Shown here piece by piece: positions 1 through 64,000 of a stretch of DNA of 64,000 nucleotides. This DNA comes from Desulfovibrio mangrovi (GTDB lineage Bacteria; Desulfobacterota; Desulfovibrionia; Desulfovibrionales; Desulfovibrionaceae): contig NZ_CP104208.1 of assembly GCF_026230175.1 (NCBI RefSeq), positions 3,348,001 through 3,412,000 on the forward strand. The letters are read 5' to 3'. Under the pieces are notes generated by a model, which was given only the letters and a program-made list of their open reading frames with translations, ran no database searches and was not told the origin of the DNA. Each line of letters opens with the position of its first letter. The first letter of the stretch is position 1. Both the position numbers and the translations under genes were made by a program.

Positions 1-58
1 GTGTTGTCGCCCATGTCAGAGTACGCTGTAATGTTAATTTAACAGACCGGAGAAATGT

Positions 59-916
59 ATGAAGAGTGTCCCCATAGAGCGTATTGCGGCATTGCAGGAA
101 CGGGGCGCATTGCTTTTGGTTGATGATCCTTATCCCATCCGGCCAGCAGCTCGCTGGGGCCATGGCAAGCCCCCTCACCCGTTTCTCGATCAGCTATTTG
201 CTACAAACCGCGATTCATACACCCCTTTCCTCAAGGATATTGTATCCATGAGGGACTGTTTTTCCGCTATACCTTTTGATGCGCCAGAAGATTCCCCCGA
301 GCCTCGCTGGAATCAGCCTTGGCTGCCTATTTTGGATGGAATGAGCATATATACGGCACTAGCTGTGCATGCCCCCAAAAGGTTCATTGAAGTGGGGTCG
401 GGAAATTCTACCAAGTTTGCGGCAAAGGCCATTTCTGACCACAAGCTCTCTACGCAGATATTTTCCATTGATCCACAGCCAAGAAGTGAGGTTGACGGCC
501 TTTGTCACCGTGCGTTGCGTTTTTCGCTTGAAACGCTGGACCTCTCATTCTTCAATCAAGTTGGTGAAGGGGATGTCGTTTTTGTTGACTGTAGCCATCG
601 GGCCTTACAGAATTCCGATGTTACGGTGTTCTTTCTGGAAGTGCTTCCTGCTCTTCCTGCAGGGTGCTATGTTGGTATCCACGATATATGTCTGCCCATG
701 GACTACCCTCCCGGGTGGGAAAGCAGGTACTACAGTGAACAGTATCTTCTGGCGTGCTCTTTGCTTTTCGGATCAGGGGCGTTCGAGATTCTGTTGCCGT
801 CATACTATGTTTCCACCACGCCTGATTTGAGTCAGGCTTTAAGCCCGCTGCAGGAGCTTCCTAATCTGAACGGACGGCCTCCCGTAGGGAGTATTTTTTG
901 GATGCGGAAAAAGTAG
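59..916 (+). CDS. Class I SAM-dependent methyltransferase-like protein
   Basis: Protein of 285 residues. The centre looks like a Rossmann-fold methyltransferase: FIEVGSGNSTKF (about 108-119) resembles the glycine-rich SAM-binding motif I, IFSIDPQPR follows as the acidic second strand, and DVVFVDCSHR (about 172-181) resembles the motif carrying the DCSH/D-x-H element of Methyltransf_24-type proteins. No signal peptide or membrane segment is seen. The ATG is preceded by GGAG with 6 nt spacing. An overlapping out-of-frame ATG lies 4 nt upstream. The N-terminal 90 residues match nothing I recognise. The substrate is unknown; related proteins are often found with glycan or secondary-metabolite genes, but no such partner is adjacent here. 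The fold is likely, the activity is inference. Confidence 0.7.
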   Translation: MKSVPIERIAALQERGALLLVDDPYPIRPAARWGHGKPPHPFLDQLFATNRDSYTPFLKDIVSMRDCFSAIPFDAPEDSPEPRWNQPWLPILDGMSIYTALAVHAPKRFIEVGSGNSTKFAAKAISDHKLSTQIFSIDPQPRSEVDGLCHRALRFSLETLDLSFFNQVGEGDVVFVDCSHRALQNSDVTVFFLEVLPALPAGCYVGIHDICLPMDYPPGWESRYYSEQYLLACSLLFGSGAFEILLPSYYVSTTPDLSQALSPLQELPNLNGRPPVGSIFWMRKK

Positions 917-1031
917 CCGCAGTCTTCGGTTGTGGCAGAATGGGGCAGAAGATGGTGCTGCCCTTTGTTCTTCCAGAAGGGGATGGGGGGGCAGACCTGT
1001 AAGGGCGCGTGGGGGGATGCTTTGAAATGCG

Positions 1032-1067
1032 AAAAAAGGACTTATGCCTTTCGGGCATAAGTCCTTT
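1032..1067 (-). terminator. Rho-independent terminator of tRNA-Arg
   Basis: A perfect 14-bp stem (AAAGGACTTATGCC, 1035-1048, with its complement at 1054-1067) and a 5-nt loop is followed on the minus strand by six T residues (complement of A 1032-1037). It lies 9 nt past the tRNA-Arg CCA end. Confidence 0.85.
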
Positions 1068-1075
1068 GTTTTCCA

Positions 1076-1152
<77 letters not shown>

Positions 1153-1164
1153 ATGGGGAAAGTT

Positions 1165-1193
1165 GTAGTAAGCGGCACGCCATGCGTTGTCAA
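1165..1193 (-). promoter_or_regulatory. Sigma-70 type promoter for tRNA-Arg
   Basis: On the minus strand TTGACA (1193-1188), a 17-bp spacer and TACTAC (1170-1165) end 12 bp before the tRNA 5' end, which fits a tRNA promoter well. Confidence 0.7.
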
Positions 1194-1642
1194 GGCAAAT
1201 CAATGCGCTGGGAATGGCGGGCATTGCGGCCGTCTGATCTGGTGGAGCGGGGGCCGGTTGCAGTGTTCCCTGTGCTGAATAATGACCAGCCGTCTTCCCC
1301 TCTCAGCGCCTTTCTCTGTATGTGGGCGTGCCTTCAATGAGACAACCTATCATGTTCTTCAGGGGGTTGTCAGTATATGTACTGAAATATGGAGACATGG
1401 CTGAATGATGTGTTTGCAGAATTGTTAAAATTGTAAAAAATTTTGTCTTCATGCATGGAGGTTCTGGCGCTTTGTAAACAATTCTGTTAAAAGCGCCGCA
1501 TCGCACGGCACGGCAAAGGGGATACGCAGGCTGTTGAAACAGGGTCCTTGCGTGGCGTGTGGCATCTTTTTTCTATTTCCACGGGCAGTTGCGGTATGGG
1601 CACATGTTAGCCGCAGAAGCACTGTCCGGGAACCGGGGACGT
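1194..1642. other. Non-coding stretch upstream of ubiX-like gene
   Basis: About 450 bp with no convincing gene. It includes an AT-rich part (about 1360-1490) and a short inverted repeat CAGTA-TATG-TACTG near 1370. It may hold the promoter for the rightward run that starts with the prenyltransferase gene; no clear promoter was assigned. Confidence 0.4.
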
Positions 1643-2209
<567 letters not shown>

Positions 2210-2233
2210 CACGCAACGAGATCAGGAGGACGC

Positions 2234-2956
2234 ATGCATACTCTGACTTGGCACGGACACTCAAATTTCCAGATCGCCACACCCAGCGCGAATATTGTCA
2301 TCGATCCGTTCTTTACCGGCAATCCGAGCGCAGGCACCCCGTGGGACGGCATTGCCAATCCCGATGCCGTGTTCGTTACCCACGACCATGGTGACCATGT
2401 GGGGCAGGCTGTGGATATCTGCAAGGCCACAGGCGCCAGACTCGGCGCCATCGTTGGCACGGCGGGAAAACTCGTTGCAGCGGGACTTCCCCAATCGCAG
2501 GTGATCAACGGCATAGGTTACAACATCGGCGGAACCGTGACTGTGGGCAAGGTGGGCGTGACCATGACGCAGGCATACCATTCCTCCGATTCCGGCGCTC
2601 CCGTGGGCTATATTCTCACACTGGACGACGGTTTCACCATCTACCATGCCGGAGACACGGGCATCTTTTCGGGCATGGAACTGTGGGGCAGGCTGTATGA
2701 GATCGATCTGGCCCTGCTGCCCATAGGCGGCGTGTTCACCATGGACGCGCGGCAGGCTGCCCTTGCCTGCTCGCTGCTCAAGTGTCGCGGTGTTGTGCCT
2801 ATGCACTGGGGCACCTTCCCCGTGCTGGAGCAGAAAACCAGCGCCTTCCGAGATGCCCTGAAGAATTTTGCGCCGGAGTGCAGACTGTTCGACATCACTC
2901 CCGGCGAAACGCTGTCGTTTTCAAAACTTGCCGAAGGCGACTGCGGCTGCGACTAA
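2234..2956 (+). CDS. UPF0173 metal-dependent hydrolase (metallo-beta-lactamase fold)
   Basis: Protein of 240 residues beginning [12 protein letters not shown], typical of the YtkL/UPF0173 family. The metal-binding signature HDHGDH is at about 56-61, with further ligands in YHAGDTG and in the MHWGTF segment near the C terminus. An AGGAGG ribosome binding site lies 4 nt before the ATG. It is a soluble cytoplasmic protein. The substrate is not known; family members are annotated only as Zn-dependent hydrolases. It sits between ubiX and a GIY-YIG gene in a tight rightward series, which gives little functional hint. Confidence 0.88.
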
Positions 2957-3005
2957 GGTCTGTGCGTGTCTGGCATCACGCGCAGTCGGAAATAACGGAA
3001 CAAAC

Positions 3006-3311
3006 ATGGCGGATGAGAAAACTTGGGTTGTCTATCTGGTGCGTTGTGCCGACATGTCGCTCTATTGCGGCATAACCACCGATCTGGAACGACGCCTTGA
3101 CGAGCACAATAGCGGCAAGGGAGCAAAATACACCCGCTCCCGTACGCCGGTAAAACTGGTCGCCAGCGCCTTGTTTCCGGACCGGAGCAGCGCCTCACGG
3201 ATGGAGTATCGTGTAAAACAGCAGCCCTCCGGGCGAAAAATCGACTTTCTGGCACGGCATGCCGGAGCCGATTCGTCCTCAGCGCTGCCAATGACTGCCG
3301 AGATCGCATAA
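3006..3311 (+). CDS. GIY-YIG domain protein (UPF0213/YhbQ-like)
   Basis: Small protein of 101 residues. WVVYLVRCADMSLYCGITTDL gives the two short strands of the GIY-YIG fold, here with VYL and YCG in place of the literal letters. R at about 30 in the LERRL helix and E in RMEYRVK occupy catalytic-type positions. The start was set at ATG 3006 because the fold starts only 6 residues later; the longer frame would extend back into the previous gene. Single-domain members of this family are stand-alone proteins of uncertain role, possibly in DNA repair. The DEAD-box gene starts 10 bp downstream. Confidence 0.85.
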   Translation: MADEKTWVVYLVRCADMSLYCGITTDLERRLDEHNSGKGAKYTRSRTPVKLVASALFPDRSSASRMEYRVKQQPSGRKIDFLARHAGADSSSALPMTAEIA

Positions 3312-3321
3312 GGAAGACACA

Positions 3322-4920
3322 ATGGAAGGCTTTTCGTTTGAAGGTGTGGAACTGTCGCAGGAAGTGCTCAAGTCCATCGAGGACATGGGGTTTGAAGAAG
3401 CATCTCCCATTCAGGCTCTGGCTATCCCGCCCATCCTGCAGGGCAAGGACATAATCGGACAGGCTCAGACCGGTACCGGCAAGACCGCCGCATTCGGTAT
3501 TCCCATTCTTGAGCGCATCAATCCCCGTGATCGCGACGTGCAGGCTATTGTGCTGTGCCCCACCCGTGAGCTGGCCATTCAGGTATCCGAAGAAATTTCC
3601 AACCTTGCCAAGCGCATGCGCGGCGTGAGCGTGCTGCCCGTATACGGCGGCCAGCCCATCGACCGTCAGTTCAAGGCGCTCAAGCGTGGTGCGCAGGTTC
3701 TGGTGGGCACGCCCGGCCGTGTCATGGACCACATGGAACGCGGCACCATCGCGCTGGACAAGGTGCTCATGGCCGTGCTGGACGAGGCGGACGAAATGCT
3801 CGACATGGGCTTCCGCGACGACATCGAGTTCATCCTTGAAAAGGTGCCCTCAACCGTTCAGACCGTATTTTTCTCCGCCACCATGCCGCCGGAAATCCTG
3901 CAGCTGGCCAAGCGTTTCCTCAAGGAGCCCGAGTTCCTCAAGGTGACCCAGAAGGTGCTCACCGTTCCCAGCATTGAGCAGATTTACTACGAGGTGCGTC
4001 CCTTCCAGAAGATGGATGCCCTGTGCCGCGTGCTGGACGTGTACAACCCCAAGCTGACCGTGGTCTTCTGTTCCACCAAGCGCGGCGTTGACGAGCTGAC
4101 CGCCAACCTGCAGGCCCGCGGCTATCAGGCCGACGGTCTGCACGGCAACCTGAACCAGACCCAGCGCGACCGCGTCATGAACCGCTTCCGCAAGGGCGGC
4201 ATCGAAATTCTCGTGGCCACGGACGTGGCTGCACGCGGTATCGACGTGGAAAACGTGGAGGCCGTGGTCAACTTTGATATTCCCAACGACGTGGAATACT
4301 ACGTGCACCGCATCGGCCGTACGGGCCGTGCTGGCCGCACCGGCCGCGCCTTCACTTTCGTTTCCCCCAAGGAATTCTGGAAGCTGCGCGACATCAAGCG
4401 CTACACCAAGGCGCGCATCGTCCAGCATCAGATTCCTTCCATCGAGGAAGTGGAAACCGCCAAGTCCGGCCAGCTGCTTGCCGAAATCCGTTCGCAGATC
4501 CAGACCGGCAACCTTGAGCGTTACATCTCCACCGTGGAGAACTTCATCGAGAGCGAATTCAACGGCGATCTCACCACCATGGAGATGGCTGCCGCCCTGC
4601 TGCGCATCATGATGAAGCGCGACCTCGGCGATGCCGTGCCGGACGAAACCGGTGGCTTCGGAGATACCGGTGCTCAGGTGGGGATGGTGCGCCTGTTCAT
4701 GAACGTGGGCCGCAAGATGCGTATCGGCGCACGCGACATCGTGGGTGCCATTGCCGGCGAAACCGGCCTGCCCGGCAAGATGATCGGCAACATCGACATC
4801 TATGACCGCTTCACATTTGTGGAAGTGCCGCAGGATTACGCACAGGAAGTGCTCGGCGTCATGAACGGCAACCAGATTCGCGGCTACCGCCTCTTCGTGG
4901 AGCCCGCCAGCCGCAAGTAA
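3322..4920 (+). CDS. deaD: DEAD-box ATP-dependent RNA helicase (DeaD/CsdA type)
   Basis: Protein of 532 residues with the full helicase motif set: Walker A AQTGTGKT (48-55), PTRELA (80-85), DEAD (154-157), SAT (185-187), then the second RecA domain with HRIGRTGRAGRTGRA. After about residue 360 comes a helical dimerisation-like region. The last 75 residues match the DbpA-type RNA-binding domain, from VRLFMNVGRK to YRLFVEP. This architecture is that of DeaD/CsdA, which unwinds structured RNA in ribosome assembly, mRNA decay and cold growth. It is the last gene of the ubiX-hydrolase-GIY-YIG run and is followed by a strong terminator. Confidence 0.95.
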   Translation: MEGFSFEGVELSQEVLKSIEDMGFEEASPIQALAIPPILQGKDIIGQAQTGTGKTAAFGIPILERINPRDRDVQAIVLCPTRELAIQVSEEISNLAKRMRGVSVLPVYGGQPIDRQFKALKRGAQVLVGTPGRVMDHMERGTIALDKVLMAVLDEADEMLDMGFRDDIEFILEKVPSTVQTVFFSATMPPEILQLAKRFLKEPEFLKVTQKVLTVPSIEQIYYEVRPFQKMDALCRVLDVYNPKLTVVFCSTKRGVDELTANLQARGYQADGLHGNLNQTQRDRVMNRFRKGGIEILVATDVAARGIDVENVEAVVNFDIPNDVEYYVHRIGRTGRAGRTGRAFTFVSPKEFWKLRDIKRYTKARIVQHQIPSIEEVETAKSGQLLAEIRSQIQTGNLERYISTVENFIESEFNGDLTTMEMAAALLRIMMKRDLGDAVPDETGGFGDTGAQVGMVRLFMNVGRKMRIGARDIVGAIAGETGLPGKMIGNIDIYDRFTFVEVPQDYAQEVLGVMNGNQIRGYRLFVEPASRK

Positions 4921-4947
4921 CGGCTGATTGCCATACGACAGCATATG

Positions 4948-4978
4948 AAAGGCCGCCCGAAGGGGCGGCCTTTATTGT
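4948..4978 (+). terminator. Rho-independent terminator after deaD
   Basis: Stem AAAGGCCGCCC (4948-4958) and GGGCGGCCTTT (4963-4973) with a GAAG tetraloop, followed by TTTATTGTTG. Confidence 0.8.
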
Positions 4979-5151
4979 TGTATAGCCTCCGGCGGGGAGG
5001 GCTCAACCCTCCACCAGGCAGCAAGCACTGCCTCATGCATTTGTGTCAGGCGGGAGACTTCTTGTTCCACTCACAATTAGCGGCTTCTCAGCGTTAAGCC
5101 CGCAGCCTCTCAATAGTTGGATTTCTCCATTACTACTGGTGAGGGGTAGCA

Positions 5152-5763
5152 TTATTTCCGGATAATAATGAACTGTTCGTTGCCGCTGTCGTGCTTCTGG
5201 CCGAAAATCTTGATGTGATAGATGCGCAGTTCGTCATCGCCTTCAGGACGGATGACGATATTTCGCGCCATCTTGCCGATGAACGCCTCGTGCCACTGCT
5301 TGCGCTTTTTAATGTCCACACGCTCTGCGAACTGGTCATCGGCATAAAAGTGGACCACGGCGTCGTGCCTGTCGCCTATGTTGTCATCTGCCAGAAACAG
5401 GATGTAATCAACGCTGGCCAGCGCCTTCAGCGGCAGGATGATGCGGGTGTCCGATCCTCCGCAACGGCTGCCGCCGATGCAGATAGGCTTCTGCGGAATG
5501 ATCTCCATGATCATGCCCGCAGCCAGATCCTTCTTGCGCTGCTCCTCACGCATGGTCGCTTCAGCCGCTGCAACGCGGGCGCGGCGCTCATCCTCCAGTC
5601 TTTGCTGTTCAAGGTCCAGCTTGGCCTGTTTTTCCCGTGCTTCCATCTGCTGCTGGGAAGACAGCCCCTGCCATTCCTCGTCTGTCATGCCGAGCGGGTT
5701 GCGGACGCAGGCGCACAGCAGGGCAGCCAAGGCTGCGAAAAGGATGAAACGGATAAATGGCAT
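5152..5763 (-). CDS. Hypothetical lipoprotein
   Basis: Protein of 203 residues that I do not recognise. The start is the ATG at 5763, preceded by AGGAGG 6 nt upstream; ten extra codons upstream lack a site. Residues 1-18 are a hydrophobic signal ending LCA-C with the lipidated cysteine at 19, so it should be membrane anchored outside the cytoplasm. Residues 45-85 are rich in E, K, R, Q and A and probably form a helix or coiled coil. The C-terminal 120 residues have alternating strands and cysteines in ICIGGSRCGG. It is a single-gene unit between deaD and the adenine deaminase gene, convergent with deaD. Confidence 0.7.
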   Translation of the reverse strand: MPFIRFILFAALAALLCACVRNPLGMTDEEWQGLSSQQQMEAREKQAKLDLEQQRLEDERRARVAAAEATMREEQRKKDLAAGMIMEIIPQKPICIGGSRCGGSDTRIILPLKALASVDYILFLADDNIGDRHDAVVHFYADDQFAERVDIKKRKQWHEAFIGKMARNIVIRPEGDDELRIYHIKIFGQKHDSGNEQFIIIRK

Positions 5764-5878
5764 GACGGGCCTCCTGATTGTCAGGGTCTTCACGGCTTAT
5801 AAGGGACAGATGCGCGGGGCGCAGCAGGCATAACAAAGAGACCCACTGTAAATACAATGGAAAACGTATAACGTGCAA

Positions 5879-5917
5879 GCGGCCGCCAACGGCGAGGTGT
5901 TCTCCGTTGGCGGCCGC
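5879..5917 (-). terminator. Large hairpin downstream of the adenine deaminase gene
   Basis: A 14-bp perfect stem GCGGCCGCCAACGG (5879-5892) with its complement (5904-5917) and an 11-nt loop. It lies 44 bp beyond the stop of ade on the minus strand. There is no long T tract, so it may be a weak terminator or a 3'-end stabiliser. Confidence 0.5.
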
Positions 5918-5960
5918 GTTATGCCTTATTCATTCAGCGTCTGGTATCTGCAGCTGGCCG

Positions 5961-7664
5961 TTATTCCTGCACCCACAAATCCACGAGCTGGAATGTGGTC
6001 ACGTCCACCAGTCCCTTATCGGTAAGTTTCAGGGCAGGAATGACAGGTAGGGCAAGGAAGGAGAGCGCGGCAAAGGGGCTGCCGAGCTTGTAGCCAAGGG
6101 TGCCGAGGGCGTCGTTGATGGCCTGCAGGCCGTCCAGAACGTCCTGCACGGGGGCGTCGCTCATGAGTCCTGCAATGGGCAGGGGCAGAGAGGCCAGCAC
6201 CTTGCCATCGTGGGCCACCGCAAGGCCGCCGCCGATGCGTACGACTTCTCGCGTGGCAACGATCATGTCTGCATCGGACATGCCGCCCACGATGAGGTTG
6301 TGGGAGTCATGCGCCACGGAACCGGCAAGGGCACCGGCCTTGAGGCCGAGACCGGTCACGAAGCCGAGCCCCACGTTGCCGGTGGCGTTGTGGCGTTCGA
6401 ACACGGCCAGCTTGGCCAGATCGCGGGTTGGGTCGGCAACTGCCTCGCCGTTGGCGATTCTTGGTTCCAGATGCTGGTCTTCCGTAATGATCTGGCCCGG
6501 AATGATGCCGATGGCGCGCAGCTTCCCCGTGTGTTCGGGAATGCGCAGGTCGTCCTCGGTCAGGCTCTTCACGTGCATGGTGTTGCCGGAGAAGGGCGCG
6601 GAGGCGGCAAAGCTGCTTTCCACCACGCGCTTGCCGTTCAGGTAGCAGTCCGCAATGGCAAAACTCTTCAGGTCGTCCAGCAGTACGAAGTCCGCGCGAT
6701 AGCCGGGGGCCACTGCGCCGCGGCGGTACAGGCCGAAGTAGCGGGCGGTGTTTATGGTGGCCATCTGCACGGCGCGTACGGGGTGCAGACCTTCCGCCAT
6801 GGCCTTGCGCAGAATGTCGTCCATGTGGCCGTTGGCCACAAGGTCGTTCACCAGCCTGTCGTCACAGACGAAGGAGGTGCGCTGGCTGTTGAAGTCGTTC
6901 AGCACGGCCATGAGCTCGTGCATGTTATGTTCCTGCGAGCCTTCGCGCACCATGAGGTGCATGCCCTTGCGCAGTTTCTCGCGGGCTTCCTCGATTGTGG
7001 AGGTTTCATGGTCGCTGGCGGGACCGCCGATGACGTAGGCATTCAGATCCTTGCCCTGCAGCAGCGGTGCGTGGCCGTCGATGACGCGGCCGCGGGCGGC
7101 TTCCAGCTTGGCGATTACGCCGGAGTCGCGGAACAGCACGCCGGGGTAGTTCATCATCTCCGCAAGGCCGAGAATGCGCTCGGGATAGCGGTCAAGAAAA
7201 TCGCGTACATGCACGTCCGTCAGCACTGCGCCGGAGGTCTCCATGTGTGTCGCGGGCACGCACGAGGGCATCATCACGAAGACGGAAAGCGGCAGATTCT
7301 CGCTTGCCGCCAGCATGTATTCAATGCCTTCCGTGCCCATGACGTTGGCTATCTCGTGCGGGTCGCAGACGACGGCGGCGGTGCCGTGTGCTGCGGCGGC
7401 CTCGGCAAAACGGGGTGGCGAGAGCAGCGTGGATTCGATGTGGATATGGCCGTCGATGAGGCCGGGCACGCAGAAGCGTCCGCCAGCGTCCACAACGGTC
7501 TTGGCTTCGTATTCCTCAAAGCCGATGATCACGCCGTCGCGCACCGCGATATGGGCGGGGTGGATTTCGCCGGAAAGCACGTTCACCAGCTGGACGTTGC
7601 GTACCAGCAGGTCGGCTGGTTCTTCGCCGCGTGCGGCGGCAATGAGCGTATTGAGTTCAGTCAT
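5961..7664 (-). CDS. ade: Adenine deaminase
   Basis: Protein of 567 residues, full length for the Ade family of amidohydrolases, which convert adenine to hypoxanthine and ammonia with a dinuclear metal centre. PGLIDGHIHIEST (about 67-79) is the metal-binding strand-1 signature. CDPHEIANVMG and GHAPLLQGKDLNAY supply other active-site histidines, and SDHETS the conserved aspartate-histidine. The C terminus contains the family-specific SVAHDSHNLIVGG. The ATG has GGGAGGG 6 nt upstream, and the upstream permease stop almost overlaps it. It is the last gene of the purine uptake cluster, so the imported base is probably adenine or an adenine-releasing nucleoside. Confidence 0.95.
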   Translation of the reverse strand: MTELNTLIAAARGEEPADLLVRNVQLVNVLSGEIHPAHIAVRDGVIIGFEEYEAKTVVDAGGRFCVPGLIDGHIHIESTLLSPPRFAEAAAAHGTAAVVCDPHEIANVMGTEGIEYMLAASENLPLSVFVMMPSCVPATHMETSGAVLTDVHVRDFLDRYPERILGLAEMMNYPGVLFRDSGVIAKLEAARGRVIDGHAPLLQGKDLNAYVIGGPASDHETSTIEEAREKLRKGMHLMVREGSQEHNMHELMAVLNDFNSQRTSFVCDDRLVNDLVANGHMDDILRKAMAEGLHPVRAVQMATINTARYFGLYRRGAVAPGYRADFVLLDDLKSFAIADCYLNGKRVVESSFAASAPFSGNTMHVKSLTEDDLRIPEHTGKLRAIGIIPGQIITEDQHLEPRIANGEAVADPTRDLAKLAVFERHNATGNVGLGFVTGLGLKAGALAGSVAHDSHNLIVGGMSDADMIVATREVVRIGGGLAVAHDGKVLASLPLPIAGLMSDAPVQDVLDGLQAINDALGTLGYKLGSPFAALSFLALPVIPALKLTDKGLVDVTTFQLVDLWVQE

Positions 7665-7666
7665 GA

Positions 7667-8596
7667 TCAGCCCTCCCGGCTGAAGGGGATGCCGAGCGCA
7701 GCCGGAGCGGCCCCGCGTCCCTGTGTACGATCAAGGCGCATCACCACGATGAGCACCAGTATTGTTGCAAGATAGGGGAACATGCGCAGCACGTTCACGG
7801 GGATGAGTTCCACGCCCGTGGCCTGGAAGAAGAACTGCAGCGCGGTCAGGCCGCCGAAGAGCAGTGCGCCGAGAAAGGCGCGGAAGGGGTACCAAGTGGC
7901 GAAGATGACCATGGCGATGGCGATCCAGCCTTGGCCCATGGTCATGTTTTCCTTCCAGCCCGGGGTGTAGGCCAGCGAGAGATATGCGCCGCCAAGGCCC
8001 GCCATGCAGCCGCCGAAGACCGTGCAGCCGTAGCGGATGGCGGCCACGTTCACGCCCACGGCGTCGGCGGAGGCGGCATCTTCGCCCACGGCGCGGATCT
8101 TCAGACCCAGACGGGTACGGAAGAGCAGCCATGCGCCCAGCGGTACGAGGATGTAGGCAAGGTAGACCAGCGGCGTCTGCTTGAAGAATATGTTGCCGAT
8201 GACCGGAATGTCGCTGAGATACGGTACCACGTAGACCTTCATGCGTAGCGCGGCCTTGCCGATGTATGCGCGGCCGAGAAAGCTGGAAAGCCCCGCGCCA
8301 AGAATGGTCAGCGCAAGGCCGGAAAGGGTCTGGTTCACGCGCAGGGTAATGGCGAAAAAGGCGTGCAGCAGGGCCAGCAGACCGCCCACGGCCATGCCGC
8401 CGAGCGTGGCCAGCACGGGGTTGCCGGTGGCGGAACCCGCAGCCACACCGGCCAGTGCGCCCATGAGCATCATGCCTTCCACGCCGAGGTTCAGCACGCC
8501 GCTGCGTTCAGCGTAGATTTCGCCCAAGGCGGCGAAGCAGACCGCCACGGAGGATTTCATGGCGATTTTGGCGATGAAGGTAATGTCGTCGAGCAT
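7667..8596 (-). CDS. ABC transporter permease, purine/nucleoside type (NupQ-like)
   Basis: Protein of 309 residues with about eight hydrophobic segments and the BPD_transp_2 fold typical of inner-membrane subunits that work with BMP-family binding proteins. GEIYAERSGVLNLGVEGMMLMGA near residues 26-48 is the family signature. It is the second permease of the cluster; the first ends 107 bp upstream. The initiator ATG is preceded by AAGGA. Downstream the stop codon abuts the adenine deaminase start, implying translational coupling. The transported solute is inferred from the neighbours to be a purine base or nucleoside. Confidence 0.88.
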   Translation of the reverse strand: MLDDITFIAKIAMKSSVAVCFAALGEIYAERSGVLNLGVEGMMLMGALAGVAAGSATGNPVLATLGGMAVGGLLALLHAFFAITLRVNQTLSGLALTILGAGLSSFLGRAYIGKAALRMKVYVVPYLSDIPVIGNIFFKQTPLVYLAYILVPLGAWLLFRTRLGLKIRAVGEDAASADAVGVNVAAIRYGCTVFGGCMAGLGGAYLSLAYTPGWKENMTMGQGWIAIAMVIFATWYPFRAFLGALLFGGLTALQFFFQATGVELIPVNVLRMFPYLATILVLIVVMRLDRTQGRGAAPAALGIPFSREG

Positions 8597-8702
8597 CTAG
8601 GTGTCCTTATTGGGAGTGTGTAGTGAGTGGGGCTTGGTGGGGCCTTTCACCGACTACAATAAGTCGTATCCAGTTATTTCTTTTGCCGCTTCAATACGGT
8701 TC

Positions 8703-9770
8703 CTACGCCGTCTTCTTGCTGGCCCATTTGATATGGTAGCGGCAGATGGTTTCGCTGAGCAGGAAGCCGAACAGTAACGCGCCTTCGAGGATGCGACTGA
8801 TGGACGAGGGCAGCTGCATGGCGGTGGCAAGCTGTTCGCCGCCCACGATGAAGATGCCGAGCAGCAGGGCGCAGAAGGGGACCAGGCGCGGTTGCAGCGC
8901 GGCGAGGCAGGCAACGATGATGCCGTCGTAGCCGTAGCCGGAGGCGAACCCTTCCTGCAGGCGGTAATGGATGGCGGCGGCTTCGCCCATGCCTGCGAGA
9001 CCGGCGAGCGCGCCGCTCATGGCCATGACCAGCAGGGTCTGGCGGGAAACGTTCAGGCCTGCGTAGGCTGCGGCCTTGGGGCCGTTGCCGATGATGCGGA
9101 CAGAGAAGCCCCATTTGGAACGGGCGAGCAGGTAGTGGAAGGCGACCACCAGCAGTAGCGCGATGATCAGGCCAAGATGGATGCGGGTATCACCGAAGCG
9201 CGGCAGCATGGCCGTCGGGGGAAAGAGCGGTGTTCCGGGGAATCCCATGCCGTCCGGGTCTCGCCACGGGCCGAAATACAGATGTTCCATCGCGATGATG
9301 GCCACGTAGTTGAGCAGCAGGGTGGTGAGTATTTCACTCACGTTGCCCCATACCCGCAGATAGGCGGGAATGAGTGCCCACAGCGCCCCGCACAGGGCAC
9401 CGCACAGAATGACGGCAGGCAGGAGCAGCGGCTGTGGTAAAACGGGGCCGAGATACATGACCGCACCCGCAGCGCCTATGCCGCCCATGACGAACTGGCC
9501 TTCGCAGCCGATGTTCCACAGCAGCATGGTGGCGCACAGGGCCACGGCAAGGCCGGTGAGCATGAGGGGAATGGCCTTGACCACCACTTCGGCAAGCCCG
9601 AAGCCGGAACCGAGCGCCCCCTTGAACATGGCCGCGTAGGCCGCAAACGGGTTGGCACCGTAACCGGCCATGACGATGGCTCCCGCCGCAAGGGCGGTGC
9701 CGAGCGCAATGGCGGCGGTGATCAGGCCCTGGTGTTTCAGGCGAGTATGACGTTTTTCAAGCAGCAGCAT
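8703..9770 (-). CDS. ABC transporter permease, purine/nucleoside type (NupP-like)
   Basis: Protein of 355 residues with roughly ten membrane segments, starting at about residue 15. The stretch LLWNIGCEGQFVMGGIGAAGA is the counterpart of the NLGVEG signature of the partner permease. Together the two form the membrane channel of a BMP-type importer. It starts 25 bp after the ATPase gene. The 107-bp gap to the next permease gene contains no convincing terminator. Confidence 0.88.
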   Translation of the reverse strand: MLLLEKRHTRLKHQGLITAAIALGTALAAGAIVMAGYGANPFAAYAAMFKGALGSGFGLAEVVVKAIPLMLTGLAVALCATMLLWNIGCEGQFVMGGIGAAGAVMYLGPVLPQPLLLPAVILCGALCGALWALIPAYLRVWGNVSEILTTLLLNYVAIIAMEHLYFGPWRDPDGMGFPGTPLFPPTAMLPRFGDTRIHLGLIIALLLVVAFHYLLARSKWGFSVRIIGNGPKAAAYAGLNVSRQTLLVMAMSGALAGLAGMGEAAAIHYRLQEGFASGYGYDGIIVACLAALQPRLVPFCALLLGIFIVGGEQLATAMQLPSSISRILEGALLFGFLLSETICRYHIKWASKKTA

Positions 9771-9795
9771 GATGTTTGCCTATGGTCTGCGAAGG

Positions 9796-11355
9796 TTAGC
9801 CTTGCACCGTGCCCGCCATGAGCAGGCCGATGCGTTCCACGCGTTCTGCGTCGCGCGTATCGATGATTTCCAGCAGCCTGCCCCGGAACATGACGCCGAT
9901 GCGGTCGGACAGGGACAGGGCCTCCTTCAGGTCGCCGGTAACGATGAGCACGCCGGAGTGCTCGCGTTGCGCCAGAATGGCGGCCCACACGTCTTCCGTG
10001 GCCTTGATGTCCAACCCCTGCGTGGGCTGTTCGGCAATGAACAGGCCGGGATTGCGGGCCATTTCTCGTGCCAGAAGCAGCTTTTGCAGGTTGCCGCCGG
10101 ACAGGGAGCCCGCCAGCGTGGCGGTGTCGTGCGTGACGATATTGAAGCGGCTGATGGCTTCGAGGGTTTCGTTCTCCATGCGGTCCGCATCCAGCCATGC
10201 GCCGTCACCTGCGGCTTCGCGGCGGGTCAGGAAGAAATTTTCGCGCAGCCCCATGCCCGCTATGCTGCCCACGTGGTGCCTGTCTTCCGGTACATAGGCG
10301 ATGCCTCCGGCATTCTGGCGATCGCGTGATGCGTGCCACTCCCGCGCGGAATATTCGTGCCCCATGAAGGAGACGAAACCGCCGGTGGCAGGTGCCGTAC
10401 CCGCAAGGGCTTCGGCAAGGGCTTCCTGCCCGTTGCCCGCCACGCCGACAATGGAAAGCACCTCGCCCTTGCGCACGGCAAAGCAGATGTCTTCAAAGGC
10501 GGTGCCGCTCAGGCCCTTGGCCTCGAACACGGCTTCGCCGATCGGCATCTCGGGCTTGTCCACGCGCAGCACCAGTTCACGGCCGACCATGAGGCGGGCC
10601 AGCTCCAGTTTGTTGTTGATCTTGCAGGGCTCGGTCTGGGCCACGATGCGACCCCGCCGGAGAATGGCGATGCGGTCTGCCGCGGTCAGCACTTCCTCCA
10701 GCTTGTGGGTGATGAACAGAATGCCGCGTCCGTCCGCCTTGAGCTTGCGGAAGACCTCGAACAGGCCTTCCACTTCGGGCTGGGCAAGCACGGCCGTGGG
10801 TTCGTCAAAGATGAGAATGCGGGCGTCCTGCACCAGCAACTTGAGTATTTCCACGCGCTGCCGTTCGCCCATGGAAAGGTCGCGGATGCGGGCCTTGGGA
10901 TCCACGTGCAGGCCGTAGCGTTCCGCCAGTTCGGAGATGCGTGTGGTGACCGAGGCGAGGGTGTGCCTTTTTTTGTCCTTGATGTGTGCCGCATCGGCTG
11001 CAAGCAGGATGTTTTCCGCCACGGTGAGCGGGCCGATGAGCATGAAGCGCTGATAGACCATGCCGATGCCGCGTTGCAGTGCCTGCGCGGGTGAGGTGAA
11101 GCGCACGGGCAGGCCGTCCATCCGCAGTTCGCCTTCGTCCGGCCGGTAGCGGCCCGCGATGACGGACATGAGCGTGGACTTGCCTGCGCCGTTTTCGCCG
11201 AGAACGGCCACCACTTGTCCCGCATGCACGGCCAGATCAACGCCACTGTTGGCGAGCACGGGGCCGAAGCGCTTGGCAATGCCCACGCATTCCAGCAGGG
11301 GCAGGGCACGTTCCGGCGTTTCTGTGCAGGGCGGCTTCACGTTCTCGGCGGTCAT
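9796..11355 (-). CDS. ABC transporter ATP-binding protein with two nucleotide-binding domains (NupO-like)
   Basis: Protein of 519 residues with two tandem ABC domains. The first has Walker A GENGAGKST (about 53-61), signature LSMGERQRVE and Walker B ILIFDEPTAVL. The second has a degenerate Walker A, VAGNGQEAL, with signature LSGGNLQKL and LFIAEQPTQGLD. This asymmetry is normal in the sugar/purine subclass (RbsA/YufO), where one site may be non-hydrolytic. It energises the two permeases downstream. Its ATG lies 1 bp after the stop of the phosphoribosyltransferase gene, so the two are coupled. Confidence 0.93.
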   Translation of the reverse strand: MTAENVKPPCTETPERALPLLECVGIAKRFGPVLANSGVDLAVHAGQVVAVLGENGAGKSTLMSVIAGRYRPDEGELRMDGLPVRFTSPAQALQRGIGMVYQRFMLIGPLTVAENILLAADAAHIKDKKRHTLASVTTRISELAERYGLHVDPKARIRDLSMGERQRVEILKLLVQDARILIFDEPTAVLAQPEVEGLFEVFRKLKADGRGILFITHKLEEVLTAADRIAILRRGRIVAQTEPCKINNKLELARLMVGRELVLRVDKPEMPIGEAVFEAKGLSGTAFEDICFAVRKGEVLSIVGVAGNGQEALAEALAGTAPATGGFVSFMGHEYSAREWHASRDRQNAGGIAYVPEDRHHVGSIAGMGLRENFFLTRREAAGDGAWLDADRMENETLEAISRFNIVTHDTATLAGSLSGGNLQKLLLAREMARNPGLFIAEQPTQGLDIKATEDVWAAILAQREHSGVLIVTGDLKEALSLSDRIGVMFRGRLLEIIDTRDAERVERIGLLMAGTVQG

Positions 11356-11356
11356 G

Positions 11357-12004
11357 CTATGCGGTCTCCAGAACAGGCTTGGGCAGCACGCCCACGGAGT
11401 ATACGGGGGCGGGCAGCAGGGGGGACTGTTCGCCCTCGACGGCAGCGCAGAAGATGGCGCTGATGACGGGAGGGGGCAGTTCCTTCAGGCGCATGACCTC
11501 TTCCAGCAGGTCGGCGAGGCTGAAAATCGTTCCCCCGGTGGACACCACGTCATCCAGCAGGATGAAACGTTTGCCGCGGGCCAGCAGGTTCATGTCGCGC
11601 TCGTACAGCGCAAGGAACTTGCCGCCGCTGGTGATGGAGGAGGCACCGATCTGCAGCACGGGGCGGCGTTCCGCTTCCATGTGCGGCTTCACGCGGTTGT
11701 AGGCCACGGCCATGGCTTCCAGTCCGAGCTCTTCGGCTACCACCTGCGCAAGTTGCAGGCCCTTTTCCACCACGGTGAGCAGCACCACGTCGGAGAGGTC
11801 GCCCACCACGTCGCGCACCTTTTTGGCCAACAGTACGCCGAGGTCGCGGTTCAGGCGCACCTGACCCACAAGGTTCAGCGAGGTGATCTTCAGCGTCTTG
11901 CCGTCCGCAGGCAGGCGCACCAGCGGCAGTTCCACCGCGTAGGGCAGGCCGGGTACTTCCCAGCGGAATTTTTCACCGGAATCGAGTCCCTGTAATACGT
12001 CCAT
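11357..12004 (-). CDS. Phosphoribosyltransferase, adenine PRTase-related
   Basis: Protein of 215 residues from the ATG at 12004, chosen because GGAG lies 8 nt upstream and the longer frame has no conserved sequence. The PRPP-binding loop FILLDDVVSTGGTI spans about 147-160. Type I phosphoribosyltransferases convert a free base plus PRPP to the nucleotide. Placement between a BMP binding protein and the rest of an importer with adenine deaminase makes a purine base the likely substrate. I cannot tell adenine from hypoxanthine or guanine specificity, nor exclude a regulatory role like PurR. Confidence 0.85.
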   Translation of the reverse strand: MDVLQGLDSGEKFRWEVPGLPYAVELPLVRLPADGKTLKITSLNLVGQVRLNRDLGVLLAKKVRDVVGDLSDVVLLTVVEKGLQLAQVVAEELGLEAMAVAYNRVKPHMEAERRPVLQIGASSITSGGKFLALYERDMNLLARGKRFILLDDVVSTGGTIFSLADLLEEVMRLKELPPPVISAIFCAAVEGEQSPLLPAPVYSVGVLPKPVLETA

Positions 12005-12204
12005 GTGTTGTCTCCGTGCTGTCTCCAGCGGGTTTGGCTTTGACCGGCCACCGGTGAGGAGGGCATGCCCCCTGCTTCCTGCTCGGGGGCGATATTGGAT
12101 AAAAAAAACTGTTACGCCGTGCATGCTGGCGGCAACGGGGGTGCCTTGCCGCCAATTAGCCCTGTATCGACTCGTCGGGCAGGGGAATGCTCCCCTGTCG
12201 TTTC

Positions 12205-12243
12205 AAAAAAACAAAACCTCCGGGCCGCTCGCGCGACCCGGAG
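12205..12243 (-). terminator. Terminator between the BMP binding protein and the rest of the operon
   Basis: On the minus strand CTCCGGG (12243-12237) pairs with CCCGGAG (12224-12218) around a GC-rich loop. GTTTTGTTTTTTTG follows. It lies about 30 bp after the binding-protein stop. Confidence 0.75.
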
Positions 12244-12273
12244 AGTATACACGATTACGCCGCGCGGTGAAAC

Positions 12274-13371
12274 CTATTGGGGAATGCTGCCGCTGACGCC
12301 TTCGATGAGGTACATCATGCCGAGCAGGTCGCCGTCGTTGGCCTGTGCGCCCGCAGGAATGGTTACCTTGCCGGACTGGTCGGTGATGGGACCTGCGAAG
12401 ATGTGGTCCTCGCCCTTCTGCAGCTTTTCCATTTCGGCCTTTACCTTGGCCTGCACGTCGGCGGGTACGGACTTGCCGAAGGGCGCAAGGCGGACGCCGT
12501 CCTTGTCAAAGCCACCCCAGTATGCCTGCGCCTTCCAGCTGCCGTCGATGACGGACTTGACGGTGGCTACGTAGTAGGGACCCCAGTTGACCATGGTGGA
12601 GGTCAGCACGCAGTCTGCACCGTAAGAGGCTGCATCGGTGCCGTAGCCCACGGCAGGCACGCCCTGTGCGCAGGCGGCGAGGGAGCTTTCGGGGGTGTCG
12701 GCCATCTGACGGATGAGGTCATGGCCGCGGCCGGTCAGGGTTTCGGCAAGGGTGGTTTCCTTGATGGGGTCTTCCCATGCCTTCATCCAGACAACGGTGT
12801 TCAGCTTCTTGGGGTCAAAGTCCACGCCAGCTTCGGTCAGGCCCTTCTTCAGGCCGATGGTGAAGGCGTTGATGCCGCGGATGGGTTCCGGAATGGGGTG
12901 GGTTGCCACGGTGCCCACGTTCTTGAAGCCCATGAGGCCGGCGGTGTAGCCTGCAAGGTATTCAGCCTGATACAGGCGCACGAAATAGTTGCTCATGTTG
13001 GCGGCCATCTTGTAGCCGGAGCAATGCTCGAACTTGATCTTGGGGAATTCGGCTGCCACGCGCTCCATGGCGTCCATGTGCGGGAAGGAGTTGCCGAAGA
13101 TGACGTCGTAACCCTGCTGGGCGTAGTTACGGATAACGCGCTCTGCGTCCTGCGGGCCCACGTTCTCGGTGATGGACAGTTCGATCTGGTCGCCGAGCTG
13201 TTCCTTCAGCATGTCGATGCCCTTGCTGTGGGCAGTGTTCCAGCCGCGGTCGTCAACCGTGCCGAGCAGGGCAAAGGCAACCTTGACCTTGGCGGCCTGA
13301 GCTAGGGAGGGAAGGGCGGCGCATGCAAGCAGGGCCGCAGCCATCAGAACGGTGAAAATACGCTTGCTCAT
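12274..13371 (-). CDS. BMP-family (basic membrane protein/PnrA-like) substrate-binding protein
   Basis: Protein of 365 residues with a clear signal peptide (residues 1-25, ending SLAQA). KVKVAFALLGTVDDRGWN follows, with the VDDRGWN signature of BMP-family solute-binding proteins. These periplasmic proteins bind purine nucleosides or bases and deliver them to YufO/P/Q-type importers. The start at 13371 has GAGGAG 7 nt upstream. The open frame extends 34 codons further without signal-peptide character. A terminator separates it from the rest of the operon, which would give more binding protein than channel. Confidence 0.92.
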   Translation of the reverse strand: MSKRIFTVLMAAALLACAALPSLAQAAKVKVAFALLGTVDDRGWNTAHSKGIDMLKEQLGDQIELSITENVGPQDAERVIRNYAQQGYDVIFGNSFPHMDAMERVAAEFPKIKFEHCSGYKMAANMSNYFVRLYQAEYLAGYTAGLMGFKNVGTVATHPIPEPIRGINAFTIGLKKGLTEAGVDFDPKKLNTVVWMKAWEDPIKETTLAETLTGRGHDLIRQMADTPESSLAACAQGVPAVGYGTDAASYGADCVLTSTMVNWGPYYVATVKSVIDGSWKAQAYWGGFDKDGVRLAPFGKSVPADVQAKVKAEMEKLQKGEDHIFAGPITDQSGKVTIPAGAQANDGDLLGMMYLIEGVSGSIPQ

Positions 13372-13691
13372 GGGTATGCTCCTCAAAATCTCTGTAAAAG
13401 AGTGGGTAGGACCGGCAGGTCGGACCAATTCGCCCTTCCGGCGGCAAGGTTCTTTTTTCATCGCGGAGGGCACTTGTCAAACATTCACTGCCCGGCACAG
13501 CATTCTTTCGCGCATCCGGCTGCGTACGGGAATTATTTATGGTGATGTCTTTACAGGTCAGGTATGCAGTCGTAGATGATAGTGACGACTTACGTGCATG
13601 ATATCTGTTTGCTGAGAAACGCCGCCTGTGCAAGCCGGATATGAAGGCGTTTTTCACCTGTGTGTCCAGTATGCGTGCAAGGAGATGCATC
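13372..13691. other. Divergent intergenic region
   Basis: About 320 bp between the leftward binding-protein gene and a rightward lipoprotein gene. A TTGACA on the minus strand (13480-13475) has no good -10 partner. I see no purine riboswitch signature. Promoters for both genes must lie here or be read through. Confidence 0.4.
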
Positions 13692-14336
13692 ATGAAAAAG
13701 ACTTACGTTTCCGGCAGATTGGGCTTGCTGCTCGCCATGAGCCTGCTTGCCTTTGCCGTTTTGTTTGCGGGTTGTGTGGCCCGTACGGCGAGCTGGAATG
13801 ACCAGACTCGTACCGTGAGATTGTTTACCCCTGTGGTGGTGGAGATTCCGGCCGGGTTTGAGTTTGCCGGTTCACTGCGTACCCGCGTGGTGGGCTGGGG
13901 CGACATCGTGACCAGGGTGCCTGTGGATACCATGGCGTCGGAAGTGTTTACCGCGCCGGCTAAGGTTATGCTGACGCAACGCCTTATCAAGACCGACCGG
14001 TTTTATCATTTCCGTTTTCTTGGCGGAGAGAAGGCCGATGCCTGGGGGTACACCTGGCGCACGGCAGACTATGTGCTGGATACCACTGCGCCAGACGCAG
14101 AGTTTGCCCAGTATATCGCCTTCCTGAACGCGGCTGGGGTGAAGCTGCCTGCCAAGGCGCGCGTGCACATGCTTGACCGCCTGTCGGGTGATTTTGTGTT
14201 GATGCGCGTTGTGACCATCTCCTACGGTGCTGCTGCGGGCGACATGACGGGCCTTGAGCCCCTGCCGCCTTTCAGCAAGCTGTATGATCAGGAAAAACAT
14301 GCTGAGCCTTTGAACGAACCTCGGATCATTATCTGA
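13692..14336 (+). CDS. Hypothetical lipoprotein
   Basis: Protein of 214 residues not matching a family I know. AAGGAG lies 7 nt before ATG 13692. The frame is open upstream, but the lipoprotein signal begins at this ATG: KKTYVSGR, a hydrophobic stretch, then lipobox LFAGC with the cysteine at about 27. The mature part has a strand-rich composition with few charged clusters. It is monocistronic and followed by a terminator. It stands next to the purine importer but points the other way, so no link is implied. Confidence 0.65.
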   Translation: MKKTYVSGRLGLLLAMSLLAFAVLFAGCVARTASWNDQTRTVRLFTPVVVEIPAGFEFAGSLRTRVVGWGDIVTRVPVDTMASEVFTAPAKVMLTQRLIKTDRFYHFRFLGGEKADAWGYTWRTADYVLDTTAPDAEFAQYIAFLNAAGVKLPAKARVHMLDRLSGDFVLMRVVTISYGAAAGDMTGLEPLPPFSKLYDQEKHAEPLNEPRIII

Positions 14337-14361
14337 CCCCGTTCCGTGTTCTAAGCGATAC

Positions 14362-14410
14362 TGGCCGGATGTATGGCGGATAGATACCGCCCTGCATCCG
14401 GTCTTTTTTA
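14362..14410 (+). terminator. Terminator after the lipoprotein gene
   Basis: An interrupted inverted repeat (GCCGGATG-tat-GGCGG with CCGCC-ct-GCATCCGG) is followed by TCTTTTTTA. Confidence 0.7.
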
Positions 14411-14516
14411 TGGCGTTTTGCTGTGCCGGACTGGAGTCTGCCTGCTGTTGCGAATGTGCTGGAGATTAGGGGGACAGGGTTTGCAGGCGTTAAGGGCAGG
14501 CGAAGTCTGCTGAAAC

Positions 14517-14549
14517 GAGAAAAGCCCTTGCGCGTTGCGCAAGGGCTTT
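14517..14549 (-). terminator. Terminator of the downstream tRNA-Phe copy
   Basis: A perfect 13-bp stem AAAGCCCTTGCGC (14521-14533) and its complement (14537-14549) with a 3-nt loop, read on the minus strand and followed by TTTTCTCG. It starts 8 nt past the tRNA 3' end. Confidence 0.8.
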
Positions 14550-14556
14550 GTTCTCA

Positions 14557-14632
14557 TGGTGCCTCGACACAGAGTTGAACTGCGGACACGGGGATTTTCA
14601 GTCCCCTGCTCTACCTACTGAGCTATCGAGGC
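14557..14632 (-). tRNA. tRNA-Phe (anticodon GAA), copy 2 in transcription order
   Basis: A 76-nt cloverleaf on the minus strand. The acceptor is GCCTCGA/TCGAGGC, the anticodon stem GGGGA/TCCCC with loop CTGAAAA, the T arm CGCAG-TTCAACT-CTGTG, discriminator A, CCA encoded. It is identical to the copy at 14717-14792. Confidence 0.95.
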
Positions 14633-14645
14633 AAGAAGGAAGCTC

Positions 14646-14674
14646 TATGTACAGGAAGCTCTTCAGCTTGGCAA
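14646..14674 (-). promoter_or_regulatory. Promoter of tRNA-Phe copy 2
   Basis: Minus strand TTGCCA (14674-14669), a 17-bp spacer, TACATA (14651-14646), then 13 bp to the tRNA. The same -35 and spacing occur at the other tRNA-Phe and at tRNA-Leu. Confidence 0.6.
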
Positions 14675-14716
14675 GGAGTTTTTCCTCGTTTTTGTGATGG
14701 CTTCCGGTTGTGCAAA

Positions 14717-14792
14717 TGGTGCCTCGACACAGAGTTGAACTGCGGACACGGGGATTTTCAGTCCCCTGCTCTACCTACTGAGCTATCGAGGC
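14717..14792 (-). tRNA. tRNA-Phe (anticodon GAA), copy 1 in transcription order
   Basis: Same 76-nt sequence as the copy at 14557-14632, with CCA encoded. The two copies are separated by 84 bp of unrelated sequence, so this is a tandem duplication of the mature tRNA only. Confidence 0.95.
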
Positions 14793-14806
14793 ACAACGAG
14801 AGAGAC

Positions 14807-14835
14807 TGTTTAGAGAATGTCTGGCGGATTGGCAA
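14807..14835 (-). promoter_or_regulatory. Promoter of tRNA-Phe copy 1
   Basis: Minus strand TTGCCA (14835-14830), a 17-bp spacer, TAAACA (14812-14807), 14 bp before the tRNA 5' end. Confidence 0.6.
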
Positions 14836-14954
14836 GTCTTTTTTTCGCGATCCAGCCGAAATGTCGAAAAAACCCTGTTCTGGAGGCCTGTTCAAGGGCT
14901 GTGAGGGGGGGCAGACATATGCCTGAGCTGCACCCTTGGAGCACTCCCCGGGGA

Positions 14955-15449
14955 TTACTCAGCGGAGTTAACGATGGATTCAATTATGCCAACGGGCAGC
15001 AGGGTGCGTTTGGAGGCTTCTTCCACAGTCATGCCTGCGTCAAGGAAGCGGCGCACTACCAGTGGCATGGGCTCGGCCAGTTCCACCACGTAGCCGTCGG
15101 GATCTTTCACGCGGAAACAGCGTTGGCCCCATGGTTGCTCGACCACGTCATGAACCAGAGGGACTTCGTTTTGACGGAATGTGGCCCATGTCTCGTCCAG
15201 ATCAGGCGTTTCAAAGTAGAGCTCGAATTGCTCAAGCGATTCGGCAGGCTGATACGCCAGCCGTTTGCTCTGTCCATGGAACATGGCGGAGGCGCTGCTT
15301 TCCTGCCAGATGGAAAACTTGCTTGTGTAGCTGACAAAGGCCTCGGCTACGCTGAATTCCACGTTCTGGCGCATCAGGTTTTCATAGAATGCCCGCGAGG
15401 CCGGAATGCTGCGGACGACAATGGCCGGTCCTTCGAAAGAAATGTGCAT
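14955..15449 (-). CDS. VOC-family (glyoxalase/bleomycin resistance-like) protein
   Basis: Protein of 164 residues. It has the paired beta-alpha-beta-beta-beta layout of the vicinal-oxygen-chelate fold: RAFYENLM near the N terminus, then ELYFETPDLDETW and the terminal signature PWGQRCFRVKDPDGYVVELAEP with the metal-binding glutamate. The start is ATG 15449, which has AAGGAG 8 nt upstream; the GTG three codons earlier touches the Shine-Dalgarno sequence. The AraC regulator gene lies just upstream in the same direction (38 bp gap), so the pair is probably co-transcribed. The substrate is unknown. Confidence 0.85.
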   Translation of the reverse strand: MHISFEGPAIVVRSIPASRAFYENLMRQNVEFSVAEAFVSYTSKFSIWQESSASAMFHGQSKRLAYQPAESLEQFELYFETPDLDETWATFRQNEVPLVHDVVEQPWGQRCFRVKDPDGYVVELAEPMPLVVRRFLDAGMTVEEASKRTLLPVGIIESIVNSAE

Positions 15450-15487
15450 GAAGGTCACTCCTTGTTTGGATGGTGTGGAGTGTCCTG

Positions 15488-16369
15488 TTATCGCAGGTCG
15501 GGCATGTCGTATTGAATAAATGCGACATCGTTGTGTTCATTCTGGAGTTCCGTGGGAGTGGCTCCGAACAGGGTGCGCATTTCGCGGATAAGATGGGCCT
15601 GATCGGCAAAGCCGGTCTCGGCGGCAAGGTGGCACCAACGGGGCGTATCCGGTGCGCTGCGCAGCATATGCAGGGCATGGTGCAGCCGCATGATGCGGCA
15701 GAATTGCTTGGGAGAAAGCCCCACGTGTCTGGCAAAGCAGCGTTCCAGATGGCGGGGGCTGACACCGAGCCGCATGGCTACGGACCCTACGCCGAGAGAG
15801 CCGTGTGACTGGGCAAAGGCGGCAACTGCCGCATGGGCCAGCGGCGGGGAGCTTTTCACGCCTGCAAGGCGGTGCAGCAGCGCCTGTTCCATGTGGCGGA
15901 TAACTGCCTGCATACCGTGGGGGGCTGCAAGCAGGGTGTCCTCCAGTCTCGCGGAAAGATCGGGCATGACGTCGCAGATATTCAGTCTGAGGCCCGTTGT
16001 CTCCTGAACGTGGATGTCGAGAAAGGCTCCGGTACCCGCAGGGCGGAAGCGTATGCCGAACACCGCGCCGGGAGCGGCAAAGCCTATGACGGCGCTCCGC
16101 TGCATGATGCCCGTAAGAAACACGCCCGGGGCGGACGGCTGCATGCCGACGGGGGCGAGAATGCCGTGCGGATCGAACACCGCATCCAGACAGCCGTCCG
16201 GCACCACGCGGACGCGGGTGGCATCCCGACTGTCGGCATCGGCCCGCATGGACCAGTAGCAGAGCACATAGGGCGCAAGCTGCCGACAGGGCGCATACTG
16301 CCGGTAGCGCTGATCAGGGCCTGCGCGGAGGGCGCGGCTGGCTGGGGTGGGGTCGGGCAAGGCAGGCAT
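15488..16369 (-). CDS. AraC-family transcriptional regulator
   Basis: Protein of 293 residues. The C-terminal third carries the double helix-turn-helix of AraC/XylS regulators: VGSVAMRLGVSPRHLERCF (about 198-216) and, after GLSPKQFCRIMRLHHAL, the second motif in CHLAAETGFADQAHLIREMRTLFG. The N-terminal half (PDGCLDAVFD, GIRFRPAG) resembles the sensor domain seen in many uncharacterised AraC members. GAGAGG precedes the ATG. It probably controls itself and the VOC protein gene downstream. The ligand is unknown. Confidence 0.9.
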   Translation of the reverse strand: MPALPDPTPASRALRAGPDQRYRQYAPCRQLAPYVLCYWSMRADADSRDATRVRVVPDGCLDAVFDPHGILAPVGMQPSAPGVFLTGIMQRSAVIGFAAPGAVFGIRFRPAGTGAFLDIHVQETTGLRLNICDVMPDLSARLEDTLLAAPHGMQAVIRHMEQALLHRLAGVKSSPPLAHAAVAAFAQSHGSLGVGSVAMRLGVSPRHLERCFARHVGLSPKQFCRIMRLHHALHMLRSAPDTPRWCHLAAETGFADQAHLIREMRTLFGATPTELQNEHNDVAFIQYDMPDLR

Positions 16370-16472
16370 GGACCTCTCGTTTTGAGCCGGAAGCCGGGGT
16401 GGCTTGTTGCGGCAGGAAGTTTCTGTTCAAGGCTGGCTCATATCAACGCAAGCAGCTGATTTCGGCAAGCAG

Positions 16473-16496
16473 AAAGGCCGCCCGAAGGCGGCCTTT
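16473..16496 (-). terminator. Terminator downstream of the Cache-PAS-HD gene
   Basis: A 10-bp stem AAAGGCCGCC (16473-16482) and GGCGGCCTTT (16487-16496) with a CGAA loop. It lies 40 bp beyond the stop of the leftward secretion operon and carries only a short T run on that strand. Confidence 0.65.
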
Positions 16497-16535
16497 GTGT
16501 ATTCCGGAGTGGTCCGGCGCAGGGCCGGTGTGCGG

Positions 16536-18599
16536 CTATGCCGCGGAGATGCTGGCGATGATCTTTTCGCCTGCGGGGGAGTTGAGCACTTCCTTGAGTT
16601 TGGCAATGACCTGCGGTTCGTAATGGCTCTTCAGGCTATCCATGATCTTCAGGGCCTCGGGAACCGGCTTGGCAGGACGGTAGGAACGCGGGCGCACCAG
16701 CGCGCAGAAGGCGTTGGTCAGGCTCAGCACCTTGGCTGCCGCCATGATCTCGCCGTCCTTCAGGCCCTTAGGATAGCCGCTGCCGTCCAGACGTTCGTTC
16801 ATCTGGTAAATGGCTTCCACCACGGGCAGGTCGAAGTCGATGTTCTTGAGTACGTCCCGTGCGTGCTCCACGTGGCGTTCCATCTGGGTCTTCTCTTCCT
16901 CGGTGAGCTGACCGGGCTTGTTCAGGATTTCCTGCGGCACGAACATTTTGCCCACCTGCGAGAGGTTGGCGGCGGCATCCACCGTGGCGAGTTCCTCTTC
17001 GCTCATGCCCAGTGCTTTGGCCACTTCCGCTGAAAGCGCGCAGAGCATGCGGGTGTGTCCGCCAAGGTAGGGGTCGGTGTGTTCAATGGTGCTAACCAGC
17101 GCTTCCACGGTCTGCTTGACCACACGCTTGTTCCGTTCCTGCGCTTCCACGGCTTCGGTCACATCGCGGAACACGGAAACAATGCCGTCGCACTTTTCCG
17201 CATCGCAGAACGGGGCCTTGGAAATCTGTACATGGTACTTGCGCGACTGCAGGAAGATGGTCTCGTTGATGGTGACTGACTGGCCTGAGAAGTGCACCAG
17301 TTCGTCGGATTTCTTCAGGCGGCGCGAGGTTTCAAAGCCGAAGATGGCGGCGTCGTCCAGTCCTACCATTTCATTGACGGGACGCCCCACGGCCTTTGCA
17401 AAGGCGGGGTTCACGTACAGATAGGTGCCGTCCGGCGACTTGAGTGCGATGAAGTCCGTTATGGTGTTGTTGACGGAGTCAAGCAGCAGACGCTGCTCGT
17501 TGATGGTATCCGCCAGCAGCTTGAACTTTTCCGCATCCTGCTTGTTTTCCACGCCGATGAGGAACCACCACAGGCTGCCGATGAGCAGGCCAAACGCCAG
17601 CGTGACCAGCACCGCAATAATGGTGATGGTCTGCGAATAGGTTGTCAGGGCTGCACGCGCCTGGGCGTAGTCGGCCTCCTGCACGATCCACCAGTCGATG
17701 GAGGGCAGCTTGTAGGCGCTGGAATAGGATTGTCCTTCGCCGTCAAGCGATGCGCGGGCCGCAAAGGGAATGTTCTTGGATTCGCCGAGATCCTGCGGCA
17801 GCAGGGAAAGCTTGCGCAGGCCTTCGGGCAGCCATGGGGCGACTTCCTCGAAGGTGTCGCCGGTACGCTGGATGAGGTGTGTGCGCAGGGCGTTGCCTCC
17901 CAGAGGCGACGTGGCGATGAATTCGCTTATCTTGCCGGAAACGATGCGGGAGAGCATGAGTACGGCAACGGGCGAGCCTTTACCCTCTTCGAACTGCGGA
18001 GGATAAATGGGCAGGAACATGTCCAGCAGCAGGCCGTTGCTCCCCATGCGGGCAGGGGCGAAGTGGGGGGCCTTGGCCGCCAGTGTGGCCTTTACGTAGT
18101 CTGCCTGCATCTGGGAGAGCGGCGTTGTAGCCGCATCCGTGGCAATGTAGGTCTGGCCGGATGTGTTGATGATGCGGCCGGATACGAATCCCGCGTAGCT
18201 GGCAAATTCCGAAAGCAGGCTGCGCATCATGGGCAGCTGCTGGGCCAGCAAGGCGCTGTCGTCGTCCTTGCCCGTGGGGGTGAGCATGGGGGCAAGGTCG
18301 CTGCCCAGTGCGTTCACCTCTGAGGCAAAAAGCCGGAACATGTCTGCATTGATGAGCCTGTCGCCCTGTTCCGCAAGGCTGGCAAGCCACGTTTCCACCA
18401 CTTCGGAACGGCTGTGCGAAAGCAGTTCCTGCTGGCGTGCAAGGGTGGTGACCAGTTCCTTTTCCTTGCTGTTGATGCTGATCATTGAAAGCGTTACGGA
18501 CGCCACAATGGTCATGGCGAGAAGACATGCGCCGAAGAGGATTATCTTTCCTCTCTTGGCGTTGCCGGTCGCGTGTGCTGGTGATTTGGATTCTGCCAT
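16536..18599 (-). CDS. Membrane Cache-PAS-degenerate HD-GYP protein, putative LapD-equivalent receptor
   Basis: Protein of 687 residues from ATG 18599 (GGAG 6 nt upstream; the TTG two codons earlier is inside that spacing). A membrane segment at 18-40 and another at about 324-349 enclose a 280-residue periplasmic sensor of double-Cache type. In the cytoplasm follow a PAS domain (about 371-484) and an HD-GYP-type domain (about 494-670). The catalytic HD pair is S547-Q548, the later HH pair is M600-N601, and the ADAFDAL aspartates read TNAFCAL. H515, H580-region and DGSGYP (605-610) remain. Phosphodiesterase activity is therefore unlikely; binding of a ligand is still possible. It is the last gene of the exporter-adaptor-LapG operon, the position expected of a receptor that sequesters the protease. 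Confidence 0.85.
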   Translation of the reverse strand: MAESKSPAHATGNAKRGKIILFGACLLAMTIVASVTLSMISINSKEKELVTTLARQQELLSHSRSEVVETWLASLAEQGDRLINADMFRLFASEVNALGSDLAPMLTPTGKDDDSALLAQQLPMMRSLLSEFASYAGFVSGRIINTSGQTYIATDAATTPLSQMQADYVKATLAAKAPHFAPARMGSNGLLLDMFLPIYPPQFEEGKGSPVAVLMLSRIVSGKISEFIATSPLGGNALRTHLIQRTGDTFEEVAPWLPEGLRKLSLLPQDLGESKNIPFAARASLDGEGQSYSSAYKLPSIDWWIVQEADYAQARAALTTYSQTITIIAVLVTLAFGLLIGSLWWFLIGVENKQDAEKFKLLADTINEQRLLLDSVNNTITDFIALKSPDGTYLYVNPAFAKAVGRPVNEMVGLDDAAIFGFETSRRLKKSDELVHFSGQSVTINETIFLQSRKYHVQISKAPFCDAEKCDGIVSVFRDVTEAVEAQERNKRVVKQTVEALVSTIEHTDPYLGGHTRMLCALSAEVAKALGMSEEELATVDAAANLSQVGKMFVPQEILNKPGQLTEEEKTQMERHVEHARDVLKNIDFDLPVVEAIYQMNERLDGSGYPKGLKDGEIMAAAKVLSLTNAFCALVRPRSYRPAKPVPEALKIMDSLKSHYEPQVIAKLKEVLNSPAGEKIIASISAA

Positions 18600-18654
18600 A
18601 GTCAACTCCGGAATAGTGTTTTCACGGCTTGCGCCGTCTGGTTATATGCAGTGC

Positions 18655-19491
18655 TCATTTCACCGGGACATGTGCCCAGCGGTTGAATTCATTGACGGAA
18701 TACTGGGGGAGATAGTGGCTGTATCTGTCATGGGAGAGGACAAGGTCTGTCTGGTTGTCCAGCACCCAGGCGGTGCCCTCTGCGTAGACCACGAGAACCG
18801 CATGCCCGATGCCTCTGATGCGGTCCTTCAGGGCGACGATTCTCAGGTCCTCCGCCGGAACGCCCAGCTCCCTGAGGGCGTAATACTTGGTGATGGAGTA
18901 ATCCTCGCAGTCCCCGGATTTTAGCGCGAACTCGGCGGGTGTGGCCCAGTAGTCCGACTGTCCCCATACTTCCTGATCAAGCCGGTACGGGTATTTGTTG
19001 AAGTGGGCGTTGAGCTTCTTCAGCTTTTCCATCAACGGTTCGTCCTTGATGCTGTTGCGGAACGCTTCCCACGAAGCTTTTGCGTTGTTCTTGCCAGAGG
19101 CGGGCAGAACCGCGCTCAGCTTGTTTTTTCCCGCCTTCATGGCCTGAATGATTCTGTTCCACTGCTGGAGGGATTTAAGCGGTCCTTTGAACTCCATCGT
19201 GTTGAACAGGCGTACCTTCCCGTCTGGCGATGCAGGAGCAGGCTTGGCTGCCGGAGTCCCTGAAAGCATTTGCCGGAATGCGGAAGGCTTCTGCTGAGCC
19301 GGGGCAGCCTTGCTGCCAGCCAGCATTTTCGCCGCCATTGAGCTTCCTTCCTGAGCGTGGGCGTGCCAGAGCCTGCCTGTCGGTGCCAGAATAATGGCCG
19401 GAATAATGGCCACGGTCAGGCAGAGGCAGACAAGGCGCACAAGCGGCAGCAGGTGCGCAGAGGTCTGGCGTAGGCGCACGCGTTTGATCAA
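18655..19491 (-). CDS. lapG: LapG-type periplasmic transglutaminase-like cysteine protease
   Basis: Protein of 278 residues. A hydrophobic segment (14-36) acts as export signal or anchor. The C-terminal half is the bacterial transglutaminase-like cysteine protease domain with C195 in SGDCEDYS, H230 in GIGHAVLVV and D245 in VLDNQTD, the catalytic triad order and spacing of LapG. LapG cleaves giant adhesins after an N-terminal retention domain, releasing them from the cell surface. The start is a TTG immediately after the HlyD stop; no better start is visible, and a GTG four codons later is possible. Residues 50-90 are Ala/Pro/Lys-rich linker. The adhesin with a TAAG site is encoded nearby. Confidence 0.88.
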   Translation of the reverse strand: MIKRVRLRQTSAHLLPLVRLVCLCLTVAIIPAIILAPTGRLWHAHAQEGSSMAAKMLAGSKAAPAQQKPSAFRQMLSGTPAAKPAPASPDGKVRLFNTMEFKGPLKSLQQWNRIIQAMKAGKNKLSAVLPASGKNNAKASWEAFRNSIKDEPLMEKLKKLNAHFNKYPYRLDQEVWGQSDYWATPAEFALKSGDCEDYSITKYYALRELGVPAEDLRIVALKDRIRGIGHAVLVVYAEGTAWVLDNQTDLVLSHDRYSHYLPQYSVNEFNRWAHVPVK

Positions 19492-19492
19492 A

Positions 19493-20815
19493 TCATCGTT
19501 CTCGCAGGGCGTTCTGTTTGGCCTTCAGAATGGGTTTGAGCATGTAATCCAGCACGGACTTCTTGCCGGTAAGAATATCCACGCTTGCCGTCATGCCGGG
19601 GATGATCGGGAGTTTGTCGCCCCGATAGACGATGGTATTCGTTTTGGTCCGCAGTTTGACAAGATAGAACGTCTCGCCCTTTCTGTCTTCAATTGTATCG
19701 GCACTGATCTGCTCCACGGTGGCTTCGAGTCCGCCGTAGATGGAGAAGTCGTAGGCCGTGATCTTGACCATGGCCCGCTGGCCGGGGTGCAGAAAGGCGA
19801 TGTCCGCAGGGCGGATGCGCGCTTCAATGAGCAGTGTGTCGTCAAGCGGCACCAGCTCCAGAATGGTCTCGCCGGGCCGTATGACCCCGCCGATGGTGTT
19901 GTGGTTGATGCGTTTGATGGTGCCGCGCATGGGGGCGCGGATATCCGTACGGGTCACGCGGTCTTCACCGGCGGAAAGGGATTCGTTCAGCGAGCGCAGT
20001 TCGGCCCTGCGTTTGTTGATCTCTTCCTGGGCCTGGTTGTGGAACTCGGCCCTGCGCTGTTCAAGGCGCGCCTTGGCTTCTTCTGCAGCTCGTGAAGCTC
20101 TGGGAATGCCAAGCGAGAGGGAGTCTATGTCTCCCTGCAGCCGCAGCAGGCTCTCTTCCAGCTGCAGGTAGTCCACGCGGGGGTATACGTTCTTTTCCAT
20201 CAGCGGACGGGCGATGTCCCGTCGTTCGGCGGCGATCTTGTGGCTTTGTATCAGCTGTTTGCGGCGGCTGATCATTTCCTCCACTTCCTGCTGCTTCTGG
20301 AAACGCTGGGCGTCCAGTACGCGCATTTCCGCCTCAAGCTGTTCCCTGCGTGTATGGAACATGCTCATCTGGTCGCGTACGATGGTTGGAGCCTTCTCCT
20401 GCATTTCCGCGGTATAAACCGGTTCTCTGTCTTCTGCTTCCGCTTCGAGGCGGATGATGGCGGCCTCGTGTTCCATGATCTTGCTGGCGGCGTCGCGGAA
20501 CAGGCTGCGTGCCTGCTCGTTGTCAATGCGGACAAGCACTTCGTCCTTTTCCACCACCTGGCCTTCGCGCACCAGTACTTCGCGTAAAATGCCGCCTTCA
20601 AGGTTCTGCATTTCCTGCAGGCGTTGGGAGGGGATGACGGAACCCATTCCGCGGGTCACCTCGTCCAGAATGGCAAAGTGCGCCCATACGCCGAAGACGG
20701 CAAAGGCCACGACAATGGCGACGGAAAGCAGATAGGCATAGGGGTGCCCCCTGTGGCGCAGGGCGGCATCCACTTCGCTCATGAATTCGATGTCTTCTCT
20801 ACGGTACTTGCTCAT
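19493..20815 (-). CDS. Type I secretion membrane fusion protein, HlyD family
   Basis: Protein of 440 residues. A short cytoplasmic N terminus is followed by one membrane helix (about 27-50). The first half of a lipoyl-like domain follows (GGILREVLVREGQVVEKDEVLVRID), then about 180 residues of helical coiled coil. The second lipoyl half and a beta-barrel end with the HlyD signature region (IPGMTASVDILTGKKSVLDYMLKPI). This is the periplasmic adaptor between the ABC exporter and a TolC-like channel. It starts 13 bp after the ABC exporter gene and is followed at once by the LapG-type gene. Confidence 0.95.
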   Translation of the reverse strand: MSKYRREDIEFMSEVDAALRHRGHPYAYLLSVAIVVAFAVFGVWAHFAILDEVTRGMGSVIPSQRLQEMQNLEGGILREVLVREGQVVEKDEVLVRIDNEQARSLFRDAASKIMEHEAAIIRLEAEAEDREPVYTAEMQEKAPTIVRDQMSMFHTRREQLEAEMRVLDAQRFQKQQEVEEMISRRKQLIQSHKIAAERRDIARPLMEKNVYPRVDYLQLEESLLRLQGDIDSLSLGIPRASRAAEEAKARLEQRRAEFHNQAQEEINKRRAELRSLNESLSAGEDRVTRTDIRAPMRGTIKRINHNTIGGVIRPGETILELVPLDDTLLIEARIRPADIAFLHPGQRAMVKITAYDFSIYGGLEATVEQISADTIEDRKGETFYLVKLRTKTNTIVYRGDKLPIIPGMTASVDILTGKKSVLDYMLKPILKAKQNALRER

Positions 20816-20828
20816 GGTCGTTTCCTCA

Positions 20829-23237
20829 TTACATCGTGCGAGGCTTTGCCGCCGAACGCAGCTGTTCGTTCTTCAGCGCGTTCAGCACCGCCGCCTTGGG
20901 GCCGTCTGCAATGATGCGGCCGTTGTCCATGACCACAAGCCGGTCAACCAGATCGATCATGCTCATGCGGTGGGTGATGAGCAGCAGGGTCTTGTCTTTG
21001 ATGATTGTGGCCAGCCGCTGCTTGAAGAGCATTTCCGCGCTGTTGTCCATGTTGGAGCTGGGTTCGTCGAGAATGAGGATTTCCGGATCACTCAGCAGGG
21101 CGCGGGCCAAGGCCACGGATTGCCGCTGCCCGCCTGAGAGTGACATGCCTCTTTCACCCACGGGCATGCCGAATCCGGCAGGATGCGCCTGCACGAAGTC
21201 TGTGACCCCGGCAATGGATGCTGCGCGCAGGATGGCATTGTCGTCCGCATTAGGATTGCTGATGGCGATGTTTTCCCGCACGTTGCCGTAGAACAGGTAG
21301 TTGTCCTGCGAAACATAACCAGCGCGGCTGCGCAGTTCGGCCACGTCCATCTGCCGGATGTCGACTCCGCCGAGTTTTACGGCTCCTTCGGTGGGTTGGT
21401 AGAGGCCCACGGCAAGTTTGCCCAGCGTGCTTTTGCCGGAGCCCATCTTGCCGATGATGCCGATCTTTTCACCGGGCCGGAACAGGAAGTTGATGCCTTC
21501 CAGCGCAAGACGTTCGTTTCCGGGGTAGCGGAAGCTCAGTTCTTCTGCGGCCAGCGAGGGGGTAAGCCCCACATAGCAGAGGGCGGCACTGTCTTCGGCC
21601 CGCTCTGTGGGCAGGGTCATGAGCATATCAAGTGACTTGAGAGCCATGCGGGACTGCTGCAGGCGCGACAGCATGGCCGCCACCTGACTGAGGGGGGCCA
21701 TGGCGCGTCCCGCAAGGATGTTGCAGGCGATGAGGCCGCCCATGGTCAGTTCTCCGGCCCCTATGAGGTGCACGCCCCAGACGATGATGATCATGCTCAC
21801 CAGCTGGGTGGCCAGCATGGACATGGTGATGGAGAAGTTGGCAAGGCTTTTCGTGTGGCTGTTCGAGCGGGCGCTCATGCCCACCACGCGTTCCCACGTC
21901 CGCTGCATCCGGCCTTCCGCCTGACTTGTCTTGACGGTTTCTATGCCGTTGAGAATTTCGATGAGCAGGGCGTTTTTCTGCGCACCTTCCTTGTAACCGG
22001 ATTCAATGGCCCGTTGCAGGGGGAACTGCAGCAGCCAGCCGATGATGATTACCAGCGGCACGGCCAAGGCGGGTACGAAGAGCATGGGGCCGCCGATGAA
22101 GCCCACCAGCGCGATGAATACGAAAAGGAAGGGCAGGTCGATGATGGCGAGCAGGGTGGTGGAGCTGAAAAACTCGCGCAACGACTCGAATTCGCGCAGG
22201 TTGTTGGCGAGGGTGCCCGTGGAATCGGGTTTGTAGTCCATCCTGATGCTCATGAGGTGCTGCATGAGCCGCGAGGCAAGAATGATGTCGGCATTCTTGC
22301 CTGCCACATCGCAGAAATAGCTGCGCAGGTTGCGCAGGACGAAGTCGAACATGTAGGCGATGCCGATGCCGATGGCCAGCACCCACAGAGTGTCCAGAGC
22401 GTTGTTGGGCACCACGCGGTCATAGACGTTCATGAAGAAGAGCGGCGAAACAATGGCTAGCAGGTTGATGACAAGGCTGGCCATGCCCACGTGCTTGTAT
22501 ATGGGCAGGTAGTGCCAGATGGTTCCCCAGAACCAGCGTTTGGCCTTGAGCAGTTTTATCTCGCTGGCACGTTTGTCCAGTCTGCCTTCAATCTGTCCGA
22601 AAATGGCATAGCCTGCATATTCTTCCTCAAGCTTGTAGCGGAGTATTTCAATGGGCGCGTTGCCGGTTTCGGGGAAGACTATTTCCGCGGTCTTGTCGTC
22701 CAGCGAGGTGAGGACGCAGGCCCCTTTAGTCTTGAGCAGCAAAATGCACGGCAAGGTGAGGGTTGAAATGCTGTCCAGCGTCTGCCGGTGGACGGCCCTT
22801 ACATTCATGCCGGCTTGCATGGCGGCCCGAAGACAGGCCGAGGTGTGCGAGGGGCCTCCGTGTTCCGGCAGCCCTGCCTTGAGTTTTTCGATGGATATGG
22901 TTCTTCCGTTCAGTGAGAACAGAACTACGAGGCAACGAAGCAGCGGAGAGTCATAGTCAACGTCTGCAGGCGCAGGCGCAATGGTGCGCCAGGGAACATT
23001 GGCGCCGGCCTGCAGGCCGTCAGTTGGTTCTTCTGCAGACTTTGGCGAGGGTATGGATTCATCACTGCCGGCACTGTAGTCCGGCTGGGAGGATGTTGGG
23101 GTTCCTTTATCTGTTTGCGGTCTGGAGCCGGATATGGGTTGGCCGGATTGTTGAATGGGTTTGACCGGAGTTTTGCCGTTTGCGGCGGTCTGCCCGCCTG
23201 CGGCTGAACTCTCCGGTTTCGAACTCGGTTCTGGCAT
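20829..23237 (-). CDS. Type I secretion ABC transporter (permease-ATPase with C39-like domain)
   Basis: Protein of 802 residues. The first 110 residues are a Pro/Ser/Gln-rich, probably disordered extension. Residues about 115-240 form a C39-like domain without the catalytic Cys-Gly signature, so it is a non-cleaving docking domain as in RTX exporters. A six-helix ABC transmembrane domain follows, then the nucleotide-binding domain with Walker A GKMGSGKST, signature LSGGQRQSVALARAL, Walker B ILILDEPSSNMD and ITHR switch. It exports unfolded substrates through HlyD and TolC partners. It is the first gene of the leftward operon, divergent from the adhesin, which is the obvious substrate. Confidence 0.95.
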   Translation of the reverse strand: MPEPSSKPESSAAGGQTAANGKTPVKPIQQSGQPISGSRPQTDKGTPTSSQPDYSAGSDESIPSPKSAEEPTDGLQAGANVPWRTIAPAPADVDYDSPLLRCLVVLFSLNGRTISIEKLKAGLPEHGGPSHTSACLRAAMQAGMNVRAVHRQTLDSISTLTLPCILLLKTKGACVLTSLDDKTAEIVFPETGNAPIEILRYKLEEEYAGYAIFGQIEGRLDKRASEIKLLKAKRWFWGTIWHYLPIYKHVGMASLVINLLAIVSPLFFMNVYDRVVPNNALDTLWVLAIGIGIAYMFDFVLRNLRSYFCDVAGKNADIILASRLMQHLMSIRMDYKPDSTGTLANNLREFESLREFFSSTTLLAIIDLPFLFVFIALVGFIGGPMLFVPALAVPLVIIIGWLLQFPLQRAIESGYKEGAQKNALLIEILNGIETVKTSQAEGRMQRTWERVVGMSARSNSHTKSLANFSITMSMLATQLVSMIIIVWGVHLIGAGELTMGGLIACNILAGRAMAPLSQVAAMLSRLQQSRMALKSLDMLMTLPTERAEDSAALCYVGLTPSLAAEELSFRYPGNERLALEGINFLFRPGEKIGIIGKMGSGKSTLGKLAVGLYQPTEGAVKLGGVDIRQMDVAELRSRAGYVSQDNYLFYGNVRENIAISNPNADDNAILRAASIAGVTDFVQAHPAGFGMPVGERGMSLSGGQRQSVALARALLSDPEILILDEPSSNMDNSAEMLFKQRLATIIKDKTLLLITHRMSMIDLVDRLVVMDNGRIIADGPKAAVLNALKNEQLRSAAKPRTM

Positions 23238-23822
23238 GGAAAAATCCCCCCTGAAGACCGGTCACAACAGTGCGGTCATACGACAGTGCAGTAGATGTGG
23301 CGTCTGTTGCATCCGTTTGCATTCAGGGCGCAGTGCTCCGGTGAGGAAACAAGGCCCTTGTCGTGTCGCTTCGGTGTTTTTGGTCTTTGTTTGTATCGTA
23401 CAAGCAAAAGCCGGTAGGCGATGCTTTGTTTTGGAGCAACTATCACGGTTTTATGTGAATATTGCAACCTATATGCAGTGGGCTGGAAGGACCTGGCTGG
23501 CGTATTTGGACGCAGACTGTAACCTGGCGATGCGTTGCTAGAATAGATTTTCTTTTTTTATAAAAATATAACGCATTTTTGCAAATACTGCATTATTGCA
23601 TAATCAGTTGATATGATTCTGCTGTTTACATCCATGGCGGAGGGGCGGTCTGAAAGGTCTGACCAATGTGGCATTCAGTATATATTGTGCTTGTCTCTGC
23701 CTTCTGTTATGGGCGTAAAGAATTATCTGAAAACCACTTTTAACGAATGACGCAAACGGAATCGGGAACCGTAGGCAGCATGTCGTTTCTTAATCTACAT
23801 GCCCAGGAATAAAGGGGGGGCC
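23238..23822. other. Divergent regulatory region between exporter operon and adhesin
   Basis: This 585-bp stretch has no gene. It is strikingly AT-rich around 23545-23620, including TTTTTTTATAAAAATATAAC and an imperfect inverted repeat TGCAAAT-actgc-ATTATTGCA (23580-23600). Promoters for both the adhesin and the secretion operon should lie here. No sigma-54 consensus was found and no -35/-10 pair is good enough to name. Confidence 0.5.
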
Positions 23823-26800
23823 ATGGCGGATTTAACTCGTACTGTCGTTTTGACTGCACCGAACGCTGGCGAACATGTTGCGCTGCGCGTTGAACCTACT
23901 GCATTGTTGCAGGTAGAGTTCGATATCAACGCAACGCAGGTTACCCGCGTTGACAACGATCTGGTGTTCTCGTTCGAGAACGGTTCCAAACTCACGTTAA
24001 TAGATTTCATCGACCTCATCGCCAATGGTCAGGCGCCGGAGTTTGCCTTCAGCGACGGTGCCGTTGTGGCAGGTGACGTGCTTATCGCCTCTCTGGGGGA
24101 TATTCCCATAGAGACGGCTGCCGGTGCTGCCGCTGTGGGCGGTGGCGGTTCTACTTATGTATATGATCCGGGCTCATTGTATGACGGCTTTGATCCTCTG
24201 AGAATGCAGAGCGGTGCTGGCGCCAGCGCATCCGGCTCTGCAGTGGAGGGAGGAGCAGGCGGTGCAGACGGTGCAGGCGGTGCAGACGGTGCCCCTGTTC
24301 TGGTGAATCACGCCCCCGAGGTTGCCGGGACGCTCTCGTTCAACATGGACGAGGACGGGACTATCACCATTACGGCCGCCCAGTTGCTGGCCAACGCCTC
24401 CGACATTGATGGTGACGTGCTGAGTGTGGTGAACCTCTCTGCCGATAATGGAACATTGACCCCCAACGGTGCGGGGGCGTGGACCTTCACGCCGGATAAG
24501 GATTTCAACGGCACGTTGAACCTGACCTTCGACGTGAGCGACGGCGACCTGACTACGCCTTCCGGTGCGACGGTGGTTGTGGCTCCGGTGAACGATGCTC
24601 CTGTGGCTCAGGCCGCTACGGACTCGGCCACTGAAGACGGTGCCGTCATCACCGGCCAGTTGCATGCCACGGATGTCGATACCGGGGACGAGCTGACTTA
24701 CAGTGTTGTCGGTGAGTCTCCTGATGGCTTCAGCCTGAACGCAGACGGCAGCTATTCCTTTGATCCAAAACACCTCACGTACAACGGCCTTGCCGAGGGC
24801 GAGAAGCACGATGTTGTCGTGCAGTATCAGGTGTCCGACGGCAATGGAGGCACGGCCACCGAAACGCTGACCATTACTGTTACCGGCACCAACGATGCGC
24901 CGACTCTGAGCTTTGGTCCTTCCGGAGGTTCTTATCTGATCACTAACGGCAGCTTTGAAGTCGTTAGCTCCACTCTAGATGCAGGAACGTGGACGGAGGT
25001 TCCAGAGGATAGCGTAGCGGGTTGGGATTCGCATTCGAGCGACGGAATCTGGATATGGCAAAGTGGGGTTCAGGGTGTCCCGTCAACGAATGGGGATCTC
25101 CACGCCGAGCTTTATGAATCCGATATCTCTCAGCAGGTTACTTTGTCGGACAAGGGTTCCTATATGCTGCAGTTTGATGCTCGCAGCGGCGAAGAAGGAG
25201 GTGCCATTAACGTCCTTTGGAAAGGAAATGTTGTGGCGACCATTACTCCGACCGAAGATTGGCAGACTTATTCGGTTGAGGTGGATGGGCAGTGGGATGG
25301 CGATGGCAATGGCATATTCGACCTCTCCTTCAGCCCGGTAGGCGAATATGGTAACTATGCGCCTCTGCTGGATAACGTGGTTATGTTCAAGGCCGTAACC
25401 ATCGATGAAAATTCAAAAGATATCCCTGTGGTCACAGCTCTCGGACAGGATGTGGACGGAGATGCCCTGACCTATTCAATCGTGGATGGCGATGAGAATA
25501 ATTGGTTTACGATCAACCCTACTACCGGCGAGATTACAGTAGCCCAGGGTGCCGAGATAGATGCTGAAAAGCTCACTACAGTCGAGCTCACAGTCGCGGT
25601 AACCGACGGTCATGAAACCGTGACGCGGACCTTGACGGTCAACATCGCGGATCTCAACGACAATGCGCCTGAGTTCTCGAAAGTGAACACCAGCGGCATT
25701 AACGAGTTCTCGGAAGCCGGAACAGAGGTTGCCTCGTTTACGTTGACAGATGCCGACGTGACCGCTGCGCACAATGATGCGCACTTCAGTCTTACCGGAG
25801 CCACGTTGAAGACTGAGTATGGCAATGCGGACATTCCTCTGAGCGCTAATGAGGTAGAGCTGTACTTCAATGTCTCCGAGCCTAAGGATGGGGGAAAATA
25901 TGAAATTACTCTTACCGCCTCGGGACAAGAGTATTTCGACACCCTCGAGCTCGGCGATGTGACCGTGACCCTTCACGGCTTGGGTTCGGATGGCCTGCAT
26001 GACACGAAACAGGACTTCACCTTTGCCGTGGATAACGTGAATGAGGCGCCGACTCTGAGCTTTGGTTCTTCCGAGGGGTTGAATCTGGTCGTTAATGGAA
26101 GCTTCGAGAACCTTGGTGGAGTTCAGGTTGGTAACTGGTCCCCTGTTTCTGAAAACAAGGTGGACGGTTGGTATTCGAATGTAGGCAATAAGATAGAAAT
26201 TTGGAATTCCGGTTTCTTGGGCGTCGACTCATCCGATGGCGACCATCACGCCGAGCTTGATTACGCTGGTTTGATTGATGATATTTCCCAGAAAATTGCT
26301 GGGTTGGATGGCGGCTCTTATGTACTTCAGTTTGATGCCCGTAGCCGCTCCTTTACGTCCGAGGGGGTTGAAAAGGCCACGGAAGCCATTGAAGTTCTCT
26401 GGAATGGAGAGGTAAAGGCTGTCATCTACGCAACCAATGGTTGGCAGACCTATTCGGTTGTGGTCGAAGGCGCAGGGGAGGGCGAACTTTCCTTCCGGGA
26501 GCTCGCAACCGGAAACGATTCCCTGGGCCCCTTGCTGGATAACGTGTCCATGTTCAAGGTTGCGCCTGTTGAAGGCAACGCCGTAACCATTGACGAGAAT
26601 TCGGCAACTGGAACTGTCGTGACCATGGCTCTCGGGCAGGATGTCGACGGGGATGCTCTGACCTATTCGTTCATGAAAGATGGTTCCCGCGTGTGGGAGC
26701 TTGATGGTTTTGCTATCAACAAAACTACCGGCGAAATCACTGTGGCCGATGGCTCCATGCTGGACGCTGAAAAGCTCTCAAAAGTCGATCTTTCGGTCGC

Positions 26801-29800
26801 GGTAACCGACGGTCTTGAAACCGTGACGAAGACCTTGACGGTCAACATCGCGGACCTCAATGACAACAAGCCTGTGTTCTCGGGCGTGGACGTGGCCAGC
26901 GGTATTACCGAGTTCTCGGAAGCAGGAACAGAGGTTGCCTCGTTTACGTTGACAGATGCCGACGTGACCGCTGCGCATAACACAGTGAGCTTCAGTCTTG
27001 CCGGAGCCACGTTGAACACTGCCTTTGACGGCGGAACAATTACTCTGAATGCGACGGACGTTAACAAGTACTTCAAGGTGGACCTCCTCGGAGGTGCTGG
27101 AAGCATTAAGCTTACCTCTGATGGTCAAGCCTATTTCGACGCCCTTGAACTCGGCGACGTGACCGTGACCCTTCGCGGCATAGGTTCGGATGGTTCGCCT
27201 CAAACCACAGCACAGGACTTCTCCTTTGTCGTGGAAGACGTGAACGAGAGACCGACTGTTGATAAGGGAATCGACGTACAGAGTGTGAATGAGGACAGCG
27301 AGTTCTCATTCACTATTCCGGATGATGCCTTTGCGGATGTCGATGCCGGCGATACGTTGCAGTACACGGCCACACTGGAAGACGGCTCTGATCTGCCAGA
27401 CTGGCTGGAGTTTGATCCGATAAATCGTACGTTCAAGGGCACGCCCGAAAACGACGATGTAGGCGTTATTTCGGTGAAGGTAACGGCCACAGACAGCGGC
27501 GCGCTCTCCGAGTCCACTACTTTCCAGCTTACGGTGGTTAACACCAACGATGCGCCGACTCTGAACTTTGGTTCTTCCGAGGGCTCGACTCAGATCGCTA
27601 ACGGTGGTTTCGATGACTTCGGGCAAGGGTGGGAGCGGGCAGACGGTAATAAGGTAACAAACTTATGGCGTGTGTGGGGTGACACAAATACATTTGTCTC
27701 GATTGATTCGGACAATGGTAACGATGTTATCCAAAGCGTACATTTGGAAGAAAACGGTTCTTATGTGCTGCGGTTTGATGCCTGGGACTATTTCAATAAG
27801 GGCGGAGTCATAACAGTCCTCTGGAACAATGAGGTTGTTGCAGAAATTGCTCCAACTCCATCTTGGCAGACCTATTCGGTTCTGGTCGAAGGTGCGGTAG
27901 GAGACGGCCAGCTCTCTTTCCGTACCAGCCCTGATGGTATGGTAGGCCCCTTCCTGGATAATGTGTCCATGTTCAAGGTTGCGCCTGTTGTAGACAGCGC
28001 CGTAACCATTGACGAGAATTCGGCAGCTGGAACTGTCGTGACCATGGCTCTCGGGCAGGATGTCGACGGGGATGCTCTGACCTATTCGTTCATGAAAGAT
28101 GGTTCCCGCGTGTGGGAGCTTGATGGTTTTGCTATCAACAAAACTACCGGCGAAATCACTGTGGCCGATGGCTCCATGCTGGACGCTGAAAAGCTCTCAA
28201 AAGTCGATCTTTCGGTCGCGGTAACCGACGGTCTTGAAACCGTGACGAAGACCTTGACGGTCAACATCGCGGACCTCAATGACAACAAGCCTGTGTTCTT
28301 GGACGTGAGCGGGGCCCAAGGCATTACCGAGTTCTCGGAAGCCGGAACAGCGGTTGCCTCGTTTACGTTGACAGATGCCGACGTGACCGCTGCGCATAAC
28401 ACTGTGAGCTTCAGTCTTGCCGGAGCCACGTTGAGCACTGTCTTTGACGGCGGAACAATTACTCTGAATGCGACGGACGTTAACAAGTACTTCAAGGTGG
28501 ACCTCCTCGGAGGTGCTGGAAGCATTAAGCTTACCTCTGATGGTCAAGCCTATTTCAACACCCTTGAACTCGGCGACGTGACCGTGACCCTTCACGGCAT
28601 AGGTTCGGATGGTTCGCCTCAAACCACAGCACAGGACTTCTCCTTTGTCGTGAAGGATGTGAATGAAGCGCCCAGTCTCTCGCTTGTTGACAGTGTTTCC
28701 ATTTCTGAATCCAGCGAGGTCGGCGACCTTGTGGCCACTGCAGCGGGTTCAGACGTGGATGCAGGCTCAACGCTTTCCTATTGGTTCCTTGACGGCAATA
28801 ATGCAAGAACAGACTCTCTGAACGGTTTTGCCATTGATACGGCGAGCGGCGAGATCACGCTGGTTGACCCGAGCCAGATCAATTACGAATCTACCCCCAA
28901 GCACGCCGTCGCGTTACAGGTAGTTTCCTATGACGGTACGGGCAGTATCGAAGGACTTCAGTCCGACCCCAAGACGTTGACCGTCAACATTACGGATGCG
29001 AACGAAGCGCCGATTGTTTCGTTCAAGAACTCCATTATTAACGGCAGTTTTGAAGAGGGCGTGGATTTCGGTAGTTCAAATTGGACGAAGGCCGAGTCTC
29101 TGCCCGGCTGGCAAAACGAGGCCAATACGTGGATGGAGCCCCACAAGGGCAGCCACATGGGCGTAGGTACGACCCATGGCGAAAACTATATGGACCTTGG
29201 CGGCTCTCCCGGCAACGCTCATATTTCGCAAGTTATCAACGGGCTGGATTCCGGCGAAACCTACACGCTGCAGTTCTCCCTGTTTGACAAGGCATTCGTA
29301 GCCAACGCTGGCGAAAGCTCCGGAAGGCTTGAAGTCATATGGAATGGCGATGTGGTGGCAACGCTGGAAGGGGATCAGAGATCCTGGTCTGAGATTTCAC
29401 TTGATCTCGTGGCGACCGGTGATGCTGACAAACTTGAATTCAGGGAAATCGGAACGTCAGTCAGAGACGATAACCATGGCATCGCACTGGATAACATTCG
29501 TCTGTTCAGCATTTCTTCATCCGCAGAGAGAACTGTGGCTGAGAATGCTGCCAATGGCACCCTCGTGGCCACTGCGCTTGGGGCGGATGTGGATGCAAAC
29601 GACACGCTTTCCTACTGGTTCATCGACGATGGCAAACGGGTAAGCACTCTGGATGGCTTTGCCATAGATACGGCGACCGGCGAAATCAGGGTGGCTGATT
29701 CTAACCTGATTGATTATGAGTCTACTCCCGGTCATGCCATCAATCTGGATGTGGTTTCCTATGACGGTAAGCTTGAGTCTGCGCCCAAGACGCTGACAGT

Positions 29801-32800
29801 CAATATCTCCGACGTGCCGGAAATGATTACCGTGGATGAGGGCCATTCCGTCACGTTGACCGTAGCCGATCTTTCGGTTTCGAGTGAGTCGCTGATTGGC
29901 AATGTGCTTCGTCTTGATGGTCTGCCTGCCGGTGGCGAAGTGCTGTTAAATGGGGTGGCGCTTAAGAGCGGCCAAACCTTCACGTATGAGCAGCTCACGC
30001 AGGGGCGCGTTAGCTATGCCCATGCAGGCGGCGAAGATACCAGCGATGTTTTGCGCTTCGACATTCTGGATAAAACCGGCACGAAGCTGCTGGTAGATCG
30101 TGCGAGCGTTAACGTAACTGTTAATCCTATAAACGATATTCCGGTTCTGGACCTTGATTCAACCGGTTCCGTTGAGGTTGTCTATCAGTCTCAGTCTGCT
30201 GGATATAACAACGTGCTTGGCGTCTACACCTACAACGAAGCAGGTGAGCCGGTGTTCCAGCAAGTGCTTCTGGACCATACGCGTAACGCCGATGGTACGG
30301 TGGATGAGAGCCTGCTGAATACTGTGATTGGCAACTTTGATGCACGTGAGAATTTGCACTTCTTCATCCTGCCAAATGGCGGCGGCTCTTGGGCAACCAA
30401 AGACGCAAGCGACCAGATCAGGTTCGAGAAGGTGGGTAATGCGTGGAAGCTGTGTGTCGGCGAAGACGGCGACAAGCTTACTCTCTCTGCCTACTTCAGC
30501 GATCAGCAGCTTAATGCTGACGGTTTGAACCATTTCCGCATTGTGAATAATGCGAACGGCTCCGTTACGTTGAATATTGAAGACCTCTGGAACGGCGGCG
30601 ATCGCGATTACCACGACATCGACGCTGCAATCAGACTTACCAATCCTGTCGATGGCGATTTCGGCTTCACCAACACCTTTGTGGACGGTGGAGAAGGTGT
30701 GGCCATTGTGGGTGACGTGCGCATTTCTGATGCGGACAACACCCATATGAAGCAGGCCGTAGTCACGCTCAAGGGTGCCGTTGATGGCGACATGCTCTAT
30801 ATTGATGGCGCATCGTCTTCCGATGTTGAAGGCGTGCTGCCTTCCGGCATTACCTGGCGCTTGACTGAGGGCGGGACTGTCATCACCCTGAGCGGCAATG
30901 CCTTGTCTGATCAGTATGAGGTGGCGCTCCAGCAGATTCGCTACAAGAACACCACCAATCTTGCCTCTGGTAACACTACCCGCGAAATAGACGTGACAGT
31001 GACGGATGCGGATAACGGATCCAGTAATACTGCCACGGCGACCATTGCCGTTGTGGGCGAGAACGATGTGGTCTTTACGACCAGTCATCAGGACGTACAA
31101 AATCCGGATTACACCAATAGCTTCGCAACACGGTTTGCGCAGAATGAGATGCGAGTGGTGAATGGGCATGAGGTTGTTGTTGAAAATGCCTCTTCCATTA
31201 CGGTTGACGAGTGGAACGGTGTGAAGAGTGTGCTGGCAGAATCGCGCGGTGATGCTGACGTGACCATCAACAACTTTGTGCGCGCAGATGTAAGACTTGG
31301 CGTTGGCACTACCGATGATGGTTCCGTGGGCAGCCATGTGACGATCAACGATGCCAAGCGCGGTACCGTGACCACCGGTAACGATGATGATCACATCGTT
31401 GTGAATGCGAAGACTAACGACGCCCCCGGTGCAGGCTGGTCTGATACGTTTGTAATCAAGACAAATGATGGCAATGACGTTCTGGATCTGAAGGGTGCTG
31501 GCGGCAGCACGGTATTTGATGTGGAGGCCGGTGCCGGTAGCGATACAGTTAAAATCTCCGGCGCAGTGTACGGCTTGGATCTTGACGGCGGCGACGGCGT
31601 CGATACCCTTGATTTTAGTGAGTATAGCAAGGGTGTGACCGTCAACCTCGCTGCGGAGACAGGCGTTTCCGGAAACCACCCGGGTGGCGATAGCATCCGC
31701 GGGTTCGAGAACCTGACCGGCAGCGCTCATGACGACATCCTTGCCGGTGACGCTAAAGGTAACGTCATCGACGGCGGAGCCGGTAGAGATATCATCTGGG
31801 GTGGTGACGGCGACGACGCCCTCAGCGGTGGTTCCGGCAACGACGACCTTCTTTCCGGTACCGGCAACAACCTGCTTGAGGGCGGTGTCGGCAACGACCG
31901 TCTTTACAGCTATGATGGCGCCAATGTGCTTAACGGCGGCGAAGGTACGGACGAAGCGTCCTATATCTATGCCTCGGATGGCGTGACTGTGGACCTTGCC
32001 AACGGCTTTGCCGAAAAGGGCAATGGTGTGCATGACTCCCTGAACAGCATTGAAAAGGTTCAGGGCAGCCATTTCAACGACTCTCTTGTCGGCGACGGCA
32101 ACGATAATCAGCTTCAGGGCGAAGCTGGGAATGATACCCTGATCGGCGGAGCTGGCAACGACTCGCTTTACGGCGGTTCCGGCGACGACCTCATCAAGGG
32201 CGGAGCTGGCGCTGACGAGCTTATCGGCGGCGACGGTATCGATACCCTGAGCTATGCAGATTCCGATGCTGGCGTGAACGTCAACCTCGGTGCGGGAACC
32301 GCATCCGGTGGTCATGCCGAAGGAGATCGCATCTCCGGTTTCGAGAACCTGACCGGCAGCGCACATGATGACACTCTTATCGGCGATAGTGGCGGGAACG
32401 TCATCAAGGGCGGAGACGGCGCAGACCTCATATACGGCGACTTTACTCCCGATTTTGCAGGTGTGAACCTCCTTCTCAACGCCGATTTTGAGCAGCCTGA
32501 CAGCGGAGCTGGTTCCGATGGGGGCTTGAATAACGTTAGTTGGGGTACGTTCCAGAACTATGGTGCCTGGACTGCCACAACCGGCCTTATCGAAATTCAG
32601 CAAGGTGCCCACAGCGGTACGCCTGCGACCGATCATAACAACCGCGTGCTGGAGCTGGACTCCTATGCCAACAGTGTTGTTTCGCAGGCCGTGGACTTCT
32701 CTTCTCTCAAAGGAGTAGAGAGTGTGGTTCTGGAGTTGAGCTTCGATTATGCCGGTCGCGCGAAGGGCGCCCTTGTAGCGGAGAATACCAGCGGTCTTGA

Positions 32801-34880
32801 GGTTTGGCTCGGTGATGAACGCGTAGCCAAATTTGACAGCATTCCGCAGGAGTGGCTGAACACGGGAACGATCAAGATAGCCCTTGATCCCAGTCAGCTG
32901 CCCGAGGACGGAAAGCTCGATCTGCAGTTCAAGGGGACTAACACGAGCGACTCTTATGGTGCGCTTGTGGACAACGTTTCCCTGAAGGTGGCCGCAGTGG
33001 GCGGTGCTGACGAACTCTTCGGCGGTGCCGGCGACGACACCATTCATGGTGGAGCCGGTAACGACACCATTCATGGCGGGGCCGATAATGACATCATTTA
33101 TGGCGATGCCGGCAACGACCACATTGATGGTGGCGATTCGCTTGATACGGTCGTCTTCTCCGGAGACCGGGGTGATTACCATATTCACTGGAATGAAGCG
33201 ACACAGTCCTATACCGTAACAGATACCCGCGAGGGTAGTATGGATGGTGAGGACGTTGTCACTAATGTGGAATACTTCCAGTTCAATGATGGCACCGTCG
33301 CAGCCGAGAACCTGATCGGCCTGCAGCTGACGATGAAGTCAGTGAGCGCGACTCCCGTCGTTTCAAGCATCCCCGGTAACCCGGTAGTCCATCTTGATGC
33401 CCAGAATGAGAAAAGTCTTAAATTGAATAATGGGGACAATGTTGAGGTCTGGCACGATCTGGAGCATGGAAGTGGCGATTCTGCAGACAATTTCCATAGC
33501 AAGAACGTCGACAATAGACCTGAGTTTAGGACTGACGTTGACGTATTGAATGGCCATGGTGGGATATACTTCAAGGGTAGCAATGATGTGATGCTGACTA
33601 ATTACGGCGGACAAGGAACATCTCTTGGCGCGAAAGCGTCCGTCGGCTCAAGAAGTCTTGCCATGGTTTTCCAGACCGGCGACAGCGTCGACAACCTACA
33701 GATGTTGTATGATCAGGGCGGCGACTCTGCTGGTGTTTCCCATAAGAACAATCCTGACCAAGATGGCATGAATCTCTTTATTCAGAATGGTCGGTTGTAT
33801 GCCTCTGTATTCGATCAGGACGGTAATGCCCTCGGAACCAGTGAGCTGAGCCAGCATGTGATCGACTTGGGGCAGGTTGCCAGTGATACGGCCTACTCGG
33901 TTGTAATATCGTATGATGCCGATTTGAAAACCTTCTCCGGATGGGGTAACGGCGTTCAGTCTGTGTCGGACTTGGGCAATGCGTTTTCCCTCGAAAAGCA
34001 TGATGGCGTCAGTGTTGGCGGTGTGGATGGTATGACTTATAACGGTGCAGGCGAGTTGGTTTACGATGGTAACGCCCTCTTCAATGGCACTATCGGTGAA
34101 GTAGTCATCTGGAATAACGCCCTCACTGGCGAACAGGCCGGACAGGCCAATGACTACATGCGTTCGCACTGGGTCGGCGAGACTGGTACCCAGATTGCTG
34201 CCGGTACCGTCATGGGCGACTTCTCCGGCTTTACTCAGGGCTGCGAGCATACTCCGACCCTGACGCTGGATCCGGCTGTAGGCGACAACCAGTACTTCAG
34301 CCTTGATGAGCACAACCAGTTGGTACGTTCGAATGTACCGGGGCTGGAAGGTCATGACACGGCCCGCGTTTCCGTGGTTCTGCATGACGGTGCTTCCGAG
34401 ACGACCCATACCTTCGTTATCGGCATGGACGATGATGCAAACTCTGTCATTGCCCACAACGTTGCCTATCATGAGGTCGTCGCCAATGATCACGGCATAC
34501 TCAATGGCCTTGACGGTGTGGCGGATATCTTCACTATCGGCGAGCTGATGCAGAACCTGCTTGTCAACGACTTCAGTATGACGGATCACGATGTGCTGGA
34601 TCTGAGCGGTATCAATGTAACGCATGATAGCAAGACGCTGAACCTGCATGACCTGTTGACGGAGACTGGTCATGGCTATGATACTTTGAACCAGTATCTG
34701 GCTGTGGAGGATACCGGCAACGACCTGAAGATAAATGTCTTTGCAGGAGGCGATGCAACAACCGGCGGTCAAGCCACGCAGACTATCACTTTGGTAGAGG
34801 CAGCTGTGGGTGTTGAGATTCGTCATGAAGATATCCTGAATGACCTGATCATGAACGGAAAGGCTGTGACGGACTTGTAG
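23823..34880 (+). CDS. Giant RTX adhesin with LapA-like retention module and type I secretion signal
   Basis: Protein of 3685 residues. The start is ATG 23823 after an A/G-rich site; an upstream in-frame ATG (23799) lacks one. Residues 1-97 form a LapA-like retention region, ending at TAAG (98-101), the type of site cut by LapG. Cadherin/VCBS-like repeats follow (NDAP junctions at about 255 and 360), alternating with modules that begin NGSFE and end LDNV (near 24.9, 26.1, 27.6, 29.0 and 32.5 kb). A DUF4114-like segment (GDRDYHD) lies near 30.6 kb. RTX nonapeptides of GGxGxD type fill about 31.4-32.4 and 33.0-33.1 kb. A LamG-like region (33.4-34.2 kb) and a T1SS C-terminal signal end the protein. 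The composition is acidic, Gly/Asp-rich and almost cysteine-free. It is expected to be secreted, held at the surface and mediate attachment or biofilm formation. Confidence 0.93.
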   Translation: MADLTRTVVLTAPNAGEHVALRVEPTALLQVEFDINATQVTRVDNDLVFSFENGSKLTLIDFIDLIANGQAPEFAFSDGAVVAGDVLIASLGDIPIETAAGAAAVGGGGSTYVYDPGSLYDGFDPLRMQSGAGASASGSAVEGGAGGADGAGGADGAPVLVNHAPEVAGTLSFNMDEDGTITITAAQLLANASDIDGDVLSVVNLSADNGTLTPNGAGAWTFTPDKDFNGTLNLTFDVSDGDLTTPSGATVVVAPVNDAPVAQAATDSATEDGAVITGQLHATDVDTGDELTYSVVGESPDGFSLNADGSYSFDPKHLTYNGLAEGEKHDVVVQYQVSDGNGGTATETLTITVTGTNDAPTLSFGPSGGSYLITNGSFEVVSSTLDAGTWTEVPEDSVAGWDSHSSDGIWIWQSGVQGVPSTNGDLHAELYESDISQQVTLSDKGSYMLQFDARSGEEGGAINVLWKGNVVATITPTEDWQTYSVEVDGQWDGDGNGIFDLSFSPVGEYGNYAPLLDNVVMFKAVTIDENSKDIPVVTALGQDVDGDALTYSIVDGDENNWFTINPTTGEITVAQGAEIDAEKLTTVELTVAVTDGHETVTRTLTVNIADLNDNAPEFSKVNTSGINEFSEAGTEVASFTLTDADVTAAHNDAHFSLTGATLKTEYGNADIPLSANEVELYFNVSEPKDGGKYEITLTASGQEYFDTLELGDVTVTLHGLGSDGLHDTKQDFTFAVDNVNEAPTLSFGSSEGLNLVVNGSFENLGGVQVGNWSPVSENKVDGWYSNVGNKIEIWNSGFLGVDSSDGDHHAELDYAGLIDDISQKIAGLDGGSYVLQFDARSRSFTSEGVEKATEAIEVLWNGEVKAVIYATNGWQTYSVVVEGAGEGELSFRELATGNDSLGPLLDNVSMFKVAPVEGNAVTIDENSATGTVVTMALGQDVDGDALTYSFMKDGSRVWELDGFAINKTTGEITVADGSMLDAEKLSKVDLSVAVTDGLETVTKTLTVNIADLNDNKPVFSGVDVASGITEFSEAGTEVASFTLTDADVTAAHNTVSFSLAGATLNTAFDGGTITLNATDVNKYFKVDLLGGAGSIKLTSDGQAYFDALELGDVTVTLRGIGSDGSPQTTAQDFSFVVEDVNERPTVDKGIDVQSVNEDSEFSFTIPDDAFADVDAGDTLQYTATLEDGSDLPDWLEFDPINRTFKGTPENDDVGVISVKVTATDSGALSESTTFQLTVVNTNDAPTLNFGSSEGSTQIANGGFDDFGQGWERADGNKVTNLWRVWGDTNTFVSIDSDNGNDVIQSVHLEENGSYVLRFDAWDYFNKGGVITVLWNNEVVAEIAPTPSWQTYSVLVEGAVGDGQLSFRTSPDGMVGPFLDNVSMFKVAPVVDSAVTIDENSAAGTVVTMALGQDVDGDALTYSFMKDGSRVWELDGFAINKTTGEITVADGSMLDAEKLSKVDLSVAVTDGLETVTKTLTVNIADLNDNKPVFLDVSGAQGITEFSEAGTAVASFTLTDADVTAAHNTVSFSLAGATLSTVFDGGTITLNATDVNKYFKVDLLGGAGSIKLTSDGQAYFNTLELGDVTVTLHGIGSDGSPQTTAQDFSFVVKDVNEAPSLSLVDSVSISESSEVGDLVATAAGSDVDAGSTLSYWFLDGNNARTDSLNGFAIDTASGEITLVDPSQINYESTPKHAVALQVVSYDGTGSIEGLQSDPKTLTVNITDANEAPIVSFKNSIINGSFEEGVDFGSSNWTKAESLPGWQNEANTWMEPHKGSHMGVGTTHGENYMDLGGSPGNAHISQVINGLDSGETYTLQFSLFDKAFVANAGESSGRLEVIWNGDVVATLEGDQRSWSEISLDLVATGDADKLEFREIGTSVRDDNHGIALDNIRLFSISSSAERTVAENAANGTLVATALGADVDANDTLSYWFIDDGKRVSTLDGFAIDTATGEIRVADSNLIDYESTPGHAINLDVVSYDGKLESAPKTLTVNISDVPEMITVDEGHSVTLTVADLSVSSESLIGNVLRLDGLPAGGEVLLNGVALKSGQTFTYEQLTQGRVSYAHAGGEDTSDVLRFDILDKTGTKLLVDRASVNVTVNPINDIPVLDLDSTGSVEVVYQSQSAGYNNVLGVYTYNEAGEPVFQQVLLDHTRNADGTVDESLLNTVIGNFDARENLHFFILPNGGGSWATKDASDQIRFEKVGNAWKLCVGEDGDKLTLSAYFSDQQLNADGLNHFRIVNNANGSVTLNIEDLWNGGDRDYHDIDAAIRLTNPVDGDFGFTNTFVDGGEGVAIVGDVRISDADNTHMKQAVVTLKGAVDGDMLYIDGASSSDVEGVLPSGITWRLTEGGTVITLSGNALSDQYEVALQQIRYKNTTNLASGNTTREIDVTVTDADNGSSNTATATIAVVGENDVVFTTSHQDVQNPDYTNSFATRFAQNEMRVVNGHEVVVENASSITVDEWNGVKSVLAESRGDADVTINNFVRADVRLGVGTTDDGSVGSHVTINDAKRGTVTTGNDDDHIVVNAKTNDAPGAGWSDTFVIKTNDGNDVLDLKGAGGSTVFDVEAGAGSDTVKISGAVYGLDLDGGDGVDTLDFSEYSKGVTVNLAAETGVSGNHPGGDSIRGFENLTGSAHDDILAGDAKGNVIDGGAGRDIIWGGDGDDALSGGSGNDDLLSGTGNNLLEGGVGNDRLYSYDGANVLNGGEGTDEASYIYASDGVTVDLANGFAEKGNGVHDSLNSIEKVQGSHFNDSLVGDGNDNQLQGEAGNDTLIGGAGNDSLYGGSGDDLIKGGAGADELIGGDGIDTLSYADSDAGVNVNLGAGTASGGHAEGDRISGFENLTGSAHDDTLIGDSGGNVIKGGDGADLIYGDFTPDFAGVNLLLNADFEQPDSGAGSDGGLNNVSWGTFQNYGAWTATTGLIEIQQGAHSGTPATDHNNRVLELDSYANSVVSQAVDFSSLKGVESVVLELSFDYAGRAKGALVAENTSGLEVWLGDERVAKFDSIPQEWLNTGTIKIALDPSQLPEDGKLDLQFKGTNTSDSYGALVDNVSLKVAAVGGADELFGGAGDDTIHGGAGNDTIHGGADNDIIYGDAGNDHIDGGDSLDTVVFSGDRGDYHIHWNEATQSYTVTDTREGSMDGEDVVTNVEYFQFNDGTVAAENLIGLQLTMKSVSATPVVSSIPGNPVVHLDAQNEKSLKLNNGDNVEVWHDLEHGSGDSADNFHSKNVDNRPEFRTDVDVLNGHGGIYFKGSNDVMLTNYGGQGTSLGAKASVGSRSLAMVFQTGDSVDNLQMLYDQGGDSAGVSHKNNPDQDGMNLFIQNGRLYASVFDQDGNALGTSELSQHVIDLGQVASDTAYSVVISYDADLKTFSGWGNGVQSVSDLGNAFSLEKHDGVSVGGVDGMTYNGAGELVYDGNALFNGTIGEVVIWNNALTGEQAGQANDYMRSHWVGETGTQIAAGTVMGDFSGFTQGCEHTPTLTLDPAVGDNQYFSLDEHNQLVRSNVPGLEGHDTARVSVVLHDGASETTHTFVIGMDDDANSVIAHNVAYHEVVANDHGILNGLDGVADIFTIGELMQNLLVNDFSMTDHDVLDLSGINVTHDSKTLNLHDLLTETGHGYDTLNQYLAVEDTGNDLKINVFAGGDATTGGQATQTITLVEAAVGVEIRHEDILNDLIMNGKAVTDL
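26534..27238 (+). repeat. Adhesin internal direct repeat, copy A
   Basis: A 705-bp unit starting at CTGGATAACGTGTCC, covering the end of one jelly-roll-like module and a whole cadherin-like module. It recurs at an offset of 1419 bp (473 codons) without indels; I count about 25 mismatches. The central 300 bp differ by one base. Confidence 0.9.
27953..28657 (+). repeat. Adhesin internal direct repeat, copy B
   Basis: Second copy of the 705-bp unit. The mismatches cluster near the module junction around 28303-28326. A third, clearly diverged relative of the same module lies at about 25385-26041. Confidence 0.9.
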
Positions 34881-34894
34881 TGCAAAACGAATAC

Positions 34895-34935
34895 AGCACT
34901 CCGCTGTCGCCATGTACGATGGCGGAGTGCTTTTT
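34895..34935 (+). terminator. Terminator between adhesin and tolC-like gene
   Basis: A 10-bp stem AGCACTCCGC (34895-34904) and GCGGAGTGCT (34922-34931) with an internal smaller hairpin, followed by TTTTT. It stands 15 bp after the adhesin stop. Confidence 0.8.
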
Positions 34936-35016
34936 GCTTGTAATAATGTGATACTGGCAGTATTGAATGGTTACTGAAAAACGCATTGTAAAAAGATAAT
35001 ATTAAACGGGGGCAAC

Positions 35017-36357
35017 GTGAGTTTGCGTATTCTTAAAATTATGCGATCAACGGGTATGGCAATCCTTTTGAGCCTCGGCGTGCTGGTTATGCCCGCCATG
35101 GCCGGGGAAACAACACTTCGCGATACCGTTTTGGCAACGCTGAAGCAGCACCCCTACCTGCAGTCAATGGAGAAGACCAAGGACGCCGCGGCAGAGGACT
35201 ACAAGCAAGCCCGGGGCGGTTACTTCCCGAAGCTTGATGCTTTCGCTCAATACGGCGCAGAGGCATACAGCGATGCTACCACCCGCCGGGCACAGCGTGA
35301 TTCGCATGTGACGGACCGGATGGATGCAAGCCTTACGGCTACCCAGTTGCTGTGGGATGGTCATGGAACTGAAGGTCGTGTGGATGCCGCGCAGGCCGCC
35401 ATGCGTTCTGCCGAAAGCCAGTTTGTGGACGTTTCGGACACCCTCGGGCTTGATGCTGTCATCGCGCATGTTTCCGTCTACCGTCAGCAGTTGCTGCTGG
35501 CTTTGGCTCAGGACAATGTGACCGAGCATCAGGACATTCTTGCTTCCATGGAAGAACGTGAACGCGCCGGTGGAGGCAGCCTTGCAGACGTGACCCAGAC
35601 CCGCGGTCGTCTTGCACGCGCCATGACTACGCTTTCCGCTACCAGAAACGATCTGAATGTCGCTACGGCCAACTATTTCCGCATGACTGGCATGGCGCCC
35701 GAAGCGCTTGCAGTTGCCGAGCTGCCTGGTTCCGTTCCGGCGAATGTGGACAAGGCGGCCACTGACACCCTGAACAATAACCCCAAGCTGTCCGCGCTGA
35801 TGGCGGAAGTGGACAGGGCCGTTCAGGTGGTTGTGCAGAACGAGTCCAACTACTACCCCGAATTCAATCTCAAGGCCTCTTCCGGCTTCACCCAGAATGC
35901 TGATTCTTCTGAGACCTACACCAAGAAGGAACAGCTCATGGTGACCATGGACTGGAACCTCTTCAATGGTGGTTCCGATGTGGCCGGTGTGCAGGCTGCC
36001 AAGTCGCGCAAGCTTGCTGCAGAGCTGAGCCTCCGTGATATGCGTGAATCCCTGATGGAAAGCGTGGCTGCAAGCTGGAGCCAGTACGAGGCTGCCCGTG
36101 AGCAGGTGAAGCTGTATGAGGAAGCGGTTGAGTACAACCGTCAGACTCGTGACATGTACTCACAGCAGTTCACTGTCGGACAGCGCAGCCTGCTGGACGT
36201 GCTGGATGCCGAAAACGAACTGTTCAACACGCAGGGCCAGCTCATCACCGCGCAGCTTAATGTGGTGATCGGCGGCTATCGTCTTATTACCCTGAGCGGC
36301 AACATTCTTCCCGCGCTGGAGATTGATAAGGCTGAATTCGCGCAGAAGGCTATGTAG
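35017..36357 (+). CDS. TolC-family outer membrane channel of the adhesin secretion system
   Basis: Protein of 446 residues starting at GTG, with GGGGG 5 nt upstream; the next in-frame ATG (35041) lacks a site. The signal peptide covers about residues 1-29 and ends PAMAG. The rest has the two-fold repeated helical pattern of outer membrane efflux proteins: LRDTVLATLKQHPYL at the start of the first repeat, and GQRSLLDVLDAENELFNTQ with the following TAQLNVVIGGYRL at the end of the second. It would provide the outer membrane exit for the adhesin exported by the divergent ABC/HlyD pair. A terminator upstream suggests partly independent expression. Confidence 0.92.
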   Translation: MSLRILKIMRSTGMAILLSLGVLVMPAMAGETTLRDTVLATLKQHPYLQSMEKTKDAAAEDYKQARGGYFPKLDAFAQYGAEAYSDATTRRAQRDSHVTDRMDASLTATQLLWDGHGTEGRVDAAQAAMRSAESQFVDVSDTLGLDAVIAHVSVYRQQLLLALAQDNVTEHQDILASMEERERAGGGSLADVTQTRGRLARAMTTLSATRNDLNVATANYFRMTGMAPEALAVAELPGSVPANVDKAATDTLNNNPKLSALMAEVDRAVQVVVQNESNYYPEFNLKASSGFTQNADSSETYTKKEQLMVTMDWNLFNGGSDVAGVQAAKSRKLAAELSLRDMRESLMESVAASWSQYEAAREQVKLYEEAVEYNRQTRDMYSQQFTVGQRSLLDVLDAENELFNTQGQLITAQLNVVIGGYRLITLSGNILPALEIDKAEFAQKAM

Positions 36358-36387
36358 AACACGCCTGTTCTGCACTTTAGTCGATAC

Positions 36388-36419
36388 AAAGGGGCGTCCT
36401 TACGGGCGCCCCTTTTTTT
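36388..36419 (+). terminator. Terminator after the tolC-like gene
   Basis: Stem AAAGGGGCG (36388-36396) and CGCCCCTTT (36407-36415) followed by a run of seven T residues. Confidence 0.85.
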
Positions 36420-36553
36420 AGAAGCATAGTGGGCAACAGGGATGCTGAGCGTATGGGGCGTGTTGCAATTGGTCAGACCTTTATGCTAGTTTTCAGCTTT
36501 CCTGAATAAACACGGAGTGCCCGCCTGCACGCCGGTAATCAAAGGAGCGAGGC

Positions 36554-37438
36554 ATGGAATTGAAGACAGTGGGCTGGATAGGAACCGGTGTCATGGGAAG
36601 GTCCATGTGCGGGCATTTGATCAAGGCCGGCTATGCCGCCAACGTGTACAATCGTTCGCCTGAAAAGGCGGCTGACCTTGTGGCGGCCGGAGCCAAGCTT
36701 TGCGCAACTCCTGCCGAGGTTGCTGCCGGTAGTGACGTGGTGTTTACCATCGTGGGCTTTCCCAACGATGTGGAGGAGGTCTACTTCGGGCCTGCAGGCA
36801 TTATCAGCAATGCCCGCAAAGGAACGGTGCTGGTGGATATGACGACATCCAAGCCTGCTTTGGCTCAGGCCATTGCCAAAGAGGCAGAAGCGCATGGGCT
36901 GGATGCGTTGGACGCGCCTGTTTCCGGCGGGGATCTCGGGGCGAGAAACGCTGCGTTGGCCATTATGGTCGGGGGCCAGCAGGCCGTGTACGACCGGGTG
37001 CTGCCGCTATTTAACGCCATGGGCAAGACCATCCAGCTGATGGGGCCAGCCGGGGCTGGTCAGCATACCAAGATGTGTAACCAGATCCTCATCGCAGGCA
37101 CCATGATTGGTGTGGTGGAATCCCTGCTCTATGCCGCTCGGGCCGGAATGGACCATGATGCCGTTATCGACATCATCGGCAGTGGGGCGGCCAGTTCATG
37201 GTCTATCAATAACCTTGGTCGGCGCATTGCCAAGGGCGACTATGATCCCGGCTTTTATATCAAGCATTTCATCAAGGACATGGGCATAGCGTTGGAAGAG
37301 GCCCGCGCCATGCATCTGGCTCTGCCCGGTCTTTCTCTTGTGCACCAGTTGTATGTTGCTGCGCAGGCGCAGGGGCTGGAGAATCTGGGGACGCAAGGTC
37401 TCTATAAGGCCTGTCTGGCTGTTAACGGTCTTTCATAA
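36554..37438 (+). CDS. NAD(P)-dependent oxidoreductase, 3-hydroxyisobutyrate dehydrogenase family
   Basis: Protein of 294 residues with AAAGGAG 6 nt before the ATG. The Rossmann motif GWIGTGVMGRSM (about 7-18) and NRSPEKAADL mark the cofactor site. DAPVSGGDLGA is the family substrate-binding motif. K in GQHTKMCNQIL is the catalytic lysine position of beta-hydroxyacid dehydrogenases. Likely reactions are oxidation of 3-hydroxyisobutyrate or reduction of small semialdehydes such as succinic or tartronate semialdehyde; the sequence alone does not decide. It is monocistronic, between two terminators. Confidence 0.9.
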   Translation: MELKTVGWIGTGVMGRSMCGHLIKAGYAANVYNRSPEKAADLVAAGAKLCATPAEVAAGSDVVFTIVGFPNDVEEVYFGPAGIISNARKGTVLVDMTTSKPALAQAIAKEAEAHGLDALDAPVSGGDLGARNAALAIMVGGQQAVYDRVLPLFNAMGKTIQLMGPAGAGQHTKMCNQILIAGTMIGVVESLLYAARAGMDHDAVIDIIGSGAASSWSINNLGRRIAKGDYDPGFYIKHFIKDMGIALEEARAMHLALPGLSLVHQLYVAAQAQGLENLGTQGLYKACLAVNGLS

Positions 37439-37460
37439 CGGTGTGGTTGCGTGAATGATA

Positions 37461-37498
37461 ACAGGCCGCTTTCCTGGTGAAAGCGGCCTGTATTTTTT
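37461..37498 (+). terminator. Terminator after the dehydrogenase gene
   Basis: A perfect 13-bp stem ACAGGCCGCTTTC (37461-37473) with its complement (37479-37491) and a 5-nt loop, followed by ATTTTTT. Confidence 0.88.
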
Positions 37499-37510
37499 GG
37501 GGAAAGGTAA

Positions 37511-37541
37511 CAAAAAAGCTCCGGCGTATGCCGGAGCTTTT
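37511..37541 (-). terminator. Terminator of tRNA-Leu
   Basis: A 12-bp stem AAAAGCTCCGGC (37514-37525) and its complement (37530-37541) with loop GTAT. On the minus strand it ends in a T run. Confidence 0.85.
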
Positions 37542-37551
37542 GCATTCCGTG

Positions 37552-37638
37552 TGGTGCCCAAGAGAGGACTCGAACCTCCATGAGGGAACCCTCACTAGAC
37601 CCTGAACCTAGCGTGTCTACCAATTCCACCACTTGGGC
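37552..37638 (-). tRNA. tRNA-Leu (anticodon CAG)
   Basis: An 87-nt class II tRNA on the minus strand. The acceptor is GCCCAAG/CTTGGGC, the anticodon loop TTCAGGG sits in a CTAGG/TCTAG stem, and there is a long variable arm (GAGGGTTCCCTC region). The T arm is GGAGG-TTCGAGT-CCTCT-type, discriminator A, CCA encoded. Confidence 0.95.
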
Positions 37639-37678
37639 ACGGAACGTTCCGAGCGTTTAACTCGGCGTCGAGGAGAGG

Positions 37679-37707
37679 TGTTTATCGGGATTGTGTTCCG
37701 TTGGCAA
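37679..37707 (-). promoter_or_regulatory. Promoter of tRNA-Leu
   Basis: Minus strand TTGCCA (37707-37702), a 17-bp spacer, TAAACA (37684-37679). It is the same hexamer pair as upstream of tRNA-Phe copy 1, but about 40 bp from the tRNA. Confidence 0.55.
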
Positions 37708-37833
37708 GCAAAATTTTCAAATGCACCCAAATAATGTGGCCGCTTGAGACGCAGTGCGCCTGATTATTTCAGCTAGTTCGCCGTGTCGGCCGTGCTGCGT
37801 TATTCCAAACTCTGCGGTAGGCGGCATCAACCC

Positions 37834-37862
37834 TTGAAGGCTTGGCTCTTTTAAGGTAGCTA
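37834..37862 (+). promoter_or_regulatory. Possible ribF promoter
   Basis: TTGAAG (37834-37839), a 17-bp spacer, TAGCTA (37857-37862), 74 bp before the ribF start. It is only a moderate match. No FMN riboswitch signature is present in the leader. Confidence 0.3.
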
Positions 37863-37936
37863 TAGTCGCCTTCACAGACGGTTTTTCCTGCCTGCCGGAA
37901 ACGGGGGAGGAAAAAATCACACCGCTGGCGGTATGC

Positions 37937-38881
37937 ATGGAAATCGCACGAGAATTACAGGAAATTTCCATAGATCTTTCACGGGGCTGTTGTGTCACCA
38001 TCGGCAACTTTGACGGTGTGCATAACGGTCACCGTAAGCTTATACGCCGCACCATGGAAAAAGCGGCCAAGCTGGGCCTGCCCAGTGTTGTCGTTACGTT
38101 CTGCCCTCATCCTCTCAAAGTGCTGGCCGGAGCGCATGCTGCTCCCCTTATTACGGACTACGAGAAGAAGCTGGACCTCTTTGAGGCGTTAGGTGTTGAT
38201 CTGGTTCTCATGCTGGAGTTCACCAAGACTCTGGCAGCCATGGAGCCTGAGCAGTTCGTGCGCGAGGTGCTGGTTGATGCCCTGCACATGAAAGAGTTGG
38301 TTGTCGGATACGACTACTCTTTCGGTAAAGGCCGTAAGGGTAACTTTGCACTCCTCTCAGAACTGGGCACCAAGTACGGGTACGGAACGGAACGTCTTGA
38401 TCCCGTGATCATAGACGGGGCCATTGTCAGCTCCACGCGCATTCGCGATATGATCAAGGCCGGACGAGTGTGGTATGTGCGCCCGCTTATGGACCGGTTT
38501 TACGTCATCCGAGGCTCCGTGGTTCGTGGTATGGATCGCGGGGGCAGGCTGCTCGGTTTCCCCACCGCCAATATGCGGGTGAAGGATGAGCTTTATCCCA
38601 TGCCCGGCGTCTATGCCACGTGGGCCGAACTGGACGGCAAGGTCTACAAGGCCGTCACCAACATCGGCACCAATCCCACCTTCGGCAATGATGAGATAAG
38701 CGTGGAAACCTTCATCATGGATTTCAAGCAGGATATCTATGGGTGGGAGCTGCGCCTCAATTTTGTGACCCGTTTGCGGGATGAGAAGAAATTTGGCAGT
38801 GTCGAAGAGTTGGTGGCGCAGATAACCAAGGATATCGCTCTGGCTCGGCAGATTCTGGAGACGCCGGAAGCGCAGCTCTAG
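37937..38881 (+). CDS. ribF: Bifunctional riboflavin kinase / FAD synthetase
   Basis: Protein of 314 residues, normal length for RibF. The N-terminal nucleotidyltransferase half has GNFDGVHNGHRKL (about 23-35) and, later, the ISSTRIR-type motif as VSSTRIRDMI. The C-terminal kinase half has GRLLGFPTANM and GVYATW. The enzyme phosphorylates riboflavin to FMN and adenylates FMN to FAD in the cytoplasm. No strong ribosome binding site is seen before the ATG, which was kept because the family starts nearby. It stands alone between tRNA-Leu and a CLC channel gene. Confidence 0.95.
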   Translation: MEIARELQEISIDLSRGCCVTIGNFDGVHNGHRKLIRRTMEKAAKLGLPSVVVTFCPHPLKVLAGAHAAPLITDYEKKLDLFEALGVDLVLMLEFTKTLAAMEPEQFVREVLVDALHMKELVVGYDYSFGKGRKGNFALLSELGTKYGYGTERLDPVIIDGAIVSSTRIRDMIKAGRVWYVRPLMDRFYVIRGSVVRGMDRGGRLLGFPTANMRVKDELYPMPGVYATWAELDGKVYKAVTNIGTNPTFGNDEISVETFIMDFKQDIYGWELRLNFVTRLRDEKKFGSVEELVAQITKDIALARQILETPEAQL

Positions 38882-39046
38882 ACGTTTCCGGTATGCATTT
38901 GCCCAGCTTTAAGGGCGGGCTGTTTTGAGTTGTTTTGTATCCGCAGGGCCGCTTGGCGGCGCTGTCTGCGTTTTTCAGCAAACAACCCGAGGGGGAGTTT
39001 GCTTTTCTGCGTTCAGCCGTTTAGATGATTGATCGGGAGTATATTC

Positions 39047-40858
39047 ATGTCCAGTCCTCTGAAGCGCCTCTGGAGGGAGTACCTCATCCTGTATCGCAAC
39101 GTCACGTATGTGCGTATGCTGGTCATCGGTATCCTTCTCGGGGTGCTCACAGGTATCGCCTCTGTTCTGTTCTTCCTTGGCATAGAATACTTCAAGCATC
39201 TTATTCAGGGGCAGTGGGCCGGACTGAGTCTGCCTGCTCCGGCGGGTGAGTCCATGTTTCACGGGCATGGTGGAGAACACTATCGTCCCTGGATCATCCC
39301 GCTTTCCTGTCTTGCTGTCGGTCTTATTACCGGTTGGCTTGTGGAGCGTTTTCTGCCGCAATCCATATCCGGCATGACTGACGGCACGGATGCCATGATC
39401 AAGGCCTTTCACAAGGACAAGGGGGTTATCAACCCCCGTGCGCCTATCATCAAGGGTATAACCTCTATCTTTACCATTGCGTCCGGTGGTTCCGCAGGGC
39501 GCGAGGGCCCCATTTCGCAGATCGGCGCTGGTCTCGGTTCCTGGCTGGCCGACCGCTTGGGGCTTTCCATCAAGGAACGTCGCATTCTTATGCTCACCGG
39601 CGCTGCCGGCGGGCTTGGTGCTGTTTTTCGTGCCCCTCTCGGTGGTGCGTTGACAGCCATCGAGGTGATCTACAAGGAAGATTTTGAATCCGAAGCAATT
39701 GTGCCCGCGGTCATTTCATCCGTTGTGGCCTATTCGATCTTTACCTTCGCCTTCGGCACCGCGCCCATGTTTGGCATTCCCCAGTTTTCGTTCAGCAACA
39801 TATTCGAGTTGCCGTTCTATGTGATTCTGGCCTTTGCCTGTGCCTTCACCGGCTGGATGTATGTGCGCACCTTTCAGTTCCTGAAGTATTCCGTGTTCGA
39901 GAAAATGCGTGCCCGGGTGGGCATCATGTGGACCATGGCTGCAGGCGGTCTGATCATGGGCATGTTCGGCATGATGTATCCCAAGGTGATTTCTGGCGGA
40001 TACGGATGGCTTGAGCAAGCCATTCTGGGCGAGCTGACCGTGACCACCATGATTGTGGTGGTGCTGGCCAAGACCTTGGCCACTTCCATTACATTAGGCT
40101 CCGGCATGAGCGGCGGCATGTTTGCCCCTGCTTTGTTTGTGGGCGGCATGACCGGCGGAGTGGTGGGCTTCAGTGCCCACAAGTTCTATCCGGATGTCGT
40201 TACCCAGCCGGGGGGCTACGTGATGGTGGGCATGGCTGCCTTTTTTGCCGGAGTCGCCAATGCGCCCATCGGTCCGCTGGTCATGGTGTGTGAGCTGACG
40301 CAGGGCTATGGCCTGCTGGCACCGCTCATGCTTGCCTCGGCCATCTGTCTGGTGGTGAACCGCAAAACCTCGCTGTATGAGAATCAGCTTGAGAACAAGT
40401 TTGAGTCTCCGGCGCACATCAACGATGCCACCATCAATATTCTCGAAAAGCTGCACGTTCACGAATTCTTCCAGCGCGGGCGCGTGACTATTCTGGAGGA
40501 ATCCATCACGCTCAAGGCGTTGACGGACATTATTGCGGGTACCAACGAGTTCTTCTTCCCCGTCAAGAATCACGAGGGCGAGATTACGGGTATTCTGTCG
40601 CTGAACGATGTGCGCAACCTGCTCTATGAGGAATGTCTGTTTGACCTGGTCATCGTGGGCGAACTTGCCCGTCCGCCGGTCACGCTTGAAGAGAATGACG
40701 ATCTCTATACAGCCCTGCTCAAGTTCGTGGACAGTGATCTTGGTCAGATACCGGTCATCAAGGACGATGATCCGCATACCATTCTCGGTCTTATCAACAG
40801 GGCAGACGTGTTCCGTGCCTACACCACGCATCTGAAGGTCATTCAGGCTGAAGAATAG
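39047..40858 (+). CDS. CLC-family chloride channel/transporter with C-terminal CBS pair
   Basis: Protein of 603 residues from ATG 39047, chosen over the ATG six codons earlier because GGGAG lies 7 nt upstream. About ten membrane segments are present. The anion-selectivity motifs are GSAGREGPISQIGAG (with the gating-glutamate position of GREGP), a fold-typical FRAPLGGAL and GSGMSGGMFAPAL. Residues from about 470 form two CBS domains (near RGRVTILEESITL and ARPPVTLEENDDL), which in other CLCs bind adenine nucleotides. It moves chloride or similar anions across the inner membrane; channel versus proton antiport cannot be settled here. Confidence 0.92.
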   Translation: MSSPLKRLWREYLILYRNVTYVRMLVIGILLGVLTGIASVLFFLGIEYFKHLIQGQWAGLSLPAPAGESMFHGHGGEHYRPWIIPLSCLAVGLITGWLVERFLPQSISGMTDGTDAMIKAFHKDKGVINPRAPIIKGITSIFTIASGGSAGREGPISQIGAGLGSWLADRLGLSIKERRILMLTGAAGGLGAVFRAPLGGALTAIEVIYKEDFESEAIVPAVISSVVAYSIFTFAFGTAPMFGIPQFSFSNIFELPFYVILAFACAFTGWMYVRTFQFLKYSVFEKMRARVGIMWTMAAGGLIMGMFGMMYPKVISGGYGWLEQAILGELTVTTMIVVVLAKTLATSITLGSGMSGGMFAPALFVGGMTGGVVGFSAHKFYPDVVTQPGGYVMVGMAAFFAGVANAPIGPLVMVCELTQGYGLLAPLMLASAICLVVNRKTSLYENQLENKFESPAHINDATINILEKLHVHEFFQRGRVTILEESITLKALTDIIAGTNEFFFPVKNHEGEITGILSLNDVRNLLYEECLFDLVIVGELARPPVTLEENDDLYTALLKFVDSDLGQIPVIKDDDPHTILGLINRADVFRAYTTHLKVIQAEE

Positions 40859-40880
40859 GCTTCAGGGGCTTGAAAACAAG

Positions 40881-40917
40881 AAAAGCGCACCGTCCTCAGG
40901 ATGGTGCGCTTTTTTTG
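40881..40917. terminator. Bidirectional terminator between CLC and HD-GYP genes
   Basis: Stem AAAAGCGCACC (40881-40891) and GGTGCGCTTTT (40903-40913) with T runs on both strands, between convergent genes. Confidence 0.85.
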
Positions 40918-40919
40918 TC

Positions 40920-41684
40920 TTACAGGGGCATTGTGAGGCATGCAGCGGCATGGTCGCTGTCTTTGAGCATTGCGGTCAGGTCGTGTATGTGCTGCCGAGT
41001 TGCGAGGGCCGCCTGAACCACCAGCGGGTCGAATTGGTAGCCGGAGCATTGCCTGAGTTCTTCCATGGCTTCATCAAAGCTCATGGCCTTGCGATATGGT
41101 CTGTTCTGGAGCATGGCGGAAAGTGAATCCGCTACGGCAATAATGCGCGCTCCCCGGGGTATGGCGTTGCCCGCCAAGCCGTACGGGTAGCCCTTGCCGT
41201 CATAGCGTTCATGGTGGTGCAGAATCATGGCCTGAATGCCCGTCATTTTGGAAAAGGCCTGTACCGGCTGTACGATGTTGGCTCCGATGGCCGGGTGCTG
41301 CCGGATGAGATGCATTTCCTCTTCGTCCAGGGGGCCCTGTTTCTGGAGTACCCTGTCAGGTACACCGATTTTGCCTATGTCGTGCAAGTGGCCGGCGATA
41401 TGCAGAATGTCAGCTTCATGGCATGTCAGACCGAGCTTTTGGCCTATGGCCTGTGCGACTACGGCAACTTCTTCGGAATGGCAGCTTGTGTTCGGGTCTT
41501 TGGCGTCAATGGCGTTTCCGAGAGATTCCGCAAACTGGTGCAGAGACCGGCTGACTGCGTCGTCGCAATGTTGGGAGCAGGGGAGTGTTACCGGAAAGGC
41601 ATTCTCTGTTTTGTGAGCTGTCTTGCTCCCGAGATGTCTGGCGGCTTCAGGCTGCTTGGAGCGAACGTGGTATAGATGTTTCAT
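40920..41684 (-). CDS. HD-GYP domain protein, probable c-di-GMP phosphodiesterase
   Basis: Protein of 254 residues with no membrane segment. The HD-GYP domain begins near residue 45 and has every hallmark: HD at 101-102 in HLHDIGK, H130 in RQHPAIGA, HHHER (156-160), DGKGYP and VADSLSAM. This intact set contrasts with the degenerate HD domain of the adhesin locus 22 kb away. HD-GYP enzymes hydrolyse cyclic di-GMP. The first 40 residues are basic and cysteine-containing with no recognised domain, so the input signal is unknown. It is monocistronic. Confidence 0.9.
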   Translation of the reverse strand: MKHLYHVRSKQPEAARHLGSKTAHKTENAFPVTLPCSQHCDDAVSRSLHQFAESLGNAIDAKDPNTSCHSEEVAVVAQAIGQKLGLTCHEADILHIAGHLHDIGKIGVPDRVLQKQGPLDEEEMHLIRQHPAIGANIVQPVQAFSKMTGIQAMILHHHERYDGKGYPYGLAGNAIPRGARIIAVADSLSAMLQNRPYRKAMSFDEAMEELRQCSGYQFDPLVVQAALATRQHIHDLTAMLKDSDHAAACLTMPL

Positions 41685-41785
41685 GGCAGATTGGTGTGCG
41701 CAAAAGATTGAGGGTGTTTGATAATGAAATTCGTTATCACTGATAGGGGCTTTTGATCACACTGTCAAACGGAATAGCGAGCGGG

Positions 41786-42514
41786 TTAGAACAAGGAGAG
41801 AGGTTGCTCCTGCTTTCGTGAAACAGGCTGGAGCAGGTGCGGGCTGTCTGTGGCCACGCTGTTAACCTCGGTGGAGACAGGCCATCTGTTCATGGTTTCA
41901 GCCGGTAAGGGGAGGCAGAGCTGACGAATGGTATTCTGTGGGGTCGCAGCATCCAGCCATGCGGCGTGGGCTTCTGGAGACAGAATTACCGGCATGCGGT
42001 CGTGCATGGGGCTGATGCTGCTGTTTGCCGTTGTGGTGAGGATGATGAGGCGCAGGATGGTTTGGAGGTTGTCAGGCGATTTGAGGGGGAAGTCTGTGGG
42101 TAGAAGCAAGCCGCCGAGGAAGGTCAGAGGTGTGTTTCTGGCGGCAAATGCGGAGGGAAGGCGCGTGCCGGAAGGCAGGCGCTGCCATTCATAAAAGGCT
42201 TCTGCAGGTACCAGACAACGGGCCGAGCGCATGGCTCCTGAAAAGAGGGGGCGCTCAAAGGCGGACTCGGATCTGGCGTTGATGATTAACGTGGAGCGGG
42301 AAAGTGCTCTGTTCTTGGTCCCTGATGATCGGTTTGGAACTTTGCTGGACGTTGCGAGTCCCCAAGGTATCAGGGACGCCTGGTCGTTCTGTACTATCAA
42401 AACAGAACGGGTGGGGGCGATGTTCCATGAGGGCTGGTACTCCTCAGGGATGGGAGCCGATACAAGCTCTTCAAGCCGTTTCTTGGGTATGCCCAAGGCA
42501 AAGCGTCCGCACAT
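41786..42514 (-). CDS. SOS response-associated peptidase (SRAP/HMCES family)
   Basis: Protein of 242 residues beginning MCGRF, so removal of Met exposes the catalytic Cys2 that cross-links to abasic sites in single-stranded DNA. Other family residues are visible: N in WNIAPT (about 31), NARSE (about 78-82), AEAFYEW and HDRMPVIL near 169. The family (YedK in E. coli) shields abasic DNA and is often near SOS genes, though none is adjacent here. I did not find a convincing LexA-type operator upstream. Confidence 0.92.
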   Translation of the reverse strand: MCGRFALGIPKKRLEELVSAPIPEEYQPSWNIAPTRSVLIVQNDQASLIPWGLATSSKVPNRSSGTKNRALSRSTLIINARSESAFERPLFSGAMRSARCLVPAEAFYEWQRLPSGTRLPSAFAARNTPLTFLGGLLLPTDFPLKSPDNLQTILRLIILTTTANSSISPMHDRMPVILSPEAHAAWLDAATPQNTIRQLCLPLPAETMNRWPVSTEVNSVATDSPHLLQPVSRKQEQPLSLF

Positions 42515-42616
42515 TTATTGATTCTACGTTGTTTTTCGGCAGTAGCCAACAGAAGGAGTGGGGGCTGTGCGTAACGCGGGCAGGAAGCGGCTGTTTCACC
42601 GGATTTTCCGGAGGGC

Positions 42617-42645
42617 AAAACAAAAGCCCCCGCTTTCGCGGGGGC
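42617..42645 (-). terminator. Terminator after pal
   Basis: Stem GCCCCCGC (42626-42633) and GCGGGGGC (42638-42645) with a 4-nt loop; the minus strand continues TTTTGTTTTG. Confidence 0.85.
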
Positions 42646-42669
42646 CTCTGCAAAAAAAACTGTGCGGTA

Positions 42670-43203
42670 CTACTTGATGATCTTGAATTCGGCGCGGCGG
42701 TTCTTGGACCACACGGCCTCGCCCTTGCCTTCAACGGCAGGACGTTCTTCACCGAAAGATACCACTTCGATCTGGGAAGCGGAAACGCCGAGCACCATCA
42801 GGTATTCCTTAACGGCGCGAGCGCGGCGCTCACCCAATGCAAGGTTGTATTCTTCAGTGCCACGTTCGTCACAATGACCTTCCACCAGCACGCGCAGCTG
42901 GGGGAACTTCTTCATGACGGCGGCCTTGTTCTTCAGAGAGTCACGGTAGTCAGCCTTGATGTCGAACTTGTCGAAATCAAAGTATACCAGTTCGTCGGTG
43001 ATAACCATGCGGGCCTTGCTCAGAGCTTCTGCAAGCTCCTGCTCAGCGGTCATAGCACCGGAATCTACAGTTTCCACCGGAGCCTGTTCTACGGCCGGAG
43101 CCTGTTCAGGGGTGGTAGCTACCTGCTTCTTGGCACAGCCGAAGCTCATAGCCAAAACCAATACCATAAACAGTGCCAGCCCGATCCGTTTCATGTTGCG
43201 CAT
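42670..43203 (-). CDS. pal: Peptidoglycan-associated lipoprotein Pal
   Basis: Protein of 177 residues with AGGAGG 8 nt before the ATG. The signal ends in lipobox SFGC, with lipidated C23. An Ala/Pro/Glu-rich linker (27-60) leads to an OmpA-like domain with EGHCDERGTEEYNLALGERRA, which contains the aspartate and arginine that bind meso-diaminopimelate. Pal anchors the outer membrane to peptidoglycan and cycles with TolB during division. It follows tolB after 253 bp and has a good promoter of its own. Confidence 0.95.
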   Translation of the reverse strand: MRNMKRIGLALFMVLVLAMSFGCAKKQVATTPEQAPAVEQAPVETVDSGAMTAEQELAEALSKARMVITDELVYFDFDKFDIKADYRDSLKNKAAVMKKFPQLRVLVEGHCDERGTEEYNLALGERRARAVKEYLMVLGVSASQIEVVSFGEERPAVEGKGEAVWSKNRRAEFKIIK

Positions 43204-43339
43204 TGAATATTCCTCCTAATGCTCTGTACAAATCTCTTTTAGCGGACACACAAGAATGGTCAGCCTCTTTCCCATTTTCGCACGCTCAGCGGGAGCTCAT
43301 CTGAGGTTCACAAGCTGATCACACACTGAACGCGACAGT

Positions 43340-43367
43340 ATCGTAGCTTAGGCATAGATTTTGTCAA
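43340..43367 (-). promoter_or_regulatory. Internal promoter for pal
   Basis: Minus strand TTGACA (43367-43362), a 16-bp spacer, TACGAT (43345-43340), about 137 bp before the pal start codon, in the unusually long tolB-pal gap. Confidence 0.5.
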
Positions 43368-43456
43368 GATGAATCCCATTGGTTATCAAAGGGTTCTAGG
43401 CCTGCGTGTGGCTTGTGGAGCCGATGCCGAGCCTGCGGCGTGGGAAAAATATTTTT

Positions 43457-44797
43457 TTATTCTGGTACAAAACCCCACGTGGGCATGGATGCTTCACCGT
43501 CTCCGGTGGGCACCTGCCGGGGTTCTCCGCCGTGGCGGGTAGTCAGGTAGATCTTGTTCTGACCGGATCTGGTGGATGAGAAAGCGAGGAAATAGCCGTC
43601 GGGTGCAAAGGAGGGCATTTCATCGGTGCCGGGGCCGAAGGTCACCTGCTTTTCCCTTCCGGTCACAAGGTCCATGACAAAGATGCGGTGACCGCCGTTG
43701 ATCATGCGGGAAAAGGCCACAAGCTCACCATCGGGTGAGATGGAAGGGCTGGTGTTATAGTTGCCTTCGCGGGTAACGCGTTCATCGCTGCCGGTCTTCA
43801 GGTTCTTGAGGAAGATGTGCGGGTTGCCTCTGCGGCTGGAGACGTAAGCCATCTTGGTGCCCGTGGCATCGAAGGAGGGGGAAACGTCAATGGCCCAGTT
43901 TTCAACCAGCGTGGATTCCTTCTTGAAGACGTGGTTCAGCAGATAGATGTCAGGGTTGCCGCCGGAGGCGAGGCTTACCGCAACCTTGTTGTTGGGCAGG
44001 AAGGTGGGGCCGATGATGGTGTTGCCGGGGAACTTGATATGCTGCACGCGGCGGGTCAGGCGGTCCCATACACCCAGAGAGTGATAACGGTCACTAATGT
44101 GACTGAAGATGATGTAGCGGCCATCAGGCGACCATGAGGGCGACAGGCTGAGGCCGGGCAGCTTGGTGAGCTGACGCATGTCGCGGCCGGTGGGATGAAC
44201 GGACCAGATGTCCTTCTGCCTCTTGCCCGCCTTTTTCACGAAGGCGAGGGTGGAGAGGAAGAAGTCGCCGCGTCCGGTCAGTGCCTTCATGAAATCGGCG
44301 CAGAAGCGGTCTGCCACGCGGGGCAGAATCTCGGGTGTTATGTCGTAGTAGGCCTTGCCCAGTACCAGCTTGCCGGAAAGCACTTCGTAGACGCGAAGCT
44401 CCACGCTGGGGGCTTTGCCCGGAACCGGGGTGGGCCAGCCTGCGGTGACGATGAGGTCCACGCCTGCGAGCTGGTAGCGGCGCATATCCACATCAGGCGT
44501 TTTGTAACCGGCGGGCTTGTTGCCGCCGAGTATGGCAGAACCTTCCACAATATTGATGAAGGGAAGGAAATACAGGTTGCGGTCGATGAGAGACTTCAGT
44601 TCTCCCCCCATGGGGGGGGCTGGAATAATGGGGCCGGCGGCACCGGCGGTGCCGAGCGGTTCTGTGGTGGTCAGATTCAGAGCAGCCTGACCCGGTCCGT
44701 AGATATCCACTTCCAGAGAGCGTGCATGGGCCTGCAGCATCGTGAGGGCAAGGGTCACGATAACGAGAAGGGTCGTTCTGAGTTGTTTCATGTTCAT
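43457..44797 (-). CDS. tolB: Tol-Pal system protein TolB
   Basis: Protein of 446 residues. A signal peptide (about 1-25, ending HARS) leads to an N-terminal alpha/beta domain and then a beta-propeller whose blades show repeats such as SPSWSPDGRYIIFSH, SPSFDATGTKMAYVS, SPSISPDGELVAFSR and MPSFAPDGYFLAFSS. TolB is the periplasmic partner of Pal and TolA in outer membrane constriction. The start is one of two near ATGs (44797 or 44791) without a strong site. tolA ends 47 bp upstream. Confidence 0.95.
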   Translation of the reverse strand: MNMKQLRTTLLVIVTLALTMLQAHARSLEVDIYGPGQAALNLTTTEPLGTAGAAGPIIPAPPMGGELKSLIDRNLYFLPFINIVEGSAILGGNKPAGYKTPDVDMRRYQLAGVDLIVTAGWPTPVPGKAPSVELRVYEVLSGKLVLGKAYYDITPEILPRVADRFCADFMKALTGRGDFFLSTLAFVKKAGKRQKDIWSVHPTGRDMRQLTKLPGLSLSPSWSPDGRYIIFSHISDRYHSLGVWDRLTRRVQHIKFPGNTIIGPTFLPNNKVAVSLASGGNPDIYLLNHVFKKESTLVENWAIDVSPSFDATGTKMAYVSSRRGNPHIFLKNLKTGSDERVTREGNYNTSPSISPDGELVAFSRMINGGHRIFVMDLVTGREKQVTFGPGTDEMPSFAPDGYFLAFSSTRSGQNKIYLTTRHGGEPRQVPTGDGEASMPTWGFVPE

Positions 44798-44844
44798 GTG
44801 CTCGTTAATTATCGCAACCCTGACGGGGATTGCGGTGATGTCGT

Positions 44845-45804
44845 CTATTCGTGGCTGTTGAAGTTGATCGTTATTTCCGAAATGTCCGGTGACGGCGGCT
44901 TTGGGAGTATCTGGGTATCCTTCACTGCCCGCAGGGTGGATGCGTCGAAATCGGCGCGCCCTGAAGACGCTACGATTTTTGAATCCAGAATTTCTCCATC
45001 AGGAGACAGATATATTCGTACGCTGGCGACAAGCTGGTCGCGGGTCGCCATGTGCGGGAACCGCCAGTTCTTCTTCACGATGGCCTGAACGGCAATGGCA
45101 TAGAGGTCTTCTATGCTGCCGACAACACCGTCGGAGGGGGGGCCTTCAATACCCTCTTCGCCCGCCTCGGCCAGCGCATCCTGCAGGGCCTTGTTCTGCG
45201 AAACGGCCTCCTGCAATGCAGCCAGCTCCTTGCTGAGCTGCTGCTGGCCTGCTGCTGCGCGTTGTTTTTCAGTCTGCTTTACCGACTTGGAGGTGTCTGC
45301 CAGCGCTTCACGCAGAATGTCATCAGCAGACTTCTGCGGCGCGGGCTTGGCCTTCTTGTCTGGTTCAGGTTTCTTCTCGGCCTTTTCCTTCTTCTCATCC
45401 TTGGGCTTGGGCTTTTCCGCTACCTTGGGTGCTTCCGGCACGGCAGCCTTTTTGGGGCTGATAGGGGTAGCGTCGGGCTTGGGCTCGGGTTTGGGGGCCG
45501 GAACGGGCTTGGCAGTCGGTTGCGGCTTTGGAGCCGGAGCCGGGGCCGGGGCCGGAGTTGGCGCCGGCACTGGTGTCGGAGCCGGGCTGGGGCTGGGTTC
45601 AGGCTTGGGGCTGACCACTGGTCCGGCGACCTTGCTGCCGGGGGCGACCTTGCCCACCGGACGCTTGCCGGACAACGCGACCAGTTTTACCTGATATACG
45701 GGAACGTCCAGCCGCACCTTGGTAGAGCTGGCAGGCCAGTAGATAACGGCCAGCACAAGCGAAAGGTGCAGACAGACGGAGAGCAGCGTGCTGATAAAGC
45801 GCAT
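44845..45804 (-). CDS. tolA: TolA-like energy-transducing protein
   Basis: Protein of 319 residues. One N-terminal membrane anchor (about 5-24) is followed by a long Pro/Ala/Lys-rich periplasmic spacer (65-165) with many PAP, PKP and EKK runs, then a helical segment. The C-terminal domain of about 90 residues is of the TolA/TonB type (VQAIVKKNWRFP, SVRIYLSPDGEILDSKIVASSG). It links TolQ-TolR in the inner membrane to Pal at the outer membrane. It sits 15 bp after tolR. Assignment to TolA rather than TonB rests on the gene order. Confidence 0.9.
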   Translation of the reverse strand: MRFISTLLSVCLHLSLVLAVIYWPASSTKVRLDVPVYQVKLVALSGKRPVGKVAPGSKVAGPVVSPKPEPSPSPAPTPVPAPTPAPAPAPAPKPQPTAKPVPAPKPEPKPDATPISPKKAAVPEAPKVAEKPKPKDEKKEKAEKKPEPDKKAKPAPQKSADDILREALADTSKSVKQTEKQRAAAGQQQLSKELAALQEAVSQNKALQDALAEAGEEGIEGPPSDGVVGSIEDLYAIAVQAIVKKNWRFPHMATRDQLVASVRIYLSPDGEILDSKIVASSGRADFDASTLRAVKDTQILPKPPSPDISEITINFNSHE

Positions 45805-45819
45805 CAGAGTGAACGCCTA

Positions 45820-46251
<432 letters not shown>

Positions 46252-46260
46252 GTCAGTCTC

Positions 46261-46971
46261 CTAGCGCTTCTCGCCGGGAATGCGGGCGACGGTCTGGGAA
46301 GCAGGACGCGTGGCGCCCAGTTCGCGCTGTACGCGGTTCAGGAATGCACCGGCAAAGTTAACCAGCTGTACCTCGATGCTGTTAAGCATGCCGAGGAAGA
46401 GGTTGTAGCCCATGGTGGCGGGGATGGCCACGCCAAGGCCGATGGCCGTGGCGACAAGGGCTTCGGAAATGCCGGGGGCAACGGCGGCAAGGGTGGCGGT
46501 TTTCATCTGGCCGATGGAGTGGAAGGAATGCATGATACCCCAGACTGTACCGAAGAGGCCGATAAAGGGGGCTGCGTTTGCGCAGGTGGCAAGGAAGGAG
46601 AGGGAGGCACCCATCTGGGAGGTTTGCATGCTCACCCCCTGACGCAGGGCACGGCGTACGTTGTCCGCAAGAATGTCGGCGTTGCTGCCGAGTTCCCGCA
46701 GGCGGTTGTATTCTGCCACGCCCTCCTGTGCGACGCTGTACACGGGCGAGGTGGTGTCGCTGCCGAGTGCCTGTACCGCCTCACGGAGATCCTTTGCGGC
46801 CTGGAAGTCTGCAAGCCCTTTGGCTGCCTTGGTGCGGGCAGAACTGAGGTGGAACCACTTCTGAAACATCAGGGACCAGCTGACGATGGACATGATGACA
46901 AGCAGGGCAAGGACGCATTTTACAACGAACGTTGCCTGCCACAGCAGCATGAAAATATTCGAGTCACCCAT
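46261..46971 (-). CDS. tolQ: TolQ/ExbB-family proton channel protein
   Basis: Protein of 236 residues with three membrane segments (about 14-36, 130-150 and 165-190) and a large cytoplasmic loop between the first two, the MotA/TolQ/ExbB layout. LATCANAAPFIGLFGTVWGIMHSF and ATAIGLGVAIPATMGYNLF carry the family motifs. GGAGAG precedes the ATG. It is the first gene of the leftward tolQRAB group. Confidence 0.94.
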   Translation of the reverse strand: MGDSNIFMLLWQATFVVKCVLALLVIMSIVSWSLMFQKWFHLSSARTKAAKGLADFQAAKDLREAVQALGSDTTSPVYSVAQEGVAEYNRLRELGSNADILADNVRRALRQGVSMQTSQMGASLSFLATCANAAPFIGLFGTVWGIMHSFHSIGQMKTATLAAVAPGISEALVATAIGLGVAIPATMGYNLFLGMLNSIEVQLVNFAGAFLNRVQRELGATRPASQTVARIPGEKR

Positions 46972-47274
46972 GGAATCTCTCCGAAAAGTTGCGTTGACGG
47001 CGTGAGCCGGTGTGTTTTTCGTAATTCTGTCCCGTGCGAACAGATGCTTCGCGCTCTACGGCTAATCATGAAATATCGCAAGCGGGATTGATTGGCTGCC
47101 TTGTATCGTAAAAAAAGCGGGGTATAAAGTATGTTTCCCCTGCCGTTCCTCCGAGAAAGCCCTTTCATTCCCCTGCCTGTGGCTGCAGACCGTGGCCGGA
47201 CGCCACTGCGCGGGCGGGCAGGGAATTTTATTTTTGCATCATTAAAGATAGACCGCCGCTGGCGATATGTTTGC
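46972..47274. other. Non-coding stretch upstream of tolQ
   Basis: About 300 bp without a gene. It must contain the end of the adaptor transcript and probably the tolQ promoter. I found no strong terminator hairpin or consensus promoter. Confidence 0.35.
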
Positions 47275-48342
47275 CTAGGGTGTTTCCTTTACGGGCTGTC
47301 CGGGGCGGAGCCTTTCGTTGCCTTTGATCACGATTCTTACGTCTGCCGCAAGGCCTGGACCGTGCAGGGCGACCTCATTACCGAGCCATGCGTCTATGGT
47401 GACGGGAATGGATTCGGCTTTGCCATCGCGTAGCACCCAGACCATGGTTTGTCCCCGCTGGCTGATAAGTGCATCCCGCGGGACGAGCACCGCGTCCACT
47501 TCTGCACCTGAAGGCAGGCTTATCTTTGCTTCCATGCCCTGCATAAGGCCGGAGCCGTTGTTGATGCGCACCTTGACGGGGAACGTGCGTGTGGTGAGGT
47601 TGCCTTGGGGAATAATGGCCGCCACGGTGCCGGAAAGCGCCTTGTCCAGAATGGTCACGGACACTCCCTGCCCTTTTTGCAGGAAAGGCAGGACGGCCTG
47701 CGGAACCTCAACCACGGCCTCAACAACATCGTTGCGGGCGAGGGTGGCTATGACTGTGCCGGAAGAAACCCACTCTCCACGGGCTGCATGCTTCTTGAGC
47801 ACCACCCCGGTGAAGGGGGACCTGATGCGGCTTTTGGCGATCTCCAGTTTCAGTTTTTCCGCTTCCGCCTTGAAGGAGTACGCTTTCTGCTGCAGGGCCT
47901 TCATGGAAAGGCGGGCCTCGTCGAATTCCTTTTCCGACACCGACTTGGAGGAGTACAGGGTGTTCATGCGGCGGAATTCAAGCTTGGCGTTTTCCAGATC
48001 GGCCAGAGCCTGTTCGTGTTGCGCCTCTGCGGCTTCCAGCTCCTTGCGGAGCAGATCGTTGTCCAGTTCGACCATGATCTGTCCGGCTGTGAGCGTGTCG
48101 CCTTCCTCAAAGTGGGCTGCATTGACCCGCCCCTGTACTTCGGCTGCCACGTCAGAGACTTCCGGATACTCAATAGAGCCGATGAATATGCTTTGCAATG
48201 CGGCCTTGCCTGCCCGGGCCTTGGCGGTAACGACCGGCGCCGGTGGCTGCTGTGGCGGAGCATCTGCCGCATTGGCCGCAACGGTCATGAAAAAGAGAAT
48301 GAGAAAGATGTGGAGAGGAAGGAATCTTCGCGATATAGTCAT
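47275..48342 (-). CDS. RND-type efflux periplasmic adaptor subunit
   Basis: Protein of 355 residues. The second of two close ATGs was chosen (48342, GGAG 7 nt upstream). The signal peptide ends ANAAD. The mature part has lipoyl half-domains around a helical hairpin (residues about 90-165, LEAAEAQHEQALADLENAK onward), then RSPFTGVVLKKHAARGEWVSSG and a beta-barrel to the end. This is the MexA/AcrA type of membrane fusion protein. No RND pump or ABC permease gene is next to it; the only plausible partner here is the divergent TolC-like gene. Confidence 0.88.
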   Translation of the reverse strand: MTISRRFLPLHIFLILFFMTVAANAADAPPQQPPAPVVTAKARAGKAALQSIFIGSIEYPEVSDVAAEVQGRVNAAHFEEGDTLTAGQIMVELDNDLLRKELEAAEAQHEQALADLENAKLEFRRMNTLYSSKSVSEKEFDEARLSMKALQQKAYSFKAEAEKLKLEIAKSRIRSPFTGVVLKKHAARGEWVSSGTVIATLARNDVVEAVVEVPQAVLPFLQKGQGVSVTILDKALSGTVAAIIPQGNLTTRTFPVKVRINNGSGLMQGMEAKISLPSGAEVDAVLVPRDALISQRGQTMVWVLRDGKAESIPVTIDAWLGNEVALHGPGLAADVRIVIKGNERLRPGQPVKETP

Positions 48343-48700
48343 TGGCATTCTCCGGGTTGCGTCGCAGAGTGTGACGGCAGTGTACCGTGCTGGACGTACG
48401 GGTATGTCAGAGTATGGGAATCCTTGTACCGCAATTCAGTAAAGAACGAAACCGCTGTAATGGAAGCAGGGGTATACGTAAAAAATCGTAAACACCGGCT
48501 GCGCAGCTTGCTAGCAGACGGGAAAGCGGGTACATACCTCAAAGTAAAACACTGTTTAACTATGTTTTGGTAATGAGTCGGCCTGCTTCGCTGGTGTCGC
48601 TGCGCAGCACTCGAGAAAGCCGTAGGGCGTTCGAAAGGTGTTTGGGTGGCTCAAGGATGGACGTGCCCGCCTTTACCTGTTCTCGATAAGGAGTTTATCC
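48343..48700. other. Divergent intergenic region between adaptor and TolC-like genes
   Basis: About 360 bp with no gene. The part near 48535-48575 is AT-rich (AAAGTAAAACACTGTTTAAC). It should contain both promoters; none is clear enough to assign. Confidence 0.35.
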
Positions 48701-50029
48701 ATGCGCATACGCAAGCAGTCCGTTCTGCTTTCCCTTCTGCTCGTCAGCCTGCTGGCTTTTTCCGCCCATGCTGAGGACATGACCTATGACCTTGAAGGCA
48801 CGGTAAACAAAGCCCTCAAGGACAACCCCAGCATAGAGGCTTCCCGTGCTTCAGCCCTTGGCGCCGAAGAAGGCCGCAAGGCCGCCCGCGGTGCGTTCGG
48901 TCCCAAACTGAGCACCACGTATGGTTATACATACAAGGACCACAAGAAGAACGTTGGCGGTGTGCCAAGTTATGACGATGATTACTATACTCTTACCGCA
49001 TCCGTAAGTCAGCCCATCTTCACCGGTTTCAACATCCTGTCCACCTACCAGAAGTCTGAGCTGGCCAAGGAAAGTGCCGAACTGGCCAAGGATCAGACCG
49101 AACTGGCTCTTATCCTGAACGTGCAGGAAAACTTCATTAACCTGCTCATCGCCCGTGAAAACGTGCGCAGTGCGCAGGCCACTGTTGACCGTCTTGCTTC
49201 GCAGCTGAAGGTGACGCAGGCTTACTACGATGTTGGTCTGCAGCCCCGTATCGACGTATTGCGCGCAGAAGTGCAGCTTTCCGATGCTGAAAACGCCCTG
49301 CTGCAGGCGGAGAACGCCCGTGAGACTCAGCGTGCCCGTCTGAATACGCTGCTGAACCTGCCTCTTGATGCGGATGTGAAGTACATGGGGGAACTCGTGT
49401 ACATGCCCGCTCCCATGGATCTGGAAGCCAGTTTGAGTGTGGCTGCCAAGGCCCGTCCCGATTTGCTCATTGCCCGCAAGGCCGTTGAGATTGCCATGAA
49501 GGATCTGAAGATCACGGAAAGTGACTTCTATCCGCAGTTGGCAGCATCCTTCGACTGGTCCAGAATGGGTGATCATCCGCAGGTGGACGGCAGTGAATTT
49601 GCCACCACCGAATTCAGCGAGTGGAGCACCAAGGCGACCATGTCGTGGGAACTGTTCTCCTGGGGCACCACGTATTATGCTGCACAGCGCGACAAGCAGA
49701 CCATTGCCAAGCTGAAGGCCGAAGAGGCCGGCACATGGCAGGAAGCTCTGTATGAAATCAAGTCCCGTCACCTGAGCATTGCCGAGGCTGCCAAGCGTAT
49801 CAAGGTGGCACAGAAGACTGTGGACTCCGCGCAGGAAGCCTACCGCATGGCCCTTGCCCGTTATCAGGCACAGGTGGGCACCAACAATGACGTGCTGGAT
49901 GCGCAGGCAGACCTTTCCTCTGCAGAAGCCTCCTACACCAAGGCGCAGGGCGACTACATGATTGCCATTGCCCGCCTGTACAAGGCCATCGGCGAAAAGA
50001 ACCCGGGGCTGGCTACTGCTGCCAAGTAA
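48701..50029 (+). CDS. TolC-family outer membrane channel protein (second copy)
   Basis: Protein of 442 residues. The start is ATG 48701, which has AAGGAG 8 nt upstream and begins the signal peptide (ends SAHAE); the frame extends upstream without signal character. Two halves with the TolC helical pattern are seen: LEGTVNKALKDNPSIEASRA at the N-terminal repeat and VGTNNDVLDAQADLSSAEAS near the end of the second. It probably works with the divergently encoded adaptor in efflux or export. It differs clearly in sequence from the adhesin-locus channel at 35-36.4 kb. A strong terminator follows. Confidence 0.92.
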   Translation: MRIRKQSVLLSLLLVSLLAFSAHAEDMTYDLEGTVNKALKDNPSIEASRASALGAEEGRKAARGAFGPKLSTTYGYTYKDHKKNVGGVPSYDDDYYTLTASVSQPIFTGFNILSTYQKSELAKESAELAKDQTELALILNVQENFINLLIARENVRSAQATVDRLASQLKVTQAYYDVGLQPRIDVLRAEVQLSDAENALLQAENARETQRARLNTLLNLPLDADVKYMGELVYMPAPMDLEASLSVAAKARPDLLIARKAVEIAMKDLKITESDFYPQLAASFDWSRMGDHPQVDGSEFATTEFSEWSTKATMSWELFSWGTTYYAAQRDKQTIAKLKAEEAGTWQEALYEIKSRHLSIAEAAKRIKVAQKTVDSAQEAYRMALARYQAQVGTNNDVLDAQADLSSAEASYTKAQGDYMIAIARLYKAIGEKNPGLATAAK

Positions 50030-50054
50030 CGGCAGAACTGACAAAGAAACTACA

Positions 50055-50090
50055 AGGCCGGAGCGCATATGCGCTCCGGCCTGTTTTTTT
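50055..50090 (+). terminator. Terminator after the second TolC-like gene
   Basis: A 28-bp perfect palindrome, half-site AGGCCGGAGCGCAT (50055-50068), followed by G and seven T residues. Confidence 0.85.
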
Positions 50091-50117
50091 GAAAACGGGA
50101 AGGACGGTGCGGGGCTG

Positions 50118-51500
50118 TTACCCTTTGGCCAGCGTAACGCCGGAGAGTTTCTTGTACAGCGTCACCGCTGAGGTGTCCGTCATGCCGGAAACAAAATCCG
50201 TTACTTCCAGCATCTGTTCATACAGGTTGTCCGCAGCCGCATGCCGGCTTTCCGGATACAGCTTGAGCAGGGTTCTGTCCCGGGCTGTGGCCTTGCCGTC
50301 AAGGGTTCTGAACACCGCTCCGCCAAAGGCGTTCAGCAAGGTGTCCATCACTTCGAAGCCTGCTGCTTCGATTTCCACCACCTGTGGGTCCTGATAGACC
50401 TTGCTGAAATTCATTTTGCCCAGCGTGGCAAACGGCGCATTCAGTGCCATGTGGCGGGTGAGCCCCTTTTCGAGGTGCACGCCGGCAAGCAGCTTTGCCT
50501 CATGCTCCATGAAACAGTCCACCGCACTGTGCACAAGGCCGCCTATGGCCATGGCGCGCAGGAACTCCACGCGTTCCGTGGGGTGGCGCATGGCGTCCAG
50601 ATGCCGCCTCCACCAGTCGCCTTCCGTCCGGATAAAGGGAGAGAGCAGGTCGAAAACCTCGTCGTAGGTCACGCGGCCCCTGCGGAAGCCGTCTTCAATG
50701 TCCGCGATGGAGTAGCTTATGTCATCGGCCGCTTCCACCAGATAGGCCAGCGGGTGGCGTGCCCACGAGACGCAGGGCGAGGCACCGTCTTCATGGCGGA
50801 TAAGGCCAAGCTCTGCCGCTGCCTGCGCAAACATGTCCCGCTCTGCCGCGAACAGGCCATATTTCTTGTACGTTCTGTGTGCCGAGTTCATGCAGCCCGC
50901 TTCGCACGGGTACTTCATGAATGTTCCCTGCGTGGCGCAGGTCAACCGCATGCCGTAGGCGCGGTCGGGATACTGCAGGCGGCTGAGGATGCGGTAGCCC
51001 TGTGCGTTGCCTTCAAAGTGCAGAAAGTCGGCCCGCAGGTCTTCCGGCAAGGCGTCGATAACTTTCCTGCCGGTGGCGCTGCATGCAAACCATTGGCGGA
51101 TGGCGTCCTCTCCGCTGTGACCGAAGGGAGGGTTGCCGATGTCGTGCGCCAGCGCAGCCGTGGCCACCACGGCCCCGAAATCGTCCTCTGAAATGGGGGA
51201 AGAGGTGTTCCCGGTGCATTCGGCAAGTTCGCGTCGTTCCGCAAGCAGGCGGCGTCCGGTCAGCGTGCCGAGGGTGCGCCCGATGTTGGATGCTTCAAGG
51301 CTGTGGGTGAGCCGGGTGCGCACGTAGTCGGTCTCGGCAAGCGGAAACACCTGCGTCTTGTCCTGAAGACGCCGGAAAGCCGAGGAAAAGATGATGCGGT
51401 CGTGGTCGGTGTTGAAGTCCGTGCGTCCTTCCTTGGGGCGCTGTTCCTTCTGCCCCGGACGGACGGTGGAAAGTAGGCGGGACCATTCCATAGTGCTCAT
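50118..51500 (-). CDS. dgt: Deoxyguanosinetriphosphate triphosphohydrolase (dGTPase)
   Basis: Protein of 460 residues, length typical of Dgt. FRRLQDKTQVFPL (about 43-55) and RTRLTHSLEASNIGR carry the first metal histidine. AALAHDIGNPPFGHSGE contains the HD pair and its following H. EAADDISYSIADIEDG contains the last metal aspartate. The enzyme cleaves dGTP to deoxyguanosine and triphosphate, tuning the nucleotide pool. Its ATG lies at the edge of a five-copy 17-bp tandem repeat whose units also contain AAGGA and ATG, which could affect translation initiation. Confidence 0.93.
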   Translation of the reverse strand: MSTMEWSRLLSTVRPGQKEQRPKEGRTDFNTDHDRIIFSSAFRRLQDKTQVFPLAETDYVRTRLTHSLEASNIGRTLGTLTGRRLLAERRELAECTGNTSSPISEDDFGAVVATAALAHDIGNPPFGHSGEDAIRQWFACSATGRKVIDALPEDLRADFLHFEGNAQGYRILSRLQYPDRAYGMRLTCATQGTFMKYPCEAGCMNSAHRTYKKYGLFAAERDMFAQAAAELGLIRHEDGASPCVSWARHPLAYLVEAADDISYSIADIEDGFRRGRVTYDEVFDLLSPFIRTEGDWWRRHLDAMRHPTERVEFLRAMAIGGLVHSAVDCFMEHEAKLLAGVHLEKGLTRHMALNAPFATLGKMNFSKVYQDPQVVEIEAAGFEVMDTLLNAFGGAVFRTLDGKATARDRTLLKLYPESRHAAADNLYEQMLEVTDFVSGMTDTSAVTLYKKLSGVTLAKG

Positions 51501-51582
51501 GGCGTATCCTTACACATGACGTATCCTTGCCCATGACGTGTCCGTGCATATGACGTGACACTGCGCATGACGTGTTTTGGCT
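51498..51582. repeat. Five-copy 17-bp tandem repeat at the dgt start
   Basis: Units begin at 51498, 51515, 51532, 51549 and 51566. The plus-strand core is CATGACGT, and copies 1 and 2 share CATG(G/A)CGTATCCTT. On the minus strand each unit reads roughly AAGGATACGTCATG, that is, a ribosome binding site followed by ATG. The first unit contains the real dgt start; copies 3-5 have drifted. Confidence 0.85.
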
Positions 51583-51713
51583 GGCTGGTTCGTGGATGCT
51601 GGTATGCGTGTCCATCGTGCGGTTTGCCTCTTCGGCGTTTTCCTGTAAACAGACCTAAGAATCCGCACCATAGCTAAACGCTGTCAGGGTGTTGCATACT
51701 TCAGGAGAGACGC

Positions 51714-53432
51714 ATGTTGCAACAGTATTGGTTGGGATTGTCCTCCGCTTTCGCAAGGCGGCTGCTGCATGGTTCCGCAGGGTCGTTTCAGCGGATGCGG
51801 CTTGCCTCCCATGCGCTGGCGGAGGCCGTGCCCGTAGCTTCGGCTTCCAACGGGCAGAATGCACAGGGCGTGAACTTTGCCATGCTGGATACGGGTCGCG
51901 ATTTACTGCTGGCGGCGCTGGAAGACGATCCTCTGAACGGTGACCTTGCACGGCAGGTGCTGGGCCTTGACAAACAGGCGCCCTGGCTGGAATCCGACAC
52001 CCGCACCGCGTTGCTGGAGCTGGCCGCCGCCTTTGTGCGGCCCGAAAACCTGCGGTATTTCCAGCGTCTTGCCCGGCAGGGCGAGTACGCAAAGATCCAG
52101 TCTTATCTGGATGGCGAACGGGACAAGGCTCCTGATAATGCCTACTGGCTGCAGCAGGTGCTGGCCGTGGGTGAGCTGGCAGGCGAACTTGAGTGGGCCC
52201 TGGAGCATGTGCGGCACCGCTGGCCTGCGCCGTTGGCACACGCCAATATTCTGCGTGTTGCCGTGGAGGCCCACCTGCTTGCCGTGATGCGGCGGTATGA
52301 CGATGTGCTTGCGCTGACACAGGACCATGCTTCCGCGGCGGCTGGACGCCTGCTTCTTGCGGCAGAGCGGCGTGCGCACAGCCTGCGCATGACCGGCGAT
52401 ATCGACGCAGCCCACGCAGCGTGGCGGCAGATTCTGTCGTTGCGGCCGTGGCATGTGAACCTTTTGTCCCGCTGGCATGCATCCGTTTCGGGCCACGACA
52501 GTCCTCTGGCCGCTGGCGTGCAGGGGCGCACTGCCGCCTTGCTGTATTCATGGAACAAGGCGGACGATCTGGACAAGGCCCTGCGGAGTCTTGCGCCTTC
52601 GGCTGCGGACCTGTGCCGCATCATCGCCCTGAACAACGGCAGCACGGATGCGACCGGGCAGGTCATCGACGCGTGGGCGGAACGATTGGGGGAACGCATG
52701 CAGGCCATTCACCTGCCGGTGAACGTCGGTGCGCCTGCGGCGCGGAACTGGCTGATGCATCTCCCCGAGCTGGCAGAGGTCGAATATCTGGCCTATCTGG
52801 ATGACGATGCTGTTTTGCCTGCCGACTGGCTTGGGCATATGTCGCGGGCGGTGGCCGTGTGCCCCGAGGCTTCCGTGTGGGGCGGCAAGATTATCGACCA
52901 TGCCGCGCCGCATATAGTGCAGTCCGCCGACCTGCACCTCGTGATGACCAGCGGTAACGATGAAGAGATCGATGCGGCGTTCCGTCCCACCCGCGCCCAT
53001 GCAGTGCCCTTCAATGTTTCGGACATACACGCACAGGTGGCTGATTGCGGCGGGTTCGACTACATACGCCCCTGCATATCCGTTACCGGCTGCTGTCACC
53101 TCTTTCGCAGGGCAGATCTTATGGCCTGCGGCGACTTTTCCCTGACCCTGTCGCCTTCCCAGTACGACGACCTTGAGCATGACCTGCGCATGGCTTCGCG
53201 GGGCAGGCATTGTGCGTATACGGGATTTTTGCCGGTGGAGCATATGAAGCGGACAGGCAAGGCCGTGCTCATGTCGCCCGCCCAGTTCGGTAACGGGCTG
53301 GGCAACAAGTATAAGCTGCACGCCATGTACCCGCGGGACGAGATAGAACGCCTCATGGCCTTTGAGACGGCGTTGCTGGAACAGGATTTGCTCCGAAAAG
53401 CCGCAATGCTGGACGGCCTTGCCGCCCAGTGA
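51714..53432 (+). CDS. Family 2 glycosyltransferase with N-terminal helical region
   Basis: Protein of 572 residues. The first 260 residues are Ala/Leu-rich helices with TPR-like spacing (for example ALEHVRHRWPAPLAHANILR). From about 275 comes a GT-A glycosyltransferase domain: ALLYSWNKADDLDKALRSL, ALNNGSTDATGQVIDAWAE for the nucleotide site, and LAYLDDDAVLPADWLGHM with the DxD-type metal motif. No membrane segment is seen. It precedes a UDP-galactopyranose-mutase-like gene in the same direction, suggesting surface glycan or glycoprotein synthesis. Donor and acceptor are unknown. Confidence 0.85.
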   Translation: MLQQYWLGLSSAFARRLLHGSAGSFQRMRLASHALAEAVPVASASNGQNAQGVNFAMLDTGRDLLLAALEDDPLNGDLARQVLGLDKQAPWLESDTRTALLELAAAFVRPENLRYFQRLARQGEYAKIQSYLDGERDKAPDNAYWLQQVLAVGELAGELEWALEHVRHRWPAPLAHANILRVAVEAHLLAVMRRYDDVLALTQDHASAAAGRLLLAAERRAHSLRMTGDIDAAHAAWRQILSLRPWHVNLLSRWHASVSGHDSPLAAGVQGRTAALLYSWNKADDLDKALRSLAPSAADLCRIIALNNGSTDATGQVIDAWAERLGERMQAIHLPVNVGAPAARNWLMHLPELAEVEYLAYLDDDAVLPADWLGHMSRAVAVCPEASVWGGKIIDHAAPHIVQSADLHLVMTSGNDEEIDAAFRPTRAHAVPFNVSDIHAQVADCGGFDYIRPCISVTGCCHLFRRADLMACGDFSLTLSPSQYDDLEHDLRMASRGRHCAYTGFLPVEHMKRTGKAVLMSPAQFGNGLGNKYKLHAMYPRDEIERLMAFETALLEQDLLRKAAMLDGLAAQ

Positions 53433-53533
53433 TCGTGGCGCTCCTGTCATAGGGCTGATATTTCAAAGTATTACGCGGAGTCGCAGGGTGAGCTCCGTCG
53501 GCTGGCAATTCCATGGAGAGGGAAGGAACACGC

Positions 53534-54886
53534 ATGCACGTCAGATATTTGATCATTGGGGCAGGCCCTACGGGGCTCGGTGCGGGGCACAGGCTGAAAG
53601 AACTGGGCGAAACCAGCTTCCTGCTGCTTGAGCGCAACGCCTATACGGGCGGCCTTGCCACCAGTTTCAAGGATTCAGCAGGGTTCACGTGGGATCTCGG
53701 CGGGCATGTGGTGTTTTCGCACTATTCCTATTTTGACAGACTGATCGAGGATCTGCTCGGAGATCAGTATCTGGAGCACCAGCGTATTGCCATGGTGCGC
53801 ATGTTTGAACGCTGGGTTCCCTATCCTTTCCAGAACAATCTGCGCTACCTGCCAAAAGACGTGCAGTGGGAGATTGTGGAGGCCATGTTGCCGGGCCGCA
53901 GGCCCGAGACGCACCCGTCCAACTTCCGGGAGTGGATCGACGTGATCTTTGGAGCGGGCATCGCCAAGTATTTCATGGTGCCCTACAATTTCAAGGTCTG
54001 GGCAACTCCAGCCGAAAAAATGGCGTATCACTGGATCGGCGAGCGCGTTTCCGTGGTCAACCTGGAGATGGTGCTGAAGAATCTTATCCTCGAACTCGAT
54101 AACAGAAGCTGGGGGCCCAACAACGTGTTCCGCTTCCCGTTGTTCGGGGGCACGGGCGATATATTCAGCCGCATGGGCGACAGGCTCGGCGATTTCGTGC
54201 GTCGGAACACCGAGGTGGTGGCTGTGGATCCGGAGGCCAGATCGGTGCGGACGGCGGACGGCGAGACCATCACCTACGATCATCTGCTGAACACCGGCCC
54301 GCTGGACCTCTTTGTGCTGAACAGCATCAATACGCCCAACGCGGACCTGCGTGCCGCTGCCGCCAGTCTTGCGCATAACTCCGTGTACGTGGCGGGCGTG
54401 GGTGTGGACGGTATGCGCGAGGATCCTACCTGTTGGATGTATTTCCCCGAGAACAACGCGCCGTTCTACCGCGTGACCAATTTCCACAACTATTCACCAA
54501 ACAATGCGGCAAAGCCGGGAGCCTCCCGTGCCCTGATGTGCGAAACCTCCTATTCCGCACATAAGCAGGAAGACCTTGCCAGCCTCATGGATGCCACCGT
54601 GCAGGGGCTGGTGAACACCGCACTCATGAACGAGAAGGACAGGGAGAATATCCTCTCCACATGGTCCTATCCCATTGACTACGGGTACCCTGTGCCCACC
54701 ATCGACCGCGATCCGTCCCTGCGTGTGCTGCAGCCATGGCTGGAATCCTGCCGGATCTACTCGCGCGGTCGTTTTGGCGGCTGGCAATACGAGGCAGCCA
54801 ATATGGACCATTCCGTCATGCAGGGCGTGGAGTGGGCAGATCGTATGATAGAGGGCAAGGCAGAGACCACATACGTGGTGAAATAG
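53534..54886 (+). CDS. FAD-dependent UDP-galactopyranose mutase-like / amine-oxidase-fold protein
   Basis: Protein of 450 residues from ATG 53534 (GGAAGGA just upstream). The start is immediately before the dinucleotide-binding motif YLIIGAGPTGLGAGHRLKELG. TGGLATSFKDSAGFTWDLGGHVVFSHY is typical of UDP-galactopyranose mutase-like flavoproteins, and the C terminus RFGGWQYEAANMDHSVMQG contacts FAD in relatives. The size exceeds classical Glf (about 370-390), so it may belong to a related sugar- or carotenoid-type group. It lies 101 bp after the glycosyltransferase gene, with a terminator behind it. Confidence 0.8.
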   Translation: MHVRYLIIGAGPTGLGAGHRLKELGETSFLLLERNAYTGGLATSFKDSAGFTWDLGGHVVFSHYSYFDRLIEDLLGDQYLEHQRIAMVRMFERWVPYPFQNNLRYLPKDVQWEIVEAMLPGRRPETHPSNFREWIDVIFGAGIAKYFMVPYNFKVWATPAEKMAYHWIGERVSVVNLEMVLKNLILELDNRSWGPNNVFRFPLFGGTGDIFSRMGDRLGDFVRRNTEVVAVDPEARSVRTADGETITYDHLLNTGPLDLFVLNSINTPNADLRAAAASLAHNSVYVAGVGVDGMREDPTCWMYFPENNAPFYRVTNFHNYSPNNAAKPGASRALMCETSYSAHKQEDLASLMDATVQGLVNTALMNEKDRENILSTWSYPIDYGYPVPTIDRDPSLRVLQPWLESCRIYSRGRFGGWQYEAANMDHSVMQGVEWADRMIEGKAETTYVVK

Positions 54887-54913
54887 TTCCGGCTTTGGCA
54901 ACGCTTGTACAAG

Positions 54914-54942
54914 GCGGAAAGGGAAACCTTTCCGCTTTTTTT
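54914..54942 (+). terminator. Terminator after the flavoprotein gene
   Basis: Stem GCGGAAAGG (54914-54922) and CCTTTCCGC (54927-54935) with a GAAA loop and seven T residues. Confidence 0.88.
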
Positions 54943-55049
54943 GTGGATGCGGAACAGGAAATACCTTGTTCTGTATTGTTTGTTGCAATGGAACGCCGTG
55001 CGCTGTATCAATGCCGGACACACTCACCTATGAAACATACGGGGGGCGT

Positions 55050-55772
55050 ATGGATTTCATTCAATTTGTACCGTTGGTTACGGTGCTGGCAGGCGCTATG
55101 TGTCTGTGTGATCTTCTCGGTGCGTTGTTCGGTCAGTCTGTAGGGGAATTCATTCTTAAAAAACGTTTTTCCGAGGCTGCGGGCGTTTCCGGTGTGCGGT
55201 ATTTCACGGTGCATTGTGTGGTGCGCTACATCTGCTGCGTGCTGGCCGTGGTCGTGCTGCCGCTGGCCGAGCTGTATTCCTATGACCATCACAGCATGAA
55301 CGACAAGGCCGAGTGGCCTGTAATCGCCATGGGGCTGGCGTTCTTTGCCCTGCTGTTTGTTCTGCTCGCGCTGGCCTCATACTGGCACGGGGCCGTGCTG
55401 GCCGGAGACCGTCTTTTCTTTGCCGGTATTGCGCCATGGCAGGTGCGGGTTGCACCCGTAGCGGACGTCACCATGGACGAAGCTGCCAGCGATCCCTACG
55501 AGCCCGTGACTGATGAGGATGCCGCAGCTGACGCTCCGGCGGCTGGCGAAGTCTCCCCGAAGAAGAAGCGCAAATGCCGATTTCTCCTCTACAACATCCA
55601 TTTCGGCGAGGAGTGCCGCTACACCTCCATGCTCTGCGGGTTGGGGAAGGCCGTGCGCCATGTGGCACCCAAGGCTCCCCCTCTGGCTGCTGTGCATTTC
55701 GGTCAGGTGGTCACGACGCATGTGGTGGAAGCCGTGAGCGAGGCTGTTAGTGGGAAGGGAGGGCAAAGATGA
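55050..55772 (+). CDS. Hypothetical membrane protein, first gene of a two-gene module
   Basis: Protein of 240 residues that I do not recognise. The start is ATG 55050 after a GGGGGG stretch; the frame is open upstream but those residues look random. Three hydrophobic segments (about 5-28, 55-78 and 90-113) are followed by a cytoplasm-like tail. The tail has an acidic Ala/Asp stretch (140-165), a basic KKKRK patch and a final domain of about 70 residues. Its stop overlaps the next start by 4 bp (ATGA), so the two proteins are translationally coupled and probably act together. Confidence 0.65.
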   Translation: MDFIQFVPLVTVLAGAMCLCDLLGALFGQSVGEFILKKRFSEAAGVSGVRYFTVHCVVRYICCVLAVVVLPLAELYSYDHHSMNDKAEWPVIAMGLAFFALLFVLLALASYWHGAVLAGDRLFFAGIAPWQVRVAPVADVTMDEAASDPYEPVTDEDAAADAPAAGEVSPKKKRKCRFLLYNIHFGEECRYTSMLCGLGKAVRHVAPKAPPLAAVHFGQVVTTHVVEAVSEAVSGKGGQR

Positions 55773-56353
55773 CAGAGAACGTTGCCGGTCTGATTGCATG
55801 GGCTCCGGCCCAGCTCTGCATGTTGCTTGGCGCGCTTGATCTGGCGCTGCTCGCGTTGGGGTTTGATATGCGCGTGGTTTTCTTTTACCGGCGCATGGCG
55901 TGGCGCGGGGTGAATATTTCAACACCCAAGGATTTGTATACAGTGCGCCGCTGGAAGCAATATGCCTGCCTGCTGCTTTTTCTGTACCTCTATCAGGTTC
56001 CGGCGGGCGGCCTGAGGGAGGTGCTGGCCGGTAATCCTGAGGCGATTCTCAATCCCCCCTTGCTTGTGTACAGCGTGCTGGCCCTGTCCTGCGGGGTGCT
56101 CTATCTCTCCGGTTTCTGGCATTTCATGCTTGTGGAAGGCGAGGTCGTGCACTTGTTCACGCTCAATCCCTTTTGCGCCCTGCGCGTGCCCCGCAAAGAT
56201 GTGTATACGGATTCCAAGGATTGGGGCGATCTTGCTGTCAATAGTCTCTACATCGGTAATCGGGAGAACAGGCATACGGTCTTTCTGGAAAAGCTGAAGG
56301 ATGCGGGGTTTGAAGACATGAAGAACACCGAATTCGTTCAGCCGGAAAAGTAG
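55769..56353 (+). CDS. Hypothetical membrane protein, second gene of a two-gene module
   Basis: Protein of 194 residues, unrecognised. Hydrophobic segments lie at about 10-40, 52-72 and 92-115. The remaining 75 residues form a soluble, strand-rich tail with HTVFLEKLKDAGFEDM. The 4-bp overlap with the preceding gene and the similar layout (three helices then a soluble tail) suggest partners in one membrane complex, possibly distant relatives. Nothing nearby gives a function. Confidence 0.65.
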   Translation: MTENVAGLIAWAPAQLCMLLGALDLALLALGFDMRVVFFYRRMAWRGVNISTPKDLYTVRRWKQYACLLLFLYLYQVPAGGLREVLAGNPEAILNPPLLVYSVLALSCGVLYLSGFWHFMLVEGEVVHLFTLNPFCALRVPRKDVYTDSKDWGDLAVNSLYIGNRENRHTVFLEKLKDAGFEDMKNTEFVQPEK

Positions 56354-56380
56354 GGGAGCAATCAGGCTTCCGTAAGCTGG

Positions 56381-57112
56381 TCATCGCTTCCTGAGGGGCA
56401 GCAATTCGCCCAGAAAGATTCCTTCTTCCGTTACCGTGGCACGGTGGGGGTAGACCTCCACTCCGGCATCAAGAGCCTGCCAGAACAGTTCGGCATAGTC
56501 GGGATCGATGAAATCCGCAGGGCCGAAACAATTGCCGTCCGCGCGCTGCACCAGATAGAAGAAGGCGGCTCTGAATCCTTTTTCCACCAGCCCCATCATT
56601 TCCTTCAGGTGTTTCTGGCCGCGTTCTGTGGCTGCGTCGGGAAAACAGGCAACGTCATCCTCCACCATCGTCACGTTCTTGCATTCTATCCACAAGGGCG
56701 GCAAGGTATCATTGTCGCTGTCCAGGCGCGCGTCCAGACGGCTCCCGCCGTATTTCGCTTCGCGCCGGAATGCGGTGTAACCTGCGGACCAAGGCAACTG
56801 GCCCGCATGAAACGCCGCTTCAAGCAGGCGGTTGGGCGTCATGGTGTTCACGCCTACCCAGAAATCTCCGGCAAAGTCTGGCATGAGCACGGCTTCTTGC
56901 GTCCATTTGAGTTTGCGGTCGGGGTTGGCCGCCGGGGAGGCCAGCACCTGCATGCCCGGACGCAGCAGGCCCAGCATGGAGCCTGAGTTGTTGGAGTGAA
57001 TCCATACGGATTCATCTGCATGCGTGATCTCCACGCTGAAGCGTTTTACACGGCGTACGAACGAGCCGGTGATACAGCCTGCGGGAAAGGGAATGAGCGG
57101 TTTGTCTGTCAC
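56381..57112 (-). CDS. sfsA: DNA/RNA nuclease SfsA
   Basis: Protein of 243 residues matching the SfsA family. [17 protein letters not shown] is the N-terminal nucleic-acid-binding fold. [18 protein letters not shown] follows. [33 protein letters not shown] includes the PD-(D/E)xK-like E-x-K core in WIECKN, and [10 protein letters not shown] is the family end motif. SfsA was named for sugar-fermentation stimulation and is now regarded as a nuclease. It is monocistronic and convergent with the membrane module. Confidence 0.93.
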
Positions 57113-57260
57113 GGTATATCCTGTGTATTCGCGCTATTGGAACGGCGAACAATTTGAGAGATCTTCTTTCAGCCTTTCAACTGTTTACAGATGTTGACCA
57201 AATTGATAATTCGCGGGAAGCCCACGTCGGTCAATCCATATGAGAAAGGGGACTTCTGCA

Positions 57261-58433
57261 ATGAACATTTCTGACAGATTGAAGCAGCTTAAGCCGTCGG
57301 CAACCCTTGCCGTGAACGCCAAAGCACTGGAACTGAAGGCGCAGGGCAAGGAGATTGTCAGCCTTGCCGTCGGCGAGCCTGACTTTCCCACTCCGGAGCA
57401 TGTGCGTGAAGCATGCAAGAAAGCCATGGACGAGGGCTTTACCCGTTATGCCGCCGTGCCCGGTCTGCCTGACCTGCGCGAAGCCGTAGCCGCCTATTTC
57501 AACAATTTCTACGGTGCGCTGGCTGCTCCTGAGCATACCATGGTCACCAACGGCGGCAAGCAGGCACTCTACAATCTTTTCCAGGCATTGCTCAACCCCG
57601 GTGATGAGGTGCTCATCCCCGGACCGTACTGGGTGAGCTATCCGCCCATGGTGCAGCTTGCCGAAGGCGTGCCGGTCGTGGTGCCCGCATCCGCCGATGC
57701 CGCTTTCAAGGTGACCGTGGAGCAGCTTGAGGCCGCATGCACCGAGAAGACTCGTGTGCTGCTTCTGAACTCGCCCTCCAACCCCACCGGCGCAGCCTAT
57801 GACAAGGCGCAGATTGACGCCATCGCCCAGTGGGCCATCGACAAGGGCCTGTTCATCATCTCTGACGAAATTTACGACCAACTGGTGTACGCACCCGCCG
57901 AGCATGCCTCCCTGTGCAGCTGGTGGACCCGTTATCCCGAACAGGTCTGCGTGGTGAACGGCCTTGCCAAGAGCTTTGCCATGACCGGTTGGCGCATTGG
58001 CTACGTGCTGGCCCACGCCGATCTCATCAAGGCCATGACCAAGATTCAGGGCCAGTCCACCTCCAACGTCTGCACCTTCGCCCAGAAGGGTGCCGTTGCC
58101 GCCCTGACCGGCGGGTTCGGCATTGTGGACGAGATGCGCGCAGCCTTCCGCAAGCGTCGCGACCTCGCCATGAAGGTCGTGGGCAGCTGGCCCGAGGTGG
58201 TGTGCCCCGTGCCCGAAGGCGCGTTCTACATCTTCCCTGATGTGCATCGTCACTACACCAAGGAGATTCCGGATTCCGCCACCCTGTGCACCAGATTGCT
58301 GGAAGAGGCCGGTGTGGCGCTGGTGCCCGGTGCCGCCTTCGGCGACGACAACTGTATCCGCATTTCTTACGCCGTTGACGAGGCCACGCTCACCACGGCT
58401 TTGGACAAGATTGCAAAGGTTCTCTTCAAGTAG
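57261..58433 (+). CDS. Aspartate aminotransferase, class I/II PLP-dependent
   Basis: Protein of 390 residues from ATG 57261, preceded by AAAGGGGA; an ATG 7 codons earlier overlaps that site. The aminotransferase fold type I signatures are clear: SLAVGEPDFPTP, TNGGKQALYNL, NSPSNPTGAAY, SDEIYDQLVY, and NGLAKSFAMTGWRIGY with PLP-binding K237. It belongs to the subgroup (AspC/AspB of bacilli and many delta-proteobacteria) that exchanges aspartate and 2-oxoglutarate, and may accept aromatic or prephenate substrates. It is followed by pgi after 114 bp. Confidence 0.93.
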   Translation: MNISDRLKQLKPSATLAVNAKALELKAQGKEIVSLAVGEPDFPTPEHVREACKKAMDEGFTRYAAVPGLPDLREAVAAYFNNFYGALAAPEHTMVTNGGKQALYNLFQALLNPGDEVLIPGPYWVSYPPMVQLAEGVPVVVPASADAAFKVTVEQLEAACTEKTRVLLLNSPSNPTGAAYDKAQIDAIAQWAIDKGLFIISDEIYDQLVYAPAEHASLCSWWTRYPEQVCVVNGLAKSFAMTGWRIGYVLAHADLIKAMTKIQGQSTSNVCTFAQKGAVAALTGGFGIVDEMRAAFRKRRDLAMKVVGSWPEVVCPVPEGAFYIFPDVHRHYTKEIPDSATLCTRLLEEAGVALVPGAAFGDDNCIRISYAVDEATLTTALDKIAKVLFK

Positions 58434-58497
58434 GTGCAATGCCCTGGAAAATAATGTAGGGTTCCGCTCATATTGCTACTATAACAGGAAATACATG

Positions 58498-58521
58498 GCC
58501 GCCCGGCAAATGCCGGGCGGC
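58498..58521. other. Perfect hairpin in the pgi leader
   Basis: An 11-bp perfect stem GCCGCCCGGCA (58498-58508) and TGCCGGGCGGC (58511-58521) with a 2-nt turn. It is 26 bp before the pgi start and is not followed by T residues. It could be a weak terminator of the aminotransferase transcript or an mRNA structure. Confidence 0.45.
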
Positions 58522-58547
58522 ATATCCGATACCAAGGAGCGGACCCC

Positions 58548-59900
58548 ATGACCATCAATACGCTTGACTGGACCAGTGCCTGGAACGGGCGTGTCTCGAA
58601 AGCCGATGCGGCTCCCTTCGATATCCGTTGCGGCGACCTTGCTCTGCGGCTCGCCACGGAAATTCAGGCCAATCGCCTGCCGTTTATCAATCTCCCCTAC
58701 AGGAACGAGTTGGAAAAGGAGCTGGACGCCCAGACTCCCTGGCTGCAGTCCTTCGAACATATGCTGGTTCTGGGGATCGGCGGCTCCGCCCTTGGTGCCC
58801 GCGCCTTGCAGAAGGCCTTTTATCCGCAGCAGGACAGGCCATGCCACAACGGACGCAGTCTCTGGATTGCGGACAACGTGGACGCCGCCACCCTTGATGC
58901 GTGGTTCGAACTGCTTCCGCCGGAGAAGACCGTGGTGGTCGTCATTTCCAAATCCGGCGGCACGATTGAGACGCTCTCCCAATATTTCCTTGCCCGTCTG
59001 TGGCTGCAGAAGTCGCTTGGCGATGACTGGAACCGCCATGTCCTGCTCGTAACCGATGCCTCCAAGGGCTATCTGCGGCAGGAAGCGAACGCCCTTGGCC
59101 TTGCCTCCATGCCTGTGCCGGACCATCTCGGCGGACGCTATTCCGTGCTTTCCGCCGTAGGCCTTGTGCCTGCGGCCTTCCTCGGCATGGACTGGAAGGC
59201 GTTGATTCGCGGCGCGCTTGCCGTGAGCGCACCTCTCACGTCCATGGGACCGGGCGCTACCGAACTGCACCAGCATCCTGCATGGAAGCTGGCCGTGTGG
59301 AACAGCGCACTGATGAGCAAGGGCTACTCTCAGGTAATCTTCTTCTCGTACGTTCCCCTGTGGGCGCAGTTCGGCCTGTGGTTCACCCAGTTATGGGCGG
59401 AAAGCCTCGGCAAGGAAGGCAAAGGCTCCATGCCGCTGCCCGCTGTGGGCGTGACCGACCAGCATTCCACGCAGCAGATGTTCCTCGACGGCCCGCGCGA
59501 CAAGGCCTGCCTGCTGCTGTCTTCTCCCAGCCTTGCCCGTGGCCGGCAGTTCGGCGACGACCTGCCGGAAGAATGGTCGTATCTGCGCGGAGCCCATTTC
59601 GGCGATCTGCTGCAGGCGGAAGGGCTCGGCACCCAGATGGCTCTGGCCAAGGCCGGTACGCCGCTTGTGGAACTGCGCATGGGCAGAACCGGCGAAGAAG
59701 AGGCCGGTCGCCTGATGGCCCTGCTTGAAATCACCACCGTACTCACCGGCTGGCTGCTGGATATCAATCCGCTGGATCAGCCCGCCGTCGAGCTGGGAAA
59801 ACGTCTTGCCAACGCACGGCTCGGAGCTCAGGGCTACGAGGAGGAATCCGCCGACCTTGAGGCTTTCCTTGGCCGTGCGCCCGAGCAGCAGGAGTTCTAG
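58548..59900 (+). CDS. pgi: Glucose-6-phosphate isomerase
   Basis: Protein of 450 residues, the shorter bacterial form. LGIGGSALGARALQKAF, SKSGGTIETLSQYF (phosphosugar-binding SIS motif), GGRYSVLSAVGLVPAAFLGMD and the catalytic-region TELHQHPAWK are visible. It interconverts glucose-6-phosphate and fructose-6-phosphate. AAGGAG lies 8 nt before the ATG. Its last codons contain the ribosome binding site for the histidine kinase gene that follows 1 bp later. Confidence 0.95.
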   Translation: MTINTLDWTSAWNGRVSKADAAPFDIRCGDLALRLATEIQANRLPFINLPYRNELEKELDAQTPWLQSFEHMLVLGIGGSALGARALQKAFYPQQDRPCHNGRSLWIADNVDAATLDAWFELLPPEKTVVVVISKSGGTIETLSQYFLARLWLQKSLGDDWNRHVLLVTDASKGYLRQEANALGLASMPVPDHLGGRYSVLSAVGLVPAAFLGMDWKALIRGALAVSAPLTSMGPGATELHQHPAWKLAVWNSALMSKGYSQVIFFSYVPLWAQFGLWFTQLWAESLGKEGKGSMPLPAVGVTDQHSTQQMFLDGPRDKACLLLSSPSLARGRQFGDDLPEEWSYLRGAHFGDLLQAEGLGTQMALAKAGTPLVELRMGRTGEEEAGRLMALLEITTVLTGWLLDINPLDQPAVELGKRLANARLGAQGYEEESADLEAFLGRAPEQQEF

Positions 59901-59901
59901 A

Positions 59902-61335
59902 TTGACCCCGAGACCGTTGACGGACAAGACTCAAATCGGATTTGCAAAGTTTCTTTCATGGACCTCTCTGGTTCTGATTCTGGTCTCCAGTCTGATCCTC
60001 TCTGTTGTGATCAGCAACTCCGTGCGCGGGTCCCTGCTGCGCAAGCAGCAGGAGTTTGCCACGTTGCTGGCGGAGAACCTGAACCATCAGATTTATCGTC
60101 GATTCACCCTGCCCACGATTATCGGGTACGGGCGAATTGCCTTGCGTAACGAGCAGCAGTACGAGCGGCTTGATCAGGTGGTGGAAAGCACCATCCACGG
60201 CCTGCACGTGAAAACCCTGCGCATTTACGACTATACCAAGGTCATTGCCTATGCCACCGACAGGCAGGATCTTGGCGATTCCTCTCTGGCGGGTATGGCC
60301 GTTACCCGGGCCCTGAGCGAGAACAAGCACAGCTTTGAGATTGAATCGGCCATGTCACCGTGGGTGGCCATGTTCCAGTATGAACTGCCGCCCGGATCGT
60401 TCATTCTGCGCACCACCTATCCGTTGCGCGTGGAGCAGCGGCTGGGCAGGGATGTGTTTGACGAAGCGGACCAGCCGGTCATGGGGGTGCTTGAGATCAC
60501 ACAGGACATTACCGCGGATTATTCCTCGGTTATCAGTCTGCAGTGGCTCATCGTGCTGACAACCATGGCATCTTCCTTCCTGCTGTTCCTGCTGCTGGTG
60601 ACCTTCATACGCCGTTCGGAGAAGGCTCTTGCCGTCCGCATGGCGGAGAAGGAACGGCTGGAGCGTGACCTGCACCAGAGTGAAAAGCTGGCCAGCATGG
60701 GGCGGGTGGTTTCGTCCATTGCGCATGAAATCCGCAATCCGCTCGGCATCATTTCCTCCAGTGCGGAACTGCTGCTCAAACGCCCCAACACGGACGCTCT
60801 TACCCAGAAGATTCTCACGGCTATTTATGACGAGGCCAAACGGTTATCCAAGACCGTGCATGACTTCCTCGACTATGCCCGTCCCAAGCCGCCGAGCAAG
60901 GAGCGGGTCGACGCCGCCATGGTGCTTGATCAGGCTTTGGGGTTTCTCGAAAACGAGCTTTCGCAACGGCAGGTGCAGGTGGAGCGCCTGTACGAACCGG
61001 GGCTTGTCATGTCGGGCGACAAGGATTTACTGTACCGTGCGTTTTACAACGTCATCGCCAACGGATTGCAGGCCATTTCCGGTGAAGGGGGCATCTCCAT
61101 TGCCGGACTGCGGCAGGATGACGAGATCATCGTCACCTTCAAGGACTCCGGCAGCGGGTTTGATCTCGCCAACATTGACAAGATGCTCGATCCTTTCTTC
61201 ACCACCAAGGATGACGGCACGGGACTCGGGCTGGCCATTGTGAACAGCATCGTGACCAGCCATGGCGGCACGCTGATGCTTTCCAACGCCGAAGAGGGCG
61301 GGGCCATTGTACGCATGGGGTTCCCTGCGGCCTAG
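59902..61335 (+). CDS. Sensor histidine kinase, NtrB-like
   Basis: Protein of 477 residues starting at TTG 59902, with AGGAG 7 nt upstream inside the end of pgi. The frame is open further back only as a shadow of pgi. Membrane helices at about 19-40 and 212-236 enclose a periplasmic sensor of 170 residues. HisKA follows with H275 in SIAHEIRNPLG. The ATP-binding domain has NVIANGLQAI (N box), KDSGSGFD and DDGTGLGLAIVNS. It phosphorylates the sigma-54 response regulator encoded 93 bp downstream. The signal is unknown. Confidence 0.9.
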   Translation: MTPRPLTDKTQIGFAKFLSWTSLVLILVSSLILSVVISNSVRGSLLRKQQEFATLLAENLNHQIYRRFTLPTIIGYGRIALRNEQQYERLDQVVESTIHGLHVKTLRIYDYTKVIAYATDRQDLGDSSLAGMAVTRALSENKHSFEIESAMSPWVAMFQYELPPGSFILRTTYPLRVEQRLGRDVFDEADQPVMGVLEITQDITADYSSVISLQWLIVLTTMASSFLLFLLLVTFIRRSEKALAVRMAEKERLERDLHQSEKLASMGRVVSSIAHEIRNPLGIISSSAELLLKRPNTDALTQKILTAIYDEAKRLSKTVHDFLDYARPKPPSKERVDAAMVLDQALGFLENELSQRQVQVERLYEPGLVMSGDKDLLYRAFYNVIANGLQAISGEGGISIAGLRQDDEIIVTFKDSGSGFDLANIDKMLDPFFTTKDDGTGLGLAIVNSIVTSHGGTLMLSNAEEGGAIVRMGFPAA

Positions 61336-61428
61336 CCTGTCTTCCGGCCTGCGCTATCTGACGAATCAAGGCTTCCGCTCTGCCTTTTGGCGGTGCGGAA
61401 GTCTCATACATAAGGAATTGTTGCTTTC

Positions 61429-62808
61429 ATGAGTGATCAGACCCATCTGCTTGTCCTGGACGACGAGAAAAACTACCTGCTGGTGCTGGAAGCCCTGTTG
61501 ACGGACGCTGGCTACAAGGTGACCGCGCTGAGCGATCCCGAAACGGGCCTCGCCTTTCTGGAAGAGTCCGAGGTGGACGTCATTGTCACCGACATGAAGA
61601 TGCCCAAGCTGACCGGTGCGGAAGTGCTGGCGCACGTGAAGAAGAATTATCCGCAGATTCCGGTGCTCATCATGACCGCCTTCGGCTCCATCGAGAGCGC
61701 GGTGGAGGTCATGCGGACCGGAGCCTTCGACTACATCACCAAGCCCTTTGCCAACGATGAGCTGTTGCTGGCCGTGCAGAACGCCGCCGAGCTTTCCCGT
61801 GCGCACCGGAAATACCGCCTGCTTACGGAGAATCTTGAAGAGCGCTACGGCCTTAAACAGATCATCGGCAAAAGCAGGGCCATCAGGGATACCCTGACCA
61901 TGGTGGACCGTGCTGCGCCCAGCAAGTCCACCGTGCTCATCACTGGCGAGTCCGGCACCGGCAAGGAACTGGTGGCACGTGCCATCCATTTCTCCTCGCC
62001 GCGCAAGGACGGCCCCTTCATCAGCGTGAACTGCATGGCGCTGAACCCCGGCGTGCTGGAAAGCGAACTCTTCGGCCATGAAAAGGGTTCCTTTACCGGT
62101 GCCGTGGCCATGAAACGCGGCCGTTTTGAACTGGCCCACGGTGGGACCCTGTTCCTTGATGAAATCGGCGAGCTTTCCCACGACATGCAGGTCAAGCTGC
62201 TGCGCGTGCTGCAGGAACGCAAGATCGAGCGCGTTGGCGGCGGACAGGAGATCGAGGTGGATATCCGCATCGTCACCGCCACCAACAAGGACCTGCAGGA
62301 AGAAGTGCAGAAGGGGACTTTCCGCGAAGATCTCTACTATCGCCTGAACGTGGTGCACATTCAGTTGCCGCCCCTGCGCGAACGCCGTGAAGATATTCCG
62401 CTGCTGGCGAGCCATTTTGCGGAAAAGGTCGTCCGCGAGCAGGGCGTGGAGCGCCGCGCCTTCAGCACCGAAGCCATGGACTATCTCACCGGATACGAAT
62501 GGCCCGGCAACATCCGCCAGTTGGAAAACGTGGTGGAACGCTGCATGGTGCTTGCCTCGCACGAGATGATTACCGTGGAGGACCTGCCGCAGGAAATTCG
62601 CGACGAGGAGACCCAGCTCAAAAGCGCCGTGGACCTTCTGCCCGCCAAGCTCGACCTTGGCGATACGCTGGAAAAGATCGAGGCCGCGCTTATCCGCCGT
62701 GCACTTGTCCGCTCCGACTTCGTGCAGGTAAAGGCCGCCGAGATGCTGAATGTTTCTAAGAGTCTGCTGCAGTACAAGCTCAAGAAGTACCAGATTACGG
62801 GCCATTAG
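61429..62808 (+). CDS. Sigma-54-dependent response regulator, NtrC family
   Basis: Protein of 459 residues. The receiver domain has D11-D12 and phospho-acceptor D55 in VTDMKMP, with K105 in ITKPF. The AAA+ domain starts near 142 with Walker A GESGTGKE (173-180), a GSFTGA loop (220-225, the usual form being GAFTGA), Walker B LFLDEIGE (241-248) and the arginine finger region LYYRLNVV. The C-terminal Fis-type helix-turn-helix is VQVKAAEMLNVSKSLLQYKLKKYQI. It activates sigma-54 promoters; targets are unknown. Confidence 0.95.
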   Translation: MSDQTHLLVLDDEKNYLLVLEALLTDAGYKVTALSDPETGLAFLEESEVDVIVTDMKMPKLTGAEVLAHVKKNYPQIPVLIMTAFGSIESAVEVMRTGAFDYITKPFANDELLLAVQNAAELSRAHRKYRLLTENLEERYGLKQIIGKSRAIRDTLTMVDRAAPSKSTVLITGESGTGKELVARAIHFSSPRKDGPFISVNCMALNPGVLESELFGHEKGSFTGAVAMKRGRFELAHGGTLFLDEIGELSHDMQVKLLRVLQERKIERVGGGQEIEVDIRIVTATNKDLQEEVQKGTFREDLYYRLNVVHIQLPPLRERREDIPLLASHFAEKVVREQGVERRAFSTEAMDYLTGYEWPGNIRQLENVVERCMVLASHEMITVEDLPQEIRDEETQLKSAVDLLPAKLDLGDTLEKIEAALIRRALVRSDFVQVKAAEMLNVSKSLLQYKLKKYQITGH

Positions 62809-62897
62809 TAGAGCCCGCTGTGGGCATTGCCTTGGGTGGTGCGGCGCCGGAGCCCGCCAGAGCCTGCCGAAGCCTGATGGCCTGAAAAGAGCAAATG

Positions 62898-62941
62898 AAA
62901 ACGGGGTGCCCTGACATGATGTCGGGCACCCCGTTTTTATT
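62898..62941 (+). terminator. Terminator after the response regulator gene
   Basis: A 14-bp stem AAAACGGGGTGCCC (62898-62911) and its complement (62924-62937), with an inner GACAT/ATGTC hairpin and T residues after. Confidence 0.85.
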
Positions 62942-63008
62942 GTGGTTTTGCGGTCGGTTTTGCGTGGTCGTGAGGGGGGATTAATCCCGCTCGCAGCTGA
63001 GCCTTCTG

Positions 63009-63347
63009 CTAGCTGGTGTGCAGGATGGAAAGCCCGCAGATGAGCAGGGCCATGCCTAGCCATGCGCTGGGCTTGAGTCGTTGTCCGAACAGCAGCCAGC
63101 CGCCGAGCGAGGTGCCCAGTATGCCGAAACCGCCCCACATGGCGTAGGCAACGGCAAGATCCATGCTGCGAACGGCAAACGACAGCGACGTGAAGGCCAG
63201 CCCCACGGCTGCCAGCGCCAGCAGGCCGTAGCGGCGGATGCGGAAGCCTTCGGACTTGGCCAGCAGCAGATTGGCCGCAACGTCCAGCGCTGCCGCCATC
63301 ATGACCAGCAGCAATCCCGCTGAAAACAGGGAAGAAAGTGTTTCCAT
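63009..63347 (-). CDS. SMR-family transporter subunit, MdtI-like
   Basis: Protein of 112 residues with four membrane helices, the small multidrug resistance layout. The first helix has AAALDVAANLLL with D22 at the place of the conserved glutamate (E14 of EmrE). RSMDLAVAYAMWGGFGILGT and GMALLICGLSIL match the third and fourth helices. It starts 1 bp after the partner gene, as in two-component SMR pairs such as MdtIJ, which exports spermidine in E. coli. The substrate here is unproven. Confidence 0.85.
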   Translation of the reverse strand: METLSSLFSAGLLLVMMAAALDVAANLLLAKSEGFRIRRYGLLALAAVGLAFTSLSFAVRSMDLAVAYAMWGGFGILGTSLGGWLLFGQRLKPSAWLGMALLICGLSILHTS

Positions 63348-63348
63348 G

Positions 63349-63762
63349 CTAGTGCCCGCCTACGGTGTTTTTGAGTGCGTCGTTATGCGTGCCTTTGCTG
63401 TCGTCATGGCTGGCTTCTGCCGTGCCGTGATGCACCAGCAAGACGCCTGCTGCCACGGCGCACAGGGCGGCAAAGCGTGTCAGCGTCAACTCTTCCCCCA
63501 GCAGTAGTACGCTTGAGAGCGTGATGAACAGGAGGCCGAGTCCCTCCCAGAAGGCAAAGGCCACCCCCACAGGCAGGGCGGTGGTCGCCAGCGCCAGCAG
63601 GTAGTAGGACAAGCCGATGAACAGCAGCATGAGCACTATGCCGAGCTGCGCACCATGCGGCATGCTCCAGCTTTGGGCCGCTTTCATGAGCGTTGTGCCC
63701 GTCACTTCGGACACGATGGCGCCCACAAGGCATATCCAGTGATATGCTCGTACGGAAGACAT
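63349..63762 (-). CDS. SMR-family transporter subunit, MdtJ-like
   Basis: Protein of 137 residues from ATG 63762, chosen because AAGGGGG lies 8 nt upstream. Four membrane helices are present: GAIVSEVTGTTLMKAAQ with the conserved glutamate E at about 16, then LATTALPVGVAFAFWEGLGLLFI and a final helix. A hydrophilic His/Asp/Asn-rich tail of about 25 residues follows. It forms a heterodimer with the downstream partner. A glutamate here and an aspartate in the partner suggest functional asymmetry. Confidence 0.85.
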   Translation of the reverse strand: MSSVRAYHWICLVGAIVSEVTGTTLMKAAQSWSMPHGAQLGIVLMLLFIGLSYYLLALATTALPVGVAFAFWEGLGLLFITLSSVLLLGEELTLTRFAALCAVAAGVLLVHHGTAEASHDDSKGTHNDALKNTVGGH

Positions 63763-64000
63763 GAACAATACCCCCTTGGCGACATGTGGCCGCCAAAAGA
63801 CGTTGCAGAACAGGATGGATTCAGCCGGAGAATGAAGCGTGCGGGGGGCGCGGGCTAAAGACCGGTGCGCCAGTAATGTTCCGAGGAGACGATGCTCCTG
63901 CGGCAGGCAAGTGTGATGCTTTTATGGAAAAACATGGGGCGGATGCTACTGTTCGCAAAGGAAAATAGCAACCGCCCCGGAAGTGGGCTGGCAGTGCGGT
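63763..64000. other. Non-coding end of the window
   Basis: 238 bp upstream of the SMR pair with no supportable gene. It contains an inverted repeat GGGGCGG...CCGCCCC (about 63936-63979) and a GGAG-ACGATG-CTCC hairpin near 63890. I could not match it to a riboswitch family; a rightward gene may start beyond the window. Confidence 0.3.

Follow-up and report, generated by a model that had tools for sequence, protein, structure and literature searches.

DvhD, also called BfsD (DVU1020), of Desulfovibrio vulgaris is the closest described relative of the receptor studied here. It carries SQ in place of the HD pair and MN in place of the HH pair of HD-GYP phosphodiesterases (Font et al., PMC13090378, Nat Commun, April 2026). 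It binds c-di-GMP with an effective Kd of 99 nM, shifts its conformation upon binding, and shows no c-di-GMP hydrolysis, which no added ion restores (PMC13090378). When reconstituted in P. fluorescens, DvhD controls the LapG-type protease DvhG (Karbelkar 2024, via PMC13090378 and PMC11784015). D. piger, D. desulfuricans and D. fairfieldensis are further carriers (PMC13090378). The genes DVU1017-DVU1020 encode, in order, the ABC exporter, HlyD, the protease and the receptor (PMC11784015).

We analysed a stretch of 64,000 nucleotides from Desulfovibrio mangrovi (the window), in which the following features surround a receptor gene of this kind:

16536..18599, minus strand: DvhD-type receptor of 687 aa with dCache, PAS and degenerate HD-GYP domains (profile and structure-chain matches)
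17670..18443, minus strand: periplasmic dCache, residues 53-310 (9rc2 chain, E 2.4e-57)
17142..17456, minus strand: PAS domain, residues about 382-486 (PAS_4, E 2e-11)
16539..17162, minus strand: degenerate HD-GYP domain, residues 480-687 (HD_5, 9.3e-42; 9rbz, E 1.2e-61)
16956..16961, minus strand: S547-Q548 instead of the HD pair (alignment)
16797..16802, minus strand: M600-N601 instead of HH (alignment)
16770..16787, minus strand: DGSGYP, residues 605-610, intact; Y609 aligns with DvhD Y621
18655..19491, minus strand: LapG/DvhG-type BTLCP protease (Peptidase_C93, 2e-20; 4u65, E 7.8e-21)
19493..20815, minus strand: HlyD adaptor of a type 1 secretion system (HlyD_3, 3.6e-19)
20829..23237, minus strand: ABC exporter with a C39-like N-terminus (ABC_tran, 5.7e-29)
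23799..34880, plus strand: giant cadherin/RTX adhesin of 3,693 aa, divergent
24114..24125, plus strand: TAAG, adhesin residues 106-109, predicted LapG cleavage motif
35017..36357, plus strand: TolC-type outer-membrane factor (OEP, E 1.6e-61)

The receptor frame runs from an ATG at 18599 to 16536 and encodes 687 aa plus a stop; the frame given to the Pfam scan was two residues longer, and its dCache_1 match (4.4e-5) falls below the curated cut-off. Minus-strand genes follow the order ABC, HlyD, LapG and receptor, matching DVU1017-DVU1020, and the domain matches confirm the claim of the initial annotation that the last gene of this exporter-adaptor-LapG operon encodes a Cache-PAS-HD protein. Read by eye, the neighbouring protease carries GDCEDY (the Cys with flanking Asp and Glu), GHAVLVV and VLDNQ; the Cys-His-Asp triad and the calcium Asp/Glu beside the Cys are present, the residues that matter being taken from PMC13090378. 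The TAAG motif alone is weak evidence because [TAP]AAG turns up in 826 of 10000 shuffled versions of the first 150 adhesin residues, and we reject the idea that it could by itself prove a cleavage site. The genome encodes another adhesin N-terminus (L235, G000:C1:276234-276575; 35% identity), which has NIETAAG and is a likely second LapG substrate. About 22 kb from the receptor, at 40920-41684 on the minus strand, lies a stand-alone HD-GYP protein that keeps HDIGK and HHERYDGKGYP.

The closest solved relatives of the receptor are 9rc0 (E 3.5e-93), 9rbz (2.4e-60) and 9rc2 (2.4e-57), labelled at the PDB just as 'HD domain/sensory box protein'. They are fragments of DvhD, since 12 of 12 residue numbers in PMC13090378 fit the chain. 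By sequence comparison the window gene is the ortholog of DvhD. The suspicion that a D. vulgaris ortholog had already been noted was right, DvhD being that protein (PMC13090378). The central proposal, a dead HD-GYP receptor beside LapG in parallel to LapD, is supported and has been reported for DvhD (PMC13090378); because they are known for the ortholog, neither this observation nor its interpretation is new.

Aligned with PmGH (4mcw) and 5z7c, the window receptor has SQ at HD, MN at HH, and N629, within TNAFC, at the Asp of DVF/DIF. Both HD and HH, metal ligands of active HD-GYP enzymes, are missing, and the retained metal-ligand histidine positions are H515 (the His of GGH) and H576 (the His of RHVEH). 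The pairs Ser-Gln at 547-548 and Met-Asn at 600-601 had been named exactly, as both frame and alignment show; the later aspartate had correctly been called lost, and DGSGYP (605-610) with one or two histidines (H515, H576) correctly called retained. No intact set of metal ligands emerged from proper alignment, HD, HH and the late Asp all being replaced. Eight positions, which we take to be the PmGH ligands, were compared, including E185, H221, D222, H276, H277 and D305. Six of the eight differ (E185 is Tyr, H221 Ser, D222 Gln, H276 Met, H277 Asn and D305 Asn), E185 being Glu in only 3 of 23 intact HD-GYPs. Among PmGH ligands the cited parts of PMC13090378 name HD and HH only.

The receptor family was collected with a profile (A1) made from ten dCache regions, with no HD-GYP residues in it. 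The profile matches 156 of 297 genomes of the window's order. In a sample of the phylum 12 of 395 genomes match, of which two lie outside that order. One of 85 genomes matches in the order of one outside genome, which is that genome itself, and in the class to which G675 belongs 10 of 289 match, G675 itself among them; G675, with receptor L010, is recorded as an uncultured bacterium of the Rhodospirillales, an order of Alphaproteobacteria. This spread outside the window's order may already be recorded in PMC13090378, whose Fig. 9b gives the distribution by class and whose supplements list homologs. We used 150 receptors, one per locus: 140 profile matches that were fetched, nine named loci and the receptor of the window. 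Search patterns for the nine named loci included the MN motif; the other loci came from the dCache profile. Alignment covered 149 of them, L153 ending at a contig end with no HD domain; L098 (contig end) is scored as a gap after H250, L104 contains masked letters (X), and the D305 comparison uses window residue 629.

None of the 149 aligned members, the window's receptor included, keeps H221, D222 or H276; the loss of HD, which was to be checked among orthologs, is shared by all of them. All 24 HD-GYP frames in 23 non-family loci of six genomes, a control set taken without a motif filter, keep the three residues; a 24th non-family locus, L210, does not. (The other control set, of 23 frames, was picked by a motif filter.) The contrast of 0 of 149 with 24 of 24 makes a chance loss of HD and HH untenable. 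D305 is still Asp in 11 of the 149, every one in genomes of the G675 class. In a tree from which the eight motif columns had been removed, the dead family takes one side of a single branch against intact HD-GYPs (63 versus 25 rows; SH-aLRT 99; bootstrap 100, called rough by the program). With the dead family on one side of one branch, these sequences fit a single loss in the HD-GYP domain that preceded the spread of the family.

The receptor might nevertheless be a phosphodiesterase that remains active by means of different metal ligands and reduces c-di-GMP around the adhesin exporter. The two ligand histidine positions and DGSGYP that are left would allow this, but the six changed positions of the eight compared (with E185 itself so seldom Glu in intact enzymes), the absence of H and D of the HD pair from all 149 family members, and the published ortholog, which has SQ and MN and gave no hydrolysis with any added ion (PMC13090378), make it very improbable; on the residues and the published ortholog we rejected it.

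For the canonical c-di-GMP site we considered nine residues, the eight contacts in Font et al. plus R653 of their double mutant (PMC13090378). Seven are identical to DvhD in the window receptor (Y511, L565, K570, Y609, R638, Y640 and R641), and Leu replaces M646 and E668, the latter credited with base specificity by Font et al. At the bridging site P567 is kept, K520 is Thr and R569 is Glu. Among the 149 family members K520 is Lys in none and Arg in five, R569 is Arg in two, and P567 is Pro in 131; the last position is also Pro in 18 of the 23 intact HD-GYPs of the motif-filtered set. In the set of 78 homologs of Font et al., the bridging site is described as conserved (PMC13090378). We rejected a family-wide conserved bridging site, P567 being common also in intact HD-GYPs and K520 and R569 varying. 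Because K520 and R569 are changed and E668 is Leu, the window receptor may differ from DvhD in stoichiometry, in cooperativity and in how far it prefers c-di-GMP to 3'3'-cGAMP.

The window gene has the orthology, the operon, the motif losses and the conserved canonical pocket of a DvhD-type receptor. Very probably it encodes an inner-membrane c-di-GMP sensor of this type that does not hydrolyse its ligand and controls LapG and adhesin release; we infer that it behaves like DvhD towards its own LapG and adhesin. At high c-di-GMP the HD-GYP dimer would bind the nucleotide without hydrolysis, and the PAS stalk would relay the signal across the membrane to dCache in the periplasm; the adjoining LapG-type protease would be restrained and the adhesin would stay anchored. 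When c-di-GMP falls, LapG would cut the adhesin near TAAG and the cell would detach. An outside ligand acting through dCache, or an input through PAS, could instead be the main signal, with c-di-GMP setting a baseline only. This is unlikely in our judgement: ligand sensing is a common role of dCache domains (PMC13090378), and PAS sits in between, but in the crystal of the DvhD dCache the putative site, which may nonetheless take a ligand, had no unmodelled density (PMC13090378).

Upstream and on the same strand, 85 of the 150 receptors have LapG and HlyD, 38 LapG only, 23 HlyD only and four neither. The four with neither include L004 and L159, at contig ends, and L065, so counted by the distance limit although its LapG frame overlaps the receptor. 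Some of the 38 with LapG only lie at contig ends (e.g. L010, L131) and some have an opposite-strand exporter (L103, L105, L134). Among the order's 297 genomes, 147 carry both receptor and BTLCP protease and 131 carry neither, while nine have the receptor only and ten BTLCP only (Fisher p 1e-59, a value inflated by shared ancestry).

The window's genome has one BTLCP match. A separate LapD controlling this LapG would have undercut the proposal; searched for elsewhere in the window's genome by the LapD_MoxY_N profile, it was found neither at E 1e-3, where the search's own controls were silent, nor at 0.01, where the search does detect the family in G004 and G015. Matches in G011 (E 0.003) and G016 (E 0.002) are below the family cut-off and were not counted as LapD. 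G004 and G015, among the ten BTLCP-only genomes, each have a canonical LapD (LapD_MoxY_N, GGDEF, EAL) directly adjoining LapG (L200:4372-6360 and L202:6194-8200). In a quick, midpoint-rooted tree of 48 hand-picked LapGs, these two LapD-linked ones group on a branch of their own (SH-aLRT 99, length 2.2), separate from the other 46. The initial annotation had spoken of LapD being replaced: a dead HD-GYP receptor does stand in LapD's place, but the LapG tree, with its two LapD-linked members, lends no support to a recent swap in place. In-place replacement is unproven because LapD-linked and DvhD-linked LapGs are apart, which fits separate cassettes equally. That the DvhD-LapG pair spread as a cassette of its own, separate from a LapD-LapG cassette, has to our mind an even chance of being right; the branching of the G004 and G015 LapGs away from the other 46 speaks for it, tempered by a quick tree with a midpoint root and two LapD-linked sequences, and it is compatible with the DvhD-type sensor as the best explanation of the window gene.

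All but one of the nine receptor-only genomes are from a single genus, g13, and in these eight BTLCP has no match at 1e-5. In four of them (G100, G128, G175, G203) HlyD lies beside the receptor. Dead HD-GYP receptors of g13 beside an exporter adaptor are L079, L081, L082, L083, L237 and L239; upstream of the exporter at L082 and L083 there is a frame made of bacterial Ig-like domains. G171 and G179, g13 genomes that do have LapG, carry both a g13-type receptor and an ordinary LapG-linked receptor. A g13 receptor at an exporter with no detectable LapG would point to an output other than LapG proteolysis. In the class of G675, three genomes (G788, G915, G1012) have a second LapG (L057:549-1223, L060:654-1289 and L061:751-1404). 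Back to back with the second LapG of G915 is L210, another dead PAS-HD-GYP protein but more divergent, in which MN replaces HD, LQ replaces HH and GHP replaces GYP, and the N-terminal end of an L210-like protein lies at the second LapG of G788.

Two or three receptor matches at 1e-10 occur in 31 of the 45 matched genomes of genus g3. In pairs such as L068/L069, L070/L071 and L129/L130, one copy lies beside LapG and the other closes an ABC-HlyD operon without LapG; in some genomes (e.g. G163, G260) the two receptors are a few kilobases apart on opposite strands. A quick, midpoint-rooted tree of 80 of the 150 full-length receptors places the exporter-linked g3 and g27 copies in one clade and the LapG-linked copies in another (SH-aLRT 100 each, joined at 98). 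HlyD beside exporter-linked g3 receptors is long, about 630-890 aa from stop to stop at eight loci (L069:5337-7439, L071:5412-7403 and others) versus 459 in the window.

Both copies were fetched and alignable in 21 genomes, 20 of g3 and G187 of g27, with L145 (G062) counted despite poor alignment. Outside these pairs are several g3 genomes from which one copy only was fetched (e.g. G085, G113, G204, G284), G226, whose LapG-linked copy L153 is incomplete at a contig end, and G171 and G179, whose exporter-linked copy is of g13 type. Two profile matches also occur in G122, G123, G147, G188 and G225, where the second match lies outside the comparison. In DvhD, Tyr621, a phosphate contact, Tyr523 and Lys582 make polar contacts to one c-di-GMP phosphate and ribose (PMC13090378). 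Tyr621 is kept in 21 of 21 exporter-linked copies and missing in 20 of 21 LapG-linked ones, which have Leu, Gln, His, Glu, Ala or a gap. Position 523 is Asn in 19 of 21 LapG-linked copies versus Tyr in all 21 exporter-linked ones, and K582 is Gln in 19 of 21 versus Arg in 21. All 42 copies retain R650 and L577.

Since the 21 two-copy genomes are close kin, a single event with later drift at the site probably accounts for the loss of the pocket in LapG-linked copies. Tyr621 loss is not strictly tied to copy number, and the exceptions speak against a division of labour between two receptors. The tie is broken by four genomes with one receptor found (G056, G137, G185 and G265, with L134, L105, L103 and L236), whose LapG-linked copy also lacks Tyr621, and by G187, with two copies and Tyr621 in both, as likewise in G171 and G179 of another genus. 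The LapG-linked relatives of g14, in the same clade, keep Tyr621 (e.g. L099, L100, L168-L175). As a tentative proposal, which we hold to be rather doubtful, c-di-GMP input in g3 could enter through the exporter-linked receptor, with the LapG-linked copy answering another signal, acting as a partner of the first or binding weakly, and g13 receptors could feed an output other than LapG.

We found no description of the two-receptor split in the literature searched, and the main text of PMC13090378 contains none of the terms 'paralog', 'second copy' and 'Alphaproteobacteria'. The family-wide pattern added here comprises the fit to a one-event loss, the exporter-linked branch without LapG and the eroded pocket of LapG-linked g3 copies. 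Both the signal entering this class of receptors and its effect can be tested directly in the genomes with two receptors and at the receptors that lack LapG.

The window receptor shares with DvhD the dCache-PAS-HD-GYP order, SQ, MN, the position after ABC, HlyD and the BTLCP protease, and seven of nine canonical pocket residues; it differs in Leu at M646 and E668, Thr at K520 and Glu at R569. PmGH (4mcw/4mdz) and other intact HD-GYP phosphodiesterases have the same HD-GYP fold, by sequence match, and the GYP motif, but keep the HD and HH lost here. Like LapD of the P. fluorescens type, the receptor adjoins LapG and is made from a dead phosphodiesterase domain, and by analogy it would signal from the inside out; LapD, however, has LapD_MoxY_N and GGDEF-EAL, none of which was matched by Pfam in the window receptor. 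The same difference separates it from the LapD-LapG pairs of G004 and G015, where LapG also lies beside its receptor and that receptor is LapD_MoxY_N-GGDEF-EAL. The locus extends to another genus the picture in which EAL and HD-GYP, two unrelated folds, each became a dead c-di-GMP receptor controlling LapG.
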